A stretch of 45,262 nucleotides of DNA from Methanobacteriota archaeon (GCA_016841485.1 JAENZA010000010.1:1-45262), one strand, 5' to 3'; positions 1-45,262 are shown, counted from the first letter of the stretch. The notes: generated by a model from the sequence alone, not told the origin. Numbers and translations: made by a program.

Positions 1-87
1 CCGGTAATCCCCTGTATCGCCCTCTCTTTACCTCCTCCCTTTTTTTTGCGTTCTCCCTTTTCTCTCCCTCTGCACCGGTCACGAAAT

Positions 88-97
88 CGTTTTATCA
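88..97 (+). promoter_or_regulatory. Probable TATA box of the glutaredoxin operon
   Basis: An AT-rich box (TTTTATCA) preceded by a purine/A-rich BRE-like stretch (CGAAAT) lies about 38 nt before the preferred glutaredoxin start. It follows a long pyrimidine-rich tract (about 18-70). Spacing fits an archaeal promoter with a short leader of roughly 10-15 nt that would contain the GAGG at 121-124. Confidence 0.45.
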
Positions 98-131
98 TTG
101 AACCCCGAAGAAGCCATAACGAGGCATGCCA

Positions 132-416
132 ATGGAACTGATTCATGTGGATGGAGAGGATGCAGGTAAAATCACCCTGTATGCGCTGAGTACCTGCGGG
201 CACTGCAAACGGATCCGGCAGTTTCTGAACGAACTGGGGGTGGCCTATGATTTCATCGAGGTCGACCTGCTCTCCGGGGAGGCGTTTGACGAGGCGTATG
301 GCCTCGTGAAGAAGTACAATCCCCGCGGGTCGTTTCCGACGCTGGTCATCGGCAGTGAGGAGACGGTGATCGTCGGCGACCGGCTGGAAGAGATCCGGGC
401 TGCACTAGGGAAGTAA
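132..416 (+). CDS. Glutaredoxin-like thiol-disulfide protein
   Basis: This is a small thioredoxin-fold protein (94 aa from this start) with a redox CGHC motif at residues 22-25 and a cis-proline region GSFPTL near residue 67, as in glutaredoxin/NrdH-like proteins. It would act in the cytoplasm as an electron carrier or protein disulfide reductant. Two in-frame ATGs occur, at 126 and 132. The GAGG at 121-124 sits only 1 nt before the first but 7 nt before the second, so 132 is preferred. The stop is followed 2 nt later by the start of the ferredoxin:disulfide reductase, so the two are surely co-transcribed, and that enzyme is the likely source of electrons. Family assignment is firm; the physiological substrate cannot be read from sequence. 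Confidence 0.9.
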   Translation: MELIHVDGEDAGKITLYALSTCGHCKRIRQFLNELGVAYDFIEVDLLSGEAFDEAYGLVKKYNPRGSFPTLVIGSEETVIVGDRLEEIRAALGK

Positions 417-418
417 CC

Positions 419-940
419 ATGGTCACGAGATTTGATGTGGAGCGGAGGTATCTTGCTCTCAAGAGGGACGCGGAACAGAACGGCTACCACCTGAACCCGG
501 ACGAGGATTTTGCCAAGGACCTGGTATACGGGCTCCTGGTCAACGAAGAGCGCTACGGGTTTGTGTCCTGCCCATGCCGGTTGTGTGTGGGGCCGCGGGA
601 GGTGAACCTGGACATCATCTGCCCATGCGACTACCGCGACGGCGACCTTGCCGAGTACGGGACCTGCTACTGTGCCCTGTATGTCTCCGAAGAGGTCGCA
701 GCAGGCAAACGTCAGGTGGAGCCGATCCCCGACAAACGCGGCCCCGTCCCGCCCGAGTGCCTCACCCCACAAGAGAAAGTCGGTGCGCCTGCCGCAACCG
801 CCCCCGTGGCTCTTGCCAGCCTCCCGTACCCGGTCTTCCGGTGCCGGGTATGCGGTTACCTCTGCGCCCGGGACGAACCGCCGGAGAAATGCCCCATCTG
901 CGGCGCCGAAAAGGACAGGTTTGAAAAATTCCTCGAATAA
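419..940 (+). CDS. Ferredoxin:disulfide reductase catalytic subunit with C-terminal rubredoxin domain
   Basis: The first ~100 residues are the catalytic (beta) chain of ferredoxin-thioredoxin reductase: CPCRLC at 51-56, CPC at 68-70 and CYC at 83-85 supply the [4Fe-4S] ligands and the redox-active disulfide. After a Pro/Ala-rich linker comes a rubredoxin-like metal site, with CRVC at 142-145 and CPIC at 158-161. Enzymes of this fused type, known from methanogens, pass single electrons from ferredoxin to a disulfide. The partner is probably the glutaredoxin encoded 2 nt upstream. The variable subunit of plant FTR is absent, as is usual outside phototrophs. The 173-aa length fits a two-domain protein. 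No membrane segment is seen. Confidence 0.9.
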   Translation: MVTRFDVERRYLALKRDAEQNGYHLNPDEDFAKDLVYGLLVNEERYGFVSCPCRLCVGPREVNLDIICPCDYRDGDLAEYGTCYCALYVSEEVAAGKRQVEPIPDKRGPVPPECLTPQEKVGAPAATAPVALASLPYPVFRCRVCGYLCARDEPPEKCPICGAEKDRFEKFLE

Positions 941-958
941 ACGGTATATGAGTTGATC

Positions 959-1588
959 ATGGGATTTTTTGAAACGATTGCCATCGATGTCGTCCTGCTC
1001 CCTCCCCCGGAGGTTTCGGCTGCGGCACTGACCTTCAACCAGAAGCTCATCGAACGATATGGCGACCGGTCGATAGTGCTCGACCCGTTCGCCTGTCTCC
1101 CCCATGTCTCCCTTGCCATGCGGACCATCCCGCGCCGGTCCCTGCCGTTGCTGACGGCGGGGTTCGAACGCCTGGCCCGTTCGTCCCTCCCGCTGGACCT
1201 CCGCCTCGAGGGTGCCGTTGCTGTCACCACGGACAGCGGCGACGTCGTCTCTGGCATCAACCTGGAAAAGAGCGAACCCCTTCTCATCCTTCACCGGAGC
1301 GTCATGGCCCAGGTAAACTCCGTCCCTGCCGAACAGTGCTCACCCCGCGACATCTCCGCGGAGAAGAATGAGGAGATCGCCCCGTTCACCTGCAACTACG
1401 TGAACGGCTATGCGAACCATGCGGCCTACGACCGGTACTCCCCCCACATCACCCTCGGCCACGGGGATGTCACGGCACTGGACGGCGTCTCCGTTCCCGC
1501 GATGGCCCGGTTTACGTCCCTCGCCGTCTGTCACCTTGGCAACCACTGCACCTGCCGGGAGATCCTCTGGCAGCGCAGGGTGGACTGA
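959..1588 (+). CDS. 2H phosphoesterase superfamily protein (2'-5' RNA ligase-like)
   Basis: About 209 aa with the two signature HxS/T motifs of the 2H superfamily: PHVSL near residue 45 and PHITL near residue 159. In LigT/ThpR relatives the paired histidines hydrolyse or form 2',5'/2',3'-cyclic phosphodiester bonds in RNA or nucleotides. A TTG at 953 is in frame, but the ATG at 959 is preferred because a GAG lies 6 nt before it. The gene follows the ferredoxin:disulfide reductase by under 20 nt and is probably the last gene of that operon. Its stop is only 3 nt from the stop of the convergent DUF255 gene. The true substrate is unknown; a cyclic phosphodiesterase is an equal possibility. Confidence 0.8.
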   Translation: MGFFETIAIDVVLLPPPEVSAAALTFNQKLIERYGDRSIVLDPFACLPHVSLAMRTIPRRSLPLLTAGFERLARSSLPLDLRLEGAVAVTTDSGDVVSGINLEKSEPLLILHRSVMAQVNSVPAEQCSPRDISAEKNEEIAPFTCNYVNGYANHAAYDRYSPHITLGHGDVTALDGVSVPAMARFTSLAVCHLGNHCTCREILWQRRVD

Positions 1589-1591
1589 TTA

Positions 1592-3658
1592 TTATTTCTT
1601 TGTTTTCAGCGCATCTCTGAGCTCCTCTGCCGAGGTGAGCGGGACGAGGCATGTCCCTGCCCTGCAGAGATGCACCGCTGTCTTTGTCTCCGTGCCCGGC
1701 GTCATGGCTGTGGTGTGCGGTGCGATGCGCTGCAGAATGCCCTCCCGGTCGAGCATGATTTTCGTCATGTCCGGGTGATAGTCTTCGGCAAGCGCCCGGA
1801 TGATCTTGGGGTCCTTCGTGGTGCCGGGGACGATGACCGCATCAAGCGTCGGGGACACGGCATAGAGCAGTGCCGTAAGAAGGTGCGTAAAGCCTGTCGG
1901 CGACGTATGCATCCCGCCTGCGTACCATTCCATCGCCTCCGTTGCCGCGGTCTCGTATGCCTGCGTTCCGGTCATGCGGTAGAGGCGGAGGAGGCAGGAG
2001 GCAAGGACCGAGGTGCCGGACGGAAGGGCACCGTCGTAGGCGTGCCGCTGCCTGATGATGACCTCCTCGTCATCCGCGGTCTGGTAGAGGCTCCCTCCCT
2101 CGCCGGTGAAGTGGGCAAGAGCGGTATCTGCGAGGGTGCAGGCCTGTTCAAGATACCTGGCCTGGAACGTCGCCTCATACAGCTCGAGGACGCCCCAGAG
2201 GAGAAATGCATAGTCTTCGAGCATACCGGGAATGGCCGCTTCATCGTCGCAGTACCGGTGCAGGAGCCTGCCGTCAGGCGTGACGCAGGTGGTCGAAACG
2301 AAGTGGTACGCGGTTTCGGCATCGGCGATCCATCCCGACCGGTCCATGACCGCACCCGCCCGGGCAAGGGCGGCGATGGCAAGACCGTTCCAGTCGGTCA
2401 GGATTTTGGTGTCGACGAGCGGCGGTGTCCGTTTATTGCGGACACTCTCGAGGCGTGCGGCGATATATCGGACGTTCTCTTCCGATACATGAGTATCTGA
2501 TGCCCGGAGGATGTCGGGATGGGTGCGGAAGAGGATGTTTTTCCCGGTGTACATCTTCGTCGTATCGTCGAGATAGTTCCCGTCCGGCCGGATATTGAAG
2601 AGCCGTTTTGCATAGGTGGTATCCTCTTTGAGCACATGGTTGAACTCCGCCTCCGTCCAGAGATAGTATTTGCCCTCCTCGCCTTCGCTGTCCGCGTCCT
2701 CGGCGGAGTAGAATCCGCCCTCCTCACTCAGGAGTTCTCTCAGGAGGTAGCCGGCAATGTCTTCGCACGCCGCCCGGAACAGCGGCCGTTTCGTCGCCTG
2801 CCACGCATCGGAATAGGCGAGAAGGAGGAGTGCCTGATCATAGAGCATCTTCTCGAAGTGCGGCACCAGCCATTCCCGGTCAGTGGAATAACGGTGAAAC
2901 CCTCCCCCGACGTGGTCATGGATGCCGCCGAAAAACATCGTATCAAGCGTCTTTTCCGCCATGAAAAGCGCGTCCTCCTCGCCGTACCGGTACCAGTAGC
3001 GGAGCAGGAAGATGAGCGTATGCGGCATCGGGAATTTGAGGGCGTGGCCGAAGCCCCCGTACATCGGGTCATAGGTGCTTTTCAGGGCCCGGTAGGCGCC
3101 ATGGACCAGCTCTTCATCGAGAGTGCCCTTCTCACCTTCCGTCATCAGCTGTTCGATGGCATCATGCAGCCGCTCCGAGGAGTCCATGACCGTCTCTCTA
3201 CTCCTCTTCCAGGACAGGGTAATCTCGGGGAGGAGGTCCATAAGCCCTTTTTTCCCGAATTTGCTGTATTTTGGGACGTAGCTTGTCGCAAAGAAGGGTT
3301 TTCTCTCCGGGGTCAGGATGATGGTCAGAGGCCAGCCGGCATTGTGGGAGAGTGCCTGGGCGTAGGTCATGTAGAGGGCGTCGATGTCGGGGTGTTCTTC
3401 GCGGTCGACCTTGACGGCGACGAAGTGGCTGTCCAGGAGAGCGGCCACTTCCGCATCGCTGAAGGACTCCTTCTCCATCACGTGGCACCAGTGGCAGGTG
3501 GCGTAGCCTATGGAGAGAAATATGGGAATATCTTCTTTTTTTGCGCGGGCAAACGCTTCCTCGCCCCACGGATACCAGTTCACCGGATTTTCGGCATGCA
3601 TTTTGAGGTAGGGGCTTTTCTCGTCAATGAGACGATTTGCTTTTTGTTCAACCGACAT
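1592..3658 (-). CDS. DUF255 thioredoxin-domain protein (YyaL/SPATA20 family)
   Basis: This is a 688-aa cytoplasmic protein. The N-terminal ~170 residues are a thioredoxin-like domain with the family-diagnostic [12 protein letters not shown] block (CxxC at residues 55 and 58). The rest is an (alpha/alpha)6 barrel resembling N-acylglucosamine 2-epimerases/six-hairpin glycosidases, with family motifs such as [12 protein letters not shown] and HFEKMLYDQ. The length matches the family (about 650-700 aa). An in-frame extension reaches 3727, but the conserved family N-terminus begins at the ATG at 3658, so the longer form is rejected. The family is widespread and its biochemical function is not established. 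It converges on the redox operon, which may be coincidence. Confidence 0.9.
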
Positions 3659-3788
3659 ACGCCATCTGAACGTGAATAGACCTGCCGGATGATAAGAATT
3701 GCTCCGGTGCAGCCGCTCCCCGGTCATCCGATCGGACGATATCCCCCTCCGGAACCGGGTCTGCCGGATAACAGGACACGAAGGCCTG

Positions 3789-4688
3789 ATGATGAAGGAT
3801 CATCGTTATCGAATCGTCCGGACAATCTCACTGACTATGGGAAACCGGTCGCGGGTTCTGGGAAAAGTGCTCGTCCTGGCACTTGTCCTGATAGCAATTC
3901 TCGTCATGGCGTCTGTCGTGGTCATCGGGTATAACATGAACAAGATGGAAGCCGAGAGCTATGATTCGGTCTATCAATACGAACTGAAGATGTCCACCAC
4001 GGGGCCCGTTGAAAACGCGGTGCTCCTGATCCCTGTCCCATCCTGTTACAACAACGCGACCGGGAGAAACGAGACGGTCATCGATCTCCCGACGGTCAGC
4101 TTCATTAATCTCGACACGGAGAATGTGACGGTTGCCATCGACGACGTCGGCGGCGTCCCGATGATGAACATCTCGGCGGACCGCGTCACGCCGCTGTACA
4201 AGAATTATATCGAACCGATTGCGATTATGCCGGGGCAGAACGAGTCCGAGCTTCCGGTGCCGACGCATATCTATTCAAACCAATACTCGGAGGAGACGCC
4301 GCTCCTCCTCCCGATGGAGATGTACATGTACCGGTCCGGTGTCGACCATGCCATCGACACCCGGGGTCCGCTCGGCACCGAGCCGCTCTTCATGCCCTAC
4401 ACCGTGATCGACTCGTTCACCAATGACGGTGGGGTCACGGAGGAGGGCTACTACCTGGCGGAGGGAGCCACTGGCTCCTATATCGAGGTACCCTTCATCC
4501 TCTCGTATGATGCCGACGATGAAAATGTGCTTGCCATCTCCTGTGAATTTACCGGGATGAACCAGTGGTGGGTGCTGGGCTGGCAGTCGAACAGCTACCA
4601 TGAGCGCCTCTCGTTCGAACACACCGGGGCAGGTAACGGGACGTATCCGGTTCGCGGGGTGCTCGTCACCGGCGATGGGGTGTACTGA
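3789..4688 (+). CDS. Membrane-anchored extracellular protein of unknown function
   Basis: This protein of about 299 aa has one transmembrane segment near its N-terminus (the [20 protein letters not shown] run, around residues 26-45) and an exported remainder of about 250 residues. That part carries several N-x-S/T sequons (for example NNAT and NET), is rich in acidic and Tyr residues and has no C-terminal sorting motif. Adjacent ATGs at 3789 and 3792 follow an AAGG at 3781-3784; a longer form from 3699 lacks support. I do not recognise the family. It looks like a signal-anchor surface protein. It starts about 130 nt from the divergent DUF255 gene, so that gap must hold both promoters. Confidence 0.7.
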
Positions 4689-4700
4689 GCACCGAAGCAT

Positions 4701-4714
4701 CCTTTCATTTTTTG
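4701..4714 (+). terminator. Poly-T terminator
   Basis: A short pyrimidine/T run (CCTTTCATTTTTTG) lies 13-26 nt after the stop of the membrane-anchored protein, typical of archaeal T-tract termination. Confidence 0.4.
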
Positions 4715-4869
4715 AGCCATGGACCCGATGAACCCCGTTTGCGGTCTTTGAATGCCACAATCCTGCTGAAGGATGATACCCGCGGCAACGGCCATGTCTT
4801 TGCCTGCGGGGCAAACAAAATAGCGGGAAATGCGGCGTTATTGTTGATTTTCCAGTCCTTATGCTGGTA

Positions 4870-4877
4870 TTTTATAG
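4870..4877 (+). promoter_or_regulatory. TATA box for the first HTH-PAS regulator (leaderless)
   Basis: TTTTATAG is centred about 30 nt before the ATG at 4904. No Shine-Dalgarno sequence lies between them, which fits a leaderless or near-leaderless transcript. The same arrangement recurs at the two other HTH-PAS genes. Confidence 0.5.
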
Positions 4878-4903
4878 GATGTCGTAATAGACGCTTCTTT
4901 GGT

Positions 4904-6790
4904 ATGGACGAGGATCAGGGGTCTCCCGACCGCATCCTGCGGACGCTGCTGTTCCGGCCGCGGGGGATGACCATCACCGAGATTGCCAAACATACGGATC
5001 TTACCCGCAACTCCGTCTCGAAATATCTCGAAGTCCTGCGGATGGGAGGCCACGTCGACATGCGTACGGTCGGCAACGCAAAGGTCTACTCGCTTGCCCA
5101 GCGGGTTCCGATATCCGCATTTCTCTGTTTTACCAACAACCTGATCGTCGTTCTCGACAGCCGGTGCACGATCGTGCAGATCAACGAGCGGTTCCTCCGT
5201 CTCGCAGGGCTCACGAAGGATGGCATTATCGGGGAGAATATCCGCACCGTCTCCCTTCCGGTGATCTCCACGCCGGAAACGCTCGCGATCATCCAGGGGG
5301 TGGAGCGGGAACAGTTCATCACCGATATCCGGTACAACAGCGACGGTGAGGACTTCTTCTACCAGATGCAGGTGATCCCCACGGTCTTCGACGACGGCGA
5401 GCGGGGGCGCACGATTGTCCTGGAGGACATCACCGAGAAGAAACGCTATGTCAGGAACATGGAGTTTCTCGCACGCTCGGCGATGGAGTTCGTCGACCTC
5501 CTGGATGATGTGGATCTCTACCAGCGCATCGCCGAACTCCTCGTCGACTTCGTTCCCGAAGGACGGGTCTTTGTCCAGTCGTACGACGAAGCCAGTAACA
5601 CGTTCTTCGTCCGTGCGGTGATGGACGAGGGGTTCCGGGAGGCACTCACCTCCCTCATGGGCAGGGACCCGGTTGGTCTGGTCTGTCCCCTCGACGAGGT
5701 CTTCCTCTCCCCCTTCCTCGAGAACCCCGGCAATATGCAGAGGGGCATCCGCGAGGTTCCCCTGGCGGCCCGCCCCGCCGAAGGCGTCTTTTCGTTCTAT
5801 GAGTTCGCCTTCCAGCAGATCCCGGAGGAGGTCTGTGAGCAGATCGTCATCACGTGCAATATCGGGAAGGCGTACATGGCCTTCCTCGTCTGGAAGGAGC
5901 AGCTCCTCGGGGATATTGGTGTCCTGATGCCGGCGGATGGTACCATCGAGGATACCCCGGCGCTCGAGTCCTTCATCCGTCAGGCGTCGATTGCCATCTC
6001 CAAACGGATGACCGAGGAGCGGCTGCGCCGGAGCAACGAGCGGTTCAGGAAAGTGGTCGAACTCTTTCCCGTCCCTGCCGCCATCATCAACGCGGAGAAC
6101 CGCTACACCTTCCTCAACCGGAAGTTCACCGAGGTGTTCGGGTATACGCTCGCCGACATACCGACCGGCAGGGATTGGTTTGCCCTCGCGTTTCCCGATG
6201 CCGATGTGCGAAAGGAGGTGATCGCCACCTGGAAGAGCGATCTCGAACGGGCGGGGCAAAATCAGGTCCGGCCGCGGATGTATGAGGTGTGCTGCAAAAA
6301 CGGGGAGAAAAAAACCGTCCTCTTCCGGACGATCCTCTTCTGCGACCAGACGCACTACATCACCTACGAGGACGTCACCGAACTGCGGCGGGCACAGCCG
6401 ATCCTCCTGGACGACATCGAGGACCTCAGGGCAATAGGAGAAGAGCTGAGAATCATGGACAGGGCACTTGCTTCACTCCCCTGCGCCGTGGCCGTTACGG
6501 ATGCAGACGGCCGCCTTCGATATGTGAACCCGGCGTTTCTTGCGATGTGGGGGTATGATTCCCTGGACGATGTGGCGGGCAGGGACGCATCGGAGTTCTG
6601 GATAGCCGGCGGAGGTATGGCGGCCCGTCCGGGGGGTGCAGCGGATGGCCCGTGGTCGGGTGCCGTCACCGCGGTCCGAAGAGACCTCTCGGCATTTACG
6701 GTCCGGGGCACAATCGCCCCTCTTGCAGGTGATGCCGGTGAGGCGCTCGGGCTGGTGGGATGGTTCGGCGACCTGCCTGCAATTCCATAG
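4904..6790 (+). CDS. Winged-helix HTH / PAS / GAF-like / PAS / PAS regulator
   Basis: 628 aa. Residues ~5-65 form a winged helix (GMTITEIAKHTDLTRNSVSKYLEVL) followed by the linker motif VPISAFL. Next come a PAS domain (~70-180), a GAF-like region starting at NMEFLARSAMEF (~185-365), and two further PAS domains (~370-490 and ~515-625). There is no histidine-kinase or receiver domain, so it should be a one-component DNA-binding sensor. The start at 4904 is chosen because the conserved helix follows at once and a TATA box lies 30 nt upstream; a 64-residue in-frame extension looks non-coding. It shares architecture with the genes at 38691 and 42526. Ligand and targets are unknown. Confidence 0.85.
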   Translation: MDEDQGSPDRILRTLLFRPRGMTITEIAKHTDLTRNSVSKYLEVLRMGGHVDMRTVGNAKVYSLAQRVPISAFLCFTNNLIVVLDSRCTIVQINERFLRLAGLTKDGIIGENIRTVSLPVISTPETLAIIQGVEREQFITDIRYNSDGEDFFYQMQVIPTVFDDGERGRTIVLEDITEKKRYVRNMEFLARSAMEFVDLLDDVDLYQRIAELLVDFVPEGRVFVQSYDEASNTFFVRAVMDEGFREALTSLMGRDPVGLVCPLDEVFLSPFLENPGNMQRGIREVPLAARPAEGVFSFYEFAFQQIPEEVCEQIVITCNIGKAYMAFLVWKEQLLGDIGVLMPADGTIEDTPALESFIRQASIAISKRMTEERLRRSNERFRKVVELFPVPAAIINAENRYTFLNRKFTEVFGYTLADIPTGRDWFALAFPDADVRKEVIATWKSDLERAGQNQVRPRMYEVCCKNGEKKTVLFRTILFCDQTHYITYEDVTELRRAQPILLDDIEDLRAIGEELRIMDRALASLPCAVAVTDADGRLRYVNPAFLAMWGYDSLDDVAGRDASEFWIAGGGMAARPGGAADGPWSGAVTAVRRDLSAFTVRGTIAPLAGDAGEALGLVGWFGDLPAIP

Positions 6791-6934
6791 AAAACCGCGT
6801 GGGCTGCGGGGGGTCCGTGCCGTACGCCGGGCCCTGAAATGCTGCATTATAATACTATGCGTAGCAGAGCCGGTGCGCCCTTCTGCTTCGTAAATCTCTA
6901 TTGTAATGGACCGCGTCAGCAACGCATGTAAAAA

Positions 6935-6939
6935 GGAGG
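6935..6939 (+). promoter_or_regulatory. Strong ribosome-binding site fixing the HEAT-repeat start
   Basis: GGAGG lies 5 nt before ATG 6945 and 8 nt before ATG 6948. This rules out the upstream in-frame ATG at 6906, which has no such site. Confidence 0.7.
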
Positions 6940-6944
6940 GAGAG

Positions 6945-7433
6945 ATGATGCCGGAAGATGTACAGGTACAACCCGGAACCGATGTTGCCCAGCTCGTGCA
7001 GCGTGTGCAGGATGGGGCCATCTACGGTGGATTTGCGGCGATGCATTCCCTGGGAGCCGTTGGGGAGCCTGCAATTGGGCCCCTGATGGATCTGCTCACC
7101 GGTGCGGACCACAATGTCCGCTGGCGCTCGGCAATGGCACTGGCCCGTGTGGGAACGCCCTCGGTCGACCCGCTTATCGATGCGGCGGCCGCCGGGAATG
7201 AGACGATTAAAAATCCCGCTATCTGGGCGCTCGCCGAGATTGGGGACACCCGGGCGGTGGGGCCGCTGATTGCGTTCATGCGGGAGGAACCCTCGGACTG
7301 CTGCCGTGCGATGACGGCGGCAGCGCTCATCAAACTCGGGGCATTCACCGGTGTTGCGGCGGCCTACGAGGAGTGCGAACGGTCCGGGGAGGAGTTCCGC
7401 GGCCTGGTGAGGGAAGCCTACTGGGGCACCTGA
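6945..7433 (+). CDS. HEAT-repeat protein
   Basis: About 162 aa of short alpha-helical repeats of the HEAT/PBS-lyase type. Recurring units end in patterns such as G-x-PAIGPLMDLL, SVDPLIDAA and AVGPLIAFM, spaced about 30 residues, giving three to four repeats. Such repeats make protein-binding solenoids, and in archaea they occur alone or with phycobilin-lyase-like or regulatory proteins. There is no signal peptide or membrane segment. It begins about 150 nt after the HTH-PAS regulator on the same strand with its own strong ribosome-binding site. No specific partner can be named. Confidence 0.8.
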   Translation: MMPEDVQVQPGTDVAQLVQRVQDGAIYGGFAAMHSLGAVGEPAIGPLMDLLTGADHNVRWRSAMALARVGTPSVDPLIDAAAAGNETIKNPAIWALAEIGDTRAVGPLIAFMREEPSDCCRAMTAAALIKLGAFTGVAAAYEECERSGEEFRGLVREAYWGT

Positions 7434-7771
7434 CCGAATTCTCAATTTTTACCATTTTCCGATTTTGCCCTTTATGCTGGTCTGCTCTGATGCCCTTCTT
7501 TGAAGGATTGCTCAGTTTCTTCCATGAGACCGTGGGGTTACGATCGTAGCGGGGCAGGGGGTGCACGGGTAGCCCTGTACGGGATGTAAACGGGTCCCGG
7601 GACATTTCATGCGGGGAGGAGGGGCATGAATGAAGGAATCTACTGTCATCACCACATGAAAGGGGCCGGTGCCGATAATTTCAGGAATTGTGTCGGATGG
7701 TGACGGTTTTACGGAAGGTATCGGAGGGAATAAAACGAAGAGGAAATATCGACAGAACCTGCCAAATGCTG
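7434..7771. other. Gene-free convergent gap
   Basis: Between the convergent HEAT-repeat and archaeosortase genes no convincing coding region was found. The first part (7440-7480) is T-rich and may terminate the HEAT-repeat transcript. Base composition appears to change from GC-rich to more AT-rich around here. Confidence 0.5.
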
Positions 7772-8671
7772 TTATCCGGTATGTTCTTTTTTTCCTGAAA
7801 ATGAAACTCCCAGATGCCGGGTGAAAAAATAATACCAGAATACGACCATCCAGATGGTAAATAAAATCCATCCCGTATGGATATGCACCTGTTCTATCAC
7901 GCCTTCAGGACCATACAGGAATCCGCTGAGTGAAATGATGGTAATCCTTCCGATATTCGATGCATAGGTTCCGATATAGCCAATGAGTATCAGAAGGCTA
8001 CCCTTCTTCGAGATTGCCTCGGGAAACGTTGCGAGCACAATGATGGTTGCAACCGTGAATGTCCCCAACGACCAGATACCCGTACAGTCTGATACCACGG
8101 CAAGCCTGACTGGTTCACCTGAAATGGATAAATATGAGATAATATTCCCATTCACATCCGCATCGATTCCCATCATGCGGACGATACCTGTTGTCAGGGC
8201 GACTGTCGGGGGGATAAGGGGGGCAATCAGGTAGTCCTCATGGCGAATAAAAAGTTCGTAAAACTCAAATCCAAGAACCGCGAGCACCGGGAAGAGTAAC
8301 GGGACTATCAATGTGCGGAATGCAAGCAGTCCAAATACAATCAGACTGATTCCTGAAAGCAGAAGGGAAAATTCAGCAATTGAGTAAGGGGGATTGCCAA
8401 GGCCGAGGGGGATAGTGAGAAAACTGAAAATCCCGATCACGATTCCTGCCGAAATAACGATGATCTGCCCCCTTCTATCAAGGTGTTGCTGAGGTTTTTT
8501 AGAGAAATATATCATTGAGATGCAGGTCAGTACCCAGATGCTGATTGCATCAACCTTTGCATAGGTAAGAGATGATGCCAGAAAAAAAAGCGCAAGGATA
8601 GCTATTGCGAGAATCACCCAGGTCTTCGCGGCCTTTTGTGGAGTGATGACATTGTTTGAATTACTACCCAT
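7772..8671 (-). CDS. artC: Archaeosortase (exosortase/archaeosortase family, probably ArtC)
   Basis: 299 aa with about eight hydrophobic segments. The three exosortase-family catalytic residues sit in their usual contexts: Cys196 in SDCTGIWS, Arg242 in NIGRI and His265 in HIHTGW. Archaeosortases are membrane transpeptidase-like enzymes that recognise C-terminal tripartite signals, remove the hydrophobic tail and are thought to attach the protein to a lipid or surface partner. The window encodes five proteins ending in PEF-CTERM signals and none with PGF-CTERM, so the ArtC type (PEF-specific) is inferred. One candidate substrate is encoded 150 nt upstream on the same strand. GGGG about 4 nt before the ATG supports the start. 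The sortase call is firm; the subfamily letter is less so. Confidence 0.88.
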   Translation of the reverse strand: MGSNSNNVITPQKAAKTWVILAIAILALFFLASSLTYAKVDAISIWVLTCISMIYFSKKPQQHLDRRGQIIVISAGIVIGIFSFLTIPLGLGNPPYSIAEFSLLLSGISLIVFGLLAFRTLIVPLLFPVLAVLGFEFYELFIRHEDYLIAPLIPPTVALTTGIVRMMGIDADVNGNIISYLSISGEPVRLAVVSDCTGIWSLGTFTVATIIVLATFPEAISKKGSLLILIGYIGTYASNIGRITIISLSGFLYGPEGVIEQVHIHTGWILFTIWMVVFWYYFFTRHLGVSFSGKKEHTG

Positions 8672-8820
8672 GGTTCCCCGGTATTATTTCGATGGAATAT
8701 TGTATGTCTAACATATCCGACAGAATTTATATCTATTGCATAGAATTGTGAATTCACTTCTGCCTGTCTTTCTACGTGGTTATTTGGTATTTTTCTCACC
8801 CTTGATGCGGTTCTGTCCAG

Positions 8821-9681
8821 TCACCTGATTCTTCCCCGGACAAGGTACGCACTGAATGCCAGTCCGGCGACTATCGCCTGGGAGATGGCAATTCCGGGGA
8901 ATTCCGGGGTAACCATAACGCCGTCCATGCTGCTGTCACTGTAATAGATGTTCTGAATTTTTACATTCCCGTTCATGCCCACATCTGATTTTCGTATGGC
9001 AATTTCTATCACGAAATTCTCAAACCCGTTATCCTGGCGTTTCAGCCAGTCATTATTATAGGAGATGTCCGCCCTTCCAACACGAACGCCGGTCCCCGGT
9101 TGAATAATTCCGGGTTTTGCAGGTGAATAACTGGCGGTATTTTCCCATGCCGGACCCTGGATGATCGTTCCCTGGAGAGCATCTTCCCGTATTTTTACCC
9201 CATATTCGTATTCCTGATCATCAAGTGCCGGATAATTGGCAAAGATGAGCGCAAGATCCATAGGACAGGCATCCCCAACCCCATCCGGTTTCAGCGAAGT
9301 AACTATGGCAAGATAGATGAAATCCGAATCCTGGTCGAAGTAGTACGCCTCCATATCATATTCTTCCCCACCATACGGCTCGCTCACTTGTTCTTTGGTT
9401 AGGGAATGAATTCTCTGCTGTTCATTATAGAAGTACCATGAGGCACCTGTGCCCTGCATATGGACCCCCTGGAAATCCGTCGATACCACTGGATCTGAAT
9501 TGTCCTCGACAATAAACGAGACCCCGCCGTCAGGAATCCATGTTTCCGTTTCTGACCAATCGCCTGTATTGAGTCCGGACAGGCCCCAGTCGCTCAGATC
9601 TCCGTCTATTGTGTATGCCATCCCCGGCGTACACAAAATCAACGCCACTCCAACCCCAAGGATTCCCAGTAGTATTTTCAT
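8821..9681 (-). CDS. PEF-CTERM secreted protein with a CBM9/DOMON-like N-terminus
   Basis: 286 aa. It has an N-terminal signal peptide (hydrophobic core ~3-20, cleavage likely after GMA at ~22), a mature domain that begins YTIDGDLSDWG, and a C-terminal PEF-CTERM signal: TPEFP at ~258-262, a hydrophobic stretch and the basic end VRGRIR. The IDGDLSDW opening is typical of beta-sandwich domains related to carbohydrate-binding module 9/DOMON proteins, which suggests a sugar- or surface-binding protein, though I cannot confirm the fold. It lies directly upstream of the archaeosortase on the same strand and is its most obvious substrate. The 149-nt gap allows either separate or joint transcription. 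Confidence 0.85.
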   Translation of the reverse strand: MKILLGILGVGVALILCTPGMAYTIDGDLSDWGLSGLNTGDWSETETWIPDGGVSFIVEDNSDPVVSTDFQGVHMQGTGASWYFYNEQQRIHSLTKEQVSEPYGGEEYDMEAYYFDQDSDFIYLAIVTSLKPDGVGDACPMDLALIFANYPALDDQEYEYGVKIREDALQGTIIQGPAWENTASYSPAKPGIIQPGTGVRVGRADISYNNDWLKRQDNGFENFVIEIAIRKSDVGMNGNVKIQNIYYSDSSMDGVMVTPEFPGIAISQAIVAGLAFSAYLVRGRIR

Positions 9682-10012
9682 ATGCCTTGAAACACCACCC
9701 GACTATGCAGAAATGCACAGGTACTGCCGGAGGGGGCTCCGGCTCTTCGAGCTTTGATGCCTACATATTCATGCCGGCATATAACCAAATGCCAGAGAAT
9801 AGTGCCCAACACAAATGCTGGACATTATTGAAAAAAGTTCAGACCGGAATGATCCTCATAGGCTCATCATCGCCCTGGGAGGTAGACTGAAAAATGTGTC
9901 GCTATCTGCATTTTCAGGGCGAACATCTCATTTCACTGCGCATTGAACGCTAAACAAAATTATTACAAAGGAATCATGAAATGGTGCGCAAATACTCCAT
10001 AGATGCAAGAAT
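9682..10012. other. Gene-free gap
   Basis: 331 nt with no supported gene. It separates the PEF-CTERM protein (whose minus-strand promoter should lie here) from the end of the polysaccharide operon. Stretches around 9940-10000 are AT-rich. No repeat or RNA gene was seen. Confidence 0.45.
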
Positions 10013-11446
10013 TCAATCTTTTTTCGTTTTGACGAGAATATCCCTAATAATGGATATATCCATGTACCCGGTCACTAAAAGAATTCCACTAAAAAGGAGT
10101 GATGACACGACGATACCAGGAACCAGAGAGATTTTGCCCACATACAGTAGGAGAAATACTGCACCAAATGAAATGAACAGATACACGAACTTATGGAAGA
10201 GAACACGTAGCGGCTCAATATCCTGGGATACATACATTGTTGCAAGGCAATAAATTACCAGGATGATAATAAAAGCCAGGTAGGCTCCAAGAAATCCAAA
10301 ATATCCAATCATAATATGGCTGAAAATGGGGAATACCAGCAAACTGATCACCGTGATGAAAACAAAAGGTTTCGTCGATTTTTCATCAAATGAAACATTC
10401 ACATAGGCGATAAACTGCTGAATAAAGATAAACACGTATCCAATGGCGATAAGAAGGATGTAATCACCCGCCTGTGCATAATCGGCGGAGAATAGCAAAA
10501 CAATCAATTCTTTGGCATAAAAGATGAGAATGAGAACGCAAAACAGGGTCATAGCAAAAAGAAGCCTCCCAATGTCTCCAAGTCCCCCTGGGCGATTCAG
10601 GAGAAGAGATTTGTCACTGGCACCTGTCGATTCAGGGACCGCTATCAGGTATAATGCCGAGGAAAAAAACGTGATGACTGCTGCCAGAGTGAGCGAAACA
10701 TCAAAAAATGCCTGAAATTCAATTCCCAGGTCATGGCTGATAACAATTTTACTGAGATTCTGGCATAAGGTAATCCATATCCCGATAATATATACCGAAA
10801 AACCAAAAACCAGGATTTTCCGGGACGGGATCTGAATTGAGTGAATGGAATCGATGATGGTCTTTGCCTTCCTGAAGAGAACCGCAAGAAGGATAATTAA
10901 CGGTGGGATGGCGAAGATAACATATAATGCATCAAAATCATAAATTCCCAGAACTGATACTGCGAAAAATATGAATAGAAGGCGAAGAACACCCGGCGCT
11001 GTGGAAATTGCCGCGGCAAATGAATGGTTTTTCTTGCCCCGCAATAGGCCCATGATATCCACGCTCAATGTCATAGAGAGTAACACAACGATTAAGACGG
11101 AAAACAGGAATGGCCACATCTCAACCGGTATATTCAGAAAAGTACAGATCTGAACCGGAAAGGCGAAGAGAACCAGTCCTACACCGGCGGTTGCAAGTAT
11201 GCCGTAGACGAGGGAAAAACCAAAATATCTTCGTCCTTCGCCCGCATGACCCAGAATATCAAACAAACAAAAATTTGTCACCAGCTGGAAGATGGCTGGC
11301 AGGGAAATTACCAGCAGAATGATGATTCCGTATTCAAAGGGTGTGAGCGCACGGGCAAGGATAATTTTCGTAATGATTCCGCAAAACCGCATAAGGACGA
11401 GGGAAAACACATAAAAAAGGGTATAAAACGAAAGATTCCGTTCCAT
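10013..11446 (-). CDS. Wzx-type polysaccharide flippase (MOP superfamily)
   Basis: 477 aa with 12-14 predicted hydrophobic segments and the N-terminal pattern of lipid-linked oligosaccharide flippases (ILARALTPFEYGI, then paired helices; central RPGGLGDIGRLLFAM). Proteins of this family move lipid-linked glycan units across the membrane. The start overlaps the stop of the upstream acyltransferase (TGATG), so translation is coupled, and it is the last gene of the operon. It uses AT-rich codons. The substrate is unknown, but the neighbours predict a modified amino-sugar glycan on a polyprenyl carrier. Confidence 0.87.
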   Translation of the reverse strand: MERNLSFYTLFYVFSLVLMRFCGIITKIILARALTPFEYGIIILLVISLPAIFQLVTNFCLFDILGHAGEGRRYFGFSLVYGILATAGVGLVLFAFPVQICTFLNIPVEMWPFLFSVLIVVLLSMTLSVDIMGLLRGKKNHSFAAAISTAPGVLRLLFIFFAVSVLGIYDFDALYVIFAIPPLIILLAVLFRKAKTIIDSIHSIQIPSRKILVFGFSVYIIGIWITLCQNLSKIVISHDLGIEFQAFFDVSLTLAAVITFFSSALYLIAVPESTGASDKSLLLNRPGGLGDIGRLLFAMTLFCVLILIFYAKELIVLLFSADYAQAGDYILLIAIGYVFIFIQQFIAYVNVSFDEKSTKPFVFITVISLLVFPIFSHIMIGYFGFLGAYLAFIIILVIYCLATMYVSQDIEPLRVLFHKFVYLFISFGAVFLLLYVGKISLVPGIVVSSLLFSGILLVTGYMDISIIRDILVKTKKD

Positions 11447-12003
11447 CAGTCATCCTCTTCTTCGGGAATGTATGCGCCGAATTTTATATCTTCCATTTCC
11501 TTACGCAATGCATCAAGGTCAGAAAACCGATTCAGGGCTTCATCAACGGTTGTTAATACTTTTGCCGGAACCCCTGCAACAATAGTTCCTGGTGCAACAT
11601 CCTTTGTAACCACAGCCCCTGCTGCCACAATGGCGCCTTCCCCAATCGTAACACCCGGAAGGATAACGGCTTTCGCTCCTATGTACCCTTTCTTTCGGAT
11701 TATTACACGTCCAAACAGTATCGGAACTTCGGGGTTAATGCAGTGATAACTGGAATCGTGGGCCACAATCATGACCCGTGGGCCGATGTTCACGCCATCC
11801 TCAATCTCAACAAGATATGGTCGTGATTCCTCGATGAAAACCCCATGCCCAATCCCTACATTGGTACCGATTTTTGTTCCCCGCCATCGGTAGAAAGTAT
11901 TGCGTAAGCGGTCATTGGGGACATTCATTGCAAGAACATGAAGAAATCCTTTCACAAGTAGGCTGAACCGGATTCGTTGGTACACGTCCTTAATAGGTCG
12001 CAA
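11446..12003 (-). CDS. Hexapeptide-repeat acyltransferase (left-handed beta-helix)
   Basis: 185 aa of the maltose/galactoside O-acetyltransferase-like group. Hexapeptide repeats run from ~43 to ~150 ([47 protein letters not shown]) and end in the usual AGVPAKVL block. His79 (VAHDSSYH region) is the likely catalytic base. Such enzymes acetylate sugar hydroxyls or amines using acetyl-CoA. The start is a TTG at 12003, supported by a purine-rich AAAGGAGAGAGG at 12009-12020; the next ATG would delete conserved sequence. It lies 67 nt after the FemAB-like gene and overlaps the flippase start. It probably decorates the polysaccharide repeat unit. Confidence 0.85.
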
Positions 12004-12008
12004 TGCTT

Positions 12009-12020
12009 CCTCTCTCCTTT
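12009..12020 (-). promoter_or_regulatory. Ribosome-binding site supporting a TTG start
   Basis: On the minus strand AAAGGAGAGAGG lies 5 nt before TTG 12003, which decides this unusual start for the acyltransferase. Confidence 0.55.
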
Positions 12021-12070
12021 ATCAGAACTATAATTCTGACGTTAAAACCCGGTATTACCCGGACACTTCA

Positions 12071-13099
12071 TCAAATTTTAACATGATATCCGATTTTTCG
12101 GGATACTATCCTTGCGCCCCTGTACATCGGATGGGAATACTTCTCCGCGGAATACCAGATGGATAGCTCAGGATTAAATTTTGATTTAAATTTCCTCAAT
12201 CGTGGATTATCGCCGCCATCCATAAATTCATAAAATCTCTCCCCTTTTTCATGAGCTGATATTATGCTTTCCCAGACCAGCAATTCATTTGGTGATAGAC
12301 CCGCGATTTTGGGTTTGGGAACTCCCACCCATTGATATACTATGCCATTGTAGCAAAGATGAATAACACCGCTCACTGTTTTTTCGTGATACTTTGCCAC
12401 AACAATTTCTAAATTATGGCCATTGTATTCATCAAAAATATCACCTAAAAACGCAGAGAGATCAGATCTATTTTTGCCCTGTGCACTGAATCGTCTCTTT
12501 AATTCGGACTCAAAAAAGGAAAGGTCAGTTTTAGTACCCTTTTCGATAACAATTCCTTTGCCCTGAGCGGATTTGATATTTGTTCGAACCGACTTGTGTA
12601 GCTGTGTCCATATATCACCAAGATCAATGCTCAAATCCAATCGATAGGTGTATAAGGGTTGTACATCGTACCCTGCCCATCGAAGGGGCCGAGAATCCAA
12701 TAATCCTGGTGCTGTACGAAGATTGATATAATTGCATCTTAGGTCAGAAAAGAGAAACCTATCTATCTCAGACTGAATACCGATCAGATACTCTTCCTTT
12801 TTAGGTTGTTTATAGGATTCATATTCAGCCATCACAGGGCCCAGATATAATACATCCGTGTTATAAGGAGGAGATAAGGCAACTCTCAGAAACCCTATAT
12901 TCTTAAAAAAAATCGGGTAATTGGCAATATGCTTTGAACCTTTGAATATCTGAAGGGGATACAACGTGCTATTGGTATGCTTTTCCATAATTTTCAGCCA
13001 TTGCCATGTATGAAAAATTGTACCAAAAGATGAGGATTGGGCGTAATCATCCCACTCTTTTTGATTGTCACCATCGGCAATGTCTATGCAAAATCCCAT
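12071..13099 (-). CDS. FemAB/GNAT-like aminoacyl- or acyltransferase (copy 1)
   Basis: 342 aa. It is a homologue of the neighbour at 13465-14517: both open with a 16-residue segment ending in EW, followed by GTIFHTWxWL, and share SPPxxTxxLYLGP, NELL(V/L)WE and KF(N)PEL-type blocks. These are features of the double-GNAT fold of FemA/FemX proteins, which transfer amino acids from aminoacyl-tRNA (or acyl groups) to amines, as in peptidoglycan bridges; related genes occur in exosortase-linked polysaccharide loci. TTG 13114 and GTG 13111 are also possible starts, but the ATG at 13099 gives exactly the same N-terminal spacing as the paralogue. The gene looks notably more AT-rich than its paralogue. 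The substrate is unknown. Confidence 0.75.
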   Translation of the reverse strand: MGFCIDIADGDNQKEWDDYAQSSSFGTIFHTWQWLKIMEKHTNSTLYPLQIFKGSKHIANYPIFFKNIGFLRVALSPPYNTDVLYLGPVMAEYESYKQPKKEEYLIGIQSEIDRFLFSDLRCNYINLRTAPGLLDSRPLRWAGYDVQPLYTYRLDLSIDLGDIWTQLHKSVRTNIKSAQGKGIVIEKGTKTDLSFFESELKRRFSAQGKNRSDLSAFLGDIFDEYNGHNLEIVVAKYHEKTVSGVIHLCYNGIVYQWVGVPKPKIAGLSPNELLVWESIISAHEKGERFYEFMDGGDNPRLRKFKSKFNPELSIWYSAEKYSHPMYRGARIVSRKIGYHVKI

Positions 13100-13464
13100 G
13101 TTTTCAAGCACCAATGAGTCCAGGTACTACTTACATATTTCCGTGGAGAGAATCAAAAGTACCTGATCCTTCTTTTCTAACAGATAATATTCGAATATTG
13201 AGATAAACGGCCGAATATCTTCGGATGAAAAGATAAAATAAGAATCATCCTGATAATATTTCACAGAATCACTCATCGTTTTCACTAAATATGAAAACGG
13301 AAAAGCTCACCCTGAGAATTGTCAGCAGGTAGCGAATAACTGCAAGACCGATATGGTCCCCAACACCCGACGGCACAATTGACCGTCATTCTCCGGGTCC
13401 CTCCCTTCCTTCACGAGAGTACATGAACATGGAGTTAATGGGGATGGCCGGTATAAACAGATTC
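13100..13464. other. Gap between the two FemAB-like genes, with a 14-bp palindrome
   Basis: About 365 nt of AT-rich sequence interrupts an otherwise tightly packed operon. It contains the perfect palindrome AATATTCGAATATT at 13186-13199, about 90-100 nt before the downstream FemAB-like start, and several TA-rich runs that could be promoter elements. No gene was seen. It may carry an internal promoter for the last three genes of the cluster. Confidence 0.4.
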
Positions 13465-14517
13465 TCAGGAAAATCCTGATCTTTTAACATAGGATATCGC
13501 TGGCTTGTAGGCATGTGCATATGCCGATTCCAGACATTCCACAAAGAATGAGGATTTTTTTGCGGAGAACCTGACATCCAACCGAGGATTGAATTTCGTA
13601 GAATAATAGGTATGCAGGCGCTCGTTTCCGGCCGCTCCCATCGTAACATACGAGGATATTCCTTGTTCACAGCAATATTGAATCTCCTCCCACAGGAGGA
13701 GATCATTGGGAGAGGGAGAGATGGATTTCAATGGCTTTGGATTTCCAATCCAGCTTAACAGGGAATCCTTATCAATAATATCAATCAGGCCGCTAACAAT
13801 CTCTCCTTCATAGTGCGTGACAAATATCTTCAGATTCTTGGGGTAGGTGTCCAATATATCGAATAAATATTCCTTTGGAACAAGTACTGATCTGCCCTGT
13901 TCGCGGTATCGTTCAACCATCAGGTGATATATTGCATCCAGCTCACTTTTTCCTCCCATTTTAACCGTGATTCCACGCTTCCGGGCCCTGGTAATATCCT
14001 GGCGCTTCTTTTTTGGAAGACTCTGGAAGAGCTTTTCTGCACCTGGCATCAAATCACTCACATAATTATATTCTGGTCTCACGGTATACCCGGACCAGGT
14101 AAAGAAGCGGGGATCCGAGAAGTTCGGCGGGAGAAATATCTGCACGTAATGGGCCCGGAGTTCCTGGTCGATGTATTCATTCACCTTATCCAGAAAAGAG
14201 GAATACATATTCTCTCTCTTGCTTTGTAGCGGTATCTTATCGGACAGAAGAGCAGGCCCAAGATAGAGAAGGGCGGTGTGAGGTGGAGGAGAGAAGACGA
14301 AGTTCAGGCCGAACTGTCTCCTCGAAAAGAGAGGAAAGAGGCCAACTGGTTCGTTCTTAACATACCCAATAAGTGGGTGCAGGGTACATCCGCTGTGTCT
14401 GGCTGCAATGTTCAGCCAGTTCCATGTGTGAAATATCGTACCTTGCGGGGATTCATTAATAATTCTGTTCCATTCGTCGGCCCTCTCTTCATCAACCCGG
14501 CATACCTTCACGATCAT
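13465..14517 (-). CDS. FemAB/GNAT-like aminoacyl- or acyltransferase (copy 2)
   Basis: 350 aa, related to the gene at 12071. It shares the GTIFHTWNWL block, the SPPPHTALLYLGP block, and a C-terminal GNAT-like region with PSPNDLLLWEEI and YSTKFNPRL. It contains a basic stretch (KKKRQDITRARKRG) at the position where FemAB-like proteins have a helical or basic segment. The ATG at 14517 overlaps the stop of the upstream polysaccharide deacetylase by 4 nt (ATGA), which fixes the start; a 26-residue longer form is rejected. Translational coupling to a deacetylase that would expose sugar amines suggests these amines as acceptors (inference). Confidence 0.77.
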   Translation of the reverse strand: MIVKVCRVDEERADEWNRIINESPQGTIFHTWNWLNIAARHSGCTLHPLIGYVKNEPVGLFPLFSRRQFGLNFVFSPPPHTALLYLGPALLSDKIPLQSKRENMYSSFLDKVNEYIDQELRAHYVQIFLPPNFSDPRFFTWSGYTVRPEYNYVSDLMPGAEKLFQSLPKKKRQDITRARKRGITVKMGGKSELDAIYHLMVERYREQGRSVLVPKEYLFDILDTYPKNLKIFVTHYEGEIVSGLIDIIDKDSLLSWIGNPKPLKSISPSPNDLLLWEEIQYCCEQGISSYVTMGAAGNERLHTYYSTKFNPRLDVRFSAKKSSFFVECLESAYAHAYKPAISYVKRSGFS

Positions 14518-16142
14518 CGCAATCGCACCACCATGGTCTCCGGTACATCCCCGGTATCGGGAGACAGGATATAGTGTTCCTTTTCCTTCCTGCAAAGCGT
14601 TGCATTGTGCGATACCAGTTCTGCAGAGTGATGTTCCGGGAGATACAGATCGAATGAACAGGCAGCGCTGCCGTCGCAGGACACCAATAATTCGTCATCA
14701 CCATGCCGATATTCAGGGGCCGCCGCCTCACGTGCCAGCCACCACGAAGCAATCTCCCGGCCGTTTGTCACCCATGCGCCATCTTCTTTGCAGGTCTCAA
14801 TAATTTTCCAGTACCATGCCCCCGTCCCCGGGTATTCCAGGGGATTCAAGACAGCAGGATGCCAGAGCAGTGTCAGGACGCCACCCCTCTCTCTGACCTG
14901 TTCAATCATCCCGCTGCAGGTGTCCCATCCCTCCTGCCCGTCCCCGAGAGCGACATCCATGAGAGAGAGGGGGATCTCGAGAAGCGGGAGTGCCCCTGTT
15001 GTACTCCACGGATGAAAGGGAAAACAGGTTCCCCCCCGAAATCCGCTGCCGTCAGCGGCCTTGTAGCCCAGGGAGGTATCATATAAAAATCCGGCCTCCG
15101 ACTGATAAATCCAGGTGTCGGGGATTGTCAGGTTCAGACGATGCTGTCGGATTCCCGTGACCGGTGTGCCTAGCAATTCCTCCAGTTCTCTCTTCTCAGA
15201 ACTGAGCAGTCCGGGATTGGTAGGGGAAAATGTCGACCCGTGGACACCGACTTCATGCCCCTCTACAGCCAGCTTGCGGATGAGGGCGAGGGCACCCGGT
15301 GTCTGCAGGGAATGGCATCGTCCATAGAGATGCCAGGACTCCGGCCTGGAAAAGCTCTTATCCCCGGATTCCTTCAGGAAAAAGTATGTCGAACAGACAC
15401 CCAGGTCTTTTTCATTCTGCATAATCTCTTCAAATGTCCAGTACGGTTCATGCCCGACGCACTTCCGGGAAAAGGACTTTACCTGGCTGAAGAATCCATG
15501 CATATCTCCCTTTCTCAGATATCTCAGGGGTCGGGTTATCCATTGATAGGTCTTTTTCAGTTCATCGACATCATGCGTGAGGCAGACTGCGAATTTCTTC
15601 CCGGAGGGCCAGTACGATTTCCGTACGAGGGGCATACCGATTTCGCCGCATCCCATCAGGATGGCCCTGAAGAGGATATTTTCGTAGATATCGACGAGTG
15701 GCGGTGAACGAAGGGGAGCATCCTGTTCCATATTTGTTACGCGGCCCGCCGCCTCCATGGAACCGGACAGGAGGGACCCTGTCAGCCGGAAAATATCAAA
15801 TCCAATAGAGATCCCTGATCCTGAACCGGAGATACAGGGATATTTCCTGTTCTCTGACCTGAATTCTGCAATACACCGATGACCTCTATCATGGGTATCA
15901 ACCGGTACCTGAAACAGGGTATATTCCTTATTGTATATCGCAATTTTTCCGGCATCTTCCTCAAGAGCGGCATTTCTTTCAATGCTGATAGAAAACTGAC
16001 CCCTCCCCTCCGCCTGATATCCAATGCATACACCGGAATCCCTGCTTTCGGACGGCGAAATCAACAGTCCGCTGGTAAGGATGAAATGATCAATCCCATA
16101 CCGGGAAATCGAATCGTCTGTCGTACAGGCAAATGAGATCAT
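14514..16142 (-). CDS. Polysaccharide deacetylase (NodB/CE4-like)
   Basis: 542 aa. The N-terminal ~180 residues match nothing I recognise. From ~183 a NodB-type domain follows: motif 1 CLTHDVDEL (Asp191 and Asp193 region), motif 2 HEVGVHG at 296-302 with the two metal-binding histidines, then GIRQHRLN, and late LLWHPAVLNP with the histidine of the last motif. These enzymes remove N-acetyl (sometimes O-acetyl) groups from polysaccharides. The HDVD variant and RQHR motif resemble the deacetylases of exosortase-associated EPS loci. The start overlaps the upstream DUF354 stop (ATGA) and the end overlaps the FemAB-like start (ATGA). There is no signal peptide, so it probably acts on a cytoplasmic lipid-linked intermediate. 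Confidence 0.85.
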   Translation of the reverse strand: MISFACTTDDSISRYGIDHFILTSGLLISPSESRDSGVCIGYQAEGRGQFSISIERNAALEEDAGKIAIYNKEYTLFQVPVDTHDRGHRCIAEFRSENRKYPCISGSGSGISIGFDIFRLTGSLLSGSMEAAGRVTNMEQDAPLRSPPLVDIYENILFRAILMGCGEIGMPLVRKSYWPSGKKFAVCLTHDVDELKKTYQWITRPLRYLRKGDMHGFFSQVKSFSRKCVGHEPYWTFEEIMQNEKDLGVCSTYFFLKESGDKSFSRPESWHLYGRCHSLQTPGALALIRKLAVEGHEVGVHGSTFSPTNPGLLSSEKRELEELLGTPVTGIRQHRLNLTIPDTWIYQSEAGFLYDTSLGYKAADGSGFRGGTCFPFHPWSTTGALPLLEIPLSLMDVALGDGQEGWDTCSGMIEQVRERGGVLTLLWHPAVLNPLEYPGTGAWYWKIIETCKEDGAWVTNGREIASWWLAREAAAPEYRHGDDELLVSCDGSAACSFDLYLPEHHSAELVSHNATLCRKEKEHYILSPDTGDVPETMVVRLR

Positions 16143-17221
16143 CTTTGCACTTCTCTGTCATCCAGGTAGTTTCGGTAACTTTCCGGATAATTCCCGATGA
16201 ACTCCGTCATCCATGCAGACACATTCATTTTGTCTGCAAGAAGGCGGTCTCGTTTATTCTGCCATTCCTTCTTTGAATCAGGGTTTTCAAGTATGTGAAC
16301 CGCCTTTTCAAGGGCGGCATCCTGGTCGGGGAAGAAGTACATCAATTCATATGTATCCCGGATTTCGAGGAAGTTCCCGCTGGTGTTGCCTGTCGCCTCT
16401 CCTCTGGCATTCGCTTCGATATGAATCGCAGGGGTTCCCAGCAGCGCGGCTTCCGTCGTTATCGTCCCCCCCTCCCCGATATAGAGTGATGCATACGCCA
16501 GGAGAGAATGAAATTTTTCCGGGGAGATGTGGAGGAGATAGTCTTCGAATTCTGGTGCCGGTGGCCGTTCGGAACTGATGAACACCCGGCCGTAGTCTTC
16601 CAGTGTTCGTACGACATGCACCGGGTCGCTCATTCCTTTCAGCCCGACGTCGTGGGATGCCGCCCATGAGATGAACCGGACAATAATGAACCTGTCGTCC
16701 CCGGTCAGATCGAGTTCATCCAGCACGGACGGGTCCGGCGAAAACTCTTCCGGGTGGAGGTAGGCAAGTTCCTTGTACCCGTCAAACCTGACGTGGCGCC
16801 GTCCAAAATCCCGCAGAAAGCACGAAGGGGTACAGATGGTGTCGGAGAATGGCGTGGTGAGCCGGAGAAGCAGATTCGCGTCCTCGGTATCGAGGAAGGT
16901 AATATATGGCCTGCGTATCACCTTCGAGACATGGGCCAGATAGGGGGACCCCAGTGCGACGAGGAGATCCGGTTTGAATTTCTGTGCGACCCGGAGTATC
17001 CGGTAATCGAACTGCAGGAGGGCAAGGGCTTTGCCGGCCATGCGTGTCCGGTGATCCCCGATATTGATATATTCAAATCCGAACCGTTCCAGGAGTTCGA
17101 GGGTCATCTCCTTGTTCCGGGTGACGATCAGAATGTCATTGCCCGCCTGCATGAGGTCGCGTATCGTCCCTTTGAAGAAATGAACATGGGCCGGGTGGCC
17201 GATATCGATCAGTATTCTCAT
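16139..17221 (-). CDS. DUF354 family GT-B protein (UDP-GlcNAc 2-epimerase/glycosyltransferase-like)
   Basis: 360 aa. It begins with the family hallmark MRILIDIGHPAHVHFF and continues with two Rossmann-like halves, including a late GEGGTITTEAALLGTPAIH block that resembles the nucleotide-sugar site of UDP-GlcNAc 2-epimerases and MurG-like transferases. DUF354 proteins are common in archaeal surface-glycan clusters. Their activity is not well established; a sugar transferase or a sugar-nucleotide epimerase is the usual guess. GGGGGAG at 17226-17232 lies 4 nt before ATG 17221, so the start 7 codons upstream is rejected. It overlaps the next gene by 4 nt. Confidence 0.83.
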   Translation of the reverse strand: MRILIDIGHPAHVHFFKGTIRDLMQAGNDILIVTRNKEMTLELLERFGFEYINIGDHRTRMAGKALALLQFDYRILRVAQKFKPDLLVALGSPYLAHVSKVIRRPYITFLDTEDANLLLRLTTPFSDTICTPSCFLRDFGRRHVRFDGYKELAYLHPEEFSPDPSVLDELDLTGDDRFIIVRFISWAASHDVGLKGMSDPVHVVRTLEDYGRVFISSERPPAPEFEDYLLHISPEKFHSLLAYASLYIGEGGTITTEAALLGTPAIHIEANARGEATGNTSGNFLEIRDTYELMYFFPDQDAALEKAVHILENPDSKKEWQNKRDRLLADKMNVSAWMTEFIGNYPESYRNYLDDREVQR

Positions 17222-17225
17222 GCAT

Positions 17226-17232
17226 CTCCCCC
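17226..17232 (-). promoter_or_regulatory. Ribosome-binding site fixing the DUF354 start
   Basis: Minus-strand GGGGGAG is 4 nt upstream of ATG 17221 and would lie inside the longer alternative reading. Confidence 0.6.
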
Positions 17233-17354
17233 TTTGTGGCATTCCCTGTTCCGTCCCGATCTCGAATAATGACGGACATACGGTGTTCCCGATTGCGAAC
17301 CGCTGAACAGCATGCTTCCGTTATATGCCCGGAATACATTCGGCCGAAGGTCAT

Positions 17355-17978
17355 CTATCGCAGGACCCATTTTATCACCTCAAAGGCCTCTGCATACCGT
17401 TCTTCAATCTGGGTGCCCCGTGTTATGGCAAGCCCCCGGATAAAGTCACTGCTAAAGTACGGCCTCTCCTTCTGTGTCTCATAGCACGCCAGTGCATCAA
17501 TCTTTTTCTGAAGGCATTCTTCATCCAGCGACACAAATGCACTGGTATTGAACGTGATGTTATTCCACGGCTGTTCGTATCCGAGGATGGTGCACTGCTT
17601 GAAAGCACGCAGCGTCTCTTCACGGGTCACCTTATGGTCCTGGTGGGTATCGAAGGAGGACGGCGTACAGACGGTGGCGGGTTTAATCTCGTTTCGTAAT
17701 GCTATCAGTGCATCAAGAATTTCCTGGCGATACCGGGGGAATTTCCGGACTTCGAATTCGAGCAGGATCGGATCATCTATCCCCAGTATCTTTGTTGCAG
17801 CCTTCACTTCCGTACGGAGAATATCCCTCGGATATTCTTCAGGGACCGATTCTTCACAACAGGACAGTGCCACATACTGGACATCATATCCTTCCAGAAT
17901 GAAACGGGCAATGGTCCCCCCGCAGCCAAGTTCTCCGTCATCCGTATGCGGACTGACGATGAGCATCCGTTTTGTCAT
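17355..17978 (-). CDS. PIG-L/LmbE family N-deacetylase
   Basis: 207 aa. It has the zinc-site motif SPHTDDGELGCGG at 9-21 (His and Asp of the HxDD motif) and the later THQDHK motif supplying the third ligand. Family members (PIG-L, MshB, BshB, LmbE) remove the acetyl group from GlcNAc attached to lipids, inositol, malate or other aglycones. It overlaps the upstream BshC-like gene by 4 nt (17975-17978), so the two are translationally coupled. This is the same enzyme pairing, though not the same full pathway, as BshB/BshC of bacillithiol synthesis. The substrate here is probably a GlcNAc-containing glycan precursor (inference). Confidence 0.87.
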   Translation of the reverse strand: MTKRMLIVSPHTDDGELGCGGTIARFILEGYDVQYVALSCCEESVPEEYPRDILRTEVKAATKILGIDDPILLEFEVRKFPRYRQEILDALIALRNEIKPATVCTPSSFDTHQDHKVTREETLRAFKQCTILGYEQPWNNITFNTSAFVSLDEECLQKKIDALACYETQKERPYFSSDFIRGLAITRGTQIEERYAEAFEVIKWVLR

Positions 17979-19513
17979 TTTTCCTCACCCCCAATGGCAG
18001 AGAGGTTCCGGTATAAGACCGGGATTTCATCCGGAGAATATTCAGATGCGTTCTCCCTGTCTTCATACACAACATCCTGTGCCATGATGCATGCCGTGTC
18101 ATACATCTCGGGAACCGAACAATTCAACGCCTCCCTCCAGCTCTCCGCAATGTACTCGCAGGAAAAATTCATGCAGAGATCAAGCAGGGACGGGACTGTT
18201 GAAAATATTCTGGAAACCATATCTGCCTGAGTTTTACCGGTCAATCTTCCGGTATTTAATCGAAGACCCTTTTTTCCGGCAGTTTCGGCTTTCATTTCCC
18301 GAACCTTTGCTTCAAGTATTCTCTGGCATTCAGAAATTCTCTCATTCAGTGTTGATTTCAGCAGGTCTTCTTTACTGAGAGAGAACGTAGTTCGTAGTTC
18401 TTCAATCGCCTTCGTGTGGATTTCTCCCAGGTAATAATCGGCTGAAGACCATGAGATCGTCACAGGCCGGTTAAAATCGACAGCTGAGGAAATTGCATCT
18501 GAAATTTTACCATATCGGAGTCCCCCACCCGGCCCTGAGATGAATACATGCGTACCAAGTCCTTCTGAAAATATCAGATTTCTGCTTACAGCAGAAAAAC
18601 TCATATTATCCAAAAAAGCTTCCAACTGACGAAAATCGGAATCAAAATCCAGCTCATAGGATTCATTGCATAGTGGGCACGTCCCTTTGCAGACCCCGGA
18701 GGAATCCATGACAAGAGCTATTTTGCCTCCACAGCTACAATGATACCAAAATGGAATTTCACCGGTGACCATCGGCCGGAATTTAAGGTGTTCTTTTCTG
18801 ATTACTTCATTATACAGTGAATTATAAATGTCCAGGTTTTCGAGGATGTGCTTACACTCTTCAGGAAAAATTTTTTTTTGCATAAGATCCGAGTACTTGA
18901 AAAAGAATACGTCACATCCAAGCATCTCTCTTGAAATATTTGAAAAAATGAACGCATTCAGATCAGAAAATGATTTGGCACGTTCATAACTGCTCCAGAG
19001 AATCTCCGATATCTTAGTATTTTCAGGCAGGCAGTCAGAATACAGATTTTCCAGCTGTGCCATCTCATCTTCCCATATTTCAAGAGGAGGTTTTTCGATT
19101 CTGTTAAATCTCTGCCATTTTTCAGAACGATTGACATTGAACCCAATTTTTTGCGTTCCATTCTTATTCAGTGCGGGTACCTGATTTTTGTAGAGATATG
19201 AGGCTGTGGTGGTATTCTGATCAAGAAATCCAAAGAATCCCATACCCTGAACCTCAACTTCATTTAGCATTTCCCCGAATCGATGGAGTAAAAATGCTTT
19301 TTTCCACACACCCGAGTATGGAAGAAAATTTGGTTGATGTCCGGACTCAAGAATGACCGTATCTTCCTGGACTGTAGGGGTATTGCCCGATTCAAATCCG
19401 GCATCATTGGCAAATGATCCTGAGAGATCCAGAAGAGAGGAGATATTTCGCTGCTGTTGCTCACTCAGCGAACGGTCCTCGGGGATCAGTTCTCTTAGAT
19501 CAGATGTTCTCAT
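17975..19513 (-). CDS. BshC-like protein with an inserted zinc-ribbon
   Basis: 512 aa. The segment VILESGHQPNFLPYSGVWKK (53-72) resembles the GQQPG-type N-terminal block of BshC, the bacillithiol cysteine-adding enzyme, and also the HQPNYFPW motif of WbqC proteins. A second block, ending GGGLRYGKISDA at 329-340, resembles the later GGP motif of BshC. Between them a cysteine cluster (259, 261, 275, 279, 282) looks like a zinc ribbon that BshC does not normally have. A helical, charged region follows (~370-430), as in BshC. It overlaps DUF1616 upstream and PIG-L downstream by 4 nt each. I suggest an amide-forming or amino-sugar modification role; confidence in the family is moderate. Confidence 0.5.
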   Translation of the reverse strand: MRTSDLRELIPEDRSLSEQQQRNISSLLDLSGSFANDAGFESGNTPTVQEDTVILESGHQPNFLPYSGVWKKAFLLHRFGEMLNEVEVQGMGFFGFLDQNTTTASYLYKNQVPALNKNGTQKIGFNVNRSEKWQRFNRIEKPPLEIWEDEMAQLENLYSDCLPENTKISEILWSSYERAKSFSDLNAFIFSNISREMLGCDVFFFKYSDLMQKKIFPEECKHILENLDIYNSLYNEVIRKEHLKFRPMVTGEIPFWYHCSCGGKIALVMDSSGVCKGTCPLCNESYELDFDSDFRQLEAFLDNMSFSAVSRNLIFSEGLGTHVFISGPGGGLRYGKISDAISSAVDFNRPVTISWSSADYYLGEIHTKAIEELRTTFSLSKEDLLKSTLNERISECQRILEAKVREMKAETAGKKGLRLNTGRLTGKTQADMVSRIFSTVPSLLDLCMNFSCEYIAESWREALNCSVPEMYDTACIMAQDVVYEDRENASEYSPDEIPVLYRNLSAIGGEEK

Positions 19514-19959
19514 TTTTTAATCCCGTTCCAGACTTTTTTTACCCATGCATCCTTATCATCGGACGTTAACCGGACTCGAAGGCGGGAACGACATACGGAA
19601 AGGAAATTTCTGTTGTCGCCTCCATTTTCAGACATATATTTCGAAATCTTCCCATTCACAATCCGTTCCGCCGTCCAGAAAGCCAGTGCGATCAGGGAGA
19701 AGATGAGAATGGCACCGGTAATGTTTGCCGGTGTTGTGTTGAGGGCAAGCACCTCATCAATGAATAGAACGATTAGTATTACCAAAGCCATGCTGAAGAT
19801 TACCGAAAGGACAATTCTTTGAAATAATGATATTTCGTTTTTTCCGGGATAGAGGGCGAGTGTTGTGGCATAGCCGGGAATAAAAAGAATGAGAAAAAAT
19901 CCCTGAATCACCTGAATTATGCCCAAAGGTATTGAAATATATTCAATAATTAAACCCAC
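19510..19959 (-). CDS. DUF1616 N-terminal-type membrane protein (half-length)
   Basis: 149 aa. Hydrophobic helices at ~10-32, ~45-68 and ~78-96 surround FLILFIPGYATTLALYP and a following RIVLSVIFSMAL. This is the PGY...ERL-type pattern of the DUF1616 membrane domain. Full-length DUF1616 proteins are roughly twice as long and end in an extracellular domain; here the chain stops after a basic cytoplasmic tail. A protein that looks like the missing part is encoded at 25686. The start appears to be GTG 19959 with a GGGG-rich upstream stretch. The end overlaps the BshC-like gene by 4 nt. DUF1616 genes are common in archaeal EPS clusters; function unknown. Confidence 0.65.
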   Translation of the reverse strand: MGLIIEYISIPLGIIQVIQGFFLILFIPGYATTLALYPGKNEISLFQRIVLSVIFSMALVILIVLFIDEVLALNTTPANITGAILIFSLIALAFWTAERIVNGKISKYMSENGGDNRNFLSVCRSRLRVRLTSDDKDAWVKKVWNGIKK

Positions 19960-20009
19960 CCCACAGCATAACAGGAGAGAGGCTTTTCTGATTTATATTT
20001 TTCCCCCGC

Positions 20010-20993
20010 CTATCCGGGAATGACAAAACCAATAAGGCAGAATATCCCTGTCAGAGCATACATCACCGTCACCGCCTGGCGTTCTTTCATCGGGAAATAA
20101 TATGGCAATACCCATTTCAGCGTCAGGGGATTCGGCACTTCAAGAGTTCCGTCTTCACGAATTTTTCCAAATTTTGCGACAGGATACCGTCGGGGGCGAA
20201 GGCGCCAATACACATACAGCAGAAAATTCGCCACATGCGGAATGAGCATCACAAAACCGCTGAAGATATAGCCATATACCACAATCGTTGCACCAATTGC
20301 TGCACCAACTGATAATGCCCCAATATTTCCCCAGAAGATACGGGCGGGATAGTTCTCAAAGAACCAGTAAGCTGCAAGAGACCCGGTGAGACATACAATA
20401 AAGAGAATATTCCAGATTTCTCCATCAGCCATTGTCTTTGCAATCAACGTGATAAGGACAATCAGTGAAAGGCCGGGCGCCAGACCATTGAACCCCGAGT
20501 GCATATTGACCAGGTTGGCAACGACCGGGACGTACAGTGGAAGAATAAGCTGGAGATAAATAATGCCCAGATCAACGGTTCCGATAAGCGGAATATACAC
20601 AAGAGTTACTGTTGCACATGATATCAGGGAATATGAACAATAATAGAGAAGAATAAGTTTTGCCGGGCGTCCAATATCAATGATATCGTCAAGAATTCCA
20701 AAAAGGGCAAAGAGCGTCACCACCATTATGATCACATAATTGACCGGCAGAATGTAGTTGCAATAAAAAAGGGAGATAATTGAGAGGGACAGGAGGGATA
20801 TCAGCAGAATTATGAGCCCTCCGTTCGTTGCAACTTCGCGATAATCCGCTTTGTACATATCTTTTGCAACAATGGAATGTTCCTTGAGTTTCCGGATAAT
20901 GGGGGGCATCACCAGTAGCGTTGCGACAAACGGTACGGAAAAAAAAACAAAAATCATCAGATTGAGAGGACTGACCAGATCCGCAATTGCCAT
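20010..20993 (-). CDS. Polyprenyl-phosphate sugar-1-phosphate transferase (GT4, MraY/WecA family)
   Basis: 327 aa with about ten membrane segments. Family motifs: KADYREVATNGG near 48, the catalytic Asp pair GILDDIIDI (Asp102/103), the Asn-rich loop VNMHSGFNGL (162-171) and WGNIGALSVGA (221-231). It would transfer HexNAc-1-phosphate from a UDP-sugar to a polyprenyl phosphate, the first lipid step of glycan assembly. In the last motif bacterial enzymes have an Asp (GDxGS) where this protein has Asn (GNxGA). A strong GAGGGGG lies about 6 nt before ATG 20993. It is the first gene of the minus-strand polysaccharide operon; DUF1616 starts 50 nt after it. Confidence 0.87.
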   Translation of the reverse strand: MAIADLVSPLNLMIFVFFSVPFVATLLVMPPIIRKLKEHSIVAKDMYKADYREVATNGGLIILLISLLSLSIISLFYCNYILPVNYVIIMVVTLFALFGILDDIIDIGRPAKLILLYYCSYSLISCATVTLVYIPLIGTVDLGIIYLQLILPLYVPVVANLVNMHSGFNGLAPGLSLIVLITLIAKTMADGEIWNILFIVCLTGSLAAYWFFENYPARIFWGNIGALSVGAAIGATIVVYGYIFSGFVMLIPHVANFLLYVYWRLRPRRYPVAKFGKIREDGTLEVPNPLTLKWVLPYYFPMKERQAVTVMYALTGIFCLIGFVIPG

Positions 20994-21093
20994 TTTATCC
21001 CCCTCTTGCCATACAAGATGAATATACTATCGGTCACCTGCGGCACCCGAAATCCCGGGAAATATTTCACACTCAAAAAATCGTAATTTCTCC

Positions 21094-21152
21094 CAAAATG
21101 GTATAGGTTTCCCCAATTTTGCCACGCATGCCATTTTGAAATAAAAATTGGG
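21094..21152. repeat. Two interleaved perfect inverted repeats
   Basis: CAAAATGG (21094-21101) pairs with CCATTTTG (21131-21138), and CCCAATTTT (21112-21120) pairs with AAAATTGGG (21144-21152). The pairs cross rather than nest, so as RNA they could form an H-type pseudoknot; as DNA they could be paired operator sites upstream of the polysaccharide operon. Confidence 0.4.
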
Positions 21153-21319
21153 AGGATATGGGATGAAGTAAGTTGAAAAGAAATTTAGCCGACTCATGTT
21201 TATTTGTGATTATTATATTCCACATTTTTGGGAAAAAACCTCAATTCTGGAAAAATCGGCATATTTCCCTTGAATTAATGATAGCTCGTTATGATGGTAC
21301 TATTTGATAGGGGCTATTG

Positions 21320-21480
21320 TCAATCACAAGTATAAAGATTTAAATACTGACTGGGGGAAATGAGAGCCTGACCACAGGGAGTGCCAGTGCCCCCGGTGGC
21401 AAACGAAGCAACACCTGCGGGAGATTCCCCACCGTGTTCTGAAGGGGGGAACAGAGTGTACAGCAATTCACTCGGGAACA
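21320..21480 (-). mobile_element. Possible IS200/IS605 tnpB 3'-end (omega-RNA-like) relic
   Basis: On the minus strand a GC-rich block encodes GESPAGVASFATGGTGTP and then ISPS before a stop at 21320. Gly/Ser/Thr/Pro-rich tails of this style are typical of the C-termini of archaeal TnpB, where the DNA also specifies the guide RNA. An imperfect hairpin (TTGATAG GGG CTATTGTCAA, 21304-21323) overlaps the stop, resembling an IS605-type right end. There is no transposase body. This is pattern resemblance only. Confidence 0.3.
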
Positions 21481-21531
21481 TCTCAAAGTTACACCTGTAT
21501 AGATTTATGATTTTTGAAATGAGGCAGGAAA

Positions 21532-24500
21532 ATGAGTGCCACACATATTAACCCACGATTGAAACTAAATATTCCATCGGCGAGGGTAATTATAGGTCTA
21601 CTGATAATTTCCCTGGCAATACCAGCAATTGCATCAGCAGGACCGCACCCTAATCTTCTGTTTACCGATATTTCCGAAGTTCCCGGAAACCAATACGGCT
21701 CATCTGAGCCATGGAACACCTGGAAGGCAGTCATCATCAGTTCAGCAGATGCATCGCTCTCCCGTGATTTCTCCGATCCAGACTGGGCTACCTATAACCG
21801 GATATCCTACCGGAGCGAGTTTGGAAGCGATCTTGCGCTTGCCTACCAGATAACAAAGGACCCGAAATACCTGGATTCGGCATGTCAGGCTCTGCTGAAC
21901 CTCGACGTCGGGGACGTCCCCTATGAGACGGACCGGGCAGCAGCCCTGAGAGAATACGCAATTGCCTATGACTGGGTACAGCCCGGCCTGACGGCGGCAG
22001 ACGATAAAATCATACGCGATAAACTTGCGACACTTGCAGACCTGACCTATCGCGACCTGAACGGTGACGGGACAAAAACGAGCTATGTTTCGTTTGCCGA
22101 CTATCACGGACAGGCATACCCAAGTGTTGCGATCGCAGGACTTGCCCTTGAGGACTATACCAACCCGAATAACCTTGCGCTGAAATCAGGTCCTGAGGAC
22201 TGGACCCGCGCCGGAACCGATTATCTCTTTGAAAACGACGAACTTCACACGTATGATCGGTCCCTCATCTCCTTCGGATTTGATGAGGCATCAGGAAAAC
22301 ACCTCCTCGGTTCCTACAAGAACTATGTGATCGACGATCTTCTCTGGTGGTTCCAGGTCTACAGCAACCACTATGACAGAAGCATTCTCAAAGACTATCC
22401 GGTGGCAGAGAAGATCGTAACATCCGAACTCTGGGAGACGATGCCCAACGGATACATGAACAATTATGTGACGGGTGGCAATACGCTTGAAACATACCAG
22501 AGGGGCATTCTCAGTCTCCTGAATGACGATGAGAAGGGAGAAGTGCTCAGATACCTTGACCAGACCAAGGGGAATACGCTTCTTCCGTATTCCCGGGAGA
22601 ACGACCTCGCCTCGACCAAACTGCTCTTCTGTGTCTATGGCAATTACGACAGCATCAGCCGCGACACACCTGACGGGACCAGCCGCCTTGATGAGGACGC
22701 CATCTACCAGGTGTTCAGGGAAAACTGGGAGGAAGATTCGGACTGGTTGTCCCTCGTCACCTTTGATGTGGAGACCAACAGCAACCGGGACAGCGCCCAC
22801 CATGATCAGCTGAGTATTGAATACTATGGCAACGGCGACCTTCTCCTGGCAGACGCCGGTGAAACAAAGCACGTCCTCGAAGCCTATTACGGACAGTACG
22901 AGGTCCACCACAACGGGATTGCCATCGAAGACCCGCAGACGCCGTTTGCGACCTCATCCTGGGCGGACAGCCAGGCACGGGGCGTCTACAAGGGAAGTGC
23001 TGTCGGCATGAGCACCCCCGCGACGGTTGAGTCCGTGATTGAGACCCCCTGGATGGAGGGAATCGTCGCCTCGGAAACGATCACACAAGTGATCGGCAGT
23101 ATGTGGGGTGCCTCCGAAAGTCTCTCATCACCGATTGACTACAGCCGGACGATCATGTATCCTGAAGATGACTATTTCATCGTCTTCGACCGGTTTGACG
23201 GAAGCGAGGAATGGACGTACCGGAATGTATTGCGCCCGACCAGTCTGAGTATCACACCGACCGGCTCTTCGATCGGACATGTAGAGGGAAACCTCAAGAT
23301 CGACGGGACTTCCTACAACTGGTTATCACTCCCGTATAAGGACGAAACCCGCACTGGCATCACAACAAACTCCCTGACATGGGATACGACGAATCCCTAC
23401 GGCGACCAGGTCAGATTAAACATCTATTCCGCCCCGGCTTCAGAAGTGATTGTCACAAAACATGCGGGGAGAATTGCAGGATATAGCTCTGAATCCGAAG
23501 TCTATTCACCCGTTGTATACCTGAAAGACGGACCGGAGGAAGACCTGTACCGCATTACCGTTCTCACCTCGAACTATCTGGGGGAAGAACAGAAGAATAC
23601 CCAGGAAATCCCTGTTAGCGGAAATGGCAATGCAATGCAGGTCAGCACCTCGGCACATACCGATGCCATCTATTCGGGTGCCGGGGAGAGTAGCTTTGGT
23701 GCATACGCGACAGATGCCGGGATGGCATTCATCAGGACTTCCGCATCGTCACAGGACTACAGTTACACGCTCATCGAGGGAACCTACCTGAACGAAGGCG
23801 GTGCACCTCTCGTGACGAGCGCCGGAACGGAGAGTGTTTCCCTGAAAAAAGAAGGAATTTCCGTTGCCCTTGTGGTTGACGCAGCTTCAACAGGCAAGGT
23901 CTCACTCTACCAGCTGGGCACAGACATTGAGAAGGTACTGAAGGACGGGGCAGTATACACAGGCTGGCAGCTCTCTGCCGACCAATCATCCATCATCATC
24001 ACCACCGTCTCAGGAAGCCACGAATACACCTTCCTCACGTCCGGAGAAGTGATGCCCGCACCTACCGTTCTGGTAGCAGGGTTCAGTGCAACTCCGACAA
24101 CCGGCACCGCACCGCTGTCGGTTCAGTTCACCGATACCAGTATCAATGCCGTCTCCACATCATGGAACTTCGGCGACGGAGCAGTGTCCGCCGATACGAA
24201 CCCGACCCACGTCTATACGGAAGCGGGAACCTATACCGTGACCCTGACCGCAACAGGTGAGAGCGGGTCGGATACCGAAACGAAAAACGGATACATCACC
24301 GTTGTATCCGGTGGCATCCCCGTTCCCTCAGCGCCTGTTGCAGCCTTCACGGCGGATGTAACATCCGGCCAGGCGTCACTGATCGTGCAATTCACGGATG
24401 CCAGTACGAACAGTCCGGAATCATGGGCCTGGAACTTTGGTGACGGGGCATCTTCAACGGCACAACACCCGCAGCACACCTACACGGAACCCGGCACCTA

Positions 24501-25389
24501 CACCGTCACTCTGACGGCAACCAATGCCGATGGGACGGATACGGAGACGAAGACCGGCTACATATCCGTCAGCACCACGCCGACGCCGTCCGAGACCACA
24601 GTACCGGTCGCTGCATTCACGGCTGACAGTGTTCGTGGCGGGGCACCACTGGAGGTAACATTTACCGATCAAAGTCCGGGCAACCCCACGTCATGGACAT
24701 ATTACTTCGGAGACGGACAGACCACCTACGAACGAAACCCGACCCATTCCTACACAGAACCGGGCACCTACACCGTTACCCTGAGGGTATTCAATACTGA
24801 GGGCATGGACTTCGAGACGAAAGCAGGGTTCATCACGGTGACAGACGAGGACGTTCCGGCAGTGGTTACGAACCCGCCGGTGGCAGCCTTCAGTGCAGAT
24901 GTGATCTCCGGCACCGCGCCGCTGGAAGTGTCCTTCACCGATGCGAGTACATACAGCCCTAATTCATGGTCGTGGAACTTTGGTGACGGCACCACTGCAA
25001 CGGTAGCAAACCCCGTACATACCTACACCAAGCCAGGCACCTATACCGTGACCCTGGAAGTGACCAATGCCGACGGGACGGATACGGAGACGAAGACCGG
25101 CTACATATCCGTCAGCACCACGCCGACGCCGTCCGAGACCACAGTACCGGTCGCTGCATTCACGGCTGACAGTGTTCGTGGCGGGGCACCACTGGAGGTA
25201 ACATTTACCGATCAAAGTCCGGGCAACCCCACGTCATGGACATATTATTTCGGAGACGGGACAACCACATATGAACAGAACCCGACCCACACTTATACAA
25301 AATCGGGCAAATATACCGTAACCCTGAGAGTGTTCAATGATAAGGGCATTGACTTTGAAACGAAAAAGAATTATATTTTCGTTCGTTAG
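21532..25389 (+). CDS. Secreted heparinase II/III-like protein with five PKD domains
   Basis: 1285 aa. A signal peptide (~1-36) precedes an (alpha/alpha)-toroid domain (~38-430) that contains SFADYHGQAYPSVAIAG and NNYVTGGNTLETYQRG. A beta-sandwich (~430-830) with HHDQLSIEYYGNGDLLLADAGET and HHNGIAIEDP follows; this is the heparinase II/III or alginate-lyase-type arrangement of polysaccharide lyases. From ~842 five PKD domains follow, each with (N/Y)FGDG and HxYxxxGxYTVTL motifs. It ends without an anchor, so it is probably released or held by its PKD domains. Domains 2-3 and 4-5 arose by recent duplication (173 bp identical). GAGG lies 7 nt before the ATG. It may degrade or remodel the cell's own polysaccharide. 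Confidence 0.8.
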   Translation: MSATHINPRLKLNIPSARVIIGLLIISLAIPAIASAGPHPNLLFTDISEVPGNQYGSSEPWNTWKAVIISSADASLSRDFSDPDWATYNRISYRSEFGSDLALAYQITKDPKYLDSACQALLNLDVGDVPYETDRAAALREYAIAYDWVQPGLTAADDKIIRDKLATLADLTYRDLNGDGTKTSYVSFADYHGQAYPSVAIAGLALEDYTNPNNLALKSGPEDWTRAGTDYLFENDELHTYDRSLISFGFDEASGKHLLGSYKNYVIDDLLWWFQVYSNHYDRSILKDYPVAEKIVTSELWETMPNGYMNNYVTGGNTLETYQRGILSLLNDDEKGEVLRYLDQTKGNTLLPYSRENDLASTKLLFCVYGNYDSISRDTPDGTSRLDEDAIYQVFRENWEEDSDWLSLVTFDVETNSNRDSAHHDQLSIEYYGNGDLLLADAGETKHVLEAYYGQYEVHHNGIAIEDPQTPFATSSWADSQARGVYKGSAVGMSTPATVESVIETPWMEGIVASETITQVIGSMWGASESLSSPIDYSRTIMYPEDDYFIVFDRFDGSEEWTYRNVLRPTSLSITPTGSSIGHVEGNLKIDGTSYNWLSLPYKDETRTGITTNSLTWDTTNPYGDQVRLNIYSAPASEVIVTKHAGRIAGYSSESEVYSPVVYLKDGPEEDLYRITVLTSNYLGEEQKNTQEIPVSGNGNAMQVSTSAHTDAIYSGAGESSFGAYATDAGMAFIRTSASSQDYSYTLIEGTYLNEGGAPLVTSAGTESVSLKKEGISVALVVDAASTGKVSLYQLGTDIEKVLKDGAVYTGWQLSADQSSIIITTVSGSHEYTFLTSGEVMPAPTVLVAGFSATPTTGTAPLSVQFTDTSINAVSTSWNFGDGAVSADTNPTHVYTEAGTYTVTLTATGESGSDTETKNGYITVVSGGIPVPSAPVAAFTADVTSGQASLIVQFTDASTNSPESWAWNFGDGASSTAQHPQHTYTEPGTYTVTLTATNADGTDTETKTGYISVSTTPTPSETTVPVAAFTADSVRGGAPLEVTFTDQSPGNPTSWTYYFGDGQTTYERNPTHSYTEPGTYTVTLRVFNTEGMDFETKAGFITVTDEDVPAVVTNPPVAAFSADVISGTAPLEVSFTDASTYSPNSWSWNFGDGTTATVANPVHTYTKPGTYTVTLEVTNADGTDTETKTGYISVSTTPTPSETTVPVAAFTADSVRGGAPLEVTFTDQSPGNPTSWTYYFGDGTTTYEQNPTHTYTKSGKYTVTLRVFNDKGIDFETKKNYIFVR
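22159..22373 (+). repeat. 215-bp tract identical to the paralogous heparinase gene (copy 1)
   Basis: Identical base for base to 30706-30920 (offset 8547), flanked by synonymous mismatches on both sides (22158 and 22374). Confidence 0.93.
24532..24704 (+). repeat. 173-bp perfect direct repeat, copy 1 (PKD linker and domain)
   Basis: This segment spans the end of PKD domain 2, the TTPTPSETTVP linker and the first part of domain 3. It is identical base for base to 25075-25247, offset 543 bp (181 codons). Confidence 0.95.
25075..25247 (+). repeat. 173-bp perfect direct repeat, copy 2
   Basis: Second copy of the repeat at 24532-24704, spanning the end of PKD domain 4 and the start of domain 5. 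Identity ends at 25248 (T against C in copy 1) and begins just after a mismatch at 25074. Confidence 0.95.
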
Positions 25390-25404
25390 ATACGAAATCC
25401 GATA

Positions 25405-25418
25405 ATTCTCTTTTTTTA
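25405..25418 (+). terminator. T-tract terminator of the PKD protein
   Basis: A run of seven T (25411-25417) begins 22 nt after the stop codon, as in archaeal intrinsic terminators. Confidence 0.5.
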
Positions 25419-25650
25419 ATTCACGTTCAGACATTTCCGGTTCAGAATTTTTTTGGCTGTAATACGAATCATTTTCGTCTTTTACATAGCATTGAAGAAA
25501 CCCACCACTCTGGAGATTCCCGCCTGCGGGAGAGATTATGCGGGGTGCATTTTCAGTGTCTGCAAGAGATCTTTTTCGATTCCGGGGGGACAGAGCTTCA
25601 TTCAATGAAAATAATGAGTAACGTTTTTTTGCATTTTGGCATTACCCCCT
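25419..25650. other. Short gene-free gap
   Basis: No supported gene lies between the PKD protein and the next plus-strand gene. The stretch is AT-rich with no clear repeat. Confidence 0.4.
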
Positions 25651-25660
25651 GTATTAATAA
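25651..25660 (+). promoter_or_regulatory. TATA box for the DUF1616-C-like gene
   Basis: GTATTAATAA is centred about 30 nt before the ATG at 25686 with no Shine-Dalgarno between, consistent with leaderless transcription. Confidence 0.45.
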
Positions 25661-25685
25661 ACAATATTGTACCATCATATTTTGA

Positions 25686-26114
25686 ATGCATATGGGTAAC
25701 GGGTGCGAGAATACAGAATTCAGTTCAATAATTACCATTGCAGCAGTCATCGCCATAATAATTGCAATTGCGATAACAGGATATGTGGTGGTTTTCACCG
25801 AAAAACAGCATTCCTCGCTGTATCTGATCCCTGATTCGTATCAGAACCTGGCCCGGAATGATACAATATTCTTTGCCTATGGGGTTATCAATTCTGAAGG
25901 AGAAGTCACGGATTACGATATTGGAATATATCTGAATAATACACTCGTAGTCACAGAACAATTCCGGCTGGATACCAATGAGCGCTATGAGAAAAACGAA
26001 GAGGTGCGGCTGACAAAGAATGTATCCTATCCTGCAAAGGTAGAGGTTCTTCTTACCAATAAGAATACAATGAACACAGAAGAAGTCCATTTCTGGATTG
26101 AAACGAACACCTGA
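25686..26114 (+). CDS. Membrane protein resembling the C-terminal half of DUF1616
   Basis: 142 aa. One transmembrane helix (~14-36, IITIAAVIAIIIAIAITGYVV) leads into FTEKQHSSLYLIPDSYQNLARNDTIFFAYGVINSEGEVTDYDIGIYL and then a beta-strand-rich tail. This order (helix, FTE-x-YL, a gap, then V-N-x-E-x-x-x-x-Y) is that of the extracellular domain closing full-length DUF1616 proteins. The membrane domain that should precede it is absent here, but one is encoded alone at 19510. A second in-frame ATG at 25692 is possible. It is the only small gene between the two heparinase-like genes. Function unknown; perhaps a partner of the other half. Confidence 0.55.
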   Translation: MHMGNGCENTEFSSIITIAAVIAIIIAIAITGYVVVFTEKQHSSLYLIPDSYQNLARNDTIFFAYGVINSEGEVTDYDIGIYLNNTLVVTEQFRLDTNERYEKNEEVRLTKNVSYPAKVEVLLTNKNTMNTEEVHFWIETNT

Positions 26115-26159
26115 ATCGTTCCCTCCCGAATTGCAGAACCGTATGAGAATAGGCCGGCT

Positions 26160-26205
26160 GAAATTTTTTCTTGGTAGTTCTGAATATTTTCAATTTTTCT
26201 GACTG
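26160..26205 (+). terminator. T-rich termination region
   Basis: Two T runs (around 26162-26168 and 26195-26199) lie 50-90 nt after the DUF1616-C-like stop, in the short gap before the convergent GT-C-like gene. Confidence 0.35.
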
Positions 26206-29200
26206 TTAACTGGTATTCCGGCTCTGTTTTGATGATGGAAAATATGCTTCAATCATCTCTTCAAAGAATGAAAAATAACTTCTTATCGTAATATCACGTG
26301 TCTCTTTCATATACCCTGCTTTTTCAATCGTCAGTTCGTACGAACCCCGCCTCAGCTGTACAGATACATTGCCATATTCATTCGTAAGGTAGGGCATATC
26401 ATCAATCATGATCTGGGCATTTTCCACCAGCTGGCCCTCTTCATCCCGTACAACAAATGTTACAGTTCCTTCTTTAAGGGAAGACGGAATTTCGACAGAG
26501 AGATGCTTCTTCTCAAGTGTGGGCTTAAGAGTGATCGTTCTTGACTGCTGTGATTCCAGATCAACAGAGACATAGAGCACAGTCTGGTCGCTATATTGGA
26601 CTGTCCTTTTTATTTCACCATTGCTGACACCATAGACATCCTCGTCCAGCCTCGGCATTCGTATAGCAAAAGTCACCCCATCTACCGGGAAAGCGTTTTC
26701 ATTCGTAACAGTAATTGTCGCTTTATCCAGCTCAAAGGAAGAATTACAGGTAATTTGCTGCATATTACTGAAATGACGTGCAATCTGCCCTGGTTTTGCA
26801 TGAGTCAGGCCGTATTCATCTGCATATGCAAGAATGCCCTGAAAATCCTGTGAGTACATAGGATTTTCCACATCTTCCGGCCGCATCAGAAAGAGCGCCA
26901 TGTCATCGTTTGAAGAAACACTCCTGATCACATTTTTCCAGTCAGTAAAGAATTCCTCTTGGGTTTTCAATCTTAGGAGCATTACAGTCCGTGGTTCAGA
27001 TTCTGGGAGCATAACCGTTCCCGTTGGTTCGCCCTGGTACTGTGCCATCTGGGGATGACGCAGTCCTTCACAAAACAGGATATTATCGTAGGGGGGGTTT
27101 ACTCCAATGGAGATGGTATAGGGAATACCCCTCTTTCCGTCATCAAATACTCCATTAAGGGTATTTGTCAGCCGTACAACACCAGTTACCTCCGTGTATT
27201 CTGCACTATCGTTCCCGATTTCGAAGGTGTCAATCCGTCCGTACCTCTGGGTAGCACCCCCGCTGTCATACCCGCACAGGATCAGTGGAATAATTCCATC
27301 AGGATATGGATACAGTGAAATCCGGTTTTCATTCTGGATATGTCGTTTAGCAAGAGTCTCACTTCCGACTGATATATACTGCGTAATGTGAAGGGATGCA
27401 CCAGGCTGAACCGGTTCTAAATTACCGACACTGAAGGAACTGTAATCATATGCCGTTGAACCTTTATAGCTAATATATTGAGGGAATGGCGAGGTGGTGC
27501 CATATTTGAGATATATACCCGAATCACCGTCGGAAAAATAAAATTCTTCATAGACGTCATTGATATCGACAGAGTCCTCTGAAGGGTATACGTTCTTTTC
27601 AATTCTGCGATAGGATTTTTTCATAACGAAGGTGGATGCGGGCATAAAGAGATTTGTGGTGAAATATGCTCTCAATATGGGTGTATCACTTGAAGAGAGC
27701 TGGTCATTTGAAATAATAAATTCCCTCTGGATCATTTCGGGCAGGAATGTATACACCACGGTAACCGTTGACCAGTTGTTTCTCTCATGATCATCTTTTA
27801 AAATGGTGCGATAAATGAGCTGATTTCCAGCTTCTTCAAGGGTAAAATCCTCATCATTGAAGGTATACACCCCCACATCATCACTATTTCCCATCCAGGT
27901 TATACGGGTCATATCATACATCGCACCTTCCCGAAAGTAATTCTGCGAACTTGTGCCGAGATATTTCATCGTTGGCGTTTCCTGGTCAATTACCACCTTA
28001 TAAGTCTTTGAATTAATTTCTATATTGGATCCAACGGTTGCTATGGAAATCCGGCTTCCCGTGAAATTACTGTCAGAAAGATTGACCGACGTATGCCGGA
28101 CGGCATATATGCCAAAATCCCTGCTTGAAAATATCTTATCGAGGTCATTCTGGGAATCGATTGCCACCTCTCTCTCTTCATCATCAGTTTTGATATTCTC
28201 TACCAGTTTATCAGAAACTAACACATACCTGGCACCGAAGAGGGAATAGAAATCCATGACCTGATTCCCGGGTTTGCTGAAATAGATACTATTTAAAAGT
28301 CCGATGAAGGTCCGGGTCTGTGTACCGTACGCAAGTCCATATGATGCATCCATTTTTCCGGTATACACCGGAACAGTGCGGTAGCCGTATCCGACGACTT
28401 TTTCATTCTGGTTGCCTGTTCCCGACAGCCACTGCATTCCTTCGATAATATGATCATCACCCGAAATGGAGGGCAGATAATAGCCATTCCCAATGACCGG
28501 AGTGACAATAATTACAGAAAAGATCAATAGATAGATGAGGGTGATTGTTACCCTGCTGTTTTTTACCTTCACCTTTACGACCTGGATAATATACCAGAGA
28601 CCCAGGACCGCAACAACAGGTACTATCAGGTAGAGATAGGATATTTCCCTGAGCGCACCGGTAGCCCCGCTAACTCCTTCGGATGCCTGCATCATTGCCG
28701 GCACGACGGTCGTTAGAATCACCGTAACGGCGAAGCATTTCCCCTTTCCATCAAGTCGGAAAACTCCAATGATGCCCAGAATTGCATGTATCGGCCCGAT
28801 CCAGAATGGAGTAGCCAAAAATGAATGGGACATGTCCGATAAAGGCACGATGGCGTATTTCCCCTTGTCCACAACCCGGGAATACTGCTGAAATACCTGT
28901 TCTCCTACCGAGACGAGCACACTTCCCACCGCAAAGACAAATGCCGTCCAGATAATCACATAGACAAACTGGTGATTGACGAAGAGGTTTTCGTACAGCA
29001 CAACACTGAGATCATCAGCAAAGAATATGTGGAATTTATCCGAAAGGAAATTCCCCGGGGTCAGAAAGAGGGAGGCTTTCGTGGCATACTGATGGTACAG
29101 ATGAGGGAACAGTTTTACCGCAATCCAGAAGAACAGAAACGTGCTTGACGCCAATACAAACAGGGGTTGGGAGAATTTCCGTCCAAAGAGACAATACAGC

Positions 29201-29877
29201 CAGAAAAAACAGGTGGCAAATATCATGAGATAGATGAGCGTTCCCGTGTGAGTCAGTGCTATTGCAAATACGGCCAATGCAATGAGAAAAAGATTTTTTA
29301 ACGTAATTTCTTCAGAATATGCGATATATATCGCAAATAAAAGGAATGGAAGGACAAATGTTGACGGACGGTAGTTGTTCACCGTCAGCACCACGTTCGG
29401 CATGGAAAATAAGAATAAAAGGGCAAATACCTTCTGTGATTTCGTCTCGAGAAAGAGCCCTGCGTAGATGTAATAGGAGAGTGCAGCAATCACCAGGAAC
29501 AGTGCACTAAATATAAATGCCGTGGTATCCGGCGGAAGGTCGGTTACCTTCGCAAGAACGGCAATAAACAGCCATGAACCGAAGGGATAATTGAAGACAT
29601 TATCATCGAGGTTGGGATTGAGCACCTTTTTACCCAGTTCGTCATAAAAATCGAAGAGGGAATCGGTTCCATACATCTCCTGTGCATGGAATATGTGAGT
29701 ATAGGTATCGGTCCCAAAGGGACGGCCGAAATAGAGGGAAGGAATGAGATATCCGATTACGAGGACGGCAGTAAGAAACAGCAGCAGGAGAAAGAACGAT
29801 CGGTCTTTCTCATAATATGCACGTATCCGCTCATAATGTAGCGTCTCTTTCACCGTATTTGAGCCATTTGATCCCAT
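26206..29877 (-). CDS. Large GT-C-like membrane glycosyltransferase with C-terminal Ig/PEGA-like domain
   Basis: 1223 aa. After a cytoplasmic N-terminus there is a helix (~28-48) and then GRPFGTDTYTHIFHAQEM, whose Asp57 sits where GT-C enzymes carry the catalytic acidic residue in the first external loop. About a dozen hydrophobic segments follow, up to ~480. Residues ~500-1090 are a large external beta-rich region without recognised motifs. The last ~100 residues (VTFVVRDEEGQLVENAQIMI ... GSYELTIEKAGYMKETRDI) look like a carboxypeptidase-regulatory/PEGA-type domain. GT-C enzymes use polyprenyl-linked sugar donors, which fits the locus. An oligosaccharyltransferase-like or polymerase role is possible. 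Convergent with the DUF1616-C-like gene. Confidence 0.65.
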   Translation of the reverse strand: MGSNGSNTVKETLHYERIRAYYEKDRSFFLLLLFLTAVLVIGYLIPSLYFGRPFGTDTYTHIFHAQEMYGTDSLFDFYDELGKKVLNPNLDDNVFNYPFGSWLFIAVLAKVTDLPPDTTAFIFSALFLVIAALSYYIYAGLFLETKSQKVFALLFLFSMPNVVLTVNNYRPSTFVLPFLLFAIYIAYSEEITLKNLFLIALAVFAIALTHTGTLIYLMIFATCFFWLYCLFGRKFSQPLFVLASSTFLFFWIAVKLFPHLYHQYATKASLFLTPGNFLSDKFHIFFADDLSVVLYENLFVNHQFVYVIIWTAFVFAVGSVLVSVGEQVFQQYSRVVDKGKYAIVPLSDMSHSFLATPFWIGPIHAILGIIGVFRLDGKGKCFAVTVILTTVVPAMMQASEGVSGATGALREISYLYLIVPVVAVLGLWYIIQVVKVKVKNSRVTITLIYLLIFSVIIVTPVIGNGYYLPSISGDDHIIEGMQWLSGTGNQNEKVVGYGYRTVPVYTGKMDASYGLAYGTQTRTFIGLLNSIYFSKPGNQVMDFYSLFGARYVLVSDKLVENIKTDDEEREVAIDSQNDLDKIFSSRDFGIYAVRHTSVNLSDSNFTGSRISIATVGSNIEINSKTYKVVIDQETPTMKYLGTSSQNYFREGAMYDMTRITWMGNSDDVGVYTFNDEDFTLEEAGNQLIYRTILKDDHERNNWSTVTVVYTFLPEMIQREFIISNDQLSSSDTPILRAYFTTNLFMPASTFVMKKSYRRIEKNVYPSEDSVDINDVYEEFYFSDGDSGIYLKYGTTSPFPQYISYKGSTAYDYSSFSVGNLEPVQPGASLHITQYISVGSETLAKRHIQNENRISLYPYPDGIIPLILCGYDSGGATQRYGRIDTFEIGNDSAEYTEVTGVVRLTNTLNGVFDDGKRGIPYTISIGVNPPYDNILFCEGLRHPQMAQYQGEPTGTVMLPESEPRTVMLLRLKTQEEFFTDWKNVIRSVSSNDDMALFLMRPEDVENPMYSQDFQGILAYADEYGLTHAKPGQIARHFSNMQQITCNSSFELDKATITVTNENAFPVDGVTFAIRMPRLDEDVYGVSNGEIKRTVQYSDQTVLYVSVDLESQQSRTITLKPTLEKKHLSVEIPSSLKEGTVTFVVRDEEGQLVENAQIMIDDMPYLTNEYGNVSVQLRRGSYELTIEKAGYMKETRDITIRSYFSFFEEMIEAYFPSSKQSRNTS

Positions 29878-30047
29878 GGTTGCCGTTTTTCCATTGCTGT
29901 TCTGCTCTTAGAAATGCATCATACTCTCCATTTCTCAACACAGATTCAAACCGCCCTTATTCCACGCTTCCCCCTGATGCCGGTAGATACCCCATGTAGT
30001 ATTATTCCATATTAATGTGATCCACGGATTACAGCCCACCCGTATCA

Positions 30048-30055
30048 TTAAATAT
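30048..30055 (+). promoter_or_regulatory. TATA box of the second heparinase-like gene
   Basis: TTAAATAT is centred about 33 nt before ATG 30085. A purine-rich GGAGGACGAGGAG just before the start serves as ribosome-binding site, so the leader is very short. Confidence 0.45.
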
Positions 30056-30084
30056 CATACGCTCAGGAATGGAGGACGAGGAGC

Positions 30085-32751
30085 ATGAAGAAAATCCCCC
30101 CTGCATTATCCTTCATCATTGCAAAAAAGCATTTCTCCGCCGCAATCATCATATCCGTGGCCATCTGCTGCGCATGTTCATCAGCAGCACCGCACCCGAA
30201 TCTTCTGTTTACCGATATTTCCGAAGTTCCCGGCTACCAGTACAGCGCATCTGAGCCATGGAACACCTGGAAGGCAGTCATCATCAGTTCAGCAGATGAA
30301 TCGCTCTCGCGCGACTTTTCGGACCCGAACTGGGCGACCTACAACCGGGTCTCCTGCCGGGGGGGATTTGCAAACGACCTTGCGCTTGCCTACCAGATCA
30401 CGGGGGAGCAGAAATACCTCGACAAGGCACGCGAAGCACTCCTGAACCTCGACCTGGGGGACGTTCCATACGATACGGACCGTTCGACGGCACTGAGAGA
30501 ATATGCCCTTGCCTATGACTGGGCGCAGCCCGGCCTGACCGCTGCTGAGGACGAGGCAATACGTGATAAACTTGCGATCCTTGCCGACCAGGCCTATCGC
30601 GACCTGAACGGCGACGGAACCAAGACGGGCTATGTCTCGTTTGCCGACTATCACGGCCAGGAATACCCGAGCGTTGCCATTGCCGGACTAGCGCTTGAAG
30701 ACTACACCAACCCGAATAACCTTGCGCTGAAATCAGGTCCTGAGGACTGGACCCGCGCCGGAACCGATTATCTCTTTGAAAACGACGAACTTCACACGTA
30801 TGATCGGTCCCTCATCTCCTTCGGATTTGATGAGGCATCAGGAAAACACCTCCTCGGTTCCTACAAGAACTATGTGATCGACGATCTTCTCTGGTGGTTC
30901 CAGGTCTACAGCAACCACTACGACAGAAACATCCTCGACGACTATCCGGTGGCAAAGAAGATTGTAACGTCCGAACTCTGGGAGACGATGCCCAACGGAT
31001 ACATGAACAACTACGTGACCGGAGGAAACACGCTCGAGACCTACCAGCGGGGCATCATGAGTCTCCTGAATGACGAGGAGAAGGGAGAAATGCTCCGGTA
31101 TCTCGACCAGACCCTTGGGAATACGCTTCTCCCGTATTCCCGGGAGAACGACCTCGCAGATACCAAACTGCTCTTCTGTGTCTATGGCAATTACGACAGC
31201 ATTGCAGGCAGCAAACCCGAATGGACGAGCCGCCTTGATGAGGACGCCATCTACCAGGTGTTCAGGGAAGGCTGGGACGAAGATGCCGACTGGCTCTCTC
31301 TCATCACCTTTGATGTGCAGACCAACAGCAACCGGGACAGTGCCCATCACGATCAGCTGAGCATCGAATACTACGGCAAGGGCGACCTTCTCCTGGCGGA
31401 CGCCGGTGAAACAAAGCACGTCCTCGAAGCCTATTACGGACAGTACGAGGTGCACCACAACGGGATTGCCATCGAAGATCCGCAGACCCCCTTTGCAACC
31501 TCCTCCTGGGCTGACAGCCAGTCCAGGGGCGTCTACAAGGGAAGTGCTGTCGGGATGGTCACTCCCGCGACGGTGGAAGCCGTGATCGAGACACCCTGGA
31601 TGGAGGGCGTCGTCGCCTCGGAGACCATTACGGAGGTGATCGACGATGACTGGTCGACCTCTGTTGCCCTGGCCTCACCGATACGGTATAGCCGAACAAT
31701 CCTCTTTCCTGATGATGACTACTTTGTGGTGGTTGACCGGCTGAGCAGTGAAAAGACCTGGATATACCGGAACCTCCTGCGCCCGTCCAGTCTTGAAATC
31801 TCTCCAACGAAGGATACAAACGGGGACGGAAAATACGCACAAACTGAAATCGGACATGTAAAAGGGCTTCTCATAATAGACGAGGATTCCTATGACTGGC
31901 TCTCTCTCCCCTACAAGGATGAAACCGACACCGGCATCACCACGAACTCTCTGACCTGGGAGACCACGAATCCATATAACAGGCATGTTCTGATGAGCAT
32001 ATTTTCGGTCCCGTCATCTGAGATAGTAATAACGAAGCATGTTGGCCGCATTGCAGGATATGATGCCGCATCAGAGGTCTTTACCCCGGTCATCGCCCTG
32101 AGAAACCGCCCCGCAGAAGACCTCTTTCGGATTACGGTTATCATCTCCGGATACGTGAATGAAGAGCAGGAAAAAACCGAAGAAATCGCTGTTGCCGGAA
32201 CCGGAAATGCGATGCAGGTCAGTTCACCTGTCAATACAGACACCATCTATTCCGGGAGAGGAGATGCGGTATTCGATAGGTTTGAAACCGACGCTGCGAT
32301 GCTGTTCTACCGCCAGCCAAAAAATTCCGGTGATTACTGCTGCCTGATGTCAGGAGGCACGTACCTCAGGGTGGAAGGGGAGGAACTGATCGATGTTGCA
32401 CCGACCGGTTCCGGGATGGAAGCAACGGTCAATATCCCCCCGGATACGATCCGGCAGATTGCCCGGGACGGGATACCGTATACCGGCTATGAGAATGCAG
32501 GGAACGGATCCGCTGTTACATTTACTTCCGATGAGATCTGTCTCGCATTTGAGATCCAGGTAAATGGACAAACCGCACACATCATTCTCCTGAATGAATC
32601 CGCGTTCTTTGGTTCACCTTTGGCCTTGGCCACCGCAGCGAGTGTACCGGGGAACTCTCCACCCGGGGAGCAAACCGGGAGTTTTGCTCCCGGTCTGGTA
32701 TCAGCGATTTTCGCCCTCATCGCTCTGGGTTGGTGCACCAGGAGGGAGTAA
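30085..32751 (+). CDS. Surface heparinase II/III-like protein with C-terminal membrane anchor
   Basis: 888 aa, a close paralogue of the protein at 21532 over its catalytic part (residues ~35-760) but without PKD domains. It has a signal peptide (~1-34), the toroid motifs SFADYHGQEYPS and NNYVTGGNTLETYQ, and the sandwich motifs HHDQLSIEYYGKGDLLLADAG and HHNGIAIEDP. It differs by a Ca-site-like insertion, TKDTNGDGKYAQ, near 580. The C-terminus (866-888: FAPGLVSAIFALIALGWC then TRRE) is a short motif, a hydrophobic helix and a basic end, which makes it a membrane anchor or a variant sorting signal. A 215-bp stretch is identical in DNA to the paralogue. It probably acts on a surface polysaccharide. 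Confidence 0.8.
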   Translation: MKKIPPALSFIIAKKHFSAAIIISVAICCACSSAAPHPNLLFTDISEVPGYQYSASEPWNTWKAVIISSADESLSRDFSDPNWATYNRVSCRGGFANDLALAYQITGEQKYLDKAREALLNLDLGDVPYDTDRSTALREYALAYDWAQPGLTAAEDEAIRDKLAILADQAYRDLNGDGTKTGYVSFADYHGQEYPSVAIAGLALEDYTNPNNLALKSGPEDWTRAGTDYLFENDELHTYDRSLISFGFDEASGKHLLGSYKNYVIDDLLWWFQVYSNHYDRNILDDYPVAKKIVTSELWETMPNGYMNNYVTGGNTLETYQRGIMSLLNDEEKGEMLRYLDQTLGNTLLPYSRENDLADTKLLFCVYGNYDSIAGSKPEWTSRLDEDAIYQVFREGWDEDADWLSLITFDVQTNSNRDSAHHDQLSIEYYGKGDLLLADAGETKHVLEAYYGQYEVHHNGIAIEDPQTPFATSSWADSQSRGVYKGSAVGMVTPATVEAVIETPWMEGVVASETITEVIDDDWSTSVALASPIRYSRTILFPDDDYFVVVDRLSSEKTWIYRNLLRPSSLEISPTKDTNGDGKYAQTEIGHVKGLLIIDEDSYDWLSLPYKDETDTGITTNSLTWETTNPYNRHVLMSIFSVPSSEIVITKHVGRIAGYDAASEVFTPVIALRNRPAEDLFRITVIISGYVNEEQEKTEEIAVAGTGNAMQVSSPVNTDTIYSGRGDAVFDRFETDAAMLFYRQPKNSGDYCCLMSGGTYLRVEGEELIDVAPTGSGMEATVNIPPDTIRQIARDGIPYTGYENAGNGSAVTFTSDEICLAFEIQVNGQTAHIILLNESAFFGSPLALATAASVPGNSPPGEQTGSFAPGLVSAIFALIALGWCTRRE
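30706..30920 (+). repeat. 215-bp tract identical to the paralogous heparinase gene (copy 2)
   Basis: Second copy of the tract at 22159-22373. The sequences on either side differ at many third codon positions while this block has none. Confidence 0.93.
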
Positions 32752-32806
32752 ACGGGGTTGTCCCTTATTTTGTGCACCACGTTCTTCCGGCAGGTACCCG
32801 GACAAA

Positions 32807-32814
32807 CTATTAAG
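32807..32814 (+). promoter_or_regulatory. TATA-like box of the UppP gene
   Basis: CTATTAAG is centred about 30 nt before ATG 32841 with no Shine-Dalgarno site between, so the transcript may be leaderless. Confidence 0.4.
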
Positions 32815-32840
32815 CATAGCACACCTACTCAATCTGACGT

Positions 32841-33614
32841 ATGAACGGGCTGGAAGCAATCATTGCCGGTGCAATCCAGGGAACCATTGAATGGCTCCCG
32901 ATCAGCAGTGAAGCCCAGACCATGCTCTATATGCTCAATTATCTGCAAATGGATCCTCAAACCGCTCTTTCCTATGCATTTTATCTTCATTTCGGCACGA
33001 TGATCGCGGTGATCATCCGTTTCCGGGAGGAGTTCATAAGGATTGCAAAGAACCTTCGCCTGGATTATCCCCTGACTCGCATCCTCCTGATTGCCTCTCT
33101 TGCAACGGCGGTAACTGCCCTGCCCCTCTATTATTTGTTGAAGACGGTCTCGCCCGGACAGAATGCCTCCATCTTTACGATGTTCATCGGAGCGATGCTG
33201 ATCCTCACCGGCGTAATAATGAAGGTCATGGGGACCGCCGGGGAGAAGGGAATGGATCAGATGAGTGATCGGGAGATGATACTTACGGGGCTTGCACAGG
33301 GATGTGCCATTATTCCGGGGATATCACGGTCGGGAATAACGGTTGCGACGCTCCTTGCCCAAAAAATGAACCAGGAGACGGCCCTTACTCTCTCCTTTCT
33401 GATGAGTGTCCCTGCGGCGTTCGCCATTTTTCTCATCGATTTCGGGGCAATCCGGCTGATACCCGTTCAGACAGCGGTCATTTTAACGGCATCATCCCTC
33501 TTTTTCGGGTATATATCCATGAATGTCCTCCTGATGGTGGCAAAACGGACACCATTCTGGATATTCTGTATCATCCTCGGTGCGATTACCGTTTTATTTA
33601 TCCTGATTGTGTAG
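32841..33614 (+). CDS. uppP: Polyprenyl-diphosphatase, UppP/BacA family
   Basis: 257 aa with seven to eight membrane helices. Both family motifs are present: GTIEWLPISSEAQ (Glu17, Ser22, Ser23) and PGISRSGIT (159-167, with Arg163). The bacterial form of the first motif usually ends SSTGH; SSEAQ is the variant here. The enzyme removes a phosphate from polyprenyl diphosphate to recycle the lipid carrier after glycan transfer. It fits a locus with a lipid-phosphate sugar transferase and a flippase. It lies 89 nt after the second heparinase-like gene but has its own TATA-like box. Archaeal lipid carriers differ in length and saturation, so the exact substrate is open. Confidence 0.88.
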   Translation: MNGLEAIIAGAIQGTIEWLPISSEAQTMLYMLNYLQMDPQTALSYAFYLHFGTMIAVIIRFREEFIRIAKNLRLDYPLTRILLIASLATAVTALPLYYLLKTVSPGQNASIFTMFIGAMLILTGVIMKVMGTAGEKGMDQMSDREMILTGLAQGCAIIPGISRSGITVATLLAQKMNQETALTLSFLMSVPAAFAIFLIDFGAIRLIPVQTAVILTASSLFFGYISMNVLLMVAKRTPFWIFCIILGAITVLFILIV

Positions 33615-34050
33615 GTATGCAGTCCGGATGCCTCATCACCCTGAATAGGGGGGCCGGCATTCCCGGCGGCGCCGTGACGCACTGCCCCCTGCAAATAGCC
33701 GGACATCCCGGTTTTCCCCCCTCCTTCACAGAATATCATTGTGATGTGAAAGGAATGCAGCCGGAATTCTATCTAATTAAAAAATAAATTTTGAATTCGG
33801 AGAAAATATCGAACAACCCGGTTTTTGCCCGGCATACCAATATATAGTGATTTTGAACATTCAGGGCGTGTGAGCAGCAGGGCTATGGTGGGCGATACCA
33901 TCCGGCACATCCGGATATCTTACAATCAATTGCTATAAGTCGCTGTGGCCATCTCGTAAAAGCACTTTCAGCGGGGAATCGCCCGGAGGGGGGGACACCA
34001 GTGAAGTACCGGAATGGTGTCCGGATTCCTGTCTGAATAATAGTGAAGTG
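33615..34050. other. Gap with a GC-rich block and a structured leader
   Basis: About 435 nt without a supported gene. A GC-rich part (33640-33720) is followed by AT-rich sequence with a TATA-like run near 33838-33846 and then the hairpin at 33975-34029 before the dehydrogenase start. Confidence 0.45.
33975..34029 (+). promoter_or_regulatory. Extended hairpin in the leader of the dehydrogenase gene
   Basis: GGACACCA (33993-34000) pairs perfectly with TGGTGTCC (34015-34022), and GGAATC (33975-33980) with GATTCC (34024-34029), giving a two-part stem separated by a one-sided internal loop. It ends 21 nt before the ATG, so it could influence translation. Confidence 0.4.
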
Positions 34051-35025
34051 ATGAAAATGGATGTTGGAGTCATCGGAACAGGAGTAATGGGGAAGAATCA
34101 TGTCCGTGTGTATTCTGAACTGAAAAATGTCGGAGATGTGATTGTCTACGACATAAACACAGATGCAGCCGCAGAGGTTGCAAAAAATACGGGGGCGAAC
34201 GTGGCAGGCTCCATCGGGGATCTGTTCAGGCAGGTGGATGCGGTCAGCATCTGCGTCCCAACGCAGTATCACTATGACACCGCGTTGGAAGCGGCACAGG
34301 CGGGCGTTCATATGCTGATCGAAAAGCCGATCTGCATGAGATCAGAAGAGGCAATTGCCCTGTGCAGGAACATTCCGGAGGAGCTGGTCGTCGGTGTCGG
34401 GCATATCGAACGGTTCAACCCGATAGTACAGGAGATCCGGCGGATTATCAAAGACCCGGTATATGTTGAGATAAAACGCCACAATCCTGCTTCGATGCGG
34501 ATTACTGGCAGTTCGGTGGTCGAGGACCTGATGATTCATGATATTGACATCCTGTTCAACAACTGCTGCTTTAGGGGGCCATACCATCTCTCATGTTCCG
34601 GGAATGACGATATCTGCGGTGCATTATTTGATTTTGAAAATTTCCCGGTATATCTGTCTGCAAGCAGAAAGGCTTCTAAGAAAGTCCGGATGGTGTATAT
34701 CGAAGAGGATGACTTCACCATCGAGGGCGACTTCATGACCCAGGAAGTCTATGTCCACCGCAAACCGGAGCGGTACAGCCATGAGAGTGACCGGTATATC
34801 CAGGAGAATGTGGTGGAGAAGGTCATGGTGGGAAAGGTCGAACCGCTGAAGATGGAACTTTCCACCTTTGTCCGTTGTGCAAAAGAAGGAAGGGAGTTTC
34901 CCATCACCCCGGTACAGGCAATCCGGAACGTACAGATTTGCGAAGAGATCAAACAAAAATGCGCGAAACGATCTGAAATGCAGCAGGATGCACGTCAATT
35001 CATCGAGACTGAAGGTTCCCTGTGA
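34051..35025 (+). CDS. Gfo/Idh/MocA family sugar dehydrogenase (UDP-GlcNAc 3-dehydrogenase-like)
   Basis: 324 aa. An N-terminal NAD(P)-binding Rossmann domain starts VGVIGTGVMGKNHVRVY and contains the family MLIEKPIC motif (the EKP lysine binds cofactor and substrate); a C-terminal alpha/beta domain with GHIERFNP follows. Close relatives in methanogens oxidise UDP-GlcNAc at C3 on the way to diacetamido or amino sugars of surface glycans, which suits this locus. Generic sugar or inositol oxidation cannot be excluded. GTG 34048, ATG 34051 and ATG 34057 are all possible starts. There is no adjacent aminotransferase or acetyltransferase, so the rest of such a pathway would be elsewhere. Confidence 0.8.
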   Translation: MKMDVGVIGTGVMGKNHVRVYSELKNVGDVIVYDINTDAAAEVAKNTGANVAGSIGDLFRQVDAVSICVPTQYHYDTALEAAQAGVHMLIEKPICMRSEEAIALCRNIPEELVVGVGHIERFNPIVQEIRRIIKDPVYVEIKRHNPASMRITGSSVVEDLMIHDIDILFNNCCFRGPYHLSCSGNDDICGALFDFENFPVYLSASRKASKKVRMVYIEEDDFTIEGDFMTQEVYVHRKPERYSHESDRYIQENVVEKVMVGKVEPLKMELSTFVRCAKEGREFPITPVQAIRNVQICEEIKQKCAKRSEMQQDARQFIETEGSL

Positions 35026-35345
35026 ATCCGGATTCTATCGTATGAGAGAATAAAAACTCTTTTTCCTTCAATATTTTTGTATCGTTCATCCGCCGTATGG
35101 GGAAATGAGGCAATTCCGGCGCGTAGTCTTTTGGGTCACACTTTTTTGCATGTTCTGCAAGGTTCGGAGATGATGCATGATAATGTACATGCATAGCCAT
35201 TGACTCTTTGAACCTGGCATTTTCCGCAATACCAGAATACTCCAATAACTATTCTGTCCGGTAAAAAATTCCTGATGCTGGTGTGGATTTTTTCGCAGAA
35301 ACAGGTGTACGGCCGTAAGCACAGCATTTGCGCCTGACACAGCAA
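35026..35345. other. Gene-free gap
   Basis: About 320 nt with no supported gene, AT-rich throughout. It precedes the TATA box of the PEF-CTERM gene. No repeat or RNA was recognised. Confidence 0.4.
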
Positions 35346-35353
35346 TTTATAAG
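35346..35353 (+). promoter_or_regulatory. TATA box of the 173-aa PEF-CTERM gene
   Basis: TTTATAAG is centred about 50 nt before ATG 35400. Transcription from about 35376 would leave a short leader containing the purine-rich AAAGGATGTGAT. Confidence 0.5.
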
Positions 35354-35399
35354 CGAGAATCATAGTGGGGCCATAAAAGAAAGGATGTGATAGAAGATT

Positions 35400-35921
35400 A
35401 TGATGAAAAAAATGCTCTTTGCATTGATGGTGATAATCGCATCAGCCTTCATCGTTTTGCCGGGGGCTGCGAGTATTGTTGTTCCGGATTTCGTTGAAGG
35501 TAACCCGACCTGTAACGATATCGTCTGCGGCTGGGATGGCTTTAAAATCGAACCCGGCCCCTGGGCAGGTACCCACAACATCGACGGCCTCGGTACAGTT
35601 ACCATCGAGATGGTGAATGATACCCATTTTAACTATACAACCAGTGGGGTTCTCATCAATGCCGTCATTGTGAAAGGCGGACCATGTGCCAACGTCTACA
35701 ACTACGATAGCCCGGTAACAGCGGATACCATACTTGGCACGCCGTGGAACCCGAACAATGGGGATGATTACTATGGCATCAGTCACATTGACTTCTGCTA
35801 TGAAGCAGGAACCCCTACACCACCACCAGTCCCTGAATTCCCCTTCTACATGCCTGCCATGATGGCGGTGTTCGCCCTCGCGATGGGTGCCGCAGTCATA
35901 TCACTGGGCAAGCTCCGGTGA
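35400..35921 (+). CDS. PEF-CTERM surface protein (173 aa)
   Basis: It has a signal peptide (~1-25, ending PGAAS or AAS) and a ~115-residue mature domain with two cysteine pairs (CNDIVC near 38-43 and CANV/CYE further on) and one or two N-glycosylation sequons (NDT, NYT). A Thr-Pro linker (GTPTPPPV) leads to a classic PEF-CTERM signal at 145-173: PEFP, a hydrophobic helix and the basic end KLR. The archaeosortase encoded at 7772 should cut near PEF. The mature domain matches nothing I recognise. ATGs at 35400 and 35403 are equivalent. A T-rich terminator follows directly. Confidence 0.85.
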   Translation: MMKKMLFALMVIIASAFIVLPGAASIVVPDFVEGNPTCNDIVCGWDGFKIEPGPWAGTHNIDGLGTVTIEMVNDTHFNYTTSGVLINAVIVKGGPCANVYNYDSPVTADTILGTPWNPNNGDDYYGISHIDFCYEAGTPTPPPVPEFPFYMPAMMAVFALAMGAAVISLGKLR

Positions 35922-35931
35922 TACCCCCCTA

Positions 35932-35945
35932 TCTTTTTTATTTTA
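35932..35945 (+). terminator. T-tract terminator
   Basis: ATCTTTTTTATTTT begins 10 nt after the PEF-CTERM stop codon. Confidence 0.55.
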
Positions 35946-36417
35946 AGCAGATTGAACCTATTTTCACATATATTCGAAGCATCTCCGGATAATCCTGGTA
36001 ATGCAGTCAATCGTCCCACTGTTGACTGACGCAATATGGGCATTACTCATGCATACTTGTCGCCACAGGGGCCCCTGGGGGCGTCTCACTGCAAGTCAGG
36101 CCCCCACTGGTTCCGAGAAGACGTTGTTGGTGGCCCCCCATACTCCTCCGGCACATCTTCATGGCAGCCGGTGGCGCCGGCGCTGCAGCTCCGGGGGTTC
36201 ATGAGAGCATGATCTTCTGTATCCGTGAATGAGATGGCATCCGTTCGGAGAGGGATAGCATGCCCTATTCTTCCGTTCCCTTGTGCCTCTATTCGGTACC
36301 ATCACTCTGGATGGAGGTGTGTGCCCATCAGGAGAACAGATACGTCCGTAGGTACTACGGAGAAAATGAAGGATATCTCCACCTGTCACTGTATGAATTC
36401 TTCCGGTGCTCACAACA
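35946..36417. other. Gap with GC-rich block and palindromes
   Basis: About 470 nt with no intact gene. It contains an inverted repeat (36004-36028), the palindrome CAGGGGCCCCTG (36066-36077) and a possible transposon relic on the minus strand (36004-36165). Confidence 0.4.
36004..36165 (-). mobile_element. Second possible tnpB 3'-end relic with end hairpin
   Basis: Minus-strand translation gives GTSGGLTCSETPPGAPVATS then MHE and a stop at 36043-36045, again a Gly/Thr/Pro-rich tail like the C-terminus of TnpB. About 15 nt past the stop is a perfect hairpin, CAGTCAA (36004-36010) with TTGACTG (36022-36028), where an IS200/IS605 right-end hairpin would lie. No transposase body remains. Resemblance only. 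Confidence 0.3.
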
Positions 36418-36690
36418 TCATTTTTTGCTGAAAACAGGGATTTTTCGTCCCTTGTTTTTCAGCAGGAAAATGATGTATACCATCCCGACTAGGATGCCTG
36501 CAGGCACGGCAAGGGTCGGGAATTCTGGAGCTGGAATAGTGGTAGGGGGAAGTGAACAGTCAAACCCGTGGGGGTTCGTTGCACGGCTCTCGGTAACAGG
36601 ATATGCCTGGCCTGCGCCGATAAACACCGTCATTATCCCCAGAATAGCCAATAGGAGGGGAATAATCCACAGGTTTTGGTTCACAACCAC
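36418..36690 (-). CDS. Minimal PEF-CTERM protein (90 aa)
   Basis: A signal peptide (hydrophobic ~8-26, cleavage after GQA at ~29) is followed by only about 25 mature residues (YPVTESRATNPHGFDCSLPP...) before the PEF-CTERM signal that starts PEFPTLAVP at 55. The tail is unusually long, with a basic cluster KNKGRK and then IPVFSKK. After processing only a short peptide with one cysteine would remain. The start is a GTG at 36690, 4 nt after GGGGTGA; a second GTG at 36684 is possible. It could be a surface peptide or the decayed end of a larger gene, but both signals are intact. Confidence 0.7.
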   Translation of the reverse strand: MVVNQNLWIIPLLLAILGIMTVFIGAGQAYPVTESRATNPHGFDCSLPPTTIPAPEFPTLAVPAGILVGMVYIIFLLKNKGRKIPVFSKK

Positions 36691-37491
36691 TTTTCACCCC
36701 TTTTTATGATTTGATACAGGGCTCTTCGGATATGCCCTGACGAGAGTTCGTCAGCATCCGGGGTCATCGCAGAGATACATCAGGTCCCCGCCTGACCCTG
36801 CCCCGACCTACAGTATCATTTTAGATATAAAATGAAAAGCCGGGCATTTCTGTTCAACACATTCATGGCAGAAACCCGGTCATTTGGTGAAATCAGGGTC
36901 TCCCCCCCATATCCGCCACACCACCAAGGCCGCTGACCCCAGGCTCTCTGAAGGGAGATGAATGGTGGTGCCCAGTTTAGTGGTCCCTCACCGGGGTCTT
37001 CCGTCCGGGAAGAGGTGCGTCAGAGGAACGATCCCGGAACGGGGCGTGTGCGAATACGAAATATCGATGCGTGGGAGGCATTGAAGCCCTGGAATGGATT
37101 TTGGATGGGATGCGGTCAGCATGTGCAGACGGAACTGACAGGGGAAGTGCCCGGGGTTTGCGGGGATGGGGTCCTGCATGAATGACAGCAGCTGGCGGAA
37201 CCTTTCGTGATTCAGGCACTCCATCCATTGCATCCGGCCTTTGGAACCCGTCAACCGCCTCGAAATCACCATCACCTCCGCATCAGGAGATGTGGCGAAT
37301 TCAGAGAGGGGAGATGGCAGCGCTGCGTCATCGTGGACGTACAGAGCTGTTATGTATCCGCTCTCCCCGTCCAGGATGGGCACAGGAATCAATTTCTCTC
37401 TTCCGGCACCCCCCAGAAGAGGCCACAAGCAGAAGCAACAAGCAGAGGCCAAAGAAATGACAGAACCGGGGGAAATGCATGTGCATAAGCG
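36691..37491. other. Long gap without a confident gene
   Basis: About 800 nt, moderately GC-rich from 36900 on. A 154-codon minus-strand reading frame (36988-37452) includes a stretch (LIPVPILDGESGYITALYVH) that looks somewhat protein-like, but it has no recognised family, no clear ribosome-binding site and a low-complexity end. It may be a decayed gene. No RNA or repeat was recognised. Confidence 0.35.
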
Positions 37492-37493
37492 CA

Positions 37494-37507
37494 GAAAAAA
37501 AAGAAAT
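37494..37507 (-). terminator. Minus-strand T-tract terminator
   Basis: A run of eight A on the plus strand (37495-37502) gives U8 in the minus-strand transcript, about 25 nt after the PEF-CTERM stop at 37527. The near-palindrome ATGCATGTGCAT lies just beyond. Confidence 0.5.
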
Positions 37508-37526
37508 GAGATTTTCCGGACCGTAC

Positions 37527-38192
37527 CTACTCCTTCTTCAGAACACTGGCCGCAACCAGTACTCCGCCGACAAAGAAGAGCGGAATCGTCATTGCCGGGA
37601 ATTCAGGAACCGGGGGGCAGGGGGGCAGCATCTCAACTTCAATGATGATCGCCTGTCCCTCGCCGTCGCACGGCTCAACGAGGACTGCGGCAATATCATC
37701 GCATCCGGGGGTAAAGGAGGGATCTGCATCCTTAACTAACTGTTCCGCAACAGGGGTTACCCAAGTGAGATCCATGGGTTCCTCCCCCATTATGATCCAG
37801 ATGGCTGCCTGTATCTCCGTAAACGTTGCTTCTCCCTTGTTGTTGAGAACCCAGTTAACCCTGTTGTATTGCTCGCCTTCTCCAATGGTCGAAGATAGTT
37901 CGGCGCAATAACATTCCTGGTTGTAATAGGTCTCTACGTCCACGCACCAACCGGGATAGAGCGTGCATTCACTGCATCCATCACCATTGTCACAACCATT
38001 GTCACAACCATTACCGTTGCAGCAACAATCTTCGCATACGGCGATGTCAAAGTATGCATCAAAATCATCTCCCGGAAAATCGTCAATCTCCACATAGGCG
38101 GCGGCCGGAAGATTATCCCAGTCCACTGCAACGGCCGGTGCCACTATACAGAGAGCTGCCACCAGCAGTGCAGCAAATAATTTGTTCATCAT
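37527..38192 (-). CDS. Cys-rich PEF-CTERM protein with thioester-domain-like motifs
   Basis: 221 aa. It has a signal peptide (~1-22) and a Cys/Asp/Asn-rich segment (53-76) with eight cysteines in CxxCCC, CxxxC and CxxC spacing. Then come YPGWCVD (Cys83) and, 45 residues later, EIQAAIW (Gln128, Trp132). Bacterial surface thioester domains form an internal Cys-Gln bond and carry a TQxA(I/V)W motif; the second block is very like it. The C-terminus is a PEF-CTERM signal (PEFP at 196-199, hydrophobic helix, basic KKE end). GGAGGT precedes the ATG pair 38192/38189. It is probably a surface adhesin or crosslinked protein; the thioester is a hypothesis. Confidence 0.8.
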   Translation of the reverse strand: MMNKLFAALLVAALCIVAPAVAVDWDNLPAAAYVEIDDFPGDDFDAYFDIAVCEDCCCNGNGCDNGCDNGDGCSECTLYPGWCVDVETYYNQECYCAELSSTIGEGEQYNRVNWVLNNKGEATFTEIQAAIWIIMGEEPMDLTWVTPVAEQLVKDADPSFTPGCDDIAAVLVEPCDGEGQAIIIEVEMLPPCPPVPEFPAMTIPLFFVGGVLVAASVLKKE

Positions 38193-38661
38193 TCATACCT
38201 CCAATCAATTACATGCAAAACTGCGGGCATCTTGGCCTAAGCTGCCGCACATCGTCCTACATATACCCCCCCTATACAAAATCCGGATATATACCAATGT
38301 GCCAGATAGTACTGCACAACAACATCCGTGTGTCTCCCCGGAAATGGAGATTTTTCGGCTATTTCTCCGGTTTAATGCCGTTTGAAAGGAATTGAATAGC
38401 ATCCCAGAAGAGAATAATTCATCGAACCCCGGAAGGGATTTCGCACCTGAACCTCGTGCCCCGCCCATCCGGTTCCTTCAGACATCAATCGGCCGCAGAT
38501 TAGTCAGTATTTCCATATTCACTATTCTGGGTTCCGAATTCCCCATAATTTGATTGAATGGGAACAAATCAAATTGGAGCGAAATTGGAGGTTGGAATGC
38601 CAGTATGATTCCTTAAATCGCTTCCGTTCTTCCACGGCCACGAGGAATGCCCGACATAGTA
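38193..38661. other. Divergent regulatory region
   Basis: About 470 nt between the Cys-rich PEF-CTERM gene and the large HTH-PAS gene. TATATA-type boxes around 38262-38297 could serve the minus-strand gene. A 9-bp inverted repeat at 38547-38575 lies upstream of the regulator. No gene was found. Confidence 0.45.
38547..38575. promoter_or_regulatory. Operator-like inverted repeat upstream of the multi-PAS regulator
   Basis: AATTTGATT (38547-38555) and AATCAAATT (38567-38575) form a perfect inverted repeat with an 11-bp spacer, so the half-site centres are 20 bp apart, about two helical turns. That suits a dimeric winged-helix protein. It lies about 115-145 bp before the ATG. Confidence 0.4.
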
Positions 38662-38670
38662 TTAAATATT
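38662..38670 (+). promoter_or_regulatory. TATA box for the multi-PAS regulator (leaderless)
   Basis: TTAAATATT is centred 25 nt before ATG 38691, with no ribosome-binding site between them. Confidence 0.5.
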
Positions 38671-38690
38671 TTATTGTTCATTCGAGACCT

Positions 38691-41600
38691 ATGCCCGGCG
38701 AACAGGAATTGCTCGATAAAATATTGAACATCCTGAAGTTTAAGTCGAAGGGAATGACGATAACGGAGATCTCTCATAACACAAACATACACCGCAATTC
38801 TATCGCTAAATATCTCCAGGTCTTGCTTGCGTCGGGCAAAGTTGATGAACATCTCATCGGGAATGCAAAAGTCTACACCGTCTCCCGACGTTTGCCGGTC
38901 AGCAAAATGCTGCAATGTTCGCCGGATTTAATCATCCTCCTGAACCAGGACCGGAAAATTATCCAGGTGAATAACAAATACCTGCAATACTTCAATCTGG
39001 AAGAAAAAGAGATACTCAGCAAAGGTATTGATGACCTAACAATACCCCTTATCGGCGATACAGAGCTGGTTTCCCTCATTGACGGCTCTCTCGAAAACGG
39101 GGAGAAATTCTGTAAGGAGATCACCTACACATACGACAATACCGCATACAATTTTTTCCTCATGTTTGTACCGTCGGTCCTCGAAGGCGGGGAGCACGGG
39201 CTTCTGGTAATTATCAAAGACTTCACCGAAGAAAAGAGGATGAAGGAGTCACTTACCGAAAATGAAGAAAAATTTCAATATCTCTTTAATAACGCAAATG
39301 ATTCGATATTCCTCTACGAAATCACCGAAAATCAGCGAATTGGCGAACTGATTGAAGTAAATGATACGGCCTGCAAAAAACTCCATTACTCCCGGGAGGA
39401 ACTCTTCCAAAAGGAGTTTTCTGAAATATTTCATACCAATTCAAACGGGTTCGGCGACACCATCGAACCAAACCTTGCAGAGAATTACCATTCCATATAT
39501 GAAGGGATACTGGTAAGAAAAGACGGGATTCCTCTTCCGGTGGAAGCAAGCTCACATGTGTTCACGCTGAAGGACAGGCTCGTTGTCCTCTCCGTCAACC
39601 GGGATATTTCTGAGAGGGAAAAGGCGGAGAAATGCATTACGATAAGTGAGAACCGCTACCGGAATATCGTTGAGGGACAGCAGGAACTGATATGCCGGAT
39701 GTCCCTGGATCATTCCATCAATTACGTGAACGAAGCATTTTGCCGTTATTTCAGTATTAAAAAAGAAACCCCAACAGGCAAACAGCTGGAGTCTCTGGAT
39801 ATTCATCCGGAAGATATGAAGCTGATCCGGGCATCCGTCCATCAGGCAGATGCAGAGAAAGAATCACAAACAGTGGAATTTCGCACCCTGCAGTCCGGGA
39901 GAAAACCCCGGTGGATAGAAGGCGGCATCTCTCCCATACTTGATACGAATGGTTCGATATTCGAGTTTCAGTTTGTTGGAAGGGATATTACCGATGCAAA
40001 ACTGGCAAAGGAAGCCCTGAAACGCAATGAAAAAAACACACGGTTTTTACTCAATTCGATAAATGATGATTCACTTCTCATCGATCTGGATGGCCAGGTA
40101 CTCTCTCTAAACAAATCTTGCTGCGAATATATCAGGAATTATTGTGGAGACGATTCACTCAGTATGCAATCAGTTATTGGCAGAAGCATCTATGAATTCC
40201 TTCCGGAGGATATTGGCACAAGCATCAGGGATATTGCCTCGGAGATGGTCTCCTCAAAACTCTCTGATTCGTTTGTGGACGAGATGAACGGGAGGATATT
40301 TGACATTACCCTCTCCCCCACCGTCGATTCCGGTGGTGAGGTCGAAAAAATTGCCGTTATTAAAAGGGATGTTACCGAGAGAAAGGAATATGAATCAAGT
40401 TTGACCAGCACTATCTCCCGGTTAACGGATATTATCGATTTTTTGCCGGAAGCCACCTTTGTCATCAACCGTGATTCTGAAGTGATTGCATGGAACAGGG
40501 GTATGGAACAACTGACCGGCATACCAAAAGTAGAGATACTTGGCCGGGGTGATCAGTCCTATTCAATTCCCTTTTACGGTACGAAGCGGCCAATGCTTAT
40601 TGATTATGTCATATCCCATGACATTGCGCACTACCACCCGCCTCCGACGATCTGGAAAGAGGGCGACTCCCTCAATGCAGAGATCTGGTCATCCTACCTG
40701 CATGATGAGAAAGGGGCGTACCTCTGGGTGAAGGCAACAGGACTCTATGATGAGGAAGGTACGGTCATCGGTGCCATTGAGTCTATTCAGGATATGACAC
40801 AAAGAAAGAGAATGGAAACCGAACTGCTGGAAAGCGAAGAAAAATATCGGGATTTAATTGAAAAAACATGTGCAATTGTTCTGAAAACAGATGCTGACGG
40901 AACAATTCTGTTCGTCAACGAATTCGGGGAAAACCTGCTCGGGTTCCGGAAGGGAGAACTGGTACAGAGCAGTGCCTATGATACCATTTTTTCCGCAACG
41001 GAGAATTCACGGCTGTTCAGGGATATTATTGAACATATTCTTGATGAACCTGCACGTTTCAGGATCACGGAACATGAATATTCAAGCCGAAACGGAGACA
41101 CAAAATGGATTTCATGGACGAATAGTCCCATCATTGACGCAGAAGGACACCTCACCGGTATCTCTGCAGTCGGCACCGACATCACCGCCCGCAAGGAGAG
41201 TGAGATAAAAGAAAAAGAGTATATTAAAAATCTGGAGTTCATCTCGCGTTCTGCCATGAGCTTTGCCAGTCTTCCCGGCAATGAGACGATATATGATTAC
41301 ATTGCATCCGAACTCACAACGCTTCTTTCCGGTGGTGTGGCGGTGGTCACCGCATTTGACGACAATCCCGAGACCTTACAGATCAAATCGATACAAGGGG
41401 AGATTGAGGGCTACGAAAACATGCTGAGCAATATGCTCAACCAAAAGGTCCTGGATACGCGGTTCAAAATATCGGAAGAGTATCGTACCTACCTCAATTC
41501 CAACAGGCTCATCCACCTCTCGGGTGGCCTGTATGATCTCTTCCTGAAGAACTTTTCAGAGGAGGTCTGCTCGATAATCAATGATGTTCTGGACCTCTAT

Positions 41601-42242
41601 GAGTGCTATATGATAGGGATATCCAGGGATAACAGATTGTTCGGGAGCATCTCCTTTGCCGTCCCCCACCGCATCGATGATGATACCATATCGATCATCG
41701 AAATTTTTGTGAATCAGGCATCCGTCACTCTTCAGAGGTGCCGGTATGAAGAAGAACTGGCAAAAAACGGTGGCATTGGAGATATGGAGGAATACGGGGG
41801 GGGTTCGGAGTCAGAAAAATCACAAAACAGGCTCCGGCGGATTCTTGAAGCGATCAAAAACGATCACATCCTGTATGTCCGGAAGCAGAACAGCCTCTTT
41901 TCATCCATCTGTGATAAATATCCGGGGCAACCGGTATTTTCAGTCGACAGGAAGGGAATCATCACCCGGGCAAATTCAACACTCACTGATCTACTTGGAA
42001 ATGGCAACCCCATAATCGGCAGAGATATTTGGGCATTCCTTCCCCGGTCCTCACACCCAGAGGTAAAAGGTGTCCAGAAACATATGGTGGAGAATTCTGA
42101 TGATGGGCCTGTGGAGTTCTCGGTCCCGCTGGTAGCAGGACCCGGCGATCTGGTGAATGTCAGATGGCAACTGGAAAAGATGTACGATCCAACGGGAGAT
42201 GTGTTCAATATCCTGTGGGTAGGTCGTGGATATACGCCGTAA
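38691..42242 (+). CDS. Giant HTH / six PAS / GAF-like / PAS sensor-regulator
   Basis: 1183 aa. The N-terminal winged helix (~5-65: GMTITEISHNTNIHRNSIAKYLQVL, then RRLPVSKML) precedes six PAS repeats: ~70-180, ~190-310 (EEKFQYLFNNANDSIFL), ~315-435 (SENRYRNIVEGQQEL), ~440-560, ~565-705 (LPEATFVINRD) and ~710-835 (SEEKYRDLIEK). A GAF-like block begins NLEFISRSAMSFASLP (~845-1025), and a last PAS ends the chain. There is no kinase, receiver or cyclase domain, so it is not a two-component kinase. It shares the HTH-PAS-GAF order with the gene at 4904. The start is chosen because the HTH follows at once and a TATA box sits 25 nt upstream; a 47-codon extension is rejected. Ligands are unknown. Confidence 0.87.
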   Translation: MPGEQELLDKILNILKFKSKGMTITEISHNTNIHRNSIAKYLQVLLASGKVDEHLIGNAKVYTVSRRLPVSKMLQCSPDLIILLNQDRKIIQVNNKYLQYFNLEEKEILSKGIDDLTIPLIGDTELVSLIDGSLENGEKFCKEITYTYDNTAYNFFLMFVPSVLEGGEHGLLVIIKDFTEEKRMKESLTENEEKFQYLFNNANDSIFLYEITENQRIGELIEVNDTACKKLHYSREELFQKEFSEIFHTNSNGFGDTIEPNLAENYHSIYEGILVRKDGIPLPVEASSHVFTLKDRLVVLSVNRDISEREKAEKCITISENRYRNIVEGQQELICRMSLDHSINYVNEAFCRYFSIKKETPTGKQLESLDIHPEDMKLIRASVHQADAEKESQTVEFRTLQSGRKPRWIEGGISPILDTNGSIFEFQFVGRDITDAKLAKEALKRNEKNTRFLLNSINDDSLLIDLDGQVLSLNKSCCEYIRNYCGDDSLSMQSVIGRSIYEFLPEDIGTSIRDIASEMVSSKLSDSFVDEMNGRIFDITLSPTVDSGGEVEKIAVIKRDVTERKEYESSLTSTISRLTDIIDFLPEATFVINRDSEVIAWNRGMEQLTGIPKVEILGRGDQSYSIPFYGTKRPMLIDYVISHDIAHYHPPPTIWKEGDSLNAEIWSSYLHDEKGAYLWVKATGLYDEEGTVIGAIESIQDMTQRKRMETELLESEEKYRDLIEKTCAIVLKTDADGTILFVNEFGENLLGFRKGELVQSSAYDTIFSATENSRLFRDIIEHILDEPARFRITEHEYSSRNGDTKWISWTNSPIIDAEGHLTGISAVGTDITARKESEIKEKEYIKNLEFISRSAMSFASLPGNETIYDYIASELTTLLSGGVAVVTAFDDNPETLQIKSIQGEIEGYENMLSNMLNQKVLDTRFKISEEYRTYLNSNRLIHLSGGLYDLFLKNFSEEVCSIINDVLDLYECYMIGISRDNRLFGSISFAVPHRIDDDTISIIEIFVNQASVTLQRCRYEEELAKNGGIGDMEEYGGGSESEKSQNRLRRILEAIKNDHILYVRKQNSLFSSICDKYPGQPVFSVDRKGIITRANSTLTDLLGNGNPIIGRDIWAFLPRSSHPEVKGVQKHMVENSDDGPVEFSVPLVAGPGDLVNVRWQLEKMYDPTGDVFNILWVGRGYTP

Positions 42243-42492
42243 AGAACAGGGCGTACACCCGTTTTTTGAAATTTCGGCGCGAGGATTGGCTACTACATTC
42301 GCCGGTGACGCTGCTGCCCCGCATTGCCAATGGGCAGATATTCAAAGGTGTCCTGAACCGATCCCCGGGACGGGTTCAAATCTTCCGGTAGCCGACCGAC
42401 CAGCACTGTACCACGAATTCTGCATCGTATATTGCATCCATTTTGGTACTCATAGTATGACAAACATGTCTGATAGATAATGGTGGTAATCG
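42243..42492. other. Short gene-free gap
   Basis: About 250 nt between two HTH-PAS regulators on the same strand. No gene was seen. A GGTTCAAATC string near 42374 resembles a tRNA T-loop but no tRNA fold surrounds it. Confidence 0.4.
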
Positions 42493-42500
42493 TTAAATAT
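42493..42500 (+). promoter_or_regulatory. TATA box for the short HTH-PAS regulator (leaderless)
   Basis: TTAAATAT is centred about 30 nt before ATG 42526, and no Shine-Dalgarno site is present. Confidence 0.5.
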
Positions 42501-42525
42501 CAGGACCTTCGTATATCCCCTGACC

Positions 42526-43419
42526 ATGAAAGAGAATCATGTGGGACTGACAAAGATTCTGGCACTATTAAAAGAGAATCCACGAGGCATGTCAGTTACG
42601 CAGATTTCCGAAACCATCGGCATGAACAGGATTACCGTTGGGCATTACCTGGACATCCTGCGGACCTCCGGTGAGGTGGATCTGGAAACCTTTGGACAGT
42701 CCAAGGTGTACTTCCTCTCACACCGTGTGCCGATATCTGCGTTGATGAACCACTCATCGGATTATGTCATCGTCCTGGATAATTCTCTGAAAATTGTGTA
42801 CGTCAACAACAATGTGATCTCCCTGTTTCATAGGAAGAAAGAGGAGATTCTCAATAAAAACATCCGTGATATTCTCCGTCGCCTCGATACCGGAACAGAC
42901 CTGCAGCAAATAATCGATCAGGCACTGGAAGGAGAAGAAGTAGCAGAAGAAATACGGATAATAACGCATTCTGAAGAGTTTTTCTTCAAGATGAAAGTCA
43001 TTCCAACGGTGTTTTTGGACGGTTCACCGGGAATTACCATCCTTCTTGAGGATACCACGGAATATCACAAATCAATACAGGCACTCCAGGAAAGCGAACA
43101 AAAATTTCGCGAGCTCCTGGAAAATATCAATGAACTGCTGGGCAAGGTGGAACAGATTGCCGAACTGAATGACCAGATCAGAAATCCACTGCAGGTCATC
43201 GTCGGCATTACCGACCTGGAAAATGTCGGGAGGCTGGACCAGATTAAAGAGCAGGCAAATGAGATTGACCGGATCATCCGCCAGATCAACATCGGCAATA
43301 TCGAGGCGGAGAATATCCGGACGTTCATTTATGGCTATAATGGCAGAACGGAGGAACACCCGGACAATTCCGGGACGGGAGGCAAAAAGCTTCCAATCCG
43401 AAAATTGGCAAAAGAATGA
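42526..43419 (+). CDS. HTH-PAS regulator with degenerate HisKA-like C-terminus
   Basis: 297 aa. A winged helix (~6-65: GMSVTQISETIGMNRITVGHYLDIL, then HRVPISALM) and one PAS domain (~72-185) are followed by a helical region with LNDQIRNPLQVI at 214-225. This resembles the H-box of HisKA dimerisation helices (H-E/D-IRNPL), but the phospho-accepting His is Asp216, and no ATPase domain follows. A later IDRIIRQINIGNIEAENIRTFI resembles the region that follows HisKA in methanogen PAS kinases. It probably dimerises through these helices and acts directly on DNA. It lies about 280 nt after the giant regulator and has its own TATA box, so it is likely transcribed separately. Confidence 0.85.
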   Translation: MKENHVGLTKILALLKENPRGMSVTQISETIGMNRITVGHYLDILRTSGEVDLETFGQSKVYFLSHRVPISALMNHSSDYVIVLDNSLKIVYVNNNVISLFHRKKEEILNKNIRDILRRLDTGTDLQQIIDQALEGEEVAEEIRIITHSEEFFFKMKVIPTVFLDGSPGITILLEDTTEYHKSIQALQESEQKFRELLENINELLGKVEQIAELNDQIRNPLQVIVGITDLENVGRLDQIKEQANEIDRIIRQINIGNIEAENIRTFIYGYNGRTEEHPDNSGTGGKKLPIRKLAKE

Positions 43420-43632
43420 TAGTGGAGCTGTTATTTCCGGGTGACATCCCGTGCCCGCCCGCTGGATATCACCACTCCTCTTGACGGGATACTGGCCCTG
43501 CACGAAAATCCCGCTATCTGCTATGTTCCGGGTGGGGGGAACCGCAGTTTTCACCCCCCTCTTTCCTGTTTTTTCTCTCTCACCTATATGCGATCGTGGT
43601 TTTGGCGAGTGATCATGCCAGCCAAAAAAGGA

Positions 43633-44769
43633 TTAGTGGTGTCGCCGGACCATCAGCACGGTCCCGGCGATTCCAAAGATCAACAGGAGCGGTATCCCGG
43701 CGGTCGGGAATTCGGGGACTGGCGATGCCTGGGAGTATTTCGTTCCTATCGGTGCCAGACTGTGTACATTCTCAGGGCCGATGTCTACATACCCATATCC
43801 GGGGGGTATTTCTTCCCACTGATAAAACCAGTCAATTCCCCCCGCGCCAATTGTTCCGTCCTCGCTGAGTGCCTGTCCGTGTGCGTCTTTGTTCTCCGCC
43901 TGGTCGGTTTCGCTCTCCGGTGGCACATTGTCGGGGAGCGGATCATTGTCATTATCATCCGACACTATCGCGTGGGCGATTCCGGTATCGTCCGTCGTTT
44001 CATCGCCTGAAGCGGTTTTGTCTCTGTCTGCAGTTTCATCATCTTCCTGGGCATCATCCTCTTCAGTGATTTGCTCTTCTTCAGTGATTTGCTCCTCTTC
44101 AGTGGTTTGTTCTTCTTCAGTGGCTGGGTCTTCCTCAACAGGCTCATCGTCCGTGAGTGCGTGTCCATGGCCCTTTCCTTTTTTCACCTTATCGTGTCCC
44201 TTTCCTTTCGGCACATCGTCGGATTTGTGTTTATCCTTCACCTTCCCGTCTTCAACCGCGTCTTCTCCTGTAGCGGTTCCGTCATCCTCTTTGGATTCGT
44301 CATCCTTGTCTGCTTTGCCATCGGTGTCCGATACTTCATCCTCGTCCGCTACGACATCTTCGCCCGCTCCCTTATCGTCGGCCGATTCGTCATCCCCGCC
44401 TGCTCCATCATTCGGGCCCGATACTTCATTATCGTCGGATCCATTATCCTCTCCTGTTACGCCGTCCTCGCCCGCTCCCTCATCGTCGTCGGATCCGTCA
44501 ACCTCGCCTGCTCCATCATTCGGGTCCGACCCGTCATCTTCACCCGTTGTGTCATCTGCGGATGCCTGCCCGCTCTCGTCCCCGGTATCGTCCTCACCCG
44601 TTCCGCTGTCCTGGGACTCATCGCCGGACTGGGCATCATCGTCCGCCCCGCCTGCCACGAAATCACCACCATTTCCCAGAACCGGGATTACACACAGAAT
44701 ACTCATCAGGACAAATAAAACCACGAATCCCGCCTGTATTCTTCGAAAACCTCTCGATTGACTCCGCAT
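43633..44769 (-). CDS. Acidic repeat PEF-CTERM surface protein
   Basis: 378 aa. A basic N-region (RSQSRGFRR) and hydrophobic core (~14-31) form the signal peptide. About 270 residues of Asp/Glu/Gly/Ser/Thr-rich low-complexity sequence follow, with GEDDGSD-type units, a Lys/Gly/His patch (KGKGHDKVKKGKGHGH) and four TEEEQI-type hexapeptides. A short folded-looking segment (IDWFYQWEEIPPGYGYVDIG) then leads to the PEF-CTERM signal: VPEFPTAGIP, a hydrophobic helix, and VRRHH. Such acidic linkers can bind cations or act as extended spacers. The start at 44769 is fixed by AGGTGA 4 nt upstream; the longer frame to 44823 is rejected. Confidence 0.85.
   Translation of the reverse strand: MRSQSRGFRRIQAGFVVLFVLMSILCVIPVLGNGGDFVAGGADDDAQSGDESQDSGTGEDDTGDESGQASADDTTGEDDGSDPNDGAGEVDGSDDDEGAGEDGVTGEDNGSDDNEVSGPNDGAGGDDESADDKGAGEDVVADEDEVSDTDGKADKDDESKEDDGTATGEDAVEDGKVKDKHKSDDVPKGKGHDKVKKGKGHGHALTDDEPVEEDPATEEEQTTEEEQITEEEQITEEDDAQEDDETADRDKTASGDETTDDTGIAHAIVSDDNDNDPLPDNVPPESETDQAENKDAHGQALSEDGTIGAGGIDWFYQWEEIPPGYGYVDIGPENVHSLAPIGTKYSQASPVPEFPTAGIPLLLIFGIAGTVLMVRRHH
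44061..44132 (-). repeat. Four 18-bp tandem repeats
   Basis: CTTCAGTG-containing units recur at 44061, 44079, 44097 and 44115, a strict 18-bp period with few substitutions. They encode the TEEEQI hexapeptides of the acidic PEF-CTERM protein. Confidence 0.85.
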
Positions 44770-44773
44770 ACCC

Positions 44774-44779
44774 TCACCT
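44774..44779 (-). promoter_or_regulatory. Ribosome-binding site fixing the acidic PEF-CTERM start
   Basis: Minus-strand AGGTGA, a perfect match to the 16S tail, lies 4 nt before ATG 44769. Confidence 0.7.
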
Positions 44780-45127
44780 CCGAACAGTTCCTTTTGGATG
44801 TAGGTAACACCTCCCAGAGCCACATAAAGATTTGTTGGGCATTCCTTGTCAGCATAAAATTCAATGGAGATTATGTTCGATATTTCAAAATGGCCGGATT
44901 ATCGTGGAATTCATATGATTAAGAGGAAAACATCCCGATGAATAACTATTCGCCGCCCCCATCGCCAGGATAATGGGCAAACAAGCGAAATCCGGGCACA
45001 TCATTTACGGCCGGGATCTTCAGTTTCACGGGGTCAGAGGCGTAGGAGCAGGAGCAGGTACGAATCGTTATGAGATGGAGAGGAGATTGTAGAAAAGAAA
45101 AAATCACCTGGAATGGGGGGCGGGAAT
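44780..45127. other. Gap with divergent promoters
   Basis: About 350 nt between the acidic PEF-CTERM gene and the truncated last gene. AT-rich sequence at 44820-44950 probably holds the minus-strand promoter. No gene, repeat or RNA was recognised. Confidence 0.4.
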
Positions 45128-45262
45128 ATGAGCAAAAAATCGAAATTTACACTGACACGATACAAAGACGAGAGAATTGTCGAGCTCGTGGAAACAACCG
45201 GCAAAAAAATCCTGGCCGTCTGGGCAATCGATTGTGCTGAGCGTGTCATGCCATATTTTGAG
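45128..45262 (+). CDS. N-terminal fragment of an Imm5-like putative immunity protein (cut by window end)
   Basis: The first 45 codons of an open frame run off the window. The protein starts MSKKSKFTLTRYKDERIVEL and reaches VWAIDCAERVMPYFE. The W-A-x-D-C-A-E-R-V-x-P-x-F-E string is the hallmark of a small family annotated as putative immunity (Imm5-like) proteins, whose next conserved part (a PDD-RPR-type motif) would lie beyond the window. A G-rich GGGGGGCGGG just upstream serves as ribosome-binding site. The immunity label comes from domain context in bacteria; in archaea the role is unproven. Confidence 0.6.
   Translation, partial: MSKKSKFTLTRYKDERIVELVETTGKKILAVWAIDCAERVMPYFE

Follow-up and report, generated by a model that had tools for sequence, protein, structure and literature searches.

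A locus of a Methanobacteriota archaeon (GCA_016841485.1, JAENZA010000010.1:1-45262; the whole stretch of 45,262 nucleotides is called the window below) carries genes for two N-deacetylases next to genes for amide-forming enzymes, which raises the question of what product such a gene set makes and what the product serves. The original prediction read this region as one operon, in which a PIG-L-type and a NodB-type N-deacetylase expose amines of an amino sugar, and two FemAB/GNAT-like proteins and one BshC-like protein cap them again, giving an aminoacylated surface glycan. The genes do form one operon, all being open, co-directional on the minus strand and of the families first assigned to them, but its extent had been drawn too short. 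The operon spans from 20993 down to 7772 and closes with a PEF-CTERM-type protein and an archaeosortase, which had been missed together with a polyprenyl-phosphate sugar-1-phosphate transferase (PNPT), a glycosyltransferase, a flippase and a decayed ATP-grasp gene (Table 1). The overlaps of four nucleotides first reported, BshC-like with PIG-L and VimE-like deacetylase with FemAB2, are real, and two further ones join DUF1616 to the BshC-like gene and DUF354 to the VimE-like gene. Folds, families and overlaps together define two pairs of a deacetylase and an amide-forming enzyme, each with an overlap of four nucleotides. The ATP-grasp gene between the two FemAB genes has lost its middle and has its two ends in different frames, which correspond to residues 5-31 and 337-394 of the 394 of an intact homologue (L064, used as the tblastn query); the gene is intact in three Methanomicrobiaceae relatives.

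Table 1. Features of the operon, in window coordinates and in the order of transcription.
Feature	Coordinates	Strand	Basis
PNPT, polyprenyl-phosphate sugar-1-phosphate transferase (MraY/WecA superfamily)	20010..20993	-	PF00953 4e-24
DUF1616 N-terminal-like small membrane protein	19510..19959	-	PF07760 9e-11
BshC-like amino-acid ligase (predicted), inserted Zn-ribbon	17975..19513	-	AlphaFold2 model vs BshC 4WBD; alignment
PIG-L/BshB-type N-deacetylase	17355..17978	-	PF02585 2e-19
DUF354 GT-B-like putative glycosyltransferase	16139..17242	-	PF04007 3e-23
Long-form VimE-like CE4 deacetylase	14514..16142	-	NF053580 1.8e-23, below cut-off
FemAB2, FemX-fold transferase, predicted aminoacyl-tRNA-dependent	13465..14517	-	PF13480/PF02388; AlphaFold2 model
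ATP-grasp ligase gene remnant	13130..13406	-	tblastn
FemAB1, second FemX-fold transferase	12071..13114	-	PF13480 5e-10, PF02388 1e-8; alignment
Hexapeptide-repeat (LbH) acetyltransferase	11446..12003	-	PF00132 6e-11
Polytopic membrane protein, probable flippase	10013..11446	-	Wzx-like by context and hydrophobicity
Secreted protein, probable archaeosortase substrate	8821..9681	-	tripartite C-terminus: VTPEFPG, hydrophobic stretch, RGR
Archaeosortase (ArtC-like)	7772..8671	-	PF09721 1.4e-21, above cut-off

The archaeosortase is the sole exosortase-family match in the genome (PF09721, 77.5 bits against a cut-off of 25.7), and its Cys, Arg and His residues are invariant across the homologues found in such modules. 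It scores 53.9 bits against the archaeosortase C model TIGR03762, below the cut-off of 100, while its Archaeoglobi module homologue in locus L070 scores 151.6. The preceding secreted protein has no match to the PEF-CTERM model TIGR03024, and genome-wide PEF-CTERM counts in this analysis come from a search with this one weak model; the PEF motif, hydrophobic stretch and basic tail were recognized by eye in this protein and in its homologues. In most relatives a homologue with a similar tail adjoins the archaeosortase, and the protein is probably the archaeosortase substrate, as judged from its sequence. Scores of the window proteins stay below the cut-offs of the VimE, TIGR03019, ArtC and PEF-CTERM models, which is why these proteins are named as “-like” here.

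That the module includes an archaeosortase along with a PEF-CTERM-type protein of its own points to a protein-anchoring glycolipid, instead of or besides a free surface polysaccharide. The aminoacylated-sugar chemistry of the original prediction finds support, and a surface glycan as the product is probably an incomplete description. At a probability of roughly 55%, the product is a lipid-linked glycan with at least one amino sugar that bears an amino acid, and it is the amine acceptor for the dedicated archaeosortase of the module; the decorated sugar, this suggests, is the anchor that holds the surface protein. From the gene identities, the predicted folds, the conserved catalytic residues and the conserved linkage we infer every chemical step, the identity of the sugar and of the amino acid, and the acceptor role. 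PNPT likely starts the lipid-linked glycan on polyprenyl phosphate, and the DUF354 protein would add a sugar. The PIG-L and VimE-like enzymes would remove one N-acetyl group each, and the exposed amines would receive amino acids from the BshC-like ligase and the FemAB transferases, which would provide alpha-amino groups. The lipid would then be carried outward by the flippase, a protein without Pfam match whose probable function is read from context and hydrophobicity, and which is conserved in the module. Finally, the archaeosortase would cut the PEF-CTERM-type protein and the amine of the aminoacyl sugar would resolve the acyl-enzyme, leaving the protein held by its C-terminus.

The association of these genes was followed by VimE and exosortase searches in the same set of 394 genomes of the phylum. 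Exosortase-family genes recur at a distance of a few kb from long-form VimE-like genes, but not from the short forms examined. Fourteen loci are largely complete (the window, L064-L068, L070-L074, L079, L105 and L187), from Methanomicrobiaceae, Archaeoglobi and other hosts. All of them have the archaeosortase, PIG-L, BshC-like, DUF354, VimE-like and DUF1616 genes and one to five copies of FemAB; PNPT is found in 13, the flippase in 12 and a PEF-family protein in 11, so that the archaeosortase has no PEF protein beside it in three. Because the set is kept in 14 largely complete loci of several archaeal families, it is no chance grouping. A partial module is found in L120, from a metagenome-assembled genome labelled Hydrothermarchaeota, and in the Archaeoglobi loci an NDP-sugar dehydrogenase and a PseC-like aminotransferase adjoin PNPT. 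Strong BshC-like matches occur in 20 of the 394 genomes, and 19 of these have an exosortase-family gene, which lies within 12 kb of the BshC-like gene in 16; in the remaining four, the genes are on different contigs (three genomes) or no exosortase match is found (one).

A different product is conceivable from the same genes, namely an amino-acylated surface polysaccharide or an N- or O-glycan that is not a sortase acceptor, in which case the archaeosortase and its substrate would be co-regulated envelope genes, or the substrate would aid glycan assembly. This reading is unlikely, though cassettes of VimE-like, FemAB and DUF354 genes are widespread without an archaeosortase, as in some Methanoperedens loci, which have the cassette and no archaeosortase within 10 kb, and the same chemistry therefore serves other ends too. 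Against it, the long-form clade keeps the whole set, archaeosortase included, across families and gene orders. Of the VimE-like loci that a pattern search recovered from named genomes, 9 of 26 long-form and 0 of 54 others have a flanking archaeosortase, many of the long-form loci being cut by contig ends (p 1.3e-5, a guide only because the loci are related by descent). The tree places every archaeosortase-linked row in a single group of 33 rows (SH-aLRT 90), apart from the short forms of Methanosarcina and Methanoculleus. Long VimE-like matches in genomes G391, G140 and G154 were considered as module members and rejected, as they belong to a distant clade that lacks it, and neither G140 nor G154 has an exosortase match. 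The short flanks of the high-scoring exosortases L033-L062 contain none of the biosynthetic genes of the module. As a point against the main reading, the high-scoring ArtC of a Methanosarcina-like family (f8) occurs without a BshC-like gene. The genome of the window has, on another contig (10.6 kb), a short-form VimE-like gene with two FemAB genes and without an archaeosortase.

Both deacetylases proposed at the outset were confirmed as members of their families. The PIG-L protein, which is the only one found in the genome, matches PF02585 with 70.7 bits (cut-off 28.2), has the H-x-D-D motif as SPHTDDGELGCGG, and has as its best NCBIfam match BshB1 (TIGR04001, 8.5e-18, below its cut-off). The NodB-type protein has no Pfam match above threshold, and its best NCBIfam match, VimE, reaches 82.9 bits against an equivalog cut-off of 440. 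Its residues D191, D193, H301, H334 and H428 are invariant in an alignment of 20 relatives of long and short forms, and its profile matches the polysaccharide deacetylase 3rxz at 7e-5. With these conserved Asp and His residues, which correspond to the metal-binding and catalytic positions, it is classified from sequence as a CE4-type deacetylase.

The amide-forming proteins likewise belong to the kinds first proposed. Both FemABs match PF13480 and PF02388 (6e-8 to 2e-10), score 60.2 and 36 bits against the XrtA/PEP-CTERM FemAB model TIGR03019 (cut-off 260), and a profile of 33 FemABs from module loci matches FemX at 1e-11. The AlphaFold2 model of FemAB2 (pLDDT 91) has the FemX-type double GNAT fold, with FemX 1xf8 as the top Foldseek match in the PDB (E 1.2e-16, TM about 0.7), and the first 22 matches are all of aminoacyl-tRNA-dependent families, which include FemX, the peptide synthases Sba18 and Sbb17, FemA and MprF-type aminoacyl-lipid synthases. 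Since the FemAB model resembles aminoacyl-tRNA-dependent enzymes, the loss of an acyl/tRNA pocket, which would have spoken against aminoacylation, is not what structure prediction indicates, and the FemABs are predicted to use aminoacyl-tRNA. If the FemABs, and perhaps the BshC-like protein too, attached ordinary acyl groups instead, the N-acyl sugar would have no free amine and the archaeosortase would use another acceptor. The FemAB matches to the GNAT domain PF13480 are compatible with this, and many relatives add an ATP-grasp enzyme or a CapK/PaaK-like adenylate-forming ligase, the latter of which could activate an acyl group. The idea is nevertheless improbable, as the closest FemAB folds are aminoacyl-tRNA-dependent, the acyl-CoA motif [QR]xxGx[GA] of GNAT enzymes is absent in 32 of the 33 module FemABs and present in one, and BshC, whose fold is closest to that of the ligase, adds cysteine.

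Neither Pfam nor any relevant NCBIfam model recognizes the BshC-like protein, and its sequence finds no BshC in the PDB, where only weak Zn-ribbon similarity to PARP1 and Dph3 appears; in the alignment the Zn-ribbon has four invariant cysteines. The kinship to BshC is visible by fold only: the AlphaFold2 model (pLDDT 88), which is predicted to have the BshC fold, has BshC 4WBD as its best PDB match (E 6.5e-16, probability 1.00, TM 0.56-0.59), followed by class I lysyl-tRNA synthetase. In bacillithiol synthesis BshC performs the cysteine addition, and the PIG-L and BshC-like pair parallels BshB and BshC. The best NCBIfam match of PIG-L to BshB1 and the fold of its neighbour could indicate a bacillithiol-like thiol made apart from the glycan genes, which was rejected as very improbable on gene context, as BshA is absent from the window, the pair shares its operon with genes for PNPT, DUF1616 and an archaeosortase, and its distribution tracks the archaeosortase. 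The pair shares with BshB and BshC the coupling of a deacetylase and an amino-acid ligase acting in sequence, and differs from them in its Zn-ribbon insertion, in the lack of a BshC sequence-family match and in its membrane-glycan setting.

In the sortase A system, a lipid-linked precursor of MraY type, lipid II, receives bridge amino acids from FemXAB enzymes, and the sortase uses the added amine. This order of precursor, FemAB-type addition and sortase is the one proposed here, whereas the archaeal sorting enzyme has an unrelated fold and the amino acid would be on a sugar amine, not on a peptide lysine. A closer precedent is the Wbp/Vim linking-sugar pathway of the type IX secretion system (T9SS) in Porphyromonas gingivalis and Tannerella forsythia, in which an amide bond joins the cargo to 2-N-seryl or 2-N-glycyl sugars, VimA sets the amino acid and VimE is a putative deacetylase (Veith et al. 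2020, PMC7468200). Here too a VimE-like deacetylase and a FemAB-type (VimA-like) transferase, with an amino acid expected on the sugar amine, stand beside a sorting enzyme in need of an amine acceptor, and this pair, together with the folds and the bacillithiol parallel, supports deacetylation followed by re-acylation. The archaeal module differs in its host, its unrelated sorting enzyme, its additional PIG-L and BshC-like pair and its PNPT, and the WbpA/B/E/D set is absent from the window. Bacterial PEP-CTERM/exosortase A exopolysaccharide loci also combine an exosortase-family enzyme with a FemAB (TIGR03019) and a CE4 deacetylase (TIGR03006), but the window proteins match these two models weakly and far below the cut-offs, and the archaeal module stands apart by its PIG-L and BshC-like pair and its one dedicated substrate. 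The exosortase acceptor was speculated to be made by VimA-related proteins of PEP-CTERM systems (PMC7468200); the principle extends this published precedent of 2020. What appears to be new is the archaeal case, the BshB/BshC-like pair and the link to an archaeosortase: the literature searched, outside of which lies Haft et al. 2012 on archaeosortases, has no description of the archaeal module, the pair or the ArtC-like linkage, and in it no acceptor is identified for exosortases or for archaeosortases other than ArtA. With its defined enzyme set, predicted chemistry and single dedicated substrate, the locus makes the acceptor question directly testable, and if the main reading is true, amino-acid addition of BshC and FemAB types extends to archaeal envelope biology. 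More tentatively, unrelated enzymes such as sortase A, the T9SS sortase, exosortases and some archaeosortases may all rely for their acceptor amine on a FemAB-type enzyme that modifies a lipid-linked glycan, and in these archaea an ArtC-like enzyme may attach the C-termini of proteins to an aminoacyl amino sugar from coupled BshB/BshC-like and VimE/VimA-like pairs.

Another lipid-borne amine is proposed for ArtA of Haloferax, an archaeosortase linked to the PssA/PssD pathway, with archaetidylethanolamine as the acceptor (PMC7157517). PssD was not found in the genome of the window, which is weak evidence, since in nearly all of the order as sampled PssD is missing, and only one sampled member was seen to have it; the PssD-less genomes of the order include some with exosortase-family matches and without the module. 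Archaeoglobi genomes with the module do carry PssD. The most economical interpretation is that archaeosortases of this kind are accompanied by a source of a lipid-borne amine, which would here be the aminoacyl amino sugar. Of the two archaeosortase-family genes in another genome (G024), one lies next to PssD and one next to the PIG-L and BshC-like genes.

Relatives of the window's giant PMT-like membrane protein adjoin the module at several Archaeoglobi and other loci. Of the two mutually related secreted heparinase/lyase-like proteins, the one at 21532-25389 contains PKD repeats and is encoded divergently from the PNPT gene, an arrangement that is also found for its relatives in other Methanomicrobiaceae loci. 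The Gfo/Idh gene is most similar to UDP-GlcNAc 3-dehydrogenase (NF040723, 3e-45, below the cut-off), and its region may supply the precursor of a 3-amino sugar. Within the operon, the ATP-grasp ligase gene is decayed, whereas it is intact in the genomes G306, G371 and G377.

Features in and around the module and in genome G024
Feature	Position	Remark
Decayed ATP-grasp ligase gene	window 13130-13406	between FemAB1 and FemAB2
Heparinase/lyase-like protein	window 21532-25389	secreted
Giant PMT-like protein	window 26206-29877	membrane protein
Heparinase/lyase-like protein	window 30085-32751	secreted
BacA-type polyprenyl-diphosphate phosphatase and Gfo/Idh genes	window 32841-35025	
Second exosortase-family gene of G024	L188:9188-10485	overlaps PssD gene

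The window's own genome has a second deacetylase/FemAB cassette, separate from the module, in which a short-form VimE-like gene occurs with two FemAB genes (locus L095, contig C3); archaeosortase is absent from this 10.6-kb contig. In genome G024, which also carries the module, the second exosortase-family gene and the PssD gene that it overlaps form an ArtA-PssD-type pair.

The module is also present on DSDU01000217.1 (L105), a contig labelled Deltaproteobacteria, which is probably a mis-binned archaeal contig; its VimE-like protein is 72% identical to that of the window. In Methanogenium cariaci JCM 10550 (L107), several module genes are apparently in split pieces, which appear to reflect either draft sequencing errors or decay.
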